Part shown: positions 1-64,000 of the stretch, one piece after another
Layout of the letters: every line of letters starts with the position of its first letter
Position numbering within the stretch: position 1 is the stretch's first letter
Assembly: GCA_021029095.1 (NCBI GenBank)
Contig: JAJOHG010000045.1
Span: forward strand, 186,001-250,000
Source: Phellopilus nigrolimitatus
Taxonomy: Eukaryota; Basidiomycota; Agaricomycetes; Hymenochaetales; Hymenochaetaceae
Direction: 5' to 3'
Length of the DNA stretch: 64,000 nt
The notes under the pieces: model-generated
What the model saw: only the letters and a program-made list of their open reading frames with translations
Databases searched by the model: none
Told to the model about the DNA's origin: nothing
Position numbers and translations under genes: made by a program

Positions 1-90
1 CCGAAAAGCATCAACACAACCACATCCAAGGCTCACTGCACCGACGCTCCCATTCCAACCTCCAACTCTCGATCTCACTAGTAAACAACA

Positions 91-608
91 ATGTCCCAAG
101 TGCAACTCCGCAGCTACACAGGCGCCTTCGAAGCCAACTCGGTCTACCTCGTCTTCCTCGGCACAGGGGAGGAGCAAGACTGCGGCTTCTACTGGTCCGG
201 GGACGGCAAGACCGGCGAGCTCGCCTGGTACGACTTCAACATAAATGCAAGCGAACAAAGCAAAGGCACTGTATCCAGGTCACCCAGGACCTCGCGACTG
301 AAAAACTAGAGGTCGCCGTCCAGTTCCTCAAGGAAATACCGAACACGGCCTGGCGTAAAGCGCTGCAGTTGTTCTTCGGTAACCTCATGGTGTGCGGGAG
401 CCGCAGGCAGTGGCTCGAGCTCGTCATGCGGCGGGTCTTCAACTCCATATATGGGCGCGTCGCCCCGAAAAACCGCCCCGCCTACACGAAGGAAGATCAG
501 AACGCTGCCGTTGTCGACGCATTGGAACACTTTGGGTCGAACTCGGCCAACAAGCACAACATCGTAAACATCTCGACGATGACAAGAAAGGCGGCGGGGA
601 AACGCTGA
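91..608 (+). CDS. Uncertain small fungal gene or broken gene
   Basis: An ATG at 91 (context AACAATG) opens a frame that reads SQVQLRSYTGAFEANSV and continues to WYDFNI near 240, then stops at 309. A second frame, open from about 243 to the stop at 608, reads like real coding sequence (VQVTQDLATEKLEVAVQFL, then a basic, Trp/Phe-containing stretch), so the two frames appear to belong to one protein. No ordinary GT-AG intron of the right length joins them; a 41-nt GC-AG intron or a frameshift between about 240 and 290 would. I do not recognise the family, and I see no signal peptide or membrane segment. It sits just outside the leftmost composite repeat, which starts close to its stop codon. It may be a single-copy gene or a decaying one. 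Confidence 0.4.
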
Positions 609-1080
609 GGAGTGCTTACTGCGTGCGAAGCTCGGCGAGGCTGGCGGACACGTACAGGTGAAGTGGTAGAATGGTAGATTGCCTCTGTACTTCCATTAGC
701 AGGATTAGACTCCGGTTTGCTCGCGCAGCTGCAATAAGCTTACCTGTAACCGGTGATAATATTGTCTTGAACTATCTGGGAGTCTAGCCGTCGATTGGGA
801 TGGGAATTCTTAAAGCGTGCACGGGTATTGATGTCCAAAGGGAAAACGTCTATGAGCCTGTTGGATTTTCCGGACGAGGTAGTACGTGAAACGGCTGGTA
901 TATTTCAGTTGCACGTCGAGGCAGTCGAGGCAGCTATACAACTGCGAGGGTGACCTTGAGTCGGATTTAGAGAATGTGAGCACACTAGCATCCCATGGCT
1001 ATCAGAATAACGCACATCAGGAAAACTACAATGCGGAAAACCGAGAGTCGATCGTGCTTCTACTTAGCGGAACTATGTCT
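609..1080 (+). repeat. Composite repeat module T, copy 1
   Basis: This stretch matches 19,690-20,340 (+), part of 5,941-6,310 (+) and 62,160-62,830 (-). Shared landmarks are a CTCGGCGAGGCTG-like block, GGACACGTAC, a track like GTGCACnGGGCATTGATG and the phrase GACGAGGTAGTACGTG. No credible open frame is present. It leads into module P. Confidence 0.7.
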
Positions 1081-2540
1081 CGCCACTAGTACTTCGCGGT
1101 ATGGGCGAACTACTATCAGCGGCGCTTCCCAGAGCGCTTCCCGTCGGCGCTTTCCCGAACCTCCGGCGCGCTGGAGCCTCCCGCACCTCCGTGAACCGCA
1201 GCAACCACGTTGATCACAGCGGAAGCAACCTTTCTCAGCAGCTGCCTCTCCAGCTCAGGGGATACGTGGACGAGCATCCGCTATTCGCGGACACGACCCG
1301 GCCTGCCGTCGCGCGTTTGCAGGAGTTCAAAAAAAGGGTCTTGGGGAGGGACGCCACGATGCGATGCACAACCCACCGCCCGTTGTATCAAAAAGCGCCC
1401 GTCCTCTTCTCCTCCTTTTCGAAGTCGCCACCCGGAACCAGACCGAGGAGAAACAAAGGAGCAGTCGGAGGCATGCTATGGCGTGCCGCCATACGCGCTG
1501 GAGAGAAAGTCCCCGCCGGGGGGATGCCGGTGTCCAAGACGGCGCCGGCGACTTGAAGTTGGCAGCCGGCTACTAAAACAGTCGAGCTCGTCGTCGTCTG
1601 GCCTGAACGCCCCGGTGCACTCTGCGACCAGCAAGCGCCCCCCATATTGGCATTTACTGCCTGTTTTCATACTTCTCCAGCGATACGAGATGTTCTGTAG
1701 CCTCTAGCAACCACAAGCGAAACATTGCGCTCTCGAAAGCGCTCCGCGCGCAAGGTGCGGGGCGGGGACAAGCGGCCCCGCTGGGCGCACGCAGAGACGG
1801 CACATAGGGGCGGTAGGGCGTGTACAGCCTGCGCCTGCCGTGTGTTTGTGTAAAAAATTGGGTTTCGGCCGCAGCGCGGTACGATCACGAACCCGACTGC
1901 GTGCATGGCAGGCCGTGCTGGCGTCAGCGAAGACCGCGAGGGACGCGCTTCAGCATGGGTGCGGGCCGGCGGCGCTAGCTATAGCATCCTTGGGCAGGGA
2001 GGGCATCTCCAACGTGATGTTCATGGGTTTTCAACGCGACTAGGGCGTTTATTTCCGGGGATGAGGACAATGCGCGTCATGGGAGGGACTGCGTGGTCGT
2101 CACGCTTCCCCGCACGAGACGGCGTCCTGGCCTCATTGGTTTGAGTTGGCAATGCCCAGCGTCCGGGACGGGCACAGTTCGTCTATATGGTGTGCGCTTC
2201 TGCTTCTGCTTCTGCTTCTGCCTCTAACTCTGTCTCTAGCTCATCGTTCCTCTGGAACGCCATGGCGATCGACGTCTCGGGCATCGGGCTCTGTCTGCGT
2301 GCACCTTTCTCCTGCAACAGCATCCGTCTGCACCTGTCCGCAGTGGCCAGCGTCGTCGCAAGAGACGCTCAAGAGGGAGAATCACCGTCGACAGGAAATG
2401 CCCGATCGCGCAGGATGTTTTAATTTCTATTTTATTCTGAATGCTCGACCCCATTGTGCTCGCGAGGCGCCGCTAAGGGAGGAAAACAGGCGGCCCTGTC
2501 GTTCATACGCGGAGTCCTGACAAGCGTGTAGCAGTATAGG
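1081..2540 (+). repeat. Composite repeat module P, copy 1
   Basis: GC-rich, no credible gene. It shares ordered blocks with 6.3-7.7, 8.6-9.6, 13.6-15.1 and 20.3-21.6 kb (+) and with 29.3-30.7, 34.9-35.5, 46.8-47.7, 54.5-56.6 and 60.9-62.2 kb (-). Landmarks are GGTATGGGCGAACTACT, ACTTGAAGTTGGCAGCCGGC, CGGCCCCGCTGGGCGCACG, a TTTTCnACGCGACTnGGGCGTTTAT block and, at about 2,252, TCTGGAACGCCATGGCG. The last also lies at 21,318, upstream of the NmrA-like gene, so P probably derives from that gene's 5' region. A (CTTCTG)n-like track is at about 2,192-2,220. Confidence 0.7.
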
Positions 2541-3480
2541 CGGACTACTTTTATTTCAGGCCGTCGACGCCAACCTCAGCCTCGACAGGTAACTCGTCGG
2601 CCTCTCATTGTTTCTTCTCAACTTAAACAGGGATGTTCTCTCAAGCATCTGTACGTGTGTCGTCATTGAATTGGAATATACAAATTTGATTATCTCGGTC
2701 CCATGCCATACTTTGAACTCTTCGCCATGAAAGCCCGTCAAGCCGTAAGTTCACTTCACGCATCGGTGCTCGCAGACTTACCCAATCAACGCGACCAGAC
2801 ATTAAGTTCCCAATTATTAACGCGCGGATTGAGATACCGATCTGAAAAAAAAACTCGACATTATCCCTTCTCTTGAATTGCTTCTGCCGCCTGAAGCGCA
2901 CTGAAAGGCTCCGTTTCGGATCGTCCACGCTCGGCGATTTCGTGACGTGAAGGTGTGTCATCGTCGACCAGCTCTGGCGAGCTTCCAGGCAGGCGGAACG
3001 GAAGCGGGTCTTACACCGCACAATGCTATACCAATCGTGCTTCAGTCACACCTCATCATTGATACCCGCTCGACGATACCTTCTCCTGCTCTCTTACCTA
3101 AAACTGATCTCTTTCCATTTCGCACACCGTCCGTATACTATCTCGTTATCGTCGAACTGGCCACGGATATCTAGCAGGACGACACTTTTTGACACTTGAA
3201 ACATTCGTAGATACGCTAGCGTATCAAGTAGAAGGTCGTCTAAGTCCCGGCCTTCCTGTTTCCTCGAGTCACGGCTAAACAAAACGCGCCTGTCTGGAAT
3301 ACAAAATTGGACGGACACAATCCTCGCGTTTCTTCGGTTGTATCAAAGTCAATCACACTTCAGGGTCTAAGTATACGTATGAACCAGCACAATGAGGATT
3401 CATGCGCGATTTTTTGATGCTGCGATGTGTCAATTTTTTATATTCGATAATTCTCTCATCCTAAATCTGTCTGAAACCAC
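2541..3480 (+). repeat. Composite repeat module Q, copy 1
   Basis: About 0.9 kb shared with 7.7-8.6, 9.6-10.5 and 15.6-16.2 kb (+) and 34.1-34.9, 53.6-54.5 and 59.5-60.4 kb (-). Landmarks are CGACGCCAACCTCAGCCTC, GCGCACTGAAAGGCTCCG, TCCACGCTCGGCGATTTCGT and GGATATCTAGCAGGACGAC. Only short frames occur. It always precedes the DUF6533 promoter when followed by module R. Confidence 0.7.
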
Positions 3481-3813
3481 CTTACGTTTGTTTCGAGTCA
3501 AGCAACATTCTTGTACGCCACAATACCCGATCTGATCATCTGGTTTCCGGTGGTAGGCGTACATCCTCTCCCACTAAAAAGGCCTATTGACTGCTCTTTA
3601 TAACACATAACACAAGGTAATCGATGAAGCTATGCGCAACAGTCTGATTTACAGTTCTCATTCGCTAATGCGTGGACATCGGGCATTCCTGAGCAGGTTT
3701 TCAGATCCGCCGACGTTCAACGTCGCAGTATTTGATCGGCTGGTATAATAATCTTCGAGCAACAAATGAGCCACTCACTCGTATCGGCCTGCCTTATCTC
3801 ACCGGCTCGCCGT

Positions 3814-3820
3814 TATAAAA
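3814..3820 (+). promoter_or_regulatory. TATA box of DUF6533 copy A
   Basis: TATAAAA inside the block CGTTATAAAATGCCTACGAG, 94 nt upstream of the ATG at 3,908. The block and its spacing recur in copies B, C, E and F. Confidence 0.7.
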
Positions 3821-3907
3821 TGCCTACGAGGATGATCGGCTAGCCCAACTCACGCCCCCGATCTTTCTAAGCTTTGTTGAAGACTTGACGACTGCAGACG
3901 CCTCACC

Positions 3908-5533
3908 ATGCATTCAACACGCTCTGACATCGCGACTGTCGATCCTAGTCTAGTGCCAATTCTGTTCACAGAGACAGCGATTTCTATGTACGGCCTAGTG
4001 GCAATTCTAGCTCTCTTGGTCCATGACACCAGTAAGTTTTGCGTCTTGATGGTTGTGCCAGGTACCTGCAATGACATTGATCGTTCAGTTATCACAATGG
4101 ACAAGGAGGTAAGCAATGCTTGACATTCTTATCCCGATGTCCAGACTTATCATAGTATCTATTAGATAAAATACTTCTGGGTATGTCGCTTTCACAACAT
4201 TAACGTGAGGAATAGTTTATTTACTTATGAAGTATGAAGAGCTCTCCTTGCAAATTTGTCAGCTTGATTTACTTCGCAGTAAGTAAGATATTATAGCTTA
4301 TTCAAGATATTAAGCTGATTAGCTTCCTGATAAATTGTTGCAGAATCGCTACCTTGGAATTCTCGGAGCCATTTCTAGTATTGTAGGTAAGTTGTACTCA
4401 AACCTTTTATAGGAGTGCATTATTAACACAATTATCTGCTGACATTATCTTTTTACTTAGTCAATACCTTTCAGGCAAATGAAACACTGCAAGTCATTCA
4501 TGACGATTGCATCATGCCTTTCTGAAACTAATTCTAAAACTTGAACCTGTTTATAGATGTAGGCAGCCAGGTACTATATTGGATCTCTGCTAATGACATT
4601 GAAAAGGCCTTGGCCTTACTTGGCTTGAAATCCTATCTAGTGAGCTGTTGATTATTCCATAAAACAACATTTTACTCATTCAGGGGAAGATTGGATGATT
4701 ATCATTACAATTGATTGTAGTAACATTTTGTTGCCTACAATTCATCTTCCACTAATTGATAATGCAGATATTCTTCTGATGCGGGTCCTGGCTCTCTACC
4801 ACCAGGGTGGGGCACTTCTGGTACTGCCAAAATACTGCTAATGTTTACAATCCAACAGACAAGAGGCTTGCTGCATGTCTGAAAACTCTATTTGGTCTGG
4901 AGGCAGTTTTGGAGCTGGGTGCTCAGATATGCACCATCATATATGCAGAAAGTAAGCAGAATTACTTATTATAGAGTGCACAGCGCATTAAACAGTTGCT
5001 CCAGTTTATGTAGGGAAACTTGCAGAAGATGTATCAATATGTCTATTTAATGGAAGCCCAAAAGTCTGGGCTGCATTAGTTTGGTCAGTATTGACATCCT
5101 TGGGTAAATATTTAGTCTGATCTGAAACAGGGCTGTTCCAATGCTCTATGCAATCATCCTAATGGTTCTAGCTATCCTTAAGGCTGCACAACACTGGAGG
5201 GAGTTGGCTGGTTTCAGTCAGCTTAACCTCCTTACAGTGCTCATCAGAGATCAGGCCATCTACTTTATTTTGTATGCTTCCTTAATGTATATCCAATGGG
5301 GTACATGAGCTGACTGGTCTGATAGGGTCATATTCTGCAGTGTTGTGGGGATAATAGCAGACACGCTGTTAGACCCAAATTTGTTTCTTCTCCTGACTGT
5401 TTTGATTTTCCCAAAACTTCTCTGTGTCCTTGGGAGTCACCTGTTGATTCATTTGAAGGAAGCTGGAGAGAGGAGAGCCAATGGAGGGACCAGCTATAGG
5501 ATGACAACCATGAGCACTATGCAGTTCTCTTGA
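3908..5533 (+). pseudogene. DUF6533-family membrane protein gene, copy A (decaying)
   Basis: A multi-exon gene of the basidiomycete DUF6533 family, whose function is unknown. Splicing GTAAGT-TTCAG after LLVHDT, then GTAAGC-TTAG and GTATGT-GAAG, rebuilds the family's opening signature: YDxIITMDKE, then IKYFW, then SPCKFVSLIYFANRYLGILG. Later exons give ISANDIEKALALLGL, ILLMRVLALYHQ, LFGLEAVLELGAQIC, a helix ending KAAQHWRELAGFSQLN, and the C-terminal block HLLIHLKEAGERRANGGTSY ending at 5,533. Several hydrophobic segments fit a 7-TM-like membrane protein. Decay signs: the donor after ALYHQ has become GTGGGG, and the exon before ISAND is unclear. Introns are near 45-90 nt. The family call rests on the EI(K/R)xxW, NRYL, LLMRVxALY and GGTSYR pattern. 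Confidence 0.7.
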
Positions 5534-5940
5534 ACCCACAAGGAGATTTGCAAAGTTATTGCATATGTTTGGGCCTTCCTTAAATTATGCCTGAGACTGA
5601 TGCATTGTTCAGCATAGTAGGTCCATATGCATCTGTCCGATCTATCTTTTATCTACTCTTACCTCTTCTTTTAACTGTCCCACAACATTGAGTCTTCGCC
5701 GTACGGAGAATTATTTGCACGCACACGAGTTCATTATTCTTGTTCTGTTCAGACTAGTCACAATTTGTGATTGCATGGAAACGTTCGAACAGCTCAGAGT
5801 GAGATAACACGATACAGTGAGAATACGCAATGATCACTCAGTCGCTTTGCACTTCGACGTACATAATACTTTAGTAGCGCGAGACAGGGAGAAAGGAAAG
5901 AGCGAAGGTAACGAGAGGGCGCTGTCGTCCGAGTGCGAGC
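5534..5940 (+). repeat. 3' flank of module R, copy A
   Basis: No gene. The flank is shared with 12.6-12.95 and 18.3-18.65 kb (+) and with 57.05-57.43 and 31.65-31.98 kb (-). Landmarks are ACGTTCGAACAGCTCAGAGT and GCGAGACAGGGA. Confidence 0.65.
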
Positions 5941-6310
5941 GGCCTGTCGAGTTTAGTTTTCCGGACGAGGTAGTACGTGGAATGGCCTTCTAGCCAGTAT
6001 GCATAAGACGCCTTTTTGGATGTTGACGTGGAACGATAACGGAGAGGAGACTCAGAGAATCGGTGTCGGATTAATATTCAGAGGACGCCACGAATAACAC
6101 TTTAACATCCGGAAAATCGTCCGGACAAAAATAAGCACAGAAGGAAAGTCGAGAATTGAACCGCGTGGACGCAGCACGAGATTTTGAGCCGGATTTATAG
6201 GATGTGAGCACACTAGCATGCGGCGGCTTATCCAGAGGAATAACGCACTCGAGGAAAACAAAATGCGGAAAATAGAGTATCGACCGCGCTCCTACATAGC
6301 GGTCCTATGT
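5941..6310 (+). repeat. Module T, copy 2 (5'-shortened)
   Basis: Matches 850-1,080 and 19,980-20,340, including GACGAGGTAGTACGTGGAAT and a GGATGTGAGCACACTAGCAT block. No coding signal. Confidence 0.65.
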
Positions 6311-7680
6311 CTCGCCGCTAGTCCTTCACGGCATGGGCGAACTACTGTCAGCGGAGTCGCCCGACGACTCGACACAACGCAACACGAAGTGCACATCCCG
6401 CCTGCGCTTTCCCCCACCCCCGGGAACCGCAGCAATAACATATATCACATCGAAAGCAGCTGCTTCTCCAGCTAGCGCGGAGAAGCGCACGCTATTCGCG
6501 GGCCGGACACGATCCGACCTGCCCTCTGCGCGTTTGCACAGGTTTAAGAGACGGGTTTGCGGCAGGGACGCCACGATGCCAACGCACAACCCGATGTCCG
6601 CCGTATCAACAAAAAAGTCCGTCCTTTTCTCCTCTTCGAAATCGGCTCCCGGGGCCAGAACGACGAGAATCAAAGGGGCAGTCGGAAGCATGCCGTTGCC
6701 GCCATACGCGTGCAGAGTCTGTAGACGGGGCGCTCGCGGCGCGGGAGAGTGGTTTCGCTCGCGGAAATACATAGACTAGAATGTGGGCGGGTTTGAGGTG
6801 TCCGTGTTCCTTGCTGTGTCGCGCTGAAGATTTTCAGCAAGCAAAACGAATGTACTCTGTTGCCGAAGAATGATGTTGTCTGCTTGACGGCTGCGTACAT
6901 ACTGAGTATATCAACGTGCTGGAGAACGAGAAATATGCGGATAGTCCCAAGCGCCGGAGGATGCCGGTCCAAGACGGCGCCGGCGACTTGAAGTTGGCTA
7001 CAAAACAATGTCGAGCTCGTCGTCTGGCTTGAACGCGCCGATGCACTCTGCGACCAGCACGCGCCCCTGATATTTGCATCTGCTGCCTGTTGTTATGCTT
7101 CTCTAGCTATACCAGATGACTGGCGGCATCTGATGGCATCTAGCGACAGCAGGCGAAACATTGCACACTCGACAGCGCGCCGCGCGTGTCCTCGTACGCA
7201 TTCCGGACCGAGCCCTGCCCGTCGTCGGCACGGACGTGCCTGATCGCGTACTTTAGGTCTAGGTTGCAGGCTCGGGGCGTGGACAGGCGGCCCCGCTGGG
7301 CGCACGCAGAGACGGCGCACAGGGGCGGTAGGGTGTGTGCAGGCCACGCCGATCGTGTGTTCATGTAAGACTATTTTCTTTGGCCGCGGCGCAATACGGG
7401 CGCGGGCTCGACTGAGTGCAGCGCTAGCTCAGTTCTGGGCCCGGCCAGCGAAAAACGTGAGGTGAACGCACTTCAGTGCGGGTGCAGGCCGGTGGCAGCC
7501 AGCTATAGCGCCTCCTGGGCGGGGAACACGGCTCCGACGCGACATTCGTGGCTTTTTCGACGCGATTGGGGTATTTATTTTCGGGGATGAGGATTACCAG
7601 CGAGAAGAGATCGTGGCAGCGACGAAAGCAGGGCGTGCGCCTTGGTGCGGGCCATTGCTCTCTCTTCCGCGCTGCTTTTC
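6311..7680 (+). repeat. Module P, copy 2
   Basis: Full-length module P with the ordered landmarks GGCATGGGCGAACTACTGTC, GGCGACTTGAAGTTGGC, GCCCCGCTGGGCGCACG and a GACGCGATTGGGGTATTTAT block. Frames in both directions are short and low complexity, so no gene is called. Confidence 0.65.
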
Positions 7681-8600
7681 GTTCAGACCGCCAACGCCAA
7701 CTTAGCCTCAACAGGCTACATATCGGTCTTCTCGTTGTTTCTTCTTAATTTAAACATGACTACTCTCTCAACCACCTCTACCTGTGCCGCGCCTTGAACT
7801 CTCCGACATGAAAGCCTGTCAAGCGCAGATTCACATCTCGCCTTCGCGTTCGTAAACTTAGCCAATCGACGTGACCAGACATTAAGCTCTCAATTAACGA
7901 CACTCGGATTGAGGAACCGGACTGCAAGAAAGCTCGACATTCTCATATTTTCTTTGATTTTCATTTGCCGTCTGAAGCGCACTGAAAGGCTCCGTATCCT
8001 TCGGATCATCCACGCTCGGCGATGTCGTGAACGATACTGAAGGCGCGTCATCGTCGAGTAGTTCTGGCGAGCTTCCGGACATGCAGAACTGACGCGGGTC
8101 TTATGCCGAAGGGTACCTCTCTGTTCATTAATGATGCACCGATCATATGCTTCGGTGCACCACGTCATTGGATACGCGCTCGACGGTACCTACTCCTGCT
8201 CTCTTACCTAGCACCAATCTCTTCTCACTCCATGTGCCGTTCATATGCTTTCGTGTTCTCTCGTCGACATCGCCATGGATATTTGGCAAGACGACATTTT
8301 TGAAACCTCAAAGATCCGCAGGTACGCTAGCGGCCTCAGCCAGGTCTTGTAATTTCGGTCTTCTTGTGTCTTCGAGTCACGGCTAAAGAAACGCGCCTGT
8401 CCAAAAAGCAAAAATGAGCTACGATGCGAACAGCGCGTTTCTTCGGTGTATCAGTGCCAATCCCGCTTTAAGGTCTGTTTATGCGTACGAACCAGTACAA
8501 TGAGGACCTTGGCGTGGTTGTTTGATGGTACGATGTGCTATTTTGTTTTACATATTCTGTAATCTCTCAACCTGGACCTGTTTAGAACCTCCTTACATTT
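7681..8600 (+). repeat. Module Q, copy 2
   Basis: Starts with CCAACGCCAACTTAGCCTCA and contains GCACTGAAAGGCTCCGTATC and CACGCTCGGCGATGTCGTG. It is followed by a second P piece rather than by module R, so this unit lost its DUF6533 gene or the array was rearranged here. Confidence 0.65.
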
Positions 8601-9630
8601 GTTTTGAATCATGCAACTGGGGGAGTATGTATATACGTGTGCTTCGAAACTCCTGCGCTCGATTTGATCCTCTGGACTGCGCTAGTCCTCCGCGGAATGG
8701 GCGAACTGTCGTCACACAGCGCCTCAGAGGCCCTGCTCCCATTCAGCTGACCCATCTCTTTTGTGCTCTCCCGAACCTTCGGTGTGCGGAAGCTTACCGC
8801 ACTTTTGGCGACTGCAGCAATGGCATAGATCAGATCGAGAGCAAACTCCCAGCAGCTGCCCTCCGAGTTCGGGTAATATGAGGAGGAACGCACACTATTC
8901 GTGGACACGTCCCAGCATCTCCGTCGCGAGTTCTGGTTCTCGTGGGAGGGACGCTGCAACGCCGACGCGTTGCTCGTCGCCCGTCGTATTGGGAAGAAAC
9001 ACCGCCCTCCTCTCCTCCTTCTCCTACTGATCCGTTCTTCGGCCCGCTCCTCTGTTTCGCGCGCAGTGCAGTGCCCCCTTCTGCCAGAACATCCGGGCCT
9101 TGCGTATCGTTACGCGTGTGCGCCCTCCTCTCTCTGCATGGTCGTGCCCGCCTCGGTGTCAAAATGCAACGAAGGAAAATGGAATCACAGACGCGCTATT
9201 ACAGCCATATACGCGCAGCGGGAGATATGGTTTCGCGGCGCAAAACATGGACTGTATATAATGCAGGTAGGTTTGACGTGTCCGTGTTCTTTGCTGCGTC
9301 TCCTCGCGCGGAAGGTTTTTAGCACGTGCGAGTCTTGTATGGACAAGACGCGATCGCATTCTACTCTCGAAGAATGGTTTATGCACGCTGGAGAACGAGA
9401 CAACGAGCACGTGACCAGAGTGCGGTGACGGTGACTTGAAGTTAGAAACCGACCTCGTCGTCTGCGAGACGATGCAGTCTACCCACAAAGGCCTAGCGCC
9501 TCTCATATCTGTATTGCTCGTCGCGCTCGTCGTTCTTGACTATGTCTTACCAGCGCCTCGAAACGGCCTCCTTTTGTCCATGAGGCAGATTCAGAGCCCC
9601 CGGGAGCGCCCGCGAGGCGCCGCTGAGAGA
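8601..9630 (+). repeat. Module P, partial copy 3
   Basis: Begins within CTGCGCTAGTCCTCCGCGG, equivalent to the P start at 1,081. It keeps the front half and a short GACTTGAAGTTAGAAACCGA block near 9,430 but lacks the middle and the conserved TTTATT block. No gene. Confidence 0.6.
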
Positions 9631-10500
9631 GAACAAGCCGTCGACGCCTACCTTAGCCTCAACAGGCGACTCGTCTGTCCCTCGCTGATTATTCTCAACT
9701 CAAATGGGACGGCTCTCCGAACCCCTTGTTCTCGCGTCGTCGCTGAATTGCCATGTACAATTTTGATTACCTCCGTTTCATGCCGCGCAAGCCGCAGATT
9801 TACTTCACGCACCAGTGCTCGCAGACTTACCCAATCGACACGACCAGACACTGAACTCTCAATTCTCAACGCTCGGATTGCGAAACCGTATAGAAAGTGA
9901 GATCGACATTCTCATCTTTCTCTTGAGTTGCATTTGCCGCGTGAAGCGCTCTGAAAGCTCCGTGTCCTTTGGATCATCCACGCTCGGCGATTTCGTGAAC
10001 GATACGGAACGTGCGTCACCGTCGAGCAGCGCGAGCTTCCGGACAGGCGGAATTGACGCGGGTCTTACGCCAAACAATGATATTCCGATCATGCTTCAGT
10101 CACACCTCATCATTGGATACGCGCTCGACAGATCTCCTACCTACAGTAGCACCAATCTCTTCTCTCTCTGCCGTCCACATGATATCGCATTATCGTAGAC
10201 CTCGCCATGGATATCTGGCAGGACGACACTTTGAAGCTTCAAACATCCGTAGGTACGCTAGCGGCATCAACGGGGAGGCCTTGTAAGTCCGGACTTCCTG
10301 TTTCCTCGAGTCATGGCTAATGAAATGCGCCTGTCTGGAAAACAAGATTGGACTGCGATGCACAGACGCGAAGACCGCGGTTCTTCGGTTGTATCAGCAT
10401 AAATTATGCTTCATCACTACAGGTGGTCTAAGTATACATATAAGCTAGTACAAATGTACCATTTTCCTTCACGTCCGATAATCTCTCCTCTTGAATTTTT
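9631..10500 (+). repeat. Module Q, copy 3
   Basis: Runs from GTCGACGCCTACCTTAGCC to about 10,500, with GCGCTCTGAAAGCTCCGTGT and CCACGCTCGGCGATTTCGTG. It leads directly into the promoter of DUF6533 copy B. Confidence 0.65.
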
Positions 10501-10855
10501 CTGAAACCACCTTACATTTGTTTTGAATCACGCAACTGGGGGAGCATACTCTTGTACGCCACAATGCCCGATTTGATCGTCTGGATCCTGGCGGTAAGTG
10601 TACACCTTCTCCTATTGAAAAAGTATATTAACTACTCTTTATAACACAAGCTTAATTATAAAGCTATGCGAAACAGTCTGATTTACAGTTCTCATTCCTA
10701 GTGCGTGGACATTGGGCATTCCTGAGCAGGTTTTCAGGATCGACGACGTTCAACGTCGTTGAATTTGATCGACTGGTATAATGTTTCACTGAATCTTCGA
10801 GCAGGAAATGTGCCATTGGCTCATACCGGCCTGCCTTATCTTACTGACTCGCCGT

Positions 10856-10862
10856 TATAAAA
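10856..10862 (+). promoter_or_regulatory. TATA box of DUF6533 copy B
   Basis: TATAAAA in GCCGTTATAAAATGCCTACG, 99 nt upstream of the former start codon, in the same block as the other copies. Confidence 0.7.
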
Positions 10863-10954
10863 TGCCTACGAGGACGCTCAGCTAACCCAACTCACGCTCC
10901 CGAACCGACCTTTCTAAGCTTCGTTGAAGACTTGACGACTGCAGACGCCTCACC

Positions 10955-12598
10955 GTGCATTCAACACGCTCTGACATCGAGTCTTTTGATCCAAGACTAG
11001 TGCCACTTCTCGTCTCAGAGATAGATATCAGTATGTACGGCCAAGTGGCAACTTTAACTCTCTTGGTCTACGACACCAGTGAGTTTTGCGTCTTGATTGG
11101 TGTGCCAGATACCTGTGATGACATTGATCGGGCAGTTATCACAATGGACAAGGAGGTAAGCAAAGCTTCGCACTGTTATTTCTATGTTTAGACTAATCAT
11201 AATATCTATAAGATAAATTACTTTTGGGTATGTCGCTTTCACAACATTAATGTGAGGAATAGTATATTTACTGATGTGGCATGAAGGGCTCTCCTACCAA
11301 ATTTGTCAGCTTGATTTACTTTGCGGTAAGTAAGAGTTTATAGCTTACCAAAGAAATAAGCTGATTAGTCTGTCTGATAACTTGTTATAGAATCGCTATC
11401 TTGGTATTCTCTGAGCTGTTTCTGGTATAGTAGGTAAGCAAGCCATACTCAAATATTTTATAGGAGTACGTTAAAATCAAGAATGTCCATTGATACTGTT
11501 TTTTTATAATCAGTTGTTGCTCTTCAAGCAAATGAAACACTGTAAGTATTTTTTATCACATCATTTTAAGCTAACTCTAAAATGTGGACTCCTTTATAGG
11601 TGTAAGTGTCCAGATAGTACTATATTGTTTCTTGACTGATTATAGTGAACAGGCCTCAGCTCTACTTGGATTATGGGTCTGTCATGTGGGTTATCAATTA
11701 TTCCATAAACAACATTTTACTCATTCTGGGGAAGATTGGATGACTGTCCTTTTGATTGATTGTAGTGCCATCTCCTTACTACATACAATATGCAAAATAC
11801 TCATCTGCCACTAATTTTTTATATAGATATCCTTCTGTTGAGGGTCCTGGCACTCTACCACCAAGGTAAGGCACTCCTGGTACCATAAAAACATACACTG
11901 CTAATCATTGAGATCCAACAGACAAGAAACTTGCTGCATGCCTGAGGACTCTATTTGGCCTGGAGGCAGTTTTGGGGCTGGGTGTTCTGATATACACCAT
12001 CATATATGCAGAAGGTAAGCAGAACTATTTATTCTAGAGTGTACAGCTCTTTAAATAATTGCTCCAGTTTCTGTAGGGAGACTTGCAGAAGGTGTATCAG
12101 TATGTTTACTGACTAAAAGCCCAAACATTTGGGGTGCATTAATTTGGTTAGTATTGAAATACTTGGCAAAGATTTGGATTGATTTGAAACAGGACTGTTC
12201 CATTGCTGTATGCAATTGTCCTAATGATTTTATCTCTCTGCAAGGCTGCACAATACTGGAGGGAGCTGGCTGGTTTCAGTCAGTTCAACCTTCTTACTGT
12301 GCTCATCCAAGACCAGGTCATCTACTTTATCTTGTATGCATCCTTGATGTAAAACCAGTGGTATATGAGCTGACTGTCTGACAGTGTCATACTCTGCAAT
12401 GTTATGGTGATAGTATCACTTCAGTTTAACACTGAAAACTCTTCTCTGGCTAGTCTCCTGTCTGTTTCGGGTTACCCCAGACTTCTCTCTGTCATTGGGA
12501 ATCACCTTTTGGTACATCTGAAGGAGGCTGGAGAGAGGGGAGCCAATGGAGGGACCAGTTACAGGATGAGGACCATGAGCAATATGCAATTCTCTTGA
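10955..12598 (+). pseudogene. DUF6533-family gene, copy B (start codon lost)
   Basis: Same exon plan as copy A. The initiator is mutated: the other copies have ATG in CACCATG or CATCATG, here it is CACCGTG. Removing the GTGAGT-GGCAG intron joins LLVYDT to ITMDKE, and the next acceptor (ATAAG) gives INYFW. Later pieces are SLIYFA, NRYLGIL followed by an in-frame TGA, VVALQANETL, EDWMTVLLIDC, a GTTGAGGGTCC version of the LLMRVL block (a further lesion), RTLFGLEAVLGLGVLIYTII, and the end block HLLVHLKEAGERGANGGTSY. The lost ATG and the stop after GIL make a functional product unlikely. Confidence 0.72.
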
Positions 12599-12930
12599 AT
12601 TTGTGAAGGGAATTCCAAGGTGTTTTGGCCTTCCTTGGCTTCCGCAGGAGACTGATTAATTGTTCAGCAGTTGCGTGGGACATATATATATTTCTGCACT
12701 CCTGTCCAATCTTTAATTTACTCTTACCTCTTCTTTAAACTGTCCTGCGACGCCGAGTCTTCGCCCTGCACAGATTTTTTTTTTTTTTTGCACATATACG
12801 AGTCACTATTCTCGTCAAACGTTCGAACAGCTCAGAGTGAGATAGTACGATACAGTGAGAACACGCAATGATCGCTCAGTCCCCTTGCATTTCGACGTAC
12901 ATGTATACTTTAGTAGTGCGAGACAGGGAA
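12599..12930 (+). repeat. 3' flank of module R, copy B
   Basis: Matches 5,534-5,900 and 18,255-18,640. It contains an 11-T tract at about 12,776-12,789. No gene. Confidence 0.6.
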
Positions 12931-13435
12931 AAAGTGCAGGGGCGGGTGTCAGTCCCAGGAGAAGAAGCGAAAGAAGAGATGAAGGGAGAAAAGGAGGGGA
13001 CGCACGCACTTGCATCAGAGCTCCTCGCTGAGCGGGCGCGCAAAGGCGGCGTCGACCTCGCGGAGAGCCACCTACCTCCATCGCATCATCTTCGTCTCCC
13101 GCCCCCGCCGCGCGCACGGGAAACGACTTCGGGGGGACGTGCATGACCGCGCCTGCCTGGCGTTCGTCCCTCTGCACAAAACAGAACAGAGCAAAAGTCA
13201 GGGAGGAAGGACGGGAATGGAAACGCACCGAGTCACATACGCGGGTCGCGGAACGCCGCGAGGGCGTACGTGCTCGTTTCCGCCGAGTGGCCCGTCGGAG
13301 TGGAGCAGTGGCCAGGCGGCCGTATAGCGCGTCGGGGTGAGCCGCGTGAGCTTTGAAGGCGTCGACGCGTAGGAATTTCTCGAGGTCGGATTCAGAAGAC
13401 GCGAGCATGCTAGCATTCGGAGACCGAGTCCACAC
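12931..13435 (-). pseudogene. NmrA-like gene fragment (middle and late exons)
   Basis: On the - strand this stretch carries ATGCACGTCCCCCC, the MHVPP block of the NmrA-like gene at 21.6 kb, preceded by a degenerate WPLL-RSDGP region and followed by the region equivalent to EVALREVDAA and LREELWLQV. Several frames are needed to follow it, so it is a relic. It is the only NmrA piece on the - strand in the left arm and sits between the flank of DUF6533 copy B and the next P module. Confidence 0.6.
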
Positions 13436-15165
13436 GCTGAGGAGAGTGGCACACCTGTCGGAGGATCGGAGAGAGCACAGTGTCTAGATAACACGACGTG
13501 TCATTAAACTCGGAGTCATGAGACGGTCATTCGGAGAGACGAGACGGGACGCACCTGTGTATGTCAAGCGCTCCGTTCAGTAGAACTCGCTCACGCAAAA
13601 GACGTGACGGCCTATCTGAGAGCTATCCGCAGGGTGCATAACCGATTGCTTGGGCAATGCAACCTGATAGCGAACGGAAGCCGCACTGGATACCTAACAG
13701 TGCGCACACTAAACGAAACCAGATAATGGGTGGAATACCGTCGCACAGCGCCTTCATGGCGTTGCTAAATCCTGTTCGGTGGCCCGACGCGAAGCGCTTC
13801 ATCTCGTCTGCTGCGACAACAGCGTAGATCACGTTGGAAGCAAACTCTTTCAGCAGCTGGCCTCCGAGCTCAACAGATATGAAGAGGGACGCACGCTATT
13901 TGTAAACACGACCCAGCGTCCTCGCCCCGCGTTTCCAAGGGCAAAAAATGAGCCTCGCGGATGGGACACTGTCATGCCAGCGCGCCTCAAACTGCCCGCC
14001 ATGTCACGAAGAAGTGGCCGTCCTCCTTTCCTCCTTCTCTCGCTGTGCCGCTTTCTCGCTGCCCTCGTGCGCATGGCACACAGACGTGCCAGAATCCTCT
14101 TTTGCCCGCACCCCCCACCCCCCCTCCCGGCCCCGCGTCACTCCCTCTGCGAAATCATGCGTCCTGAAGTGAAAAAGACATTTAAAGAAAGCGAAGAGGG
14201 AATCCCAGGCACACCGTTGCCATCATACGCATGCAGAGCCAGAAGACAGCGCGCTAGCGACGAGCGTCCGCTATCGTTCCGCGCGCACAGAATATGGGCT
14301 GTAGCGCGGATATGTTTGAGGTGCACTGCGTCCTTGCTGCATTTGTTCGCGCTGGAGATTTTCAGCATGCGAAGTACTCTGTTGCCGAGGAGTCGGATAG
14401 TCGGCGCCGGCGACTTGAAGTTGGCAGCCGGCTACGGCTAATAAAACAATGTCGAGCTCGTCTGGCCTGAACGACCCGACGCGCTCTGCGTCCAGCAAGC
14501 GCCCCAGATATTTGCATTTACTGCCTATTGTCATACTCCTCCAACAATGTGAGATGCTCGGTGGCCGCAAGAGAAACATTGCGCTCTCGACGACCTGCTG
14601 CGCGCGTCCTCGTACGTACGCATTTTGGACCGCCGCAGCGCCTTGAACGTATCTGCTTGGAGCAATACCGCCCGTCACGTCGCGCAGGAGCATCTGTCCA
14701 GATGAGGCCCTATTCATCGCCGGAACGGACGTGCCTGATCGCGCACTTACGGTTTATTCTGTCAGGCTCGGCCACATGCGCGCGCGAGACGTGGGGCGAG
14801 GACAGACGGCCCCGCTGGGTGCACGGAAGACGGCGCGCAGGAGCGGGAGGGAATGTGCAGCCACGCCGATCGTATGCTCGTGTTCTACAGTCGCGGCGCA
14901 ATACGGGCGCGAGCGCGACTGAATGCATCGCTGGCGCCGTAAGGGTTTGGCCGGCGAGAAATACGCGCTTCAGCGCGGGCGCGGGCAGGCGGCAGCTAAC
15001 TATAGCGTCCCAGGGCGCGAAGCGACGTTCGTGTTTTTTTTTTTTTTTGACGCGGCTGGGGCGTTTATCTCCGAGGATGAGGACAAGGCGCACTTGTACC
15101 GGGTCAGTGGGTGAATGTCGCGTTTCTGGGTGCGCGCTACAGATACGTCCATCCTTCTGACTTGC
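13436..15165 (+). repeat. Module P, copy 4 (with leader)
   Basis: From about 13,560 the sequence follows module P, including GACTTGAAGTTGGCAGCCGG at 14,414, CGGCCCCGCTGGGTGCACGG and GACGCGGCTGGGGCGTTTAT at about 15,050. A 16-T tract precedes the last block. The 13,440-13,560 part is a junction with no recognised content. No credible gene. Confidence 0.6.
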
Positions 15166-15320
15166 TGATGGCGCCTTCCGCGTGCGCTCCCTCACCCTCG
15201 CGGCGCGCGGTACGTCCCCTTCCCTTCCATCCTCTCACCTGCCTTTTACTGATCCAATGACAGAACCCAGAGCCGGCTGCCGCGGAAGGCGGCGCGCACG
15301 GCGTCTTCGTTGTCACCAAC
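15166..15320 (+). pseudogene. NmrA-like fragment, joined ends of exons 1 and 2
   Basis: GATGGCGCCTTCCGCGTGCG matches the end of NmrA exon 1 ([10 protein letters not shown] at 21.7 kb), followed by an intron-1-like GTACGTCCCC-ACAG stretch. The rest matches only the end of exon 2 (HGVFxVTNC), so most of exon 2 is missing. A homologous, differently decayed join is on the - strand at 60.6-60.8 kb. Confidence 0.6.
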
Positions 15321-15590
15321 TGTGCATCCCCCCCCCCCCCCCCCCCCTCCTCTCCACTTCAGAAGCTTGTTTGGTGCGGCAGCATGGGGCATGTGTTTTA
15401 TTTGGGGATGCAGTCGACTCCGGAGGCAGGCAATGGCGGATGTGCTGGCGGAAGCGGCGTCCAGGTTGGCGAGACATGCGCAATCTGGCGGGCGAGGATT
15501 CCAGCGAGAAGAGGTCGTGGCAGCAATTAAAGCAGGGCGTACACCTTGGTGCGGGCCATCGCTCTCTCTTCCACGCTGCTTTTCGTCCAG
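15321..15590 (+). repeat. Conserved NmrA-to-Q junction segment
   Basis: Begins with a C-rich tract (about 18 Cs with few breaks at 15,330-15,348). It then carries a stretch encoding MADVLAEAASRLARHAQSGG whose counterpart at 60,390-60,560 (-) reads MADELAEAASKLARHAQSGG; part also occurs at 7,580-7,690. Conservation over two distant copies shows the junction existed before duplication. The short peptide is not a recognised domain. Confidence 0.55.
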
Positions 15591-16180
15591 GCCGCCGACG
15601 TCAACCTTACCCTCGACAAGCTAAACATCGGTCTTCTCGTTGTCTCTTCAATTATGACAACTCTCTCGAGCACCTCTACCTGTGCCACATTTTGAACTGT
15701 CCCGACATGAAAGCCCGTCAAGCGGAGATTCACCTCTCACTTCTGCGTTCGTAAACTTCCCAATCGGCGTGACCGGATATTGAAGCTCTCAATTCTCCAC
15801 GCTCTCGAATTGCGAAACCGTTCTGCAAGAAATCTCGATATTCTCGCCCTTCTCTTGGATTGTGTTTTCAGTCTAAAGCGCACTGAAAGGCTCCGTGTCC
15901 TTCGGATCGTTCACGCTCGACGATTTCGTGAACGATACTGAAGTACGCGTCATCGTCGAGCAGCTCTGGCGAGCTTCCTGCGGTGCACGGACGCGAACAC
16001 CGCGTTTCTTCGGTTGTATCAATGTCAATCCCGCTTCAGGGTCTGATTATACGTATGAACCCGCACAATGAGGATCTTGGCAGTGGTTGTTTGATGGTAC
16101 GATGTGTTATTTCTTTTTTTCATATTCGGTAATCTCTCATCCTGAGCGTGTTTAGAACCTCCTTACATTTATTTTAAATC
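15591..16180 (+). repeat. Module Q, copy 4 (internal deletion)
   Basis: Matches Q at both ends (ACGTCAACCTTACCCTCGAC; GCGCACTGAAAGGCTCCGTG) but jumps from the GAGCAGCTCTGGCGAGCTTCC block to the GGACGCGAACACCGCG block, losing roughly 300 nt present in the other copies. Confidence 0.6.
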
Positions 16181-16503
16181 ACGCAACTGAGGGAGTACGT
16201 ATATACTTATACTTTGACATTCCTGCGCTCGATTTGATCCTCTGAATTGCGGCGGTAATCGTACATCGTCTCCCATTGAAACGGCCTGTTGACTGCTCTT
16301 TATAACACAAGCTAGACGATGAGGCTATGTGAAACAGTCCGAAATACAGTTCCTGTTCGCTAATGCGTGGACGTCGGGCGACCTTGAGCCGATTTAGGAT
16401 TGCCGACGTTCAATGTCGCAGACTTTGATTGGGTATCGCCTAAACTTCGAGCAGCATCGTGCCATTGACCCTATCGGCCTGTCTCAGTTGTATGGCTTGC
16501 CGT

Positions 16504-16509
16504 TATAAA
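16504..16509 (+). promoter_or_regulatory. TATA box of DUF6533 copy C
   Basis: TATAAA in CGTTATAAATGCCTACGAGG, about 98 nt upstream of the ATG at 16,602. One A fewer than copies A and B. Confidence 0.7.
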
Positions 16510-16601
16510 TGCCTACGAGGACGTTTGGTTCGTCCAACATACGCCTCCGAACCGACCTTTCTAAGCTTCGTTGAAGACTTGACGACCGCAGACGCCTCAT
16601 C

Positions 16602-18254
16602 ATGCACCAAACACACTCTGACATCGAGTCTCTTGATCTAAGACTAGTGCCACTTCTCGTCTCAGAAATAGATATCAGTATGTACGGCCAGGTGGCAATT
16701 TTGACTCTCTTGGTCTACGACACCAGTGAGTTTTGCGTCTTGATTGGTGCGCGAGGTACCTGTGATGACATTGATCGTGCAGTTATCACAATGGACAAGG
16801 AGGTAAGTGAAGCTTGACATTCATATCTCGATGTCTAGACTAATTGTAGTATTTATTAGATAAAATTCTTCTGGGTATGCTACATTCGTTACATTAAGAC
16901 AAGGAATGATGTATTTACTCACGTGTCATGCAGTCGTCTCCTTGTAAATTCGTCAGCTTGATTTACTTTGCGGTAAGTAAGATCTTATAGCTTACCAGAG
17001 AAAATATGCTGATTAGTCTGATAAATTGTTGTAGAATCGCTATCTTGGAATTCTCGGAGCCGTTTCTGGTATAGTAGGTAAGCAAGCCACACTCAAATAT
17101 GTTATAGGAGTGCGTTGGCAACAAGAATGTCCACTAATAGTGTCTTTTATAATTAGTTGTTGCTCTCCAAGCAAATGAAATACTGCAAGTAATCTCTTTT
17201 TATTACATTATAGCTCATTGAAGCCAACTCTAAAATGTTAACTCATTTATAGATGTAAGTGTCCAGATAGTACTACTTTGTTTCTTGACTGATTATAGTG
17301 AAAAGGTCTTAGCTCTACTTGGATTATGGGTCTGTCATGTGGGTTATCATTATTTCCATAAACAACATTTTACTCATTCTGGGGAAGATTGGATGACTGT
17401 CCTTTTAATTGACTGTAGCGACATCTCCCTTCTACACTTGCTATGCAAAATATTCATCTCCATTGATTGTTTATGCAGATATCCTTCTGATGCGGGTCCT
17501 GGCGCTCTACCACCAAGGTAAGGCACTCTCCAGGTATCACAAAACACTGCTAATGTTTACAATCCAACAGACAAGAAACTTGCTGCATGCCTCAGGACTC
17601 TATTTGGCCTGGAGGCAGCTCTGGGGCTCAGTGTTCTGATATACACCATCATATATGCAGAGAGTAAGCAAAACTGTTTATTGTAAAGTGTACAGCTCAT
17701 TAAAGAGTTGTTGCAGTTTCTGTAGGAAGACTTGCAGAAGGTGTATCAGTATGTTTATTTAATAGAAGCCCAAACATTTGGGGTGCAATAGTTTGGTTAG
17801 TACTGACATCCTTGGGAAAGTTGAAAGATTTGGACTGATTTGAAATAGGGCTGTTCCAGTGCTCTATGCAATCATCCTCATGGTTCTAGCTCTCCTTAAG
17901 GCTGCACAACACTGGAGGGAGTTAGCTGGTTTCAGTCAGTTTAACCTTCTTAAGGTGCTCATCAAAGACCAGGCCATCTATTTTATTTGGTATACTTCCT
18001 TAATGTAAAACTAGTGGTATAAGAGCTGACTGTCTGACAGTGTCATACTCTGCAATATTATGGTGATAGTATCATTTCAGTTGAATGCCCAACATTTTTC
18101 TCTGGCTAGTCTCCTATCTGTTTTGGGTTACCCCAGACTGCTCTCTGTCCTTGGGAATCACCTTCTGGTTCATCTGAAGGAAGCTGGAGAGAGGGGAGCC
18201 AATGGAGGGACCAGCTACAGGATGACAACCATGAGCAGTATGCGGTTCTCTTGA
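16602..18254 (+). CDS. DUF6533-family membrane protein gene, copy C (best kept)
   Basis: The most nearly intact of six copies. ATG at 16,602 begins MHQTHSDIESLDLRLV. Removing GTGAGT-TGCAG, GTAAGT-TTAG, GTATGC-TGCAG and GTAAGT-GTAG introns gives LLVYDTIITMDKE, IKFFW, SPCKFVSLIYFA and NRYLGILGAVSGIV without a stop. Later exons encode VVALQANEIL, a region ending EDWMTVLLIDC, ILLMRVLALYHQ, KKLAACLRTLFGLEAALGLS, RLAEGVSVCLF, the helix LYAIILMVLALLKAAQHWRE, and the end block HLLVHLKEAGERGANGGTSY with a stop at 18,252-18,254. I could not settle the exon joins between the QANE and EDWM blocks. The family is a fungal multi-TM domain of unknown role. A protein of roughly 300 residues is expected. Confidence 0.6.
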
Positions 18255-19624
18255 TTTGTGAAGGGAATTCCAACATGATTGCACCTGTTTTGGCCTTTCT
18301 TGGCTTCAGCCGGAGACAGATTAATTCAGCAGTTGTATAGGACATCCATATAAGTCTGCACTTCTGTCCAATCTTTGATTTACTCTTGCCTCTTCTCTTA
18401 ATTGTCTTGTAACATCAAGTTTTTGCTGTACGGAGAAATATCAATTTGTTTGCACATACACCAGTTCACTAATCTTGTTCTGTCCAGAATAATCACAGTT
18501 TGTGATTGCATGCAAACGTTCGTACAGCTCAGACTGAGATAACATGATGCAGTGGTAGTGCGAAATGATTGCTCGGCCACCTTGCACTCCGGCATGTCGG
18601 GCGCGTCCCATATAGCTCGTTAGCGCGAGACAGGGAGCAGGGAAGGAGAAAAGGTAACGAGAAGGCATCCCGATTTGCATGCATCTGCAGGTCCCCAGTA
18701 CCCGCTCGCGAGGACTCACAAATTCCCGGACAAGAGCACGCACGCTGTGGCGAGTGGGCGCCTGCCCGAGCATAGCAAGGGAGCACAGCGGTGTCTGTCC
18801 CCGTATGGCATCCGCGCGCTCCAATCTGAGCACCCTTCTGGAGTATGGCTGTGCGTGCTTCGTGCTGTCTAACGACGCGAGCGTATGCGTACTCACCGAC
18901 GAGAGCACGTCGTAACATTTTGGCAACGTGAGGGACGAGCATGCATGTCGGCGGGCCCGCTGATCTCGGGCACTCCTCCTTCCGCAGGCTTGCGTTCCAC
19001 AGGGCCAGAACAACAAGATACAAAGCGATTATCCGAAAATGCACCATTGCCGCCATACGCCTGCGAACTCCTTGGACGGCGCCTTCGCGGCGAGCGCCTG
19101 CCAGGGTCATAAAATGACACAGCTAAGGTCGGCACCATGCGCGCGGGGGACAGGCGTACCCTCCAGGCACACCGTGGAGATGGCGCGCGGTCGTGCGGGC
19201 GCGCCCGGTGCGTTTCGGGGCAGGAGGATTGGAGCACCAGACCAACTCATATAATGTGTCAATGTGCTTTGGGCCGCGGGTGCTCTACTAGCGCGCGGTC
19301 AGGCGCGAGGACAGGACGTGTGTGCGCGTAGCACGGGAAACCGCAGGCGTGTGGAGGACCATATGTATGTAGCGCAGGAGTGAACACACGCTTCGGCGCG
19401 GGTCGGCGGCAGCTGTAGCGCCCAGCACGACTTGCGCTCGGAGACAGCGCGGTCCTTCGCGTTCAACACACGTGGCCACAGCGCGTGCCATCCCCATTCC
19501 GAAAAAAAAAAAAAAAAAAAAAAAAAAACTCAAAGAGCCGCGAACGGCGCGACGGAGACGTCTTCCCCTCACGCATGGATCTGAGCCTGGACAGTTTTCA
19601 AATTTTGATGGTGAACGTCTTTTT
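18255..19624 (+). repeat. 3' flank of copy C plus eroded repeat sequence
   Basis: The first 400 nt match the flanks of copies A and B. From about 18,680 to 19,490 the DNA is GC-rich; GCAAGGGAGCACAG at about 18,774 recurs in reverse near 56,840, showing distant homology to the right arm. A 27-A homopolymer runs from about 19,501 to 19,527. No credible gene is seen. Confidence 0.5.
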
Positions 19625-20340
19625 TTTCCGTGTCTGGAGGCGCCGCCGCCCGCCCAAGGAAGTGCGGGGTTCTCCTTATGAGAACAGAGCTGGCGACGAA
19701 GCGCCGAGGAGAGTCTATTATGTGCGAAACTCGGCGAGGCTGACGGACACGTACGAAGTCGGGAGTCGGCGAAGTGATAAAATGGCTAGACTGACGCTGT
19801 AGTGTCGTTGGCAGGATGAAACCCCGTTTCGTCGCGCAGCTGCGATAAAAAAACGATAAATTCTTAAGCCAGTTCATAATATTATTCCTGAAGAAGCATC
19901 TTGGGGTCTAGTCGGCGAGCTGGACGAAGGACAATTATTAAAGTGTGCACCGGGCATTGATGACCAAAGGAAGAATGGCTTGTTGAGTTTTCGAGAAGAG
20001 GTAGTACGCGGAATGGCCTACTAGCCGGTATGCCTGAGACACCCTTCTTTAATTGTTTCGAAGTGGGAAGATAGCGGCGAGGGGGACTCGGAGAGTCAGA
20101 GGACGCGCCACGATAAGCGCTCTAAGGTCCGGAAGATCGTCCAGACAAAAGATAAGCACAGAAGGGAAAGTCGAGAATCGACCGGCGCGGACGCAGCACG
20201 AGGCTTTATGAGTCGGATTTAGAGGATACGGGCACACTAAGTATCCGGCGGCCTGTCCAGAGAGAAAAACAACGCACGTCAGAAAAAGAGCGGAGCGGAA
20301 AAACAGAGTATCGGCCCCGTGCTCCTACGTACTCAGCGCG
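19625..20340 (+). repeat. Module T, copy 3 (most complete)
   Basis: Carries the whole T series: CAAGGAAGTGCGGGGTTCTC, GCGACGAAGCGCCGAGGAGA, CTCGGCGAGGCTGACGGACA, GTGCACCGGGCATTGATGAC and GGTAGTACGCGGAATGGCC. The reverse copy at 62,160-62,870 has the same order. Confidence 0.7.
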
Positions 20341-23419
<3,079 letters not shown>

Positions 23420-24100
23420 GTGGGGAGTAGTGGGCTAAGAGGGGGTGGGGCGTAAGCAGGGGCGCACACATGTTCCAGCCGTGCTCGACGCGCGATCAAA
23501 TAACGATGTTTTCCTGTGTTCCGTGTACAAGTACAAGACCGCGCGCGCAGCGCCGCTGTCGTTGTCAGAATCAACGTCGCGCGCGCACACGCGCGTTCGC
23601 CGTGTCGTATTAGAGCTGACCCCAGACTCCGCGTTCGCTCGGACCTCCCCGCCCAGGCGCGCGCTGATCGGCGCGATTTCGCACGGCCGCGCTCTCCGCC
23701 CCGTGTTTCTGCCTCCAGAAAAAGGTACATGTATACCATATGCGAATCAACCGACGCGCAGAAGAACGAGGCTCAACTGAAAGATCCAAAACGCAGATGC
23801 GAGGCAAAGCAAACCTGCTTGGACAGCGGACGTGCCGCTCTCGCGAAAGCATACGGACTCGTTCGTTAATCCTTAATCCCGGCGTGCGGATGCCGAACAC
23901 CTGGAGAGAAGAGACATGCAAGTGGGGGGCGCCCTCTCTTCGCCTTCGTCCTTTCTCTTTCTCTTCGTCTCTCGCGCTGAAGAGCGAAGTGGGCCGGTCG
24001 TGCTGGACGCGCTACTCAAGTGCAAGGCAGCTGGGCGATTCTCTCTCTCTCTCTAAGTTGTACGAGTGTCCGCATATAATCGACAAGCGCGCCGAACGTG
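23420..24100 (+). repeat. 3' flank of the NmrA-like gene
   Basis: Matches 53,136-53,590: CGATCAAATAACGATGTTTT, CCCAGACTCCGCGTTCGCTC and GGACGTGCCGCTC occur in the same order. No gene. Confidence 0.6.
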
Positions 24101-24777
24101 CCAACAAATTAGTATTTCTTTCGCCCAGCGAAGACCTTACATTCCGTGCGATACTTAAACAAGTGCAAGGCGAGAAAGGCAAGAATGAATAAAAGACCGG
24201 ACCAGGCGTGCAGAAGTAATTTGGAATCTGGATTTCCTACACATCTGCTGAACGATCAATCAGTCTCTCGAGCAGAATCCAAAAAGGTCAAGACTGGAAG
24301 CAAACACCTTGGAAATTTCCTTCGCAACTTCAGGGGAATCGCATACCGCTCACGGTCCTCATCCTGTAGCTAGTCCACCCATTGGCTCCCCTCTCTCCCA
24401 CTCCCTTCAGATGAATTAACAGGTGACTCCAAAGGACAGAGAGAAGTCTTGGGTAAACCAAAACATTCAGGAATCTAGCCAGAGGATCATTTTGGATGTA
24501 CAACTGATATGATACTATCCCCATAACATTGCAGAATATAACACTGTCAGGCCAGTCAGCTCACATACCACTGGCTATACATTAAAAAAGCATACAAAGT
24601 AAAGTAGATGGCCTGATGCTGGATGACTTGGAGCACCATAGGAAGGTTAAACTGACTGAAACCAGCCAACTCCCTCCAGTGCTATGCAGCCTTCCAGAGA
24701 GCTAGAACCAGTAGGATGATTGCATATAGCATTGGGACAGTCCTGTTTCAAATCAGCACAAAATTACACCCAAGCAC
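24101..24777 (-). pseudogene. DUF6533-family gene, copy D (3' remnant)
   Basis: Only the last part of the family gene remains, on the - strand: a YAIILLVLALW-like helix followed by WRELAGFSQFN, then the last exon ending in a GERGANGWTSYRMRT block with the stop at 24,330-24,332. The remnant is cut at 24,777, exactly where the 427-bp palindrome begins, so everything upstream of the KAAQ helix is missing. It is the first - strand copy and marks the change in array orientation. The 24,101-24,330 part is its 3' flank. Confidence 0.7.
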
Positions 24778-25204
24778 TGTGGGCATCCACTTAGAATCCC
24801 TCCATGGTTAGTTGAATGGTTGTTTTATTTAATTGTGGTTTTCTCCATGCAATATAGTTTGATACTTTTGGTCACTTTTATCTGAATAATTTTTAAACTT
24901 TGTTATGCCTTTCTCCAAATGACATACTGTACTTGAACTTTCTTTTTGCCTTCGTCCACACAAAAAAGGCTTATCAGAGGGGTGCTCTGACAAAAATTTG
25001 CCTTTGTTAAGCCTTTCTCATGTGGGCAAAGGTGAAAAGAAAGATGATGTACATTGTATGAAGAAAAGCATAACAAAGTCAGAAAAAACTAATTTTGGAT
25101 GAAAGTGACCAAAAGTGTTAAACTCTATTTCCATGGAGAAATGCTCAATTAAATAAAGCAACTATTTGACTAACCATGGGGGGGATTCTAAGTGGATGCC
25201 CACA
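24778..25204. mobile_element. 427-bp near-complete palindrome (foldback/MITE-like)
   Basis: The left arm starts TGTGGGCATCCACTTAGAAT and the right arm is its reverse complement, ending at 25,204. Matching continues through CCATGGTTAGT, TTTATTTAATTG, ACTTTTGGTCACTTT and ACTTTGTTATGC to an inner pair GGCTTA/TAAGCC and TCAGAG/CTCTGA around about 24,982. Both arms are about 200 nt with mismatches (by eye roughly 80-90% paired). It is AT-rich and has no frame. No clear target duplication flanks it. Confidence 0.8.
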
Positions 25205-25308
25205 ATGCATGGTTTTATTGCAATGAAACACTGGATATCATTCCTGGCTACTACAGTGTCTGATATCTAAGCAATGGCATTTTCTCCCATTTTTATTAGT
25301 CAGCCTCA

Positions 25309-26595
25309 TCAATTACAATATTGCATCTCTACCTCCAAACCCAACTTTTTTAGGGCTTCAAATTGGGACTCAGTGGCATCATTTGGAAGAGTGAGTTTTT
25401 TCAGTGCTTTAGACCTTGTGTTCGGTGATCGAGAATGTACCATGTTACAAAGCTTTCCAAAGTTGAAGGTGGTCATACTGTAAGAAATTTCTAGACTCTC
25501 AAGGTCAGGACAATAAGGATGATTTCCACTCCTTGCTGTCAGTGCATCCAGAATTGTATCTGTCATTGGAGCTATTTTCAAATAAACCAGGCTAGGAGAT
25601 TGCTCCAGGCATGCCATTTTATCAGCTTCACGGATTGATGCATTGTCAATGATGAGGTTTTTAAGGGCTTGTGGGTTTGAGCGGTGCAGAAGATCCCCAA
25701 TAAAAGTCCAGTTATTATATCCAATCCTACGCATATCCACTTTTATGTCAGTCAATGCAGGCAAAGTAAGATGTGCAAGCAATGGTGTTATGTCAGGATA
25801 CGCAAAACCTGAGATATGTAGCTTAGAGAGGTTACCGTGCTTCCATTTTTGAAGAGGGGGAAGTTGAAGATGCTCTGGCTGTTTAATATCAATAGTAACT
25901 TCAAGTGTCTTTAGGTTAGGTGCTTGTTGAATCCACCACATAATAAATTCTGCAGATGGGCTGCAAAAAAGTTGAAGATCTGTGAGCCGTGCATACCCAG
26001 AATGTCTACCCTTGGGATGCAGAGTCAAAGTAGTACGTTTTGCTTTCCAGACAGGATAATTTTTGACTTTCCTGTCTTTAACATGAAGTTCAAATTCCCT
26101 GAGGAGTGGTGCATTGTCAAGATTGGTCATTGGATCCAATAGACCCTGAACCACAGAGAAGTCTTCCACATAAATCTTCAGTGTTTGCCAGCGGTGCTGA
26201 CAAGTGAGAAGTAGGTCAACAATGTCTTTCATTTCTTTGCAATATTCCTCATAGGTGCTGTGGCTAGGCAAGTGCATGTATGAGAAATTGATGCAGATGG
26301 GAACATCCTTAGAATTGTTTATCCATCTGCTCAGTTTGCCAAGGAATGTTTTTGGACTAAGTTTTCTTCCTTCTATCATTGTGCCATTAGTAAGTTTGAT
26401 GCCAGTCCATAGCCGTGGTGAACCATTTATAACCCCATTCCAAGTCTTGCAGACTTGAGTTAGAACCAGGGGTGTAGCTGAAGCAGATGGCTTGTTAGGA
26501 TCAGCTTCCCCACAAGAGACAAAGATATGAGACAGAATCTCTGATGGGAGTTCATTAAAATGAGTGTAAGCTGTCCCATTATTCTGAGAGGGCAT
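25309..26595 (-). CDS. F-box protein with C-terminal leucine-rich region
   Basis: Single open frame of 428 residues from ATG 26,595 (MPSQNNGTAYTHFNELPSEI). The frame is open upstream to 26,946, but the extra 117 residues are low complexity and hydrophobic and look like untranslated leader, so the inner ATG is preferred. Residues about 12-60 form an F-box: FNELPSEILSHIF, LVLTQVCKTWNGVI, PRLWTGIKL. This motif normally binds Skp1 in SCF ubiquitin ligases. The rest has irregular Leu-rich segments (LTDLQLFCSPS, NLKTLEVTI, NLSKLHISGF, ALKNLIIDN, LVYLKIAPM, DLESLEISY, ALKKLTLPN), matching the substrate-recognition half of agaricomycete F-box/LRR-like proteins. Codon use is AT-rich, unlike the flanking GC-rich modules. 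No intron is needed. Likely a real gene; its target is unknown. Confidence 0.8.
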   Translation of the reverse strand: MPSQNNGTAYTHFNELPSEILSHIFVSCGEADPNKPSASATPLVLTQVCKTWNGVINGSPRLWTGIKLTNGTMIEGRKLSPKTFLGKLSRWINNSKDVPICINFSYMHLPSHSTYEEYCKEMKDIVDLLLTCQHRWQTLKIYVEDFSVVQGLLDPMTNLDNAPLLREFELHVKDRKVKNYPVWKAKRTTLTLHPKGRHSGYARLTDLQLFCSPSAEFIMWWIQQAPNLKTLEVTIDIKQPEHLQLPPLQKWKHGNLSKLHISGFAYPDITPLLAHLTLPALTDIKVDMRRIGYNNWTFIGDLLHRSNPQALKNLIIDNASIREADKMACLEQSPSLVYLKIAPMTDTILDALTARSGNHPYCPDLESLEISYSMTTFNFGKLCNMVHSRSPNTRSKALKKLTLPNDATESQFEALKKLGLEVEMQYCN

Positions 26596-27065
26596 GATGT
26601 AGGGCAAGTGTCTGTGTCTTGGGTACAGTAGTGTGAAGCAGGATTGTGTCTTGGAAGATGGGGCAATGGGAGGCAATGGGAAATGATGAAAGTTATACTT
26701 TGCATCACAATTATTACATAACAAAAGCAGCAAATGTGTACTAGTAGAACTACCAAAGTTTGGTTTGGTTTGCAGTTTAATCAGAAGGCTGAAACTGCAA
26801 ACTTTGAAAAGCAATACTAAATATACTGAACTAAAGCAAAAATTACTGGTTACTTCCCAAATTAGGTTAGAATCCCCACTGCCCACCTTAATGTATATAC
26901 AGTATAACTCCTTTTCCTTTGATACATATGCAAAGTCAATATACAATGAGTTTCAAAGTACGAGCAAAATAATTTACAAGCCATCACTCAAAAACACTTC
27001 CGGGAATTGCCGAGCTGCGGGTGCCCAATGCGGATGTCACCTTATATTTTGTTTTAATCTAGTTA

Positions 27066-27141
27066 AGGTAGGCGACATTCTATCTCGATCACTGTGACAT
27101 GTCACGATCACGCGGCCAAATCTTCGGCTTGGGCGGATTTC

Positions 27142-27172
<31 letters not shown>

Positions 27173-27874
27173 GGGGGAACATAGAAATCAATCAAATCAG
27201 ACGAAAACAACTTTTCGAAGACAGGTTTACTGTATTTGTCAGTCATACATGTTGTAACAGTACTATACAGTAGTATAAAAGAGAAATTAAAGGCTAAGCT
27301 AGACGTTTGTGTTGGCAATTTCTTCCATGATTGAGGTAGGAACAACTCGGTGTCCACAATAGCGCTTTGCGGCACATACGGCTTGTAAGTGAAAAAAGTA
27401 AAAAGAGATGGCTCACCGGCAAGTCTGCACTAAGGAAACAGAGTCAAGGCACTCCAGCATATTCTTTTCCATAATAGCTAGTGAGGATGTGCGTGGTGTA
27501 GCCCGATAACGTTGCTTTGTGAATTCTGTTGAAATTACCAAGTAAATGCAGTGGCTGATTATATTATATAATTACTAATATACAAATAAGACAGTGTAAC
27601 GTCACGGTAACGCGGCCAAATTCTGGCAGATTTTTTTCCAAACCATGCTCAAACGTGCAGAAACGACATTTAGAGTACAAATAAATCAATTTTTTTTCGG
27701 GGTTATTTCTTCATAAAAACTTTTTTTTTCTGAAAACCCCTGCATCATTCAGTAGCTAGACACGATATCTTCATTATGTAGCTGTTAGAATGGTCCTTTG
27801 TGGAGTGTTGAGTGAGCAATAAAGTGAGCAAAAAAGGTGTCACACAGGTAGTCGAGATAGAATGTCGCCTACCT
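27066..27874. mobile_element. 809-bp TA-flanked inverted-repeat element (Tc1/mariner-type MITE)
   Basis: The left end AGGTAGGCGACATTCTATCT is repeated in reverse complement at the right end; the exact match extends to about 23 nt. TA dinucleotides flank both ends (27,064-27,065 and 27,875-27,876), as expected of a Tc1/mariner/pogo-type insertion. Inside, a related block (GTCACGATCACGCGGCCAAA near 27,100; GTCACGGTAACGCGGCCAAA near 27,602) occurs twice as a direct repeat. No transposase frame is present, so it would be non-autonomous. It contains a G tract of about 27. Confidence 0.75.
27151..27177 (+). repeat. Poly(T)-poly(G) tract
   Basis: About 10 T followed by about 27 G inside the inverted-repeat element. 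Length is likely to vary or be mis-called. Confidence 0.85.
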
Positions 27875-27876
27875 TA

Positions 27877-28317
27877 CGACTTATTTTGTTCTATAATATT
27901 GAGTAGAAAATTAATTGCTGTGGATACCTGCAAGTGCGAGTCGACGGTGGCGCCGAGGGATGCAAGCCTGCTGCGGCTCTTGAAATCACTTGCATTGACT
28001 GTGCTCGATTTGCATGAACAGACTCTGCGCGGATGCAGAGCCAGATGTACTCTTCGTTGGGTTGGCTGCGAGCGGCTGCGTGCTAGCGGCACACGGTCGT
28101 TTTTGAGAGCATGGCGCAGTACTCAAGAGCATACTTGCGGAGCGGCGGGCTGTTGCCAGAGATGAGGACAAGTCCAGCTAATGCACCAAGACGAGTCGAG
28201 CGAAGACTCCCGGATAATAGGCGTGCAATAATAAAATACCCGACTTCGTCTCACAAAAAGGTGTAAGGCAAAGGTGAAAGCGAAAAAATGAGAAAAAAGA
28301 AACTAGAAAAGGATGCC
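27877..28317. other. Unassigned stretch
   Basis: Between the inverted-repeat element and the degenerate gene. Short frames on both strands, no recognised domain, no similarity noticed to the T/P/Q/R modules. Confidence 0.4.
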
Positions 28318-29262
28318 TATTATGCACTCGTGAGCCCCAACGCCTCCGTGCGCTGCATGACATCAAGGAAGCGCACCGACTCGCCCTTCCCGAAGCCCAC
28401 CGGCGCACCCCACATTGTGATGTCCTCGCCTCCGCCTCCCGCAACCCCGCCCGCGAACCCCGTGCCGCCACCCGATCCGCCGAAGTACTCCATCCCCATG
28501 CCCGGAGAGACGAGCTCGCTAAACTACGATGCGCGCGAGTACGGCAGCGCGGAAGTGAGCTGAGAATACAGCATACAGCACCAGCTGCACGCCGGGCCCC
28601 TTGGGGAACATGCTGCGCAGCGTGCCCGGCGAGCTCGTGCTGCTGCACGGCGCGTGTACAGCAACGCAAAGCTCTTCACGAGTGCGATGACCTGCGCGCG
28701 GCGCGGCGCGGCTCGCCGCCCTCCCCGGCGCACCCGGGCGCGGACGCAAAACCAGATCCAGAACCGGAACCATACAGCAAGCAGGCTGAGCGTGGCGAGC
28801 ATGTCGCCCGCCTTGTCCGCGATGGGGCACGCCAGCCGTGTGCACGAGGAGCGCGCGTGTAGACTTGTAGCCGAGCAGGCAGTTGCCCGGCTGCACGAAG
28901 AGCGCAAGATGAGAGGAGATGGACTCAGTGGACTTGGAAAACTTGGAGGGGCCATCTCGATTTTGTCAAGGGGACGTGTCGAGCGTTGGGCTGTCGGTGT
29001 GCGTGTGCCGCTGTTGTTGCTGCTGCTGCTGATGGTGCAGTTGTTGATGCTGGTGCAAAAGTAGGGGCGGCCCTACAGGCACTAAGCTTGTTCGCCTTAC
29101 GCGACTCATCGACGAACTCACGCGGGGCGAGACCAGTGACACGTGCATTCGAGGAAATGGGGGCGGCTTCGTTGAGAGTCCCAATGCCCTGAGTCGCACG
29201 GGGCTGGAGACCATAGAAAGACTGCGCGTCTTCGCATTGAAGGGACGGAACCACGGGCACAC
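28318..29262 (-). pseudogene. Degenerate gene, possibly a multi-TM protein
   Basis: On the - strand several frames carry protein-like pieces in order: a Gln/His-rich run (LHHQQQQQQQRHTH, 28.97-29.26 kb), SSHLALFVQPGNCLLGYKST, IADKAGDMLATLSLLAVWFR (hydrophobic), VIALVKSFALLY, VQLVLYAVFSAHFRAAVLAR (hydrophobic) and a C-terminal tail MGMEYFGGSGGG to GFGKGESVRFLDVMQRTEAL ending at a stop near 28,318. The pieces lie in different frames and clean splice sites were not found for all joins, so I call it broken or unresolved. I do not recognise the family. Confidence 0.4.
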
Positions 29263-30700
29263 TGATCCCTTCTTGCCATCCGAGCCCGCATGTACTGCTA
29301 TGCCGTTCAGGACTCCGCGCCCGCACGACAGGGTTGCCTGTTTTCCTCCCTATGCGACGCCTCGCACGCGCAACAGGATCGAAGCTGCAATTATAAATAT
29401 AAAATCAACCTGCGCGGTTTCGCGTTCCCTGTCGGTAACGGTTCTCCCTTTTGACGCCTGCTGAGACGACCCTGATCACTGCAGGCAGGCACAGACGGAC
29501 GCCAGGCGCACGCAGACAGAACCCAATGCCCGAGAGCGGGTTCCCCGAGGCTTTGGCCTGGGATCGGCTTCTGAATCGAGCATCTTTCCCGCCGTTGATC
29601 CGAGTTTTCTATCGCCACGGCGTTCCAGGAGGACGCAGACCTAAGACGGGCGTAAAGAGAGAAGCAGTATGTACGAACTGAACCCGATGGCGCTGGACGG
29701 ACATCGTCAAGAACGACGAACGACGAGGATGCCGTCTCGGGCGGGAAAACGCGACGACCACGCGCTGAAGCCAGAAGGAGGGTGTTATATCCGCGGTGCA
29801 CACCCAGAAACTTGACACTCACCCATTAATCCGGTCCGGGCGCGCGCTGTCTTCATCCTCGGAAATAAACGCCAGCCGCGTTGAAAATCCACGAATATCG
29901 CGTCGGAGATGCCCTTCGCGCCCAGGGACGCTATAGCTAGCTGCCGCTGGCCCGCGCTTGCGCTGAAGTGCGTACCCCTCGCTGGTTTCGCCTCAGCGGC
30001 GCTCGCGCACGCGTGAGGCCTGGCTGGACACGTCCGCGCGCGCACCAGAAACGGAAAGGCCCGTCGGGATGGGGCATCGTGTAGCCCAACGCGCTCGAGG
30101 AAGTGGCTGGCGCCGTCGCTCCAAGCAGATGCATTCAAGGCCCTGCGGCAGTCCGGAATGCGTACGAGGATGCGCGCCACGCGGTGTCGAGAGCGCAAGA
30201 GACCGCCGGACATCCTGTGTCACCGGAGAAGTAAGAAAACAGACAGCAATGCAAATATCAAAGGCGCTTTCTCCGCGCGAGCAGAATGCATCGGGGCGCT
30301 GAGACGACGGGCTCGACACGGCTTTAGTAGCCGGTTGTCATTGCCGAGCCGGCTCGGACACCGTCTGCGCTGTGCCGCATCATCCTCGTTCTCCAGTACA
30401 TCGACATATGTATGCATCCGTTCGGCGACAGAATACGGTTGCTTCTCTTCCATGGTCCATGCAGGACGGGCGCTTCTTGATACGGCGGGCATCGGGAAAT
30501 GCGTCGGCGTCGGCGTCGCGGCGTCCTCCCACAGGCCCGTTTCTCCATACTCCTGCAGATGCGCGGTTCGTGTCCGCGAATAGCGTGTGCTCCTCCACAT
30601 ATGGCCTGAGACGAAGAGGCGGCTGAGAAGGTTCGCTGCCGCTGTGATCTACGTGGTTCTGCGGTTCCTAAGGGAGCGGGAGGCTTTCGCGCGCCGGAGG
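29263..30700 (-). repeat. Module P, reverse copy 1
   Basis: P landmarks appear in reverse complement and reverse order: CGCCACGGCGTTCCAG (29,615), the uninterrupted site GGTCCGGGCGCGCGCTGTCT (29,841), AAATAAACGCCAGCCGCGTTG, and CTCCACATATGGCCTGAG (about 30,594). The site at 29,841 is the equivalent of the retrotransposon target at 35,488. No gene. Confidence 0.65.
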
Positions 30701-31490
30701 TTCGGCGGCGCGCTACGCGGCTGCGTGGCCACTCCTCCGCTCCGACGGGCCCGTCGGCGTGTACAGCGCGGCGGATACGGGCGCGTACGCCTGCGCGGCG
30801 CTCCGCGACCGGCTCATGTGCCTCGGTGCGCTCTTTCGCGTTTGTTGTTGGGTATGCTGATAAACGGACGAACCCCACCCGGCAGGCGCGGACATGCATG
30901 TCCCCCCTGAGATCATCACCCCGCGCGCACTCGTCGCCGCGCTCAACGACGCGCTGCGCGCGCGGGCGGTCGCCGCCGCCGCCGCCGGAGACGACGGGGA
31001 CACGGCGGAAATAGAAGACGTGGTCCTCCGCGAGGTCGACGCCGCCACCTTCGAGGCCGCGCTCCCGCTCAGAGAGGAGCTCTGGCTGCAAGTGCGTGTG
31101 CGCCGTCCTCCATCCTCGTTCCTGGGACTGACGGCGCGCTCCCCCGCACGCCTCCGTACGGAAAACAAAAAACCGCATGGGTACGTCCCTCTCCCCCTAC
31201 CAAACTCACGCGCGCGACGTAACGCAACACAACGCAGTCAACTTCTACACGGCCGGCTGAGACCTGCGCTTCTTCGCCACTCCTTCCTTGTCAGGCACAG
31301 ACGCGGAGGAGGAAAACAAAAAGGAAAGGGAGAAGGAGAGACGCGCAGGCGCGCGCGCTCTGCCCGAGGCACCTCCCCATGTGCGCGTGGGTGCGCGCGC
31401 GCATGGACGCGCTGCTCGCCGCGGCGCTCGAGCCCGCCGACACGGAGGAGTACGCGGAGGAGGACACGGGGGCGGGGGCGGGGGTTTGAA
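30701..31490 (+). pseudogene. NmrA-like gene fragment (exons 5 to last)
   Basis: Matches exon 5 onward of the gene at 21.6 kb: LRSDGPVGVYSAADTGAYAC; then, after an intron ending GGCAG, ADMHVPPEIITPRALVAALN, which is in frame here. It continues through IEDVVLREVDAATFEAALPL, REELWLQV, and, after an intron, VNFYTAG followed by an in-frame TGA instead of Gly before DLRFFATPS. The last exon ends in an Asp-Glu/Gly-rich tail at about 31,488. The 5' half is absent; module P abuts directly. Confidence 0.7.
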
Positions 31491-31985
31491 TGCGGAGCGA
31501 TGGGCTGAGAAGGGGAAGGGGAAAGGGAAGGAGGCGGGTCCGCGTAAGCAGGAGGCGCACAGGTAGCGGCCGAGCGCACACTTGGAGCACCATCTCTCCG
31601 CCTTCACCATTGCTCTTCTCTCCATCTCTCACGCTAATAAGCTAAGCTTAGGTACACTCAACTCGCAACCACGAAGTACAAAGCGACTGCACGGTCGTTT
31701 CGCGCGGCCACTGTAACATATTATACCTCACTCTGAGCTTTGTGAAATGCAATCGATGATTCTGCCGGATCTGAACTGAATATGAACAGCGGACTCGTGT
31801 ACGCGCAAACGAATTTAGATTCTTCGCCCAGTGAAGATTTTACATTCTATAAGATACTGAATAAGAGTGCAAGAAGAGAAGGGGAATCTGGATGTCTACA
31901 TGTCTGCTAAATTAGCAATCAGTCTTGAGAAGAATCCGAGAAAGGCCAAGACAGGTGCATTCACCTTGGAATTCCATTTGCAAAA
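31491..31985 (-). repeat. 3' flank of DUF6533 copy E
   Basis: From about 31,650 it matches the 3' flanks of the other DUF6533 copies in reverse. The part before is a short junction without coding signal. Confidence 0.55.
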
Positions 31986-33617
31986 TCAGGTGAACCTCAT
32001 ATTGCTCATGGCCGTCATCCTGTAACTGGTCCCTCCATTGGCTCCCCTCTCTCCAGCTTCCTTCAGATGAATCAGCAGGTGACTCCCAAGGAGACAGAGA
32101 AGTTTGGGGTAAACCAAAACAGTCAGGAGATAGAATGAATTTGGTTTGAACAGCTTGTCTGCTATCATCCCCATAACACTGCAGAATATAACACTGTCAG
32201 ACCAATCAGCTCATAGTATACCACTGGTTGTACATTAAGAAAGCATACAAAACAAAGTAGATGGCCTGATCTTGGATGAGCACCATAAGAAGGTTAAACT
32301 GACTGAAACCAGCCACCTCCTTCCAGTATTGTGCAGCCTTGCGGAGAGCTAGAACCATTAGGATGATTGCATACACCATTGAAACAGCCCTGTTTTGAAT
32401 CAGTCCAAATCTTCACCTCAGGATGTCAGTACTAACCAATCTATTGCACCCCAAATGTTTGGGTTTCTATCAAGTAAACATACTGTTACACCTTCTGCAA
32501 GTCTCTTTACAGAAACTGGAACAATTGTTTAGCAAACTGTACAATCTACAATAAATAGTTTTGCTTACTCTCTGCATATATGATGCCGTATATCAGACCA
32601 CCCAGCCACAAGACTGCCTCCAGGCCGAAAAGAGTCCTCAGACATGCAGCAAGTTTCTTGTCTGTTGAATTATAAATATTAGCAGTGTTTTGTGGTACGA
32701 TGAGTGTCTTACTCTGGTGGTAGAGTGCCAGGACCCGCATCAGCAGAATATCTGTATGGCAGGTGAATATATTTTGCATAATATAAGTAGTAAGGGATGT
32801 CACTACAGTCAATTAAATTGACAGTCATCGAGTCTTCCTCAGAATAAGTAAAATGTTGTTTGTGAAATAATTGATAACTCACATAACAGACTATTAATCC
32901 AAAAAAGGCCAAGGCCTTTTCACTATCATCAGTAAAGAAACAATATAGATATCTAGACACTTACACCTATAAATGAGTCCACATTTTAGAGTTAGCTTCA
33001 ATGAGTTAAAATGCAGTGATCAGAGATTACTTGCAGTGTCTCATTTGCTTGAAGAGAAGCAACTTAGTATAAAAGACAGTATTAGCAGATATTTTTCTTT
33101 TTAATGCACTCCTATTAAAGATTCGAGTATGGCTCACATAATATACTAGAAACGACCCCAAGAATTCCAACATAGCGATTCTACAGGCATTCATTGCAAA
33201 AGATAGTCAGCTTACTCCCTTATAATAAGCTGTAAACTCTTTCTTACCGCAAAGTAAATCAAGCTGACAAATCTATAAGGAGTGCTCTTCATGCTACATG
33301 AGCAAACACATTATTCCTCACGTTAATGTTGTGAAAGCGACATACCCAGAAGTATTTTATCTTATACATATTGTAATTAGTCTAGACGTAGAGATAAGAA
33401 TGTCAAGCTTCGCTTACCTCCTTGTCCATTGTGATAACTGCGCGATCAATGTCATCCCAGGTACTGGAACACCCGTCAAGATGCAAAACTCACTGGTGTC
33501 GTAGACCAAGAGAGTTAAAATTGCCACTTGGTCGTACATAGTGATATCTGCCTCTGAGACCAGAAATGGCACTAGATTTGGATCAATAGGCTCGATGACA
33601 GAACGTGTTGAATTCAT
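31986..33617 (-). pseudogene. DUF6533-family gene, copy E
   Basis: ATG at 33,617 begins MNSTRSVIEPIDPNLVPFLV. The exon plan matches copies A-C: LLVYDT joined over GTGAGT-CGCAG to the MDKE block, then a block encoding IKYFW, FVSLIYFA, NRYVGILG, a QANET block, ILLMRVLALYHQ, KKLAACLRTLFGLEAVLWLG with VLIYGIIYAES-like sequence, a RVYAIILMVLAL helix and the C-terminal HLLIHLKEAGERGANGGTSY with its stop at 31,986. Copy-specific changes include a weakened site where A-C have the first conserved SPCK (here HSL). It may be transcribed but I could not confirm an unbroken spliced frame. Confidence 0.65.
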
Positions 33618-33708
33618 AGTGAAGCGTCTCGGTCGTCAAGTCTTCAACGAAGTTTAGAAAGGTCGGTTCGGGGGCGTATGTTGGGCTAGCCGAACGTCCT
33701 CGTAGGCA

Positions 33709-33715
33709 TTTTATA
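33709..33715 (-). promoter_or_regulatory. TATA box of DUF6533 copy E
   Basis: TATAAAA on the - strand within GCCGTTATAAAATGCCTACG, about 98 nt upstream of the ATG at 33,617. Confidence 0.7.
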
Positions 33716-34049
33716 ACGGCGAGCCGGTACGAATGCACATTTTCTGCTCGAAGTTTAGGCGATACATTATACCAATCAATCAAAGTCTGCGACATTGAAC
33801 GTCGGCAATCCTAAAACTCGGCTCAAGAACGCCCGATGTCCACGCACTAGCGAATGAGAAATGTAAATCAGACTGTCGCGCATAGCTTCATGATTTAGCT
33901 TGTGTTATAAAGAGCAGTTAACGTGCTTTTTCAATGGGAGAAGGTGTACGAATACCGCCAGAATTCAGACGATCAAATCGGGCATTGCGGCATACAAGAG
34001 TATGCTTCCCCAGTTGCGTGATTCAAGACAAATGTAAGGTGGTTTCATA

Positions 34050-34890
34050 CAAATGCAAGAGGAGAGATTACCGGATGTGAAAGAAAATGGTCCAATTGTA
34101 CTAGCTTATACGTATACTTAGACCAGCTGTCGTGATGAAGCATATTTGATGTTGATACAACCGAAGAACCGCGATGTTCGCGTCTGTGCATCGCAGTCCA
34201 ATTTTGGCTTTCAGACAGGCGCATTTTATTAGCTGTGACTCGAGGAAACAGGAGACCAGACTTACAAGACCTCCTAGATGATGCCGCTGATGTATTTACC
34301 AATGTTCGAAGCCTCAGAAAGTGTCGACCTGCCAGATACCCATGGCGAAGCCGACGATAACGCGATAGCACGAGGACGGCGCACGAAGTGAGAAGACTTT
34401 GACGCTAGGTAAGGAAGCAGGAGAAGGTACCGTCGAGCGCGTATCCGATGATGAGGTGTGACTGAAGCATGATTGGTATATCACTATGTGGCGTAAGACC
34501 CGTGTCCGTTCCGCCTGTCCGGAAGCTCGCCAAAACTGCTCGACGATGACACGCCCTCAGGATTGTTCACGAAATCACCGAGCGAAGGACACAGCCTTTC
34601 GGTGCGCTTTAGGCAGTACATACGATCCAAGAGAAGAGCGAGAATGTCAATCTCTCTTTCAAAATAAGCCTGCGAGCACAGATGCGTGAAATGAATCTGC
34701 GACTTGATGAGTTTTCATGCTGAAGAGTTCAAGAGGCCGCATGAGACCGAGGTAATCAAAATTGTATATTTCAAATCAGTGACGACGCTCGAACAGGGGT
34801 TTGGGAGAGCAGTCCTGTTTAAGTTGAGAAGAAAGAATGAGAGGCCGATGAGTTGCCTGTCGAGGCTAAGGTTGGTGTTGACGGCCTGAA
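34050..34890 (-). repeat. Module Q, reverse copy 1
   Basis: Q landmarks in reverse (TCGTCGAGCG; GAAGTGTCGACCTGCCAGAT region; CGAAATCACCGAGCG). It lies between the R and P modules exactly as in the left arm. Confidence 0.65.
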
Positions 34891-35491
34891 AGAAAAACGG
34901 CCTGAAAGGAAAGCAGCCCACCTGTATTGCTACATACTTCATAGGCCTTCGCGTGCACGTAGCAGGGCCGCCTGTTTTCCTGCCCCAGCGGCGCCTCGCA
35001 CGCGCAATGGGGTCGAGGATGCCAAAATATAAAAAATAAAAACATCTTGCGCGGTCGGACATTCCCTATCGGTAATGGTTCTCCCTCTTGATCGCCTTCT
35101 GCGACGACGCTGGCCACTGCGACAGGCACAGACGGTGCAGGAAAAGGCACACGCAGATAGAGCCCAATGCCCGAGAGCGGTTTCCCCGAGGCTTTGGCTT
35201 GGTGTCAGCTGCTGATTTGAGCGTCTTTCCCGCCGTTAATCTGAGCCGCATATCGCCACGGTATTCCAGAAGGACGCAGACCTAAAGGGCCGAAAGGGAG
35301 AAGCAGTATGGACGAACTGAGACTGTCCCATGGCGCTAAATGGATATCTTCAAGTTAGACGAGAGTGGCGGGAAAGCGCGACGACTACGCGGTCCCTCCC
35401 CGTGCGCTGAAGCCAGAAGGAGGGTTGAGGGTTATATCCGCAGTGTGCACCCCAGAAGCTTGACACTCACCCATTAATCCGGTCCGGGCGC
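34891..35491 (-). repeat. Module P, reverse copy 2, part 1 (split by retrotransposon)
   Basis: Ends at GGTCCGGGCGC, where the LTR element begins. It continues at 46,767 with GCGCGCATTGTCTTCATCCT, so the two halves form one interrupted P module. Confidence 0.8.
35488..35491. repeat. Target-site duplication GCGC (left)
   Basis: GCGC before the left LTR matches GCGC at 46,767-46,770 after the right LTR. The context is itself GC-repetitive, so the exact length is slightly uncertain. Confidence 0.65.
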
Positions 35492-36151
35492 TTTACGAGA
35501 CCCTTTCGGGCAAGTAGCGCAGACGGTCGAAGACAGCCCACAGGGTTCGGGGAATCTACGGTGCCTTGATCAAGAAGAGAGAAAAGCCGACAGGGGACTC
35601 AACACTGGGACGACGCGACGCTGACTCGCTCCCTCTCTATCGATGCTGTCGAGACGGCGATCCAGTGAGGTCGTGGTCGCGGACCGTTCGAGATAGACGA
35701 CGGTGTCGAGTAAGGTTCAGAAACGATGACGATGTCGAGAAACGGATCAAGCGTCGATCGCGAAGTCAAGAAGAGCGAACGAGAGATCGAGAAGAGAGAA
35801 GATGAGAAGTGTGTGTCAATCCTATTCAGTGTCGTAATCGCGAAGGGGGGACCCCCGTACAAAGATGCCTCTATCTCGACTAAATACTGAATCCCGTTTC
35901 TGTCTACGGTCCGTGCGCGATCCCAGTAAGGTAACTGAACAAAGAGTGCCCCGCGATGTCTCCGCGACTCGACTCATCATCCCTGTGTCATCCGCGTCGA
36001 TCCTCGGTCCTTCGTCCGCGTCCGCGATCGCGCTTGATCCTCTATCCGTGTCCGTACTCGTCCTCGATCCTCAATCCGTCTCTATGCTCAACCGCGATCC
36101 TGTACCCGTTCCGCGACGATATCGGAAGGTAGCCAGTGGTACACTGGTACA
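35492..36151 (-). repeat. 3' LTR, 660 bp
   Basis: Same length as the 5' LTR at an offset of 10,615. The differences I found are G at 36,096 and 36,118 against A at 46,711 and 46,733; both are CpG-to-CpA changes. The 80-residue frame beginning MIKKREKPTG occurs identically in both LTRs and is not a gene. Its element-3' end is CTCGTAAA rather than the usual CA. Confidence 0.9.
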
Positions 36152-36165
36152 CCTCCCCCTGACTT
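36152..36165 (-). other. Polypurine tract
   Basis: On the - strand AGTCAGGGGGAGG directly abuts the TGTACC start of the 3' LTR, the place where plus-strand synthesis is primed. Confidence 0.8.
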
Positions 36166-36220
36166 TGAAATAGTGACCATCCTTGGTCACTGCCGTGCGG
36201 GCGAGACGAGGGTGCGTGAT

Positions 36221-37165
36221 TTATTTGAGGTCGATGGTAATGTGGTCGCTGTTGGCAGGCGCGGGGTCGCGGGGAGGGGTAGGAGCGGGTGTGGCTTCCA
36301 CGTCGGTGTCATCCTCGTCGAGGGAGTCGTCGTAATCGTCCTCGTCGTGATTGTCGTCGAGTATGGAGACCCCGAGGATAGAGGGACCCGGGATGCGAAG
36401 GCCGGCATATTCCTCGAGCACGCGGAGGCGGCGGAAAATTTCTGAGGTCGCGACATTGGTAAACTCGGCGTCGAGAACGGCGCGTGGGTTATCTTCGATT
36501 CCGAGACGACGGTAGAGGGCTTCGACAACGTCGTCAACGCGGTCGAAACCGATTGCGGCGAGAGCGCAGTTGTGGCCGACCTCCTCGAGGAAGAGGCGAC
36601 GGAGCTCGTTCTGGGTATGGCGGAGTCGGTGGGGGCTAACGCGGGGTATAATCTGTGGATAGCGGTGGAAGAGCGCACTGATAAAGCTCCTCCATGGGTC
36701 ACGGGGATCAATGACAATGGAGAGCCATGTCGCGGAGAACGGGGGACCTGCGTAGTCGATCGCGAGCTGGATCATGGTGGTGTCGTCGACGCGGCTGAGG
36801 GTCGCGAACCACGCGGTCGAGATGAGGAACTCCGGAAGCGTAAGGGGTAAGCCAAGTGGAGAAGGTGCGTCGATCGCGCCGAAGATTGGAAGGGCGGGGG
36901 TGGGAATGGGAATGGGCCGGGGAAGCATGATGGTCGCGGAAGAGTTGAGATCGTCGAGTGCCGTAAGGGAAGGGGAAGATTTGGTCGCGGAGGGGATCGC
37001 GGGGTGTGCCGCGTCGCGTAGAGGTACTATACAGTTACCTGTGGCAGAGTCCGAGGTGGGATGATTGGCGAGGATCGGCGAGGGGGGCGGTTGATGGATC
37101 ACGGGAGTTGCCGAAGTGGGAGCGCGCGTGGAGCGAGTGTAGACAATGCGGTGGGGACTTAGCAA
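36221..37165 (-). CDS. Retrotransposon accessory ORF, gag-like
   Basis: The frame is open from about 37,197 to the TAA/TGA-bounded stop at 36,221. The first in-frame ATG is at 36,928 (MLPRPIPIPTPALPIFGAID), giving about 235 residues; a longer product would need splicing or a non-ATG start at 37,165. Core residues resemble the helical capsid part of Gag proteins: FLISTAWFATLSRV, TMIQLAIDYAGPPFSATWL, DPWRSFISALFHRYPQ, RRLFLEEVG. The tail is acidic and Pro-rich (DEDDYDDSLDEDDTDVEA). It has no zinc knuckle or protease. It lies where retroviruses carry extra genes, in the sense orientation of the element. The Gag relation is an inference from pattern, not an alignment. Confidence 0.6.
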   Translation of the reverse strand: MLSPHRIVYTRSTRAPTSATPVIHQPPPSPILANHPTSDSATGNCIVPLRDAAHPAIPSATKSSPSLTALDDLNSSATIMLPRPIPIPTPALPIFGAIDAPSPLGLPLTLPEFLISTAWFATLSRVDDTTMIQLAIDYAGPPFSATWLSIVIDPRDPWRSFISALFHRYPQIIPRVSPHRLRHTQNELRRLFLEEVGHNCALAAIGFDRVDDVVEALYRRLGIEDNPRAVLDAEFTNVATSEIFRRLRVLEEYAGLRIPGPSILGVSILDDNHDEDDYDDSLDEDDTDVEATPAPTPPRDPAPANSDHITIDLK

Positions 37166-37385
37166 TTTGAAAGTGATGTGGATGATGTAAGCGTGGATTG
37201 GTCAGGTGATGGGCCGGTGGGCCGGGGCCTGGAGTTTGCCGGACGGGATCAACTGAGTGGAGTCAAACTGGAAAAGCTTCCGTCGGATAGGGTCGAGTTA
37301 TGTAAAAGAAGCGTCGCGTGTGGCGGCATAATTTGCGCCCTTGGCGTTTAACGGCGACCAACCTTTTCTTTCTTCGACCACCACC
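37166..37385. promoter_or_regulatory. Probable divergent promoter inside the retrotransposon
   Basis: About 220 nt separate the start of the - strand gag-like ORF from the ATG of the + strand zinc-cluster gene. TAAAAG-type A/T-rich stretches occur at about 37,301-37,310. No canonical TATA box was confirmed, so the call rests on gene arrangement. Confidence 0.45.
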
Positions 37386-39127
37386 ATGGCCAGCGCACCC
37401 CCCGCAACGAAACTGGCCCCGAGCCAGGCGGCTCAGGACCTGCGCGCCAACCTACGGCGCGCGAGCGCGCGGCTGAAGGAGTCGCACGAGGCGTTCGACC
37501 CGGACGAGGTGGAGGCGGCTGTCCGCGGCGCGCGCGACGCGATGGTGAGTCCCGCGGTCGTTTTCGTGCAGGTAGTTGATTGACCGTGACTGTTTTATGT
37601 TGCAGTTACCTGTTTTTGCCGTGTTCGTGCGCGACAGGAACGGCGAGGAGCTGTTTGCGGAGGGCGAATTCGCCAACCTGGCCGCGGAGGCGAGGCCCGT
37701 CCGCGATGCGCTGCGTCGGGCGGAAGCGGCGTTCGACCGGATGCCCGCTGAGGCGTCCGAGCCCGAGGTGCGCGTGAAGGAGGAGCCGGAGACGCCGGAG
37801 GAGGTAAGTGCACGGCTGGCTGGGGTCGACGCAGCTAACGTGACGTTTTTAGGTAATGTCGAAGGTTCGCTCGACCGCGGGGTCGAGCGCGAAACCAGGT
37901 CCGGGATCGGCGGCGGTGTCAGGACGCAAGCGCAGCGCGTCGTCGTCACCGGACCGCGACGCGCGAGGAGTCAAGCGCGTGGCGACGGACCTGGCTGTCG
38001 ACGGCCGCGACGCAGGTGCCCCCGCGACGGGCGGGGGCGAGAAGACAGCACCCCCCGCTACGGGCGGGGAGGAGAAGACGGCAGACCCCGCGACGGGCGG
38101 GGTCAAGAAGACGGCGGCCCCCGCGACGGGCGGGGACACAAAGTCGGCGGCGACGGACCGATGGCCGCGTGCACGCACGCAGGTCGAGGTTCTCGTGCCA
38201 CCGGTAAGTCGCCATGTTACCATGCGCATTCGTGCTGATCGTCTGAAGTTGGCCCAGGCCGAGGCAGACAAGGTCCGCCAGGCGGGCGGGGACGCGATCG
38301 CGGTCGCGGCGGCGTGGGAGGCCGCCGAGTCGGACCTCGCGTCCTTGCGCGACGAGGACGCAGATGCGGCTGGCGAGGCGGACGTCGTTGGCGACGACGG
38401 GACTGGCGGCGGCCCGCGCCTTAGCGACCGGGAGATCGAGGGGTGCCTGCGCGCGATGGACACGCGCGTCGTCTGCGATGCCTGCCTCCGCGAGGGCACG
38501 CGATGCAAGCACGCGATGGGCAAGGTCTGCCAGGCCTGCAAGGACAGGGGCGGGGCGTGCGCGGTCGACGGGTTCCGGACGTCGCCAATCTCGGCGAAAC
38601 GGCTGGGACCGGAGATCGCGAAGCCCAAGCCGAAGGCCAAGACGACCCGGCGCGGTGCGGCGGCGAAGGACGAGGAATGGGACGACGCGGAGGGGCGGGG
38701 TACCCAGGGAAAGGGGAAGGGCCGCCTGGCGTCGAGGGTGAAGGCGGAACCGGCGGTGAAGGAAGAGAAGCGGCAGCCGCGTCCGCGCGCGGCGCGTGGG
38801 ACATGGGGCGGATCGCGGGCGCTACCGCCCTCGTCGGATGTGGGGTCGCCGGTCGCGGGCCCATCGCAGGTGGTGAGGTCGAGCGTGGTGTCGGATTGGC
38901 CAACCCCTCGCTACGACCCCGTGTCCGTGGAGAGCGACCTCGCGGCCGCCGAGGACGCTTTCCACCGTGTGGCGGTGACGACGCGGACGGCGGCGGACGC
39001 GATGGGCGCCTTCATCCGCGTGGCCGTGCAAGCGGAGGACACGCTGCGCGCCGTTAGCCGCGTGGCGGAGAATGCGGAGGAGCGGTTGGCGGTGTTGAGG
39101 ACGAATGTGTTCGTCGCGGACCCGTGA
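37386..39127 (+). CDS. Antisense Zn(II)2Cys6 zinc-cluster protein inside the retrotransposon
   Basis: Spliced gene on the strand opposite gag-pol. The start is ATG 37,386 in strong context (CCACCATGG). Exons: 37,386-37,544; 37,606-37,803; 37,853-38,203; 38,258-39,127. The first two introns (GTGAGT-TGCAG, 61 nt; GTAAGT-TTTAG, 49 nt) are required by frame; the third (GTAAGT-CCCAG, 54 nt, CTGAT branch) is in frame and probable. Predicted product about 525 residues. C309, C312, C319, C327, C330 and C337 form CX2CX6CX7CX2CX6C, a fungal Zn(II)2Cys6 cluster, here mid-protein rather than N-terminal. Before it are four 11-residue repeats (PATGGxxKTA, about 38,018-38,152); after it come basic Lys/Arg/Pro stretches and a helical C-terminus (DAFHRVAVTTRTAADAMGAF). 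DNA binding is plausible. A regulatory role on the element is speculation. Confidence 0.8.
38018..38152 (+). repeat. 33-bp tandem repeat in the zinc-cluster gene
   Basis: Four in-frame units of about 33 bp encode APATGGGEKTA, PPATGGEEKTA, DPATGGVKKTA and APATGGDTKSA. The unit length keeps the frame, as in unstable linker repeats. Confidence 0.8.
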
Positions 39128-39405
39128 GGTTTTTCGGTTTTGTTTTCTGTCTCGGTGTGTTTTCTTGGTCGCGCGTCGTGTTTTTTAGATATAATACGCT
39201 TGCGTAATGTAATATAATACGCGCTTTCTCGTGTTTGTGTGAAGGACGTGTGTTGCGGGGGTGGGTGAGGATCGAGACCTTGCCCGCGATGTGTGTTCGT
39301 GAGTGTCGAGCAGATCTTCGACCAGGGAAACGTCTTCATGGTATAAGCGAAGTGTATTGAGTGAGACTTATGGAGACAATTGGGACTACAGGGGTTGCTT
39401 TCTGT
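39128..39405. terminator. Convergent 3' ends of pol and the zinc-cluster gene
   Basis: A 278-nt AT-richer gap lies between the two stop codons (39,127 on + and 39,406 on -). ATATAATACG-type and TAATATAATA stretches at about 39,188-39,220 could serve as polyadenylation elements. No specific signal is proven. Confidence 0.35.
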
Positions 39406-42400
39406 CTAATCACCATGCTCGTCCATCCAGTCTGCCGCGATGTCAGGCCGGTCCTCCGCGATGTCGTCCGGTGTGTTAGCGATCTCGTCTAGGTCGCGGT
39501 TTGTCCGCTGGACGTGTTGGGTAAGCGGAACCGTGAGCTGGGATCGCGGGTGGTACGGAATGACACGGAATGCCGCGAAGCGGTTTCTGTACAGTGAGCC
39601 GTCCATATCCGCGAGGATGTATGAGCCACCTTTGGTGCGGCGAGCGACGACAAGAGGTCCGAGGTAACGGTGCTTGGTCTTACGATTGAGCTCCTTCTCG
39701 ACGCGTGTGTTCCGTGCTAGGACGAGGGCACCGGGCTCGAAGTTGTACTCCTTGATCGAGTGCTCGTATTCAGATCGAAAGCGGTGTGCGGCTTTGAATC
39801 GTGATGCGAGTACGCGATCATGTGCTATTGCGAGATCTTCGGAGCGACGTTGGAGGTCCTTGGCATGTCTGGCTAGAAGCTCGATATGCAAGATGGTGCG
39901 GTCGAGAGTCGGGGACATGTATGTCGCTTCAATAAGGTCGAGGGGAAGCGTGGGCTCCACTCCGTGCATAAGGTAGTATGGTGAGTATCCAGATGACGCT
40001 TTAATCGTGACTCGATCCGACCAGAAGGCGTATGCCGCGACTGCTGGCCACTTGCTATCGTCGCCTTTGCAGAGCTTCATGATGACTTCGCGAATATCAC
40101 GGTGGGATCGCTCGACGATGCCGTTCGCTTGAGAGTTGTACGGGGATATCGCGATATGGTGTCCGATGTGGCGCGCGATCTTCGTGACGGCGGGCTCGAA
40201 TGCGGACCCGTTGTCCGTGACGACGTCGATAAAGGGACCATGCCGGCAGACGATCTCGTCGAAGAGGAAGTTCTGGATAGCCTTCGCGCTCTCGTTACGC
40301 AGAAGACGAAACTCGGGCCAGCCGGATAGGGAGCAGCGCGCTTGAATGATGTACTGGAATCCGGCCGCTTTGGGCATGTGCATGATGTCGACATGAATGC
40401 GGCGAAACAGACCGGCTGGGGGCGGGATCGAGGGAGGGATGTGTAGGCGTTTCGTTTGTCGGACTTGACACTCGTGACAAGAAGTCAGGAACCACTTGAT
40501 GTCGCGGTCCATGAATGGCCACCAGAAGCGGTCGTGGATCCTGATCCGCACGGAGAAGAAGCCGCGGTGTCCAATATCGTCATGCGAAGCCTCCATGATG
40601 CGGAAGCGCCGCGAAGCGTCCGGGACTTGTTGAGGGCGGTTCTTGCGGTTCTTTCGCCAGAAGAGATCCTTGTCGACAAAGAATTGCGCTGCGGCTCGAA
40701 CGAAGGCCCGCAGCTTCGCTTCGTCGCCCTTTAGATGCGCGGGCGGTTCGCTCGTGGTCAAGAATTTGCGGAATAGTTCGAGATGCGCATCGCGACGTTG
40801 TGCCTTCGAGGATCGCGGTATTGCAGGCGATGCTTTCTCGACCGTAGCGGACGTCGCGAGGAACCCGTACTGCTCGTCGATCCAGTCCTCGTACTCTGTG
40901 TCGGGTGGGGGGTCCTCCGGTGCTGAAGGCCGTCTTGACACGCCATCCGCGCCTGAGTGCCGTTCCCCTGGGACGTGTACGAGCTTGAAGTTGAATAATA
41001 AGATGCCCGCGACCCAGCGGTTGATGGTAGCGTTCGGGAGGAGGTCGCGGTTGTTGATCATGCCGCTGATGTACTTCGCGTCGACCTCTACCACTAGGTA
41101 TGGGAAACCGATGATGTAGAGTCGCGCTGCGCGGAGAGCTCGAAAGAGGCCAAAGAGCTCGGCCTTCGGTTGGGAGTAGTTCCGTTCGCGCTCGTTCCAG
41201 CAACCTGAGATAAAGCGCGATACGAAGCGTTCTCCCTTTTCTCCGAGCTGGAGGATGATGCAGCCGAAACCGATGTTCGAAGAGTCGACCGCGAGTATGA
41301 TGGGACGGGTGCATTGATAGTCGATCGGTTTCAGCGCGGGGCAGTTCATGACGGTTTCCTTGACCCGTTGGAAGCACTCGATCTGTTCCGGGCCGAAAAT
41401 GAAGTCAATGTTTTTGTTGAGGAGGACAGTGATCGGTTTCGTGAGTCGCGCGTAGTCCTTGATGAAGATACGAAGCACGCCGCATGTCCCTAGGAATTGG
41501 CGAACCTCTGAGACGTTACGCGGCTCAGGCCAGTCGCGGATACACTGGACACGGGAATCATCTGCGACGCGTCCGTCGTATGTGCATGTGTGTCCAACGA
41601 TGACTCCGGAAGGTGCGCAGAGCGTGATCTTCTTTCCTGATAGGGTCGCGCCGACGTTCTTGAGTCTCTGGAGAATGCGGTTGACGACGAGGAGGTGTTC
41701 GTAGATGAAACGACGGATCCCTGGGTTACCTTCCATTACCTCGTACGTACCGTCTTCGCGCTCGTATCGGGTTTCTGGGCCTTTCACGGGAATGTCGTCA
41801 ATGAATGGGACCGTATGTCCCGGGATTTCGTCGCGGAGAATGAACGTGACGTCGCCATGCATAGTCTGCTGTGAGTTCGTCCACCCCATAGGGATCGCTG
41901 TGATACGGAAGGTCCCAAGTGGTGTCTGGAACGTAGTGAGATCCCGAGAGTCCTCATGCAGCTTCCGTTGGTCGAATGCGACGAAGAGGTCGAAGATGGT
42001 GTAGCAGGCGCGACCGCCGAAGGACTCCGCTAGCGTGTCGACGCTGGGTGGAACTGCGGGATCGCGGATTGAAACCGCGTTCAGTGGTTGGAGGTCGTGT
42101 ACAATTCGAAGGGACGTCCCGTCTTTCTTGACGACGCAAAACCATCTCGATCGGTAAGAGGAGTTCGAGGGCTCGTACACACCAGAGCTGATTTTATCCT
42201 TGATGATCGCGATGACTTTGTCGAAGATGCCTGGAGGGATGGGGATGACGCGCAGTGCCCACGGGATGTGCTCGATAGTCGGAATGAGCACCGGTGGGAA
42301 GTACTCTTGATCGAGGGACCCCTTCTCGCTTTCGTCCCAGGCGAACGCAAATTCCTGGATACGGATGAGCTCGAGCGAGAGCTTCACCTCGTCTGGCAAC

Positions 42401-43022
42401 AAGAAATCCGTCCCCTCGAGGGCGGATTTGAGGGAATTATACCGTTCTTGGGTGAAGCGCGTTCCGGGGACGAAGTCAGGAGGATGCAGAGGGATCTCTG
42501 GGAGGTCGCGGAGAGGGTCGGGGAACTCGTGGCGGATGATGCGGAATTTTTCGGGGAGGGTCGTCTGTACTGGTTTGACGCGGTCCGCGACCTTCTTGTA
42601 CGCAAGGCTGGTCGCGTGGGTGTCACGGGCGAAGTCTAAGGGTATATTGCGATCGAGGGCGGTGACGGGTTTTTGGGAGGAGATAGAGACGGAGGAGATA
42701 GAGACGAGATTAGCGTGGAGAGCCGCGGGTATCTGAGTTGGAGGCGAAGTGGGTTTCGTGTATTTTCTGGTTTTCTTCGGGGTTTTGCGGGATTGCGAGT
42801 GTTTATGTTGTTTTGATGGGTTAACTGTGAAAGCGGATGGAGACGGAGCGAAGGGATCAAAAGTAGAAACCGCGATCGAGTCGTGGTCGCAAAAGACATA
42901 AGCTTGATTGAAGAAAAATGGTGACGCCGCGACATCGTCGCTGAAGGAATGGAGTGAGCGGGGTATCGGTTTGGGTGGTGGGCCTCCCCGTCGTGACGGC
43001 GGTTCCTCGACCTTCAGGTAAA
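39406..43022 (-). CDS. Pol: reverse transcriptase, RNase H, integrase (by -1 frameshift from gag)
   Basis: The frame is open from about 43,131 to the TAG at 39,406; translation would enter by -1 slippage at 43,020-43,026, adding 1,204 residues to Gag (about 2,014 in all). Numbering from 42,402: RT with FCVVKKDGTSLRIVHDLQPL and the FIDD active site at 200-203; RNase H with D373, E415, D441 and D486 (AVDSS, KAEL, EVDAK, SGADG); integrase zinc finger H607, H612, C642, C645 and catalytic D672, D730, E764 (VDIMHM, TDNGSAF, GIVERSH). The C-terminus has the GPLVVARRTKGGSYIL-type GPY/F-like module and no chromodomain. All catalytic residues are present and no stop interrupts. There is no ATG near the frame start, supporting frameshift expression. 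Confidence 0.93.
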
Positions 43023-45449
43023 ACCCGAGGTGAAGCTGGCGAAGGCGCCATTCGCGTTGGAGCGAGTCGTGGTTGGGATCACGAAGCGCTCGAACGTCTC
43101 TGGGTCCGTGATCGTAAGGATTTGGCGACCGTCAGTGTCGAAGTTCGTTTGGCAACATGTGTGCGCATAGAACGGGATCCCTAGTAAAACCTCGAATGGC
43201 GCCTGTTCGACTACGTGCGCGTTCATCGCGATGGTGAGGTCGCCGATCTTGATTTCGAGGCCTGAGATAAGTCCGAGCGAGGTGACGACGGTGCTGTCGG
43301 CCGTGGTTACGCGAATACGCATGTCCGGACGTAGCGGGGTTCCGGTTCGTTCCCAGATATCGCGGCGTAGGCAAATAAACGTCGACCCGGTGTCAAGGAT
43401 GGCGGTAGCGACACAGACGCCTGCCAAGAGGACTTTGATCGCGCTGATTTCTTTGAGGTGAGGGTCGTTCTCTGGCGTGACCGCGATCTCAAGCGGTCTG
43501 TTCGCGCCGGGGTGCGCGAAGAGGCTGGAGCCATCCGTGACTGGTTTGGAGGTGATGGTCCCCTGCTCGATCTCGTCCTGGGTCTGCTGGAGCGAGCTCG
43601 ACACTCCCTTTTCTTGAACGAGAGCCTGGGCGCGCGGCAATTGTTGTGCTCGCGACGGGGTCGTGATCGTGGTGGGGATGCGTCTCGTAGTGACCGCGTC
43701 GCGGACGACCTTGCGGCAATCTTGAGCGACCGAGAGGAGTTCGCGGACGGTGGCGGGTACAGACGCGTCGAGAATGCGATTTACGAGCTCCTTCGGTATC
43801 GATGCGTTCTCGACTGGGGCTTGGTATCTGTACTGAGGCCCAGAGTCTGGAGGTAGTGGGATCGCGTCTGGTGGTCGAGCATGCTCGTCTATGTCGTCCT
43901 CCAGCTCGTCCGTTTCCTCTTCTTCGTCACTGTGTTCAGTTACGGAAGCCTCGACGCTCGCGGCGCGTTGCGGGGTAGGAGGTGCCGCGGGCCCGGGAGA
44001 TACCGGGCGAACGACCGAGAGCGGCGTGAGAGCCCTTGATTCCTGTGAGGACGGAGGCGGGGTCGGAGCCCGCGATCGCGCAGGTGGCGACGGTGACGGG
44101 GTACGAGACGACGCCGGCTGCGCGGTGGTCGCAGGACGGCGCGGCATGGGGTCGACGTCGAATCGAACACGTTTCGCACTTTCAGGGAGGCGAGTGGTCG
44201 ACCGGGTGCTTACTAGTGTTGTCTCTGATCCCTGGTCCTCATCCGTTACGTCCTCGATGTACGCGGCCCTCGATGTTTTATCTTCCGCTCCGGTAGACCA
44301 CAACGCGGTTCCGAAGCTGAAGTTTGCGCTTGCTGACGGCATGTGCGGCGGGCCGGTAGCCCTGTCGCCTACTTTGAAGTCTGGGTTCGCGGCTTTCCAG
44401 TATCGCAGTTTTTCTTCAAACGAGAAGCCGGGCTGCTCGCGACTGAAGAGGACTCCGTTCGGTAGAGTGAGCTGGTTGTTGGCATCGCGCAAGATCTCGC
44501 CGCGTCGCAGAGCTTCGTTTGCTCCTGGACAAACGAGGAGGAAATGTTCTGGATCGGTGCACCACATGCACACGCGACGTCGAGTCGGGAAGGCTTCGCC
44601 GACGGGCGCAGGTGGCACGTAGGGGGCGGGTACGTAAGGGGCTGTCGGTCGAGCCGTGTTCTGGCCCGGTGTGGACGGCGTTGGCGTTCTCTGCATCGCG
44701 ACGAGTTGCGACTGTAGAGATTCCAACTGTCGAGTCATCGCGGTCCATGCCTCGCCCTCCTGTTTCACAAGGACAGGGGCCGGTGCAGGAGCGGGAGTCC
44801 GCGCGTTGGATACGGATGCTGTGGCCTTCGCGACCCCGGCGTATCCGCGCTTAAGGATGTCGTCGCACAACGTGAAAACCTCCTGCATCGGGTAGGTCGA
44901 GTCGGGGCTGTGCGTGTCGTCTTTAATGAGCTTGCGTAGGTTCATCTCTTCACGTAGCGATCCCTTGATGCCCTCAAGGAAGCCGCGGTTGACGTCAAGA
45001 TCACTGAAGATCGACTGTGACTTGAGGTACGCGGATACGAGTGAGAACTCCCGGAAGTACTTGCTTAGCGAGCCTCTGTCCGTGTGACCGCTTGCTGGCT
45101 GCGCGTTGATGATGCGTCGAGCGTCGCGGACAGTGAACGTAGGTTCCGCCCCTGGGTAGAGTGTGAGGACTGCTTCGCGGAAGGGCGTCCATAGATTCCC
45201 GGTCGCGGCTGGGAGTGACTTCCACGTGAAGCCTTCGCGACCAGCGTACAGGCAAGCGCATTCGATAGCATCAGGGTCCGTGATGTTGTTTCGGCGACCG
45301 AGATTCTCGATCACGTTGAAGAAGTGTGGAATGCTCTCCTCGTCCTCCGGGAACGTGGGGGCTCGGCGATCCCCAGTAAGAGGCATGTCGCCTGGGTCGA
45401 CGCCGACGACTGGCGTAAAGAATGGTGCTGGGGGCGGTGGTTGTGCCAT
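43014..45449 (-). CDS. Gag polyprotein with CCHC knuckle and retropepsin
   Basis: ATG 45,449 (context GCCATGG) opens 811 residues. Residues about 35-205 form a helical capsid-like domain (PTFPEDEESIPHFFNVIENL; LWTPFREAVLTLYPGAEPTF; YFREFSLVSAYLKS). C294, C297, H302 and C307 make a CX2CX4HX4C zinc knuckle for RNA binding. A long Pro/Ser/acidic linker follows. Near the end the aspartic protease has ILDTGST (D686) and the later FEVLLGIPFY block, so the protease is encoded in the gag frame rather than in pol. The sequence ends SGFT with TGA at 43,014-43,016, immediately after the slippery heptamer. The 657-nt leader between it and the 5' LTR contains no gene. Confidence 0.9.
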   Translation of the reverse strand: MAQPPPPAPFFTPVVGVDPGDMPLTGDRRAPTFPEDEESIPHFFNVIENLGRRNNITDPDAIECACLYAGREGFTWKSLPAATGNLWTPFREAVLTLYPGAEPTFTVRDARRIINAQPASGHTDRGSLSKYFREFSLVSAYLKSQSIFSDLDVNRGFLEGIKGSLREEMNLRKLIKDDTHSPDSTYPMQEVFTLCDDILKRGYAGVAKATASVSNARTPAPAPAPVLVKQEGEAWTAMTRQLESLQSQLVAMQRTPTPSTPGQNTARPTAPYVPAPYVPPAPVGEAFPTRRRVCMWCTDPEHFLLVCPGANEALRRGEILRDANNQLTLPNGVLFSREQPGFSFEEKLRYWKAANPDFKVGDRATGPPHMPSASANFSFGTALWSTGAEDKTSRAAYIEDVTDEDQGSETTLVSTRSTTRLPESAKRVRFDVDPMPRRPATTAQPASSRTPSPSPPARSRAPTPPPSSQESRALTPLSVVRPVSPGPAAPPTPQRAASVEASVTEHSDEEEETDELEDDIDEHARPPDAIPLPPDSGPQYRYQAPVENASIPKELVNRILDASVPATVRELLSVAQDCRKVVRDAVTTRRIPTTITTPSRAQQLPRAQALVQEKGVSSSLQQTQDEIEQGTITSKPVTDGSSLFAHPGANRPLEIAVTPENDPHLKEISAIKVLLAGVCVATAILDTGSTFICLRRDIWERTGTPLRPDMRIRVTTADSTVVTSLGLISGLEIKIGDLTIAMNAHVVEQAPFEVLLGIPFYAHTCCQTNFDTDGRQILTITDPETFERFVIPTTTRSNANGAFASFTSGFT
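43020..43026 (-). promoter_or_regulatory. Candidate -1 programmed frameshift heptamer GGGTTTT
   Basis: In the gag frame the codons are TCG GGT TTT ACC TGA; the heptamer G GGT TTT fits X XXY YYZ. Slippage yields GGG TTT TAC CTG in the pol frame, two codons before the gag stop. The pol frame is open upstream only to a stop at about 43,134, so the overlap is about 115 nt. The downstream GC-rich region contains CCGTCACGACGG, which could help pausing. Confidence 0.65.
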
Positions 45450-46089
45450 GGCGACGACGGGTCGAATAGGCGCGATCGGATGCGGGGTCGGTCGTGATCG
45501 TGGAGGTGGAGTCGGGGACGGCGAGCGGGCGGAGAAGCGTAACGGCGCTGGAGTGGAGGCGACAGGCGGTGTGTAAAAGATAGATCGCGAAGATGCGGCA
45601 AGCCGATCGAGAGGAGTGAGGGGGCTGTCTGAGAAGAGGTCCAGGCGGCCGCGGTCTATCGAGAAGCTCTGGAGGCTGTTCGATATCTGTGAGATCGGCG
45701 ATAAAGACGCGGCGTGTGTCCTATCTATATGTCGAGGGGATTGCGACCGTCGTGGCGAAGGTCGTGTTCAGTGTGTCGTACGTCCTCGATCTTGGGAGCG
45801 TGACTGAGATCGCGACCTCGATCGTCGTTGGCGCTCTCGTCGCAGACGTCGTTCTTCTCGAGTGGTCGATGGGTGGATGCTGAGCTCTCTTTGAAAGGGT
45901 CCGGTCGACGGCGACCGCGGCGTCCCTCGTCGTCCGACTGTCCCTTGTGACACTGATGGTGCGCGGTCTGGATCGTCGAGCGCGTCGCGGAGCGCTCCTA
46001 ATAGATTACGGCCTTCGCGCGGCAGGGCGAAATCGTGATCGCAGTCGTTTGGCGTGTCGAGTCTTGGTCAGCTAGACACTTTGAAACCC
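45450..46089 (-). other. Retrotransposon 5' untranslated leader
   Basis: Sequence between the candidate primer site and the gag ATG. It contains many CGATCGCGA-like Arg/Ser-coding runs on both strands but no supported gene; a packaging signal would be expected here but cannot be recognised by eye. Confidence 0.5.
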
Positions 46090-46106
46090 CCGCGGTTGGT
46101 TCCAGG
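46090..46106 (-). other. Candidate primer-binding site
   Basis: Directly inside the 5' LTR the - strand reads CCTGGAACCAACCGCGG. TGG two bases in would pair with a tRNA CCA end. The tRNA was not identified. Confidence 0.4.
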
Positions 46107-46766
46107 TTTACGAGACCCTTTCGGGCAAGTAGCGCAGACGGTCGAAGACAGCCCACAGGGTTCGGGGAATCTACGGTGCCTTGATCAAGAAGAGAGAAAA
46201 GCCGACAGGGGACTCAACACTGGGACGACGCGACGCTGACTCGCTCCCTCTCTATCGATGCTGTCGAGACGGCGATCCAGTGAGGTCGTGGTCGCGGACC
46301 GTTCGAGATAGACGACGGTGTCGAGTAAGGTTCAGAAACGATGACGATGTCGAGAAACGGATCAAGCGTCGATCGCGAAGTCAAGAAGAGCGAACGAGAG
46401 ATCGAGAAGAGAGAAGATGAGAAGTGTGTGTCAATCCTATTCAGTGTCGTAATCGCGAAGGGGGGACCCCCGTACAAAGATGCCTCTATCTCGACTAAAT
46501 ACTGAATCCCGTTTCTGTCTACGGTCCGTGCGCGATCCCAGTAAGGTAACTGAACAAAGAGTGCCCCGCGATGTCTCCGCGACTCGACTCATCATCCCTG
46601 TGTCATCCGCGTCGATCCTCGGTCCTTCGTCCGCGTCCGCGATCGCGCTTGATCCTCTATCCGTGTCCGTACTCGTCCTCGATCCTCAATCCGTCTCTAT
46701 GCTCAACCGCAATCCTGTACCCGTTCCGCGACAATATCGGAAGGTAGCCAGTGGTACACTGGTACA
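46107..46766 (-). repeat. 5' LTR, 660 bp
   Basis: Partner of 35,492-36,151. It begins TGTACC on the - strand at 46,766 and is followed outside by GCGC (46,767-46,770). It holds the A variants at both sites where the LTRs differ. Confidence 0.9.
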
Positions 46767-47690
46767 GCGCGCATTGTCTTCATCCTCGAAAATAAACGCC
46801 AGCCGCGTCGAAAATCCACGAATGTCGCGTCGGAGACGCCCTCCCCGCCCAGGGGGCGCTATAACTAGCTGCCGTCGGTCCGCAGCCGAGCTGAGGCGCG
46901 TCCCTCTCCGTCTTCACACCCTCCGCGGTGCCAGTGCGGCCCGCCGTGCACGCAAATGGGCTCGCGTTCGTACCGCGCAGCCGATGAACAGATTTTCACG
47001 ACCAGTACAGCCTGCACACGCCCTACTGCCCCTGTGAGCCGTCTCCCGTGCGCCCAGCGAGGCCGCCTGTCCCCGCACCTCGCGCACGCATGCGGCCGAG
47101 CCTGCCAAAATAAACTAAAGCACGCGATCAGGCACGTCCGTGCCAGCGATGGGCACTATTGAGACAGAGCCTCCGGCGCGACGTGGCGGGCGGAATTGCC
47201 CCAAGCAGATGCGTTCAAGGCGCTACGGTGGTCCGGAATGCGTACGAGGACGCCGTCGAGAACACAATGTTTCGCTTGCGGCCGCCGGACAGTTCGTATC
47301 GCTGGAGAAGTATGGGCGCTTGCTGGTCGCAGAGTGCATCAGACGACGAGCTCGACTGTTTAGTAGCCGGCTGCCAACTTCAAGTCGCCGACCATCCTCC
47401 GGCTGTGCGTCCAGCACGGTCAAGCAGACAACATCGTTCCTCGGCGACAGAATACTTCGCTTCCGGTCCACGCAGGACGAGCGCGCTTCTTGATACGGCG
47501 GGCATTAGGCAGTGCGTCCGCATTGTGACGTTCCTTCCGCAGGGCCGTTTGTTTGGCTCCTGCAAACGCGCGGTAGGCTGGCCGGGTCGTGTCCGCGAAT
47601 AGCATGCGCGCCTCCACATATGCTCTGAGCTGGAGAGGCAGCTGCTGAGAAGGTTCGCTTCCGCTGTGATCTACGTGGTCGCTGCGGTTC
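46767..47690 (-). repeat. Module P, reverse copy 2, part 2
   Basis: Continues the P module interrupted at 35,491: GCATTGTCTTCATCC, AAATAAACGCCAGCCGCGTC, and later CTGCCAACTTCAAGTCGCCG and CTCCACATATGCTCTGAGCT. No gene. Confidence 0.7.
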
Positions 47691-47828
47691 CCAGGCGTGC
47701 GGGAGGCTTTCGCGCGCCGGAGGTTCGGGATAGCACAGGCGGGATGGGGGCCCGCCGAGGGGGCCGTGGCCACTCCTCCGCTCCTTCGCTCCGACGCGCC
47801 CGTCGGCGTGTACAGCGCGGTGGATACG
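47691..47828 (+). pseudogene. NmrA-like fragment, exon 5 part (split by insertion)
   Basis: Encodes the SDAPVGVYSAVDT region of exon 5 and ends at TGGATACG. The uninterrupted equivalent at about 30,762-30,800 continues into GGGCGCGTACGCC, which here resumes at 52,405. Confidence 0.7.
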
Positions 47829-47878
47829 CAGTCCTCCCAGCTCATTCATTCAATCAAACTCAGCGATTTCATTGAATG

Positions 47879-48360
47879 AAATGCAGCATTGCTTAAAAAA
47901 CTGTGTTGCATCAATGTCAGTGTTTGCTTGCAAAAACTTCATTCAGCGCCGCTGCTCTGAATGAAAATTGAAATCTGGGGCAAAATTTTGCTTCAAAAGG
48001 GACATATTAGGTTGGAAATTTTTTATAATATATTATAATACTGCATTAATTTTGCCAGGTAGCTGCATCATTTAGATGCAGCAATATTTGATGGAAGAAT
48101 GTCAAAGAGAAGAAAGCAGCATTTGTTTCTTCGGAAGGCACATCAATTTGAGGATTAACATATTGATTGCCTGTAAAGACTATCAGCATTGATTGATGGT
48201 TACGTACTGTTGTTTTTGCAGCATACAAGTCATTCCGGCCTCGATCTATGCAGGACCCTTTACCATCTATTGTTATATTTATTACAGAGAAAAATGATAT
48301 GATATTATGTTGTACTAGTAAATACAACTATTATTGAATATATATATATAGAGAGAGAGG
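47879..48360. other. AT-rich subterminal region with (TA)n(GA)n
   Basis: AT-rich, no gene. It ends in a TATATATATA-GAGAGAGAG microsatellite at about 48,338-48,358 next to the captured BAR sequence. Confidence 0.6.
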
Positions 48361-48599
48361 GGACGACGCGCCGGTCGTCGGGCGGCGAAACGCAATGGCG
48401 CGTATTGTCGCGTTCGCAACCCCCGGCTCGCCTCGCTGATAGTGCGCAGCGCAGCGCCGCCTTTGTCGCCGGCGTGCTCGCTGTTCGGATTCAGTTCTTC
48501 GGGTCCTCACCACGCGAGCGTTTGTTCCGCTCGCCGCGTTCGCTGCCAGCGCCACTTGCTCAGTGCGCAGTCCTCCGCCACCCCCTTCATCCTGGCGTA

Positions 48600-49110
48600 G
48601 CCGATCGTCCAGGCGTGCGGGCCCTCTTGCTGGTGAAAGGGAGGCGGAGGGCGCCTCTACAGCCGGCGTGTGGTAGGCGAGTTGAGCTTTGACGAGCTCA
48701 TTCAGATTCTTCAAAGCTGCAATAAAACATATTTAGTATGTCATTGAGCACGAGGACGTGCCACGATTGAACCGAGCTTGTACGCACGTTCTCAAGGACG
48801 GTCTTCATGAGCGTGATCGGGACCTCCGTCTTCTGCACGAGGTCGTCCTCGGCGTTCTCGACTTCGAGCCGCGATTGTTCCTGCCTCGCACGGCCCGCGG
48901 TCTCAAACGCTTCCTTCGCAGTGTCGAGTTCGAGCCGCGATGCGGAGACCGCCTGCAGCACCTTGAGCGCGACCGCGATCGAGTTGGTGAGCGTCGCCTG
49001 CCAGAGCTGCAGAAAGTGTGTGTGGATCGTCCTGTCTTGCATGAGACGCGCGTCCGCGATCTGGAACGGAAAAGAAAAGAAAGGACAGAGAAGCGTAAAT
49101 GACACGTACC
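48600..49110 (-). pseudogene. BAR-domain (Rvs161/Rvs167-type) gene fragment
   Basis: On the - strand an exon at about 49,060-48,788 encodes DARLMQDRTIHTHFLQLWQA, SIAVALKVLQAVSASRLELD, RQEQSRLEVENAEDDLVQKT and ITLMKTVLEN, closely resembling the amphiphysin-type BAR domain of yeast Rvs167/fission yeast Hob1. It is preceded by a GTACGT-TTCCAG intron (about 49,061-49,108) and followed by GTGCGT-TTGCAG, then ALKNLNELVKAQLAYHTPAV (to about 48,650) and non-homologous sequence. Start, N-terminal helix, SH3 region and stop are absent, so it is a captured genomic fragment with introns (not a retrocopy). The parent protein bends membranes in endocytosis. Confidence 0.8.
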
Positions 49111-49129
49111 CTGTCCCACGCGCCTGCAC

Positions 49130-49570
49130 GGCATGTCGTCGCCTTCGTAAGCTCTGTGCTTGTGCTTTGCTAGGTCTATGCTGCAGTCGCCGCTGCACAT
49201 CCGAGCAAGCGCGTGCGGGAGTGTCTTGTGCTGCACGGGCTCCGGCGCGACGAGTTGTACGTGTCAGGTTCGCCGTGGCGAAGTTGGTGAGCCCGTTCCA
49301 AATCGTCGTCGACAGTTGTGTTAGTGGGGTAGACTCGTGCGGGTGCTGGACGGCGTGGAGGAGTGTCGGCAGGTAAGTCGAGCACGACAAACAGGGCCCG
49401 GAGCTCGTGCTTTGCAGTGCCTGCACCGCAGTCGTCGCTGCACGTCCGAGGCGCGTGCGGGAGTCTCTTGTGCTGCACGGGCTCCGACGCGACGGGCGTG
49501 GGTGCTGGCAGTTAGTTCGTCGCGGCGAAGTTGGTGAGTTCGTGCCCACTCGTCGAGCTGTGTTAGCGAC
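49130..49570. repeat. Diverged tandem duplication of about 270 bp
   Basis: The block with GCGTGCGGGAGTGTCTTGTG, GCTGCACGGGCTCCGGCGCG and GCGAAGTTGGTGAGC at 49,200-49,290 recurs as GCGTGCGGGAGTCTCTTGTG and GCGAAGTTGGTGAGT at 49,456-49,540. The duplicated unit adjoins the BAR fragment and keeps intron-like borders. Confidence 0.65.
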
Positions 49571-49679
49571 TCCTGAATCTGCGACCGTGCGAAAGTTGTG
49601 TTGAACCACGCAAGCGCTCGTAAGCGCTCGCGTCAGCGCACAACTGTTTCGTTTTTCACAATTCAACGACAAAACTGAT

Positions 49680-50690
49680 TAGCTTGTCGTCGCGTAGTTA
49701 CATTTATATAGTAAGTTTGTATCCTTTAAAAAAGATTGAACGGCTAGGAGACTCGCGATGTTGATGAATAAAGCATTTAGTCAGTGAGTAAAGGGGATTT
49801 GGCCCCCTTTTCACCAAACCAATTTTCAACCTCGATCGGCTGGGCAGAATGGGCTCAAATTTCATGACATATGTATTTAACGTATTTAGAAACCTTTAAT
49901 GTACTTTGATTATTGATTGAGAGGCTAGATTATGTAGCTCTAGGGAACGGGTACCTTCAAAGCTGAAGATCGGTTTGCTTTTCTTGTAACTCATCCCGGC
50001 TTACTGGCTCAAAGCCTTCACACCTTGTTGTTTCATAGGCAACCTCAAAACAAAAAATATGGGGGGCATTGGGTGTATTCAAAGTGCTTCAAGCTACCAA
50101 TAAAATAATTTTTTTGTGCTCATAAAATATTCAGAATTTGCTACAGCTTGCAAACCTGTATTTTGGGGCCTTTTCCCTTTCCTGTGCAACTGACCGGCCT
50201 TCAAATGACTCAAATCTTTTTCAGATGGTACATGTATATTATGAAAGCTTATAGGATCGATGTTTAGACGATTAGCTGCCCTTCTAGATGTAGGAGAAAT
50301 CGATCAGACCCCAAAATGCAGCATACAGTGCATCCAATACTGTACGCTATTATACACAAGATTCAAACCTTTTCAGCTGCTAAAAACTTGCATTTTCAAG
50401 GATATATGTACTATAAACCTAGTCTAAATGCCTACAGTGCTTCTGTCACCCTGTACATAGCACTACAAAGGCAGCATTGGGGGAAAGTGGATATTTGCAC
50501 AGCTAGGCAAATAACTCAAGATACAGCAGTTGCACAGACTTAATTTCTTCTACAAAGCAAGATTATATGAGCTATAATTATAAAATAAAATTTTGGTAAT
50601 TTATAATTAAGATGCTGCTGCGCTACAGCTATATTTTGCAGCTGTGGCGAGCCCATCAATCGCTGCTGATCCAAAACATACCTTATTTAG
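49680..50690. other. AT-rich filler of the element
   Basis: No gene. Short AT-rich frames, no repeats noticed and no similarity to the arms. Confidence 0.5.
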
Positions 50691-50839
50691 ACAAAAGTGA
50701 CGACCTTTTTCGGTAAGTCACCCGTGACATGTTGAGTTTCGTGCTCGTCGTCGACGTCGTCGTGCTCATCGCGCTCATCGTGCTCATCGTCTCTGTTCAT
50801 ACCTCTGTATTTTCTGGTCTTCGTTCCTCGGGCCTTTTG

Positions 50840-51260
50840 CTGTCTCCACGCTGGGCCTCTGCGCTGCTCGAACTGCTCGCGCTGTGTGCCCAAGGACAAA
50901 GCCATCAAGCGCTTCACCGTGCGCATCATGGCCGAGTCCGCCGCTGTCCGTGACATCTCCGAGGCATCAGTCTACCAGGGTAAGCTAAAACTTCATTTCG
51001 AGTTTCGAGGATTCTTATCCCCCTGATTGTTTGAGCAGAATACGTGATCCCGAAACTATACCTCAAGATCGCTTACTGCGTATCGTGTGCCATCCACTCG
51101 CACGGTGAGTCATATCTCTTTCATTCTCTTTTTTATGCTGACTCTTTGGTCCTCAGTTGACGCGCGAAGGCCGCCGCAACCGTGCTCCACTCCCTCATGT
51201 GCGTTACAAGGACGGCAAAAAGGCCCACTTGGCCGTCGAAGCTGCTGCCGGTGCTGCCGC
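50840..51260 (+). pseudogene. RPS26: Ribosomal protein S26 (eS26) gene fragment
   Basis: Exon about 50,850-50,979 encodes [20 protein letters not shown] and [16 protein letters not shown]. After the intron 50,980-51,038, exon 51,039-51,104 encodes EYVIPKLYLKIAYCVSCAIH; after the intron 51,105-51,156 comes TREGRRNRAPLPHVRYKDGK. The CxxC pairs ([13 protein letters not shown]) and the order are those of eS26, a small-subunit protein at the mRNA exit. The N-terminus is missing and about 12 nt encoding the VRVRS part are deleted at the start of the last exon, shifting the frame. Introns are kept, so capture was from genomic DNA. Confidence 0.88.
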
Positions 51261-51284
51261 TAGCGAGACGTGCCGGCTAACTGC

Positions 51285-51490
51285 CTCTCGGTACGTCAAG
51301 ATAGCCTGTGCGCCATCTACTCGCATGGTACGTCTCTTTTCCTCTTTTTTCTCTTTTAAAGTACTGACCTCTTATCTCACAGTTGTCCGCGTCCGTTCGT
51401 ATAATGATGGCCGTAACCGTGCCCCACACTCCTCATGTGTGTTACAAGGACGGCAAAAGGACCCAGCCATCGTAGTTGCTGACGACGCTG
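51285..51490 (+). pseudogene. RPS26: Second, partial RPS26 copy
   Basis: TACGTCAAGATAGCCTGTGC-GCCATCTACTCGCATGG repeats the end of the KIAYCVSCAIHSH exon. After an intron ending CTCACAG comes TTGTCCGCGTCCGTTC (VVRVRS, the piece lacking in the first copy), then RNRAPH and TACAAGGACGGCAAAA. It is a tandem partial duplication or second capture. Confidence 0.75.
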
Positions 51491-51591
51491 CCGCCGCGAA
51501 AATCTGCTTTCCGATCGCGTCGAATTCCAGCTGTTTATTCATACCTTCTTTCGCTTTGACCGATCCTCACTCGAAACACCTCCCGACCGCG

Positions 51592-51745
51592 CGGGACGCG
51601 AGCGCGAAGACGCGCCGGGCAGGGCACGGGACGCGAGCGCGAAGATGCATCGGGCAGGGCACGGGACGCGAGCGCAAAGACGCATCAGACAGGGCACGGG
51701 ACGAGCGCGAAGGCGCGCTAGGTAGCGCGCTGGACGAGCGTACAG
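51592..51745 (+). repeat. 35-bp minisatellite
   Basis: About four units of CGGGACGCGAGCGCGAAGA followed by a CGCATCGGGCAGGGCA-type half. Later units are shortened. Lies downstream of the second RPS26 piece. Confidence 0.8.
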
Positions 51746-51749
51746 GGAC

Positions 51750-52397
51750 GCCAGCCCGTCTGGAGGCGTCGTAACTATGGGCAATTGGGGGTCGGTGCGT
51801 ATGTGTGCAAGGCGGTGGGGAACGGCGGCTGCTTTTTTTTTGGAGTAAATGAACAATAAATTACTAATAATGATACATTTGAGCGTCCTGGGACACCATT
51901 ACGCGCGCCGGCGCCAAAGTGAGCCTATAGGCACGCTCGGCGCTACGGGGAAACCAGCGTACAGGTGTGCATTGCAACTGGGCGCTGGTGCGCATTTGGG
52001 GGAGCGCGGGCAGCGGGCAGGGATCTATTCTGTAAATAAATAAATAAATAGGAATAATAATACATAATTTCTGACAAATAAAGCCCTGTAAGGCACAAAA
52101 TGATCACCTGAAGATCATGATGACAGAAGATTGTCGTCTGATGATCACATGATAAGAATACTGTTCCGACAAGCTATTGATATGAAAATCTTTATAAACT
52201 ACTTTAAATGGGATACAATAACAAAAATACCAATTAAACCTATTTGCAGCTCTAATACTAGCTTATTAACCTTAGTTTCATACTGGTAGCAATGCTGAAA
52301 ACAGAATATTAAAAAGCTCAGCATTTGCTGAGATTGATGCAACATGTCACAAAGAGCATTCGCTGACCTTGAATCAATCAGGCAGCTGGTACCAGTG
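51750..52397. other. Right end of the gene-carrying element
   Basis: No gene. A (TAAA)4 run at about 52,034-52,050; TGATCAC/GTGATCA-like dyads around 52,100-52,150; the terminal stretch ends GGTACCAGTG. Confidence 0.55.
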
Positions 52398-53135
52398 GGA
52401 TACGGGCGCGTACGCCTGCGCGGCGTTCCGCGACCGGCTCATGTGGCTCGGTGCGTTTCTGTCTTTCGCGTTTGTTGTTGGGTGTGCTGACGCGGACGGA
52501 CAAGCCCCACCCGGCAGGCGCGGACATGCACGTCCCCCCTGAGATCATCACCCCGCGCGCTCGTCGCCGCGCTCAACGACGCGCTGCGCGCGCGGGCGTG
52601 CCTCCGCCCTTGCCGTCGGAGACGGAGGGGACGCGGCGGAGATGGGGTGGAAGAGGTGGCCCTCCGCGAGGTCGACGCCGCCCTTCTTCCTCCTTCCTTG
52701 GACTGACACTCCGCTGCCCCGCCCTTCTCCGTACGAAAAAAAAAAGAACAGTATGGGTACGTCTGTCCCTTCTCCCCTCCCCCTTCTCTTGCAAGACCTT
52801 ATGAGACCCCTATTAAACTCATGCGCGTAACGCAATGCAACGCATCACAACACACAGCCAACCTCCACACGGCCGGCGGCGGCCGGCGCTTCTTCGCCTC
52901 GCCGGACGCCGCCTCCGCCTCCGCCTCGTCAATCACAAACACAGACACATACGCGGACGCCGAGAACGAGAACGAGAATGAGAAGGAAAGGGAGAAGGTG
53001 AGAGACGCGCAAGCACACACGTTCTGGCCCGGGCGCCTCCCCATGTGCGCATGGGTGCGGGCGCACGCGGACGCGCTGCTCGCTGCGGCGCTCGAGCCCG
53101 CCAACACGGAGGAGGACGCGGGGGCATGGGTGTGA
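52398..53135 (+). pseudogene. NmrA-like fragment, exon 5 end to last exon
   Basis: Resumes the fragment broken at 47,828: GGCGCGTACGCCTGCGCG, RDRLMWLG, intron, then ADMHVPPEIITPRA in frame, a frame change in the ALND region, an EVALREVDAA block with the following exon truncated, and a last exon with THSQPPHGRRRPALLRLAGR-type frames and FWPGRLPMCAWVRAHADALL ending in a stop at 53,133. Several frame changes make it non-functional. Confidence 0.7.
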
Positions 53136-53590
53136 ATTGCCAGGCTAAGAGGGGTGGGGCGTAAGCAGGGGATGCACATGTTCTAGCCGTGCGAGACGCA
53201 CGATCAAATAACGATGTTTTGGTGTTCAGTTTACAAGTACAGGACCGCACGTACCGATGTCACTGCCAGAACCGTTGTGCGTACACACGCGTTCGCCGTG
53301 CCGGGACAGAGAGACCCCAGACTCCGCGTTCGCTCGGACCCCTGCCCAGGCGCGCGCGAGTCGGCGCGATTCGCAAGGCCACGCTCTCCGCCCTGTGTTT
53401 CTGCCTCCAGGAAAGGTATATCCATAAGCGCATCAAACAATGCGCAGAAGAACGAAACTCAACTGAAAGTTTCCCAGCACAGCCGAACCAAAACGCAGAT
53501 GGAGGAAAACGATCTCGATTAGAGCGGACGTGCCGCTCGCGAAAGCATATGGGTTCGTCCATTAATTTTGGCGGGATCCTTATTGCACTG
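53136..53590 (+). repeat. 3' flank of NmrA-like fragment
   Basis: Matches 23,440-23,890 in order: CGATCAAATAACGATGTTTT, ACCCCAGACTCCGCGTTCGC, GGACGTGCCGCTCGCGAAAG. No gene. Confidence 0.65.
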
Positions 53591-54480
53591 GTTCATGGGT
53601 ATAATTAAAAACTGAAGCGCGATTGACACAATTGAAGAAATGCGGTGTTCGTGTCTCTGCATCACAGTTTAATTTTGTATTCCAGACAGGCGCATTGTTT
53701 CAGCCGTGACTCGAAGAAACAGGAAGACCAGACTTACAAGACCTCCTAATCGATGCCGCTAACGTATCTACGGATGTTTGAAGCTTTAAAAGTGCCGTCT
53801 TGCCAGATATCCATGGCGAGGTCGGCGGTTACGCGGTAGCGCGCGGACGACGCACGAAGTGAGAAGATAATGGCGCTGCGTAAGAAAGCAGGAAAAGATA
53901 TCGTTGGGTATCAATGATGAGGCGTGGCTGAAGCTTGATTTGTATATCATTGTGTGAACAGGAGTACCTTTTGACGTAACACCCACGTCAGTTCCGCCTG
54001 TCCGGAAACTCGCCAGAGCTGCTTGCCGATGACGCGCCTTCCGTATTGTTCACGAAATCGCCGAGCGTGGATGATCCAAAGGACACGGAGCTTTTCAATG
54101 CGCTTCATGCGGGAAATGCAAATCAAGAGAAAGATGAGAATGTCGAGTTTCCTTTCAGAACAGTCTCGCAATCCGAGTGCTGAGAATTGAGAGCTCAATG
54201 TCTGATCACGTTGGTTGGGTAAGTCTGCGAGCGAGCACGGATGCGTGAAGTAAACCTGCGGCTTGATGGGCTTCTATGCCGAAGAGCTCAAAGTGACCAC
54301 GAGGTAATCAAAATTGTATATTCCAGTTCAGCGACGACACACGTACAGAAGCATGAGAGAATAGTCCTGTTTAAGTTGAGAAAACACAATGAGAAGCCGA
54401 CGAGTTGCCCGTCGAGGCTGAGGTTGGTGTCGACGGCCTGTAAGAAAAGTAGTACGCCTGTACAACTACACGCTTCGCAG
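53591..54480 (-). repeat. Module Q, reverse copy 2
   Basis: Q landmarks in reverse (CACGAAATCGCCGAGCGTGG at 54,051; GTCGAGGCTGAGGTTGGTGT at 54,411). Followed on its + side by P, but no DUF6533 copy abuts its other end; NmrA sequence is there instead. Confidence 0.65.
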
Positions 54481-56600
54481 GAACGCGTACGCATGACAGA
54501 GACGCCTGTTTTCCTCCCTTAACGGTGCCTCGCGCGTGCAATGGGGTCGAGGCTGCCAAAATAAAAATAAAAGACATCCTGCACGATCGGGCATACCCTG
54601 TCGACGATGGTTCTCCCTCTTGAGCGCCTTCTGCGACGACGCTGGCCACTGCAGACAGGCGCAGGCACAGACAGGCGCAGGCGCAGACGGGCTCCGGTGC
54701 ATGAGGAGGCGCACGCAGACAGAACCCAATGCCCAAGTGCGGGTTCCCCGATGCTTTGGCCTGGGGTAGGCTGCTGAGTTGTGCATTTTTCCTGCCGTTG
54801 GTCCGAGCCTCGATCGCCACGGCGTTCCAGAAGGACGCAGACCTAGAGACAGAAGCAGCAGCGCATCCTACGCGGACGAACTGATCCCGTCCCACGGCGC
54901 TGGATGGACATCGTCAAGAACGACAAACGGCGAGGACGCCACCTTGCGCGGGGAAGCGTGAAGACCACACGGTCCGGAAGCGAACGTCCCAGTCGTGTCA
55001 AAAAAACCATGAACATCGCGTCGGCTGCTAAGTTGATCATCTTTTTCGCCGTTGATCTGAGCCGTCTATCGCCAAGCATTCCAGAAGGACTCGGGCCTAA
55101 AGACAGAAGCAGCAGCGCGTACCATATGGACGAACTGAGCCTGTCCCGGGGCGCTGGACGGACATCGTCAAGAACGACGAACGCGGCGAGGGCGCGGTCT
55201 TACGCAGGGAAGCGTGACGACCACGCGGTCCCTCCCCATGGCGCGCATTGTCCTCATCCCCGATTAAAAAAACCCCCAATCGCGTCGAAAAACCATATAA
55301 CCATATACATGGCGTCGAAGATGCCTTCCCCGCCCAGGGAAGCTATTGCTAACTGCCGCCGGCCCGCAGCCGCGCTGAAGTGCGTATCCCTCGCTGTTTT
55401 CGCTGGCAGAGGCGCTCGCGCACGTGTGGGCCTAGCTGGGCATGTCCGCGTCCGTGCCGGAAATGGGAAGGTCCTTTGGAATGGGACAACGTGCAGCCCA
55501 AGGCGCTCGAGTGAGTGGCAGACGCCGTGGCTCCAAGCAGATGCATTCAAGGCGCTGCGGCGGTCCAGAATGCGTACGAGGATGCGCGGCGTCGAGAGTG
55601 TAATGTTTTGCTTGCGGTCGCTAGAGGCCGCCAGAAGCCACAGACACTCGTATCGCTGGACAAGTACGATACAAAGCAGCAAATGCAAATATCAGAGGCG
55701 CTTGCTGGTCGCAGAGTGCATCAGGGCGTTCAAGCCAGGCGACGACGAGCTCGACACTGTTTTAGTAGCCGGCTGCCAACTTCAAGTTGCCGGCGCCGTC
55801 TCATGCTGCATCCTACCTCGGCAACAGAATGCCATCGCCTCTTATCCGTGCAAGCCTTTGCGAGTGCGTGCACGGGCTGAAAATATCTCCCGCGCGAGAA
55901 GATGCAGCAAGGACGCAATGAACCTCAAACCTACCCGCGCTACAGCCCATATTCCCTGCGCGCGGAACGATAGCGGACGCTCGTAGCTAGCGCGTTGTCT
56001 TCTGACTCTGCACGCGTATGATGGCAACGGTGCGCGTCGGATTCCCTCTTCCTTTTTCTTTTTGTTCTTCTCACTTCGGGACGCATGGTTTCGCAGAGAG
56101 AGAAGCGCGGCGCCGTGGGCGCGGGAAAAAGAGGACGCAGGTACGTCTGTGTGCCATGTGCGCAAGGGCAACGAGAAAGTGGCACAGCGAGAAGAGGAGG
56201 AAAGGAGGACGACCACTTCTTCATGCCATGGCGGGGAAGTATGAGGTGTGCTGGTTCCACAGTGTCCCTTCTGTGAGGCTTGGTTTCTCCCCTTGGAAAT
56301 GCGAGGCGAGGATACTGGGTCGCGTCTGCAGATAGCGCTTCGTATCCCCCCAATCTCGGAGGGCTGCCGCTGAGCGGGTTTGCTTCCGATGTGATCTATG
56401 CGCTGTTGCTTTAGGAGACGAGACCGTCGCTTCGCGTCGAGCCGCCGGACGGGAGGAGGCAGCACCATTAAGGCGCTGTGCGACACTATTCCGCCTATAA
56501 TCTGGTTTCTTTAGGCGTGCGCACTGTTGGGTATCCAGTGCGGCTTCCATTCGCTAAAGCAGTCGGCTATGCGCATTACGGATAGCCCTCAGGAATACCG
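54481..56600 (-). repeat. Module P, reverse copy 3 (internally duplicated)
   Basis: Contains the P series in reverse, with the GATCGCCACGGCGTTCCAG block (54,811) and a second similar block TCTATCGCCAAGCATTCCAG (55,066), and GGACGGACATCGTCAAGAAC after GGATGGACATCGTCAAGAAC. About 260 bp is thus tandemly duplicated. GCTGCCAACTTCAAGTTGCC lies at 55,775. No gene. Confidence 0.6.
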
Positions 56601-57431
56601 GCGCGTCTTTTACACGATCGGGTTTTACTGAACAGAGCGCTCGACGTACGTAGGATCGTCTTGTCTCAAGACTCCCAGTGTTACGACGCGTTGTTCCACA
56701 CTATCGACGACATGTCTGTGCGTACGCAAACTTTCCTATGCTGCACACAATCTCATGTTTAGACAGCGCGAAACGTTCCCGGCCATAGTTTAGATGATCG
56801 CTCGAAAGCATACGCGAAGACACAGTGTGGGAACTGGGCACTGTGCTCCCTTGCGATCCTCTGGACAGGTGTGCCACTTTCCTCAGCATGTGGACTCGTG
56901 CCCGAGGGCGCGTTGGTCCTGGCACACGGATACATACCACTTGGAGGCACATACGAGTAGCCACACTTTCTCTTCGTCTTTCCTCTTTTCGTTTTCCTCC
57001 GTCACTGATGCTTGCGAACTATTTCGGCCGCCGTGCGTACGAATCCGCAAACTCAGCTCATCGTGCTGCAAGAACGTGATGGGGCGCAAGGCGTCTGAGC
57101 GACCATTGTGTACTCTCACTGTATCGTGTTATCTCACTGAGTTGTACGAACATTTTATATGCAATCGATATTTGTGCTGAATCCGAACAGAGCATGGACA
57201 TTGAATTCGTGTACGTGCAAACAAATCAGTATTTCCTTTATCAGCGAAGACTCAACATTATAGGACATTTAAAACAAGTACACGAAGAAAATGCAAACGT
57301 AAACGAAAGCTAGGATAGTAGTGCAGACGCATACGGATGTCCTACGAGTCTGGTGAATGATCAATCAGTCCCGAGCAGAATCCAAGAAAGGCCGAGACTG
57401 GTGCAATCACCTTGGAATTCTCTTTGCAAAT
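56601..57431 (-). repeat. 3' flank region of DUF6533 copy F
   Basis: From 57,050 on it matches the 3' flanks of the other DUF6533 copies in reverse. 56,700-56,960 matches 18,680-18,900 weakly. No gene. Confidence 0.5.
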
Positions 57432-59046
57432 TCAGGTGAACCTCATACTGCTCATGGCTGTCATCCTGTAACTGGTCCCTCCATTGGCTCCCCTCTCTCC
57501 AGCTTCCTTCAGATGAATCAGCAGGTGACTCCCAAGGAGACAGAGAAGTTTGGGGTAAACCAAAACAGTCAGGAGATAGAACAAATTTGGTTTGAAAGGC
57601 TTGTCTGCTATCATCCCCATAACACTGCAGAATATAACACTGTCAGACCAGTCAGCTCATATACCTCTGGTTGTACATTAAAGAAGCATACAAAATAAAG
57701 TAGATGGCCTGATCTTGGACAAGCACCATAAGAAGGGTAAACTGACTGAAACCAGCTGACTCCCTCCAGTGTTGTGCAGCCTTAATGAGAGCTAGAACCA
57801 TTAGGATGATTGCATAGAGCATTGGAATGGTCCTGTTTCAAATCAGTCCAAATATTTACCCAAGGATGCCAGTACTAACCAAGTTAATGCACCCCAAACT
57901 TTGGGGCTTCTATTAAGTAAACATACTGTTACACCTTCTGCAAGTCTCTTTACAGAAACTGGAACAATTGTTTAGTGAACTGTACACTTTACAAAAAACA
58001 AATTTTCTTACTCTCTTGATAAATGATGGTGTATATCAGCGCACCCGTTGCTGAAGCTGCCTCCAGGCAGTATAGAGTCCTCAGACATGCAGCTAGTCTC
58101 TTGTCTGTCGGATTGTAAACATTAGCAATGTTGTTGTGCTACCAGGAATGCCTTACCCTGGTGGTAGAGTGCCATGACCCGCATCAGAAGAATATCTGCA
58201 TAAACAATTAGTGGCAGATCAATTGCAAGCAAGGAAATGTTACTACAGTCAATTGTGATGAAAATCAACCAAACTTCCCTTGAATGAGTTAAAAGTTGCT
58301 TTGTAGAATGATTAATAACCCACCAGACAGACTTTCAAGCCAACTAAGGCCAAGGCCTTTTCAATATCATCAGCAATGACAAAATATAGTATCTAGGTGC
58401 TTACATCTATAAATGGAATCACATATTAGAGTTAATTTGTGTGATGTAATAATCATTAATGACTTGCAATGTTTCATTTGCCTGAAAAGTATTAGCTAAG
58501 TATAAAAACAGTATTAGTAGACATTATTGTTTTAAATGTGTTCCTATTAAAGGATTGAGTACGACTCACCAACTATACCAGAAACGGCTCCGAGAATTCC
58601 AAGATAGCGATTCTGCAACAATTTATCAAAGACTAATCAGCTCATTTTCTTGAATAAGCTATAAGGCCCACGTACTGCGAAGTAAATCAAGCTGACAAAT
58701 CTACAAGGAGAGCTCTTCATGCTTCATAAGTAAATATAATATGTCTGGCGTTAATGTTACGAAGGTTACACACCCAAAAGTATTTTATCTTATAGATATT
58801 GTAATTAATCTAGACGTAGAGCTAAGAATGTCAAGCCTTGCTTACTTCCTTGTCCATCGTGATAACTGAACGATCCATGTCATCGCAGGTATCTGGCACG
58901 CCCATCAAGAGGCGGAACTTACTGGTATCGTAGATCAAGAGAGTTAAAATTGCTACTTGGCCGTACATAGTGATATCTGTCTCTGAGACCAGAAATGGCA
59001 CTAGATTTGGATCAAGAGACTCGATGTCAGAGCGTATTGAAAGCAT
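57432..59046 (-). pseudogene. DUF6533-family gene, copy F
   Basis: ATG at 59,046 begins MLSIRSDIESLDPNLVPFLV. The family exons follow: LLIYDT joined (GTAAGT-TTCAG) to the ITMDKE block, IKYFW, SPCRFVSLIYFA, NRYLGILGAVSGIV, an IDDIEKALALVGL block, ILLMRVMALYHQ (intron GTAAGG), KRLAACLRTLYCLEAASATG, LYAIILMVLALIKAAQHWRE, and HLLIHLKEAGERGANGGTSY to a stop at 57,432. With copy C it is among the better preserved. Whether every exon join is open could not be shown, so it may be a live gene. Confidence 0.6.
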
Positions 59047-59138
59047 AGTGAAGCGTCTCCAGCTGACAAGTCGACAACAAAGTTTTGAAAGGTCGATTCG
59101 GGGTCGTGAGTTGGGCTGGCCGAATTTCCTCGTAGGCA

Positions 59139-59145
59139 TTTTATA
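59139..59145 (-). promoter_or_regulatory. TATA box of DUF6533 copy F
   Basis: TATAAAA on the - strand within GCCGTTATAAAATGCCTACG, about 99 nt upstream of the ATG at 59,046. Confidence 0.7.
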
Positions 59146-59529
59146 ACGGCGAGTCGGTATGATAAGGCAGGCCGGTACGAGCCAATGGTACTTTTGCTGC
59201 TCGAAGGTTCAGGCAATACGTTTTTTCAGCCGATAAAAGTCTGCGACGTTCGACGTCGGCAATCCTAAAAACTGTCTCAAGAACGCCCGATGACCACGCA
59301 TTAGCAAATTGGATCTGTAAATCAGACTGTTGCGTATAGCTTCACCATCTAGTTTGCGTCATAAAAAGCAGTCAGCAAGCCTTTTCAATGGGAGAAACGG
59401 TACGATTACCGCCAGAATCCAGAGGATCAAATCGAACACAGGAATTCCGAAGTACATATATATATACGTACTTTTTGAGCTGTTGGATTCGAAACAAATG
59501 TAAGGAGGTTCTAAACATGTTCAGGATGA

Positions 59530-60390
59530 GAGATTACCGGATATAAAAAATTCGACAGATCGCATCATCAAATAAGCACGCCTGGATCTTCTGCCTACTG
59601 AAACGTGATTGACACTAATACAATTGAAGAAACGCGTCGTTCGTGTCTGTGCATCGCAGTCCAATTTTGTATTCCAGGCAGGTGCATTTATTTAGCCGCG
59701 ACTCGCAGAAACAGGAAGACCGGACTTACAAGACCTCCTAATTGATGCCGCTAGCGTACCTACGGATGTTTGAAGCTTCAAAAGTGTCGTCTTGCCAGAT
59801 ATCCATGGCGAGGCCAACGATAACGCGATAGCATGAGTAAAGGGAGAATGGATTGGTGCTAGCAAGAAAAGGTAACATTGAGCGCGTATCCAATGACGAG
59901 GTGTGGTTGAAGCATGATTGGTATATCATTGCGTGAACAGAAGGACCCTTCGACGTAAAACCCGCGTCCGTTCCGCCTGCATGGAAGCTCGCCATAGTTG
60001 CTCGACGATGACGCGCCTTCAGTATCGTTCACGAAATCGCCGAGCGTGGACGATCCAAAAGACACAGAGCCTTTCAGTGCGCTTCAGGCGGCAAAACGCA
60101 ATTCAGAGAAAGATGAGAATGTCGAGTTTTCTTTCAGGACGGTTCTGCAATCCGAGCGTTGATAATTGGTAGCTTAATGCCTGGTCACGTCGATTCTGCG
60201 AGCCCGGATGCGAGAAGAGAATCTGCGGCTTAATGGGCTTTCATGTCGGAGAGCTCAAACGCGGCACAGGTAGAAATGCTTGAGTAGACATGTTTTAATT
60301 AAGCAGGGACATCGAGAAGACAGACGAGTAGCCCGTCGAGGCTAAGGTTAGCGTCGGTGGCCTGAGCAAAAAGCAGCGCGGAAGAGAGAG
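59530..60390 (-). repeat. Module Q, reverse copy 3
   Basis: Landmarks in reverse include CACGAAATCGCCGAGCGTGG (60,029), CCTTTCAGTGCGCTTCAGGC (60,071) and GTCGAGGCTAAGGTTAGCGT (60,335). Confidence 0.65.
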
Positions 60391-60830
60391 CAATAGCCCG
60401 CCCCAAGGCGTACGCCCTGCTTTCATCGCTGCCACGACCTCTTCTCGCTGGCAATCCTCGCCCGCCAGATTGCGCATGTCTCGCCAACTTGGACGCCGCT
60501 TCCGCCAGCTCATCCGCCATTGCTTGCTTCCAGGGCCGCCAGCATCCCCAAACAAAAGCAAAAGAAATGCCCCGCGCTACCGTAGCAAACAGGATTCTGA
60601 TGTGGAGAGGGGGCAGGCACGCAACCTTGTGGCGCCGAAGACGCCGTGCGCGTTGCCTTCCGCGTCGGCGTAGTCCACGAAGACAACCTCTGCGGCCGCG
60701 CCGCGCCGCTCTGCACTCGGGCATTGGATCAGCAATCAGCGGGTGAGAAGAAGGGAAGAGGACGTACCGCGCGCGGCGGGGGCGTCGGGGGCACGCGTGA
60801 GGGCCCGCACGCGGAAGGCCGTCGGCGAGT
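60391..60830 (-). pseudogene. NmrA-like exon 1-2 fragment with conserved junction
   Basis: Counterpart of 15,166-15,590. The - strand carries AEVVFVDYADAEGNAHGVFG from exon 2 and then the MADELAEAASKLARHAQSGG junction segment. Exon 2 is less deleted here than at 15.2 kb. Confidence 0.6.
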
Positions 60831-62160
60831 CAGAAAAAGGGACGTATCCGCTGCGCGCACCCGGAAACTCGACATTTGCCCAATGACACGGTCAGAGCGC
60901 GCCTTGTCCCCATCCCCGGAAGTAAACGCCCCAATCGCGTCGAAAAACCATGAACATGCTCTTCGCTATAGCTAGCTGTCGCCGGCCCGCACCCGCACTC
61001 AAGCGCGTCCCTCGTGGCCTTCGCTGTCTCGTCGCGGTGCAAGCGCGGCACGCAGTCGTGCTCACGCTCGTACCGCGCCGCCCCTGTGCGCCGTCTCTCG
61101 AGCGCCCAGCGAGGACGCCTGTCCCCGCTCCCAGCGCCTCGCGCTCGTGTGGGGCCGAGGTTGTCAAAATAAACTCAGACCGTGCTGTCGGGCACGTCCG
61201 CGCCTGTGCAGGAAATGGGAAGGCCCTTCGGGATGGTGCATCGTGCAGTGCGAGGCAGTGCGAGGCACTCGAGCGAGTGGCTGGCGCCGTGGCTCCAAGC
61301 AAACGCGTTCAAGGCGTTGCGGCGGTCCAGAATGCGTACAAGGATGCGCGCGGCGCGCCGTCGAGAGCGCAATGTTTCGCATGAGGTCGCTAGAGGCCGC
61401 CGGACATATCGTATCGCTGGAGAAATATGATAACAAGCAGCAAATGCAAATATCAGAGGCGCTTGCGGGCCGCAGAGTGTATCGGCGCGTTCAGGCCAGA
61501 CGACGAAGAGCGACATTGTTTTAGTAGCCGGCTGCCAACTTCAAGTCGCCGGCACCATCATGGACTCCCCGCATCTTTCTCGCATGTTGATATATGTACG
61601 CAGCCGTCAAGCAGACAACGTCATTCCTCGACGACAGAATACTATTGCTTCTCGTGCATGCAATTCTTTTGCATGCTGATAATTTTCCGCGCGACATAGC
61701 AAGGAGCGCAGACACCTCAAACCCGCCCGCACTCCAGTCTATGTTCCGAGCGCGAAACCACATCTCCCGCGCCGCGCGTCTACGAACTCTGCACGCGTAT
61801 GGCGGCAACGGCATGCTTCCGACTACCCCTTTTATTCTCGTCGTTCTGGTCCCGGGAGCCGGTTTCGAAGAGGACAAGAGGACGGACGCTTCTTGTTGTT
61901 ACGGCAGGCATCAGGTTGAGCGTTGGTATCGTGGCATCCCTCCCGCAAACCCGTCTCTTAAACCTGTGCAAATGCGCAGCGTGCAGGTCGGATCGTGTCC
62001 GCGAATAGCGTGCGCTCCTCCACGTATGTCCTGAACTGGAGAGGCAGCTGCTGAGAAAGTCTGCTTTCGATGGGATATGTGTTATTGCTGCGGTTCCAGG
62101 GGGTGAGGGAAAGCGTAGGCGGGGCGCTTCGCATCGCGTCGCGTCGAGCCGCCGCTGACT
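60831..62160 (-). repeat. Module P, reverse copy 4
   Basis: Contains GTAAACGCCCCAATCGCGTC, GCTGCCAACTTCAAGTCGCC (61,531) and a CTGAACTGGAGAGGCAGCTG block in the order expected of a reversed P. No gene. Confidence 0.65.
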
Positions 62161-62875
62161 GTAGCTCGCCCGTGCCGCGAAAAACTAGCGGCGAGACATA
62201 GGACCGCTAAGCAGGAACACGGTCGAACTCTGCTTGCCGGTTTTTATTTACCTCATGTGCCTTATTTCTCTGGATAAGCCGCCGGATGCTTATGTGCTCA
62301 CATCCTCTAAATCCGACTCAAAGTCGTGCTACGTCCACGCCGGTCGATTCCCGACTTCCCTTCTGTGCTTATTTTTTGTCTGGACGATTTTCCGGATGTT
62401 AGAGCGCTTATCGTGGCGCGTCCTCTGAATATTGATCCGACGCCGACTCTCCGAGCTCCCCTCGCCGCTATCTTTCCACTTCGGCAATTTGGAAGGGTGT
62501 CTCAGGCATACCGGCTAGTAGGCCATTCCGCGTACTACCTCGTCTAGAAAACTCGACAAGCTAATAGACTCTTCTTCCTTGGTCATCAATGCCCGGTGCA
62601 CACTTTAAAATCATCCTTCATCCAGCTCGCCGATTAGACTGCAATATGTTTCAGGATAATATTATGATTTGTTGAAGAATTTATCGCGTTTGTTCCTGCC
62701 AACGAAACTACAGTGCCAGTCTACCCATTCTATCATTTCACCGACTCCCGACTTCCTACGTGTCCGTCAGCCTCGCCGAGCTTCGCACACAATAGGCTCT
62801 CCTCAGCGTTTCGTCGCCGGCTCTATTCTTATAAGGAGATCTCTGTACTTCCTTAGGCGATACCAGCTCTGACTT
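62161..62875 (-). repeat. Module T, reverse copy (right boundary of the repeat cluster)
   Basis: Reverse complement of the T series: GCCATTCCGCGTACTACCTC (62,521), TCATCAATGCCCGGTGCACA (62,583), CGTGTCCGTCAGCCTCGCCG (62,758). Similarity ends near 62,875, mirroring the left boundary near 600. Confidence 0.7.
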
Positions 62876-63408
62876 TGCAGACAATATATAAATTTTCTGA
62901 AAACACCCGGCCCATTTCTGCCAGCGATTTCACTCTTAATGATCTCTTGGATCGAGCCTATATCGATCCATTCAAATCAACTTCGACACAAATTATGACT
63001 ACGATCTGAAGGACCTGGATCATAACAGGCCCGCCCCAGATGGCACGACGATGCCTCGTGGAAGACGTGCAGATGCCGTACGTGCGGACCTTGAATCTCT
63101 GGGGGCATATCAGACTGAGAAGTAAAGCATGAGGCCTTGAGGTTCATGCGCAGTCTGATATAACCAGCTTCCCAACTTGCTTGTCTTCTTTGTATCTTCA
63201 TACAGTACTTCGAGCTCCTTCGCGAGCGCTTAGTTGTATAAGCTTTCGAACGTACAATGAACACATGCCCCCAATCCTTCTACTGCTGCGCTCCAACTAT
63301 GAGAAAGAACAAGGGCAGGCATCGAGTATTTAAGACGACCCGTACGTCTCTTCCTACTCCATCGTCTCCACTTCAGACATCAGTAACTCGCAGCTCATAC
63401 AGAATACT
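62876..63408 (+). other. 5' region of the Argonaute gene
   Basis: No repeat similarity noticed and no credible frame of its own. Probably the promoter and leader of the downstream gene. Confidence 0.5.
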
Positions 63409-64000
63409 ATGGACGATTCAAGAGGACGTGGTCGAGGTCGAGGTGAACGCGGCCAGCGTGGTAGGGGTGTGTCACCTGGCCAGCGAGGTGGCTCTCCTAT
63501 GTATCGCGGAGGCCGTGGAGACTCCCCCTCCGGATCGAGCGGACGCGGATCTCCAGCTGGCTTTCGCGGTGGAGGTGGAGGTGGTGGAGGTCGAGGTCGA
63601 GGCGGACCTGTCCAGATATTCTCCCCAAATGCGCCAGCGCAACCCGACGCGCGACTATCGGACAAAGAACAAAACGCGCTTATCGCCAGTTTCAAGTCAC
63701 TGTCGACGTCTGTCCCTGATCGTGTTGTGCGGCCAGGATTTGGGAAGCGCGGTGCCGCTATCACTCTTCGTGCGAACTTCTTCGCGCTCAAGTACCCGAA
63801 AAACGTTGTTCTCTACGATTACGCCATCGAGATCAAACCCGCCGTAAAAACGGAAGAGAAGCGTCTTCGCAAACGCTTATTCGAGCTGTTGGAGTCCACG
63901 GAGGAGGTAGCGCCATATCTTCGTGAGATCGGTCACGACAGGGCGCAGAGGCTGATTTCGAAGAGGCCGCTTCCGGCAAATTTCTCTGCGACAGTCCCGT
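63409..64000 (+). CDS. AGO: Argonaute protein, N-terminal part (runs off the window)
   Basis: ATG 63,409 opens a frame that is unbroken to the window end (197 codons seen of an expected 900 or more). Residues 1-72 are an Arg-Gly-rich tail (MDDSRGRGRGRGERGQRG, then RGG repeats and an eight-Gly run), as in many eukaryotic Argonautes. From about residue 100 the ArgoN domain begins: RPGFGKRGAAITLRANFFAL, KNVVLYDYAIEIKP, RLFELLESTE, VAPYLREIGHDRAQRLISKR. This part orders the guide-binding lobe; PAZ and PIWI domains would lie beyond the window. No intron has been needed so far. The protein would act in small-RNA silencing (quelling-type), and the gene starts about 530 nt from the repeat cluster. 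Confidence 0.88.
   Translation, partial: MDDSRGRGRGRGERGQRGRGVSPGQRGGSPMYRGGRGDSPSGSSGRGSPAGFRGGGGGGGGRGRGGPVQIFSPNAPAQPDARLSDKEQNALIASFKSLSTSVPDRVVRPGFGKRGAAITLRANFFALKYPKNVVLYDYAIEIKPAVKTEEKRLRKRLFELLESTEEVAPYLREIGHDRAQRLISKRPLPANFSATVP

Follow-up and report, generated by a model that had tools for sequence, protein, structure and literature searches.

A young Ty3/Gypsy element of Phellopilus nigrolimitatus with a conserved cassette of a Gag-like gene and an intron-containing antisense gene encoding a zinc-cluster-like module

Genes carried on the antisense strand are known from several retroelements. In the plant Retand lineage of Ty3/Gypsy elements, an antisense ORF encodes TRP28 (PF04195); its description mentions neither "intron" nor "zinc", and the sense ORFs in the same region are without known domains. 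HBZ, an antisense gene at the 3' end of HTLV-1, encodes a spliced bZIP regulator. Antisense genes under 3' LTR promoters are described in the available part of PMC10186651. According to the available part of PMC7264820, maize Grande (gene23) and rice RIRE2 have a gene in antisense in the interval that separates pol from the 3' LTR; the gene23 protein is nuclear and its gene is under its own promoter, and no zinc cluster is described there for either element. Among fungi, the Boty and BcGypsy1 elements of the ascomycetes Botrytis and Sclerotinia carry one extra antisense gene, brtn (available parts of PMC7264820 and PMC8365987).

The element characterized here comes from the basidiomycete Phellopilus nigrolimitatus and was found in a 64,000 nt stretch of contig JAJOHG010000045.1 (positions 186,001 to 250,000; hereafter the window). 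Two genes are located between its pol gene and its 3' LTR: a sense Gag-like gene (gagL) and a divergent antisense gene. The latter is placed like those of Grande and RIRE2 and is, like brtn, a single antisense addition, these elements being likened to ours by description. It shares with HBZ a position at the 3' end of a retroelement, but HBZ is driven from the 3' LTR, belongs to an infectious retrovirus and is an unrelated protein. A Pfam scan of exon 1, exon 2 and the region 37853-39127 gave no PF04195 match at E up to 1, and the sense ORF, in contrast to those of Retand, is a Gag paralogue. A literature search (few subscription papers covered; PMC8365987 and PMC5408684 included in part) turned up no Gypsy element of a basidiomycete with a zinc gene in antisense. 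An earlier note on this DNA knew of no standard gypsy annotation with this layout. Plant elements and the fungal Boty have antisense genes in the same place, so the kind is known; the pairing of a divergent Gag paralogue with a spliced gene of zinc-cluster-like type is a new form of it.

The element is a recent insertion at 35492-46766 of the window, read from the minus strand. Its 660 bp LTRs (5' LTR, 46107..46766; 3' LTR, 35492..36151) differ by two mismatches, which lie at window positions 36096 and 36118 within the 3' LTR. A short target-site duplication of 4 bp, GCGC, is present at both flanks (35488..35491 and 46767-46770), as judged from the junctions and from an unoccupied paralogous repeat at 29803-29980. 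The gag and protease ORF (43014..45767, minus strand, stop to stop) has Pfam matches to DUF4100 and an aspartyl protease, and a CX2CX4HX4C knuckle can be read directly from it. The pol ORF (39406..43131, minus strand, stop to stop) encodes, in the Ty3/Gypsy order, reverse transcriptase (RVT_1 match just below its Pfam cut-off), RNase H and integrase (H2C2). The LTR pair, the target duplication and these domains bear out the gypsy element that the earlier note had proposed.

The antisense gene consists of four plus-strand exons encoding a product of 525 aa: exon 1 (37386..37544, 159 nt), exon 2 (37606..37803, 198 nt), exon 3 (37853..38203), with an RKR motif and an array of in-frame 33 bp tandem repeats (37987..38148) whose number varies among copies, and exon 4 (38258..39127), with a six-cysteine cluster and a C-terminal module. 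In the window, the introns are 61, 49 and 54 nt in length; two are required by the reading frame, and the length of the third is divisible by three. The product length, the ends of both genes (39127 on the plus strand and 36221 on the minus strand) and the presence of at least two frame-required introns all agree with the earlier note. The gene is more than a chance arrangement: every copy that reaches exon 1 (12 of 12) has 159 nt there, and all 11 copies of exon 2 measure 198 nt, whereas the introns vary in length (intron 1, 61 or 62 nt; intron 2, 48, 49 or 50 nt). These copies are not independent, representing about three subfamilies. The splice signals of intron 3 are kept in the eight aligned copies, and its counterpart in a family-2 gene model (52 nt, or 82 nt in an alternative model) is frame-required both ways. 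A change in intron 3 length in copy C614 was not used as evidence because exon 3 of that copy is itself out of frame. Across exon 4, the coding frame contains no stops in three subfamilies, compared with 1-9 in each of the other five frames. A 353-aa minus-strand frame (37849-38910) opposite exons 3 and 4 was rejected as a gene because the minus frames over exon 4 hold 1-4 stops each per subfamily (three subfamilies). The exon 3-4 region had no match at E up to 0.001 in a large protein collection (best 7991 candidates scored), a result with little bearing on other fungi.

Many copies of the element are present in the P. nigrolimitatus genome (a lower bound, as the best candidates were scored). 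Of the 13 family-1 loci listed with a pol end, 12 have all or part of the antisense gene opposite pol, as do all five loci of a second family whose pol is 74-78% identical; an antisense ORF is thus present in most family copies among the best 37 of 168 candidates scored. C278, C291, C417, C598, C401 and C67, not listed with a pol end, are outside the count of 13. C598, whose DNA matches the pol end, would add another locus that lacks the antisense gene (12 of 14); it shares with C112:3473 a junction that removes this gene, and gagL contains stops in both. Among 13 stretches examined, the antisense gene is broken, cut or outside the stretch in six (C19, C614, C278, C291, C90 and C417) and is without a start in a seventh (C45). 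Recurrence across two families argues against the one-off capture that the earlier note had considered.

Among the family-2 genes modelled, a four-exon model was obtained for C179 gene A only. This gene has three phase-0 introns (63, 52 and 52 nt), RKRAAS in exon 3 and the cluster in exon 4, the same plan as the window gene. Exon modelling gave it two solutions differing in the third donor (514 or 504 aa) and C179 gene B none; when phase-0 introns alone were allowed, C179 gene A had six solutions and C616 gene B two, neither of the latter containing three introns, and C179 gene B and C616 gene A yielded no solution. An hhalign comparison of family-1 and family-2 proteins found the cluster at a score of 36.5, whereas 40 shuffles reached 22.8 at most. 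In three loci of a third family whose pol is 38-49% identical (C179:247997, C609:72207 and C625:643195), pol is adjoined by an antisense ORF that is unrelated. This ORF was not counted in support of the cassette because its divergence between C179 and C123 (dN 0.053, dS 0.107, with 19 of 25 differences being transitions) leaves constraint unclear.

The gagL gene (36221..36928, minus strand, stop codon included) encodes a Gag-like protein of 235 aa with an acidic tail and without a zinc knuckle. The inner Met at 36928 is the most likely start, because the frame upstream of it varies among copies. From this Met, the frame is open in 12 of the 13 family-1 stretches examined, the C45 stretch not including the gene. 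An hhalign comparison with the element's own Gag gave an E-value of 1.1e-4 over 88 columns, with a probability of only 57%, and a Gag query picked up two family-2 gagL proteins (E 0.0014-0.0015). On this sequence homology, gagL is classed as a diverged Gag paralogue, in line with the Gag-like label of the earlier note. Its predicted structure is all-helical (mean pLDDT 61) with no clear fold match; the model of Gag itself was too poor for use. In a large protein collection, the gagL ORF had no match at E up to 0.001 (5874 candidates scored, with little bearing on other fungi) and the gagL profile found one protein, from P. nigrolimitatus itself (best 7995 candidates scored). Viral contigs scanned with the gagL profile, pol and an antisense exon yielded no relatives. 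The earlier note described the antisense gene as lying opposite the Gag-like ORF; the two are indeed divergent, but they are neighbours that do not overlap, 457 bp apart. The region between them (36929..37385) is the presumed promoter of both, and its identity among subfamilies is compatible with either presence or absence of constraint.

The six-cysteine cluster (38474..38560, plus strand) reads directly as CX2CX6CX7CX2CX6C. The Zn(II)2Cys6 consensus spacing of fungal Gal4-type regulators is CX2CX6CX5-12CX2CX6-8C, with which the window and C231 types agree; all six cysteines and their spacing are kept in the C231 and C45 types, and the second gap is longer in family-2 C179 gene B. Against the Pfam Zn_clus profile (PF00172), the gathering score of 21 bits was reached by none: the window segment scored 13.0 bits, C231 16.8 bits and two family-2 genes 17.5 and 17.1 bits (over half of the profile each), with no match for two further family-2 segments. 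A sub-threshold match recurs in five of the seven segments, four of six among those from elements, and spans the cluster in the window and C231. The spacing given in the earlier note stands, while "Zn(II)2Cys6" is to be read as a likeness because of the sub-threshold score. Further differences from Gal4-type regulators are the weakly basic loop between the second and third cysteines (direct read) and the position of the cluster in mid-protein. Pfam found no other regulator domains in the antisense protein.

For dN/dS, only copies open in the compared part were used. Between subfamilies, gagL gave values of 0.12, 0.08 and 0.04 and antisense exons 1-2 gave 0.32, 0.33 and 0.36, contrary to the neutral decay in all relatives that the earlier note had allowed for. 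Between the close copies C614 and C278, gagL has three nonsynonymous changes and no synonymous ones. In the window versus C45 comparison, the C-terminal module has dN 0.01-0.03 and dS 0.16-0.44, while the zinc segment has dN 0.47-0.73 and dS 0.47-0.94 with the six cysteines unchanged. Exon 4 as a whole has dN/dS of 0.56-0.84, therefore little constraint is indicated on the zinc segment beyond its cysteines. These sequence comparisons point to purifying selection between subfamilies on gagL, on exons 1-2 and on the C-terminal module (window versus C45), and to exon 4 as a mosaic in which lineages have exchanged zinc and C-terminal modules, the six cysteines being fixed throughout.

We interpret the locus as a young Ty3/Gypsy element with a conserved two-gene cassette, whose antisense protein is probably a nuclear nucleic-acid-binding regulator of the element. 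Since sister elements keep the same arrangement, the antisense gene is suggested to serve the element. An internal promoter in the 457 bp divergent region would drive it, and its transcript would be spliced. The predicted product, of low complexity, contains an RKR stretch resembling an NLS, the zinc-cluster-like module and the C-terminal module; it may bind zinc and enter the nucleus, where it would most likely act in trans on the element's own expression or silencing. The earlier note had considered action on the LTR or on host promoters; Zn(II)2Cys6 clusters bind two zinc ions and CGG-type DNA, and CGG half-sites are not enriched in the LTR or the divergent region, which speaks against the regulator reading. 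The product of gagL would probably meet Gag in the particle. As the earlier note had reasoned, the antisense introns are expected to outlast copying because they sit in the genomic RNA in an orientation wrong for splicing; all three are present in this recent insertion. More tentatively, the two genes could form a control cassette with a divergent promoter, in which the antisense spliced zinc-cluster regulator has recombination-swapped DNA-reading and partner-binding modules and the Gag paralogue, acting like a brake on copy number, modulates particle assembly; one regulator copy, beside a chaperonin gene, may have been domesticated by the host.

The antisense protein could instead be a partner of the particle or pre-integration complex, involved in nuclear import, nucleic-acid chaperoning or target choice, and not a transcription regulator. 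The Gag paralogue that usually accompanies the antisense gene and the weakly basic loop would fit this role, as would the absence of CGG pair enrichment in the LTR, divergent region, 3' region and gag leader (136-200 of 200 shuffles matched the observed counts). We consider it a doubtful though credible explanation, as import, chaperone and target-choice roles are normally served by Gag and Pol from the sense strand, and placement in a gene of its own on the antisense strand points to control with a different timing. Such roles are suggested for the plant relatives in the available part of PMC7264820, where roles of antisense transcripts in plant and insect elements are also discussed. The antisense gene is in the right place and on the right strand to act as RNA, its transcript overlapping the 3' end of the genomic RNA and tuning copy number by interference or double-stranded RNA, with the protein secondary. 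This is compatible with a protein regulator but improbable as the main role: an RNA alone would need neither the constraint seen at the protein level nor exons of constant length next to introns that vary, nor the fixed cysteines, and the coding region as modelled stops 278 bp before pol. It is quite improbable that the gene is a host gene captured once by an ancestor and hitch-hiking without use to the element, since it occurs in two families of diverged pol with exons 1-2 dN/dS below 0.4 and low dN in the C-terminal module, and what speaks for a passenger is that two derivatives have dispensed with it and that a homologue adjoins a chaperonin (TCP-1) gene (L049, L051), in 7 kb that show no nucleotide match to the element of the window; this homologue may equally well be a domesticated or relic copy.

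The antisense protein, as a probable regulator of its element, offers a basidiomycete case that joins a zinc-cluster-like module to a conserved plan of exons; selection on it can be measured, its modules have been exchanged between lineages and a homologue exists outside elements, and its function is therefore testable. The element also indicates that an intron-bearing gene can travel in a retrotransposon without losing its introns simply by being in the opposite orientation.

In Phellopilus nigrolimitatus, a wood-decaying basidiomycete of the Hymenochaetales, the window carries a Ty3/Gypsy element on the minus strand (35492-46766), bounded by LTRs of 660 bp each (35492-36151 and 46107-46766) with two mismatches between them. 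GCGC is found at both element junctions, and the insertion lies inside an older repeat, an unoccupied paralogue of which is present at 29803-29980. The gag-protease (43014-45767) and pol (39406-43131) frames are open; across them DUF4100, aspartyl protease, RNase H and integrase H2C2 exceed the Pfam cut-offs, while RVT_1 in pol falls slightly under its own (29.0 vs. 29.6 bits). The window also contains at least five copies, on both strands, of a repeat of approximately 2-3 kb that is roughly 75-82% identical among copies (2557-5895, 9634-12934, 15978-18666, 31886-34888 and 57086-60259).

Between pol and the 3' LTR lies a plus-strand gene of 525 aa with four exons (37386-37544, 37606-37803, 37853-38203 and 38258-39127). 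Its start was reached in 12 of 13 family-1 (window-type) stretches, six of which remain open to a full-length stop; these products are 525-593 aa in length, mainly owing to 33-bp repeats in exon 3. In the other six, the gene is frame-broken, cut or runs out of the stretch. Among copies that represent about three subfamilies and are not independent, exon 1 is 159 nt (12/12) and exon 2 is 198 nt (11/11 having them), intron 1 is 61 nt (window) or 62 nt, intron 2 is 48, 49 or 50 nt, and intron 3 is 54 nt (55 nt in contig C614).

Divergent from this antisense gene is a sense-strand Gag-like gene, gagL, of 235 aa (Met at 36928 to stop at 36221). The frame upstream of this Met varies among copies, and annotated protein P0001 begins at the equivalent Met. 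Twelve of the 13 family-1 stretches have this frame of 235 aa open (the thirteenth, from C45, does not include the gene), and the window protein is 96-97% identical to three other aligned family-1 copies. Alignment of gagL with the element's own Gag using hhalign covered 88 columns (E-value: 1.1e-4, probability 57%). Searching with Gag recovered two family-2 gagL proteins (27% identity, E-values: 0.0014-0.0015). On direct reading, gagL lacks the zinc knuckle present in Gag and has a C-terminal acidic tail. A gagL profile gave one match in the protein collection (best 7995 scored), a P. nigrolimitatus protein whose N-terminal part is exactly the gagL of C616.

The genome searched comprises 56.4 Mb in 635 contigs, and the window corresponds to C390:186001-250000. 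Among the best 37 of 168 pol-end candidates scored, at least 13 family-1 loci were identified (C390, C90, C614, C87, C112 at 1.64 Mb, C19, C45, C231, C9, C64, C168, C18 and C112 at 4 kb). In 12 of these 13, the antisense gene is present, whole or in part, on the strand opposite to pol. The C112 locus at 4 kb (3473-4836) and C598 (65493-66268), whose pol end is known by DNA match alone, share a junction (window 36828 to 39343) at which the antisense gene is deleted and a decayed gagL is fused to the pol end. Ten of the 13 have gagL farther along, on the pol strand (decayed in C112 at 4 kb, approximately 6 kb farther from pol in C90); it is absent from C45, C168 and C18, in the last case because the contig ends. 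Two regions appear as nested or split copies: C90 at 80-88 kb, where approximately 6 kb separates the two cassette parts, and C19 at 78-87 kb, where a family-1 gag lies near a family-2 pol. C272 and C415 carry a gagL/antisense pair without pol, likewise on opposite strands.

In a second family, with pol 74-78% identical, all five loci (C630, C19 at 83536, C556, C179 and C616) have an antisense six-cysteine gene, approximately 9.5 kb from pol on C556, and C179 and C616 have two such ORFs each. Its gagL, 41-42% identical (three copies aligned), is on the pol strand in C179, C616 and C556 (18 kb from pol in the last); it was not found at the C19 locus, and the C630 locus is at a contig edge. The model for C179 gene A (514 aa) follows the family-1 plan: three phase-0 introns (63, 52 and 52 nt), with exon 3 encoding RKRAAS and exon 4 the cluster. 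An alternative model with a different third donor gives 504 aa. In the six-cysteine ORF of C179 gene B, the second gap is longer. Exon modelling of the other three family-2 genes produced no equivalent four-exon model. Elements with approximately 81-83% identical LTRs occur on C291, C1, C312 (stretches L028-L030) and C224, where the gagL search matches the last 35 residues only; arrays of a repeat resembling the 33-bp repeat lie near L028-L030. Elements of the L028-L030/C224 type may be derivatives without pol. Elements of a third Gypsy family, whose pol is about 38-49% identical, have an antisense ORF directly after pol that is unrelated (MSSPVTLLDSI...; L034:3498-3995, plus strand; L035:493-990, minus strand); it is present at C609 too, and C55 and C123 carry additional copies.

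The earlier note had read the antisense product as a Zn(II)2Cys6 protein. Pfam searches of the exon 3-4 region at E-values up to 1 gave no match, and exons 1 and 2 gave only sub-threshold matches to unrelated families (best HalX, 16.5 vs. 23.2 bits). In segments cut out for comparison, PF00172 (Zn_clus) was found below its cut-off of 21 bits in five of seven (13.0-17.5 bits), one of the five being a homologue outside the elements; the match spans the cluster in the window and C231 segments only. Because these scores are under the cut-off, the protein is not filed as a PF00172 member; by its cysteine pattern it resembles zinc-cluster proteins. The family-1 and family-2 clusters align with an hhalign score of 36.5 (at most 22.8 in 40 shuffles). 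Over the 29 residues of the cluster, the C231 type agrees with the window type at 5 of 23 non-cysteine positions and at all six cysteines, identically spaced (hand count); the chance of agreement at all six is approximately 0.001 under position shuffling (hand calculation).

The dN/dS ratios of gagL are 0.12 (window vs. C614), 0.08 (window vs. C231) and 0.04 (C614 vs. C231); C231 and C64 show no change, and C614 and C278 differ by three nonsynonymous and no synonymous changes. Ratios are 0.32, 0.33 and 0.36 for antisense exons 1-2, and 0.14 (window vs. C45), 0.12 (window vs. C231) and 0.61 (C45 vs. C231, resting on three differences) for the pol C-terminus. Exon 4 gives overall values of 0.56, 0.78 and 0.84, with 0.74 for C231 vs. 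C64 (three differences). These high values are explained by a mosaic at C45 seen in sliding windows: its zinc half is close to the C231 type (dN 0.00-0.03) and its C-terminal part to the window type (dN 0.01-0.08, dS 0.16-0.44), and each diverges strongly from the opposite type (dN reaching 1.07). This pattern indicates that modules have been swapped between element lineages.

A six-cysteine relative is found on C265 (L049) and C268 (L051:2630-4200), with similar surroundings, RKR upstream and SPLSVKR downstream. The two are 99.95% identical over 2 kb and are perhaps two assemblies of one locus. A chaperonin (TCP-1) gene lies directly downstream, and a 68-bp piece of TCP-1 is duplicated nearby at 84% identity. 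Nucleotide comparison of the surrounding 7 kb with the window found nothing at an E-value of 1e-4, and none of the matches listed for gagL, pol or Gag falls there. This homologue may have arisen by domestication of a copy, or it may be a relic or the source.

The proximal 220 bp of the 457-bp divergent region (36929-37385) is 90% identical to C231 and C614, compared with 68.5% and 83.1% at four-fold sites of exons 1-2 and 85.9% and 89.9% at gagL four-fold sites; conservation of the region is equivocal on these comparisons. CGG pairs showed no enrichment in the four regions tested, which counts against a Gal4-like mode.

In 97% of Retand clusters, the elements possess a TRP28 ORF in antisense orientation; DNA binding is predicted for it, and tandem repeats occur in about half (PMC11963269). 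The Phellopilus cassette is from a basidiomycete, and its antisense gene is zinc-cluster-like, divergent from a Gag paralogue and predicted to be spliced; no report of such a cassette was found in the literature searched, a mainly open-access collection. In this genome the antisense gene is conserved, codes for protein and is usually accompanied by a Gag paralogue, and its introns are present in a recent insertion. The divergent region would drive expression, and the antisense protein would be nuclear, bind zinc and regulate the element.
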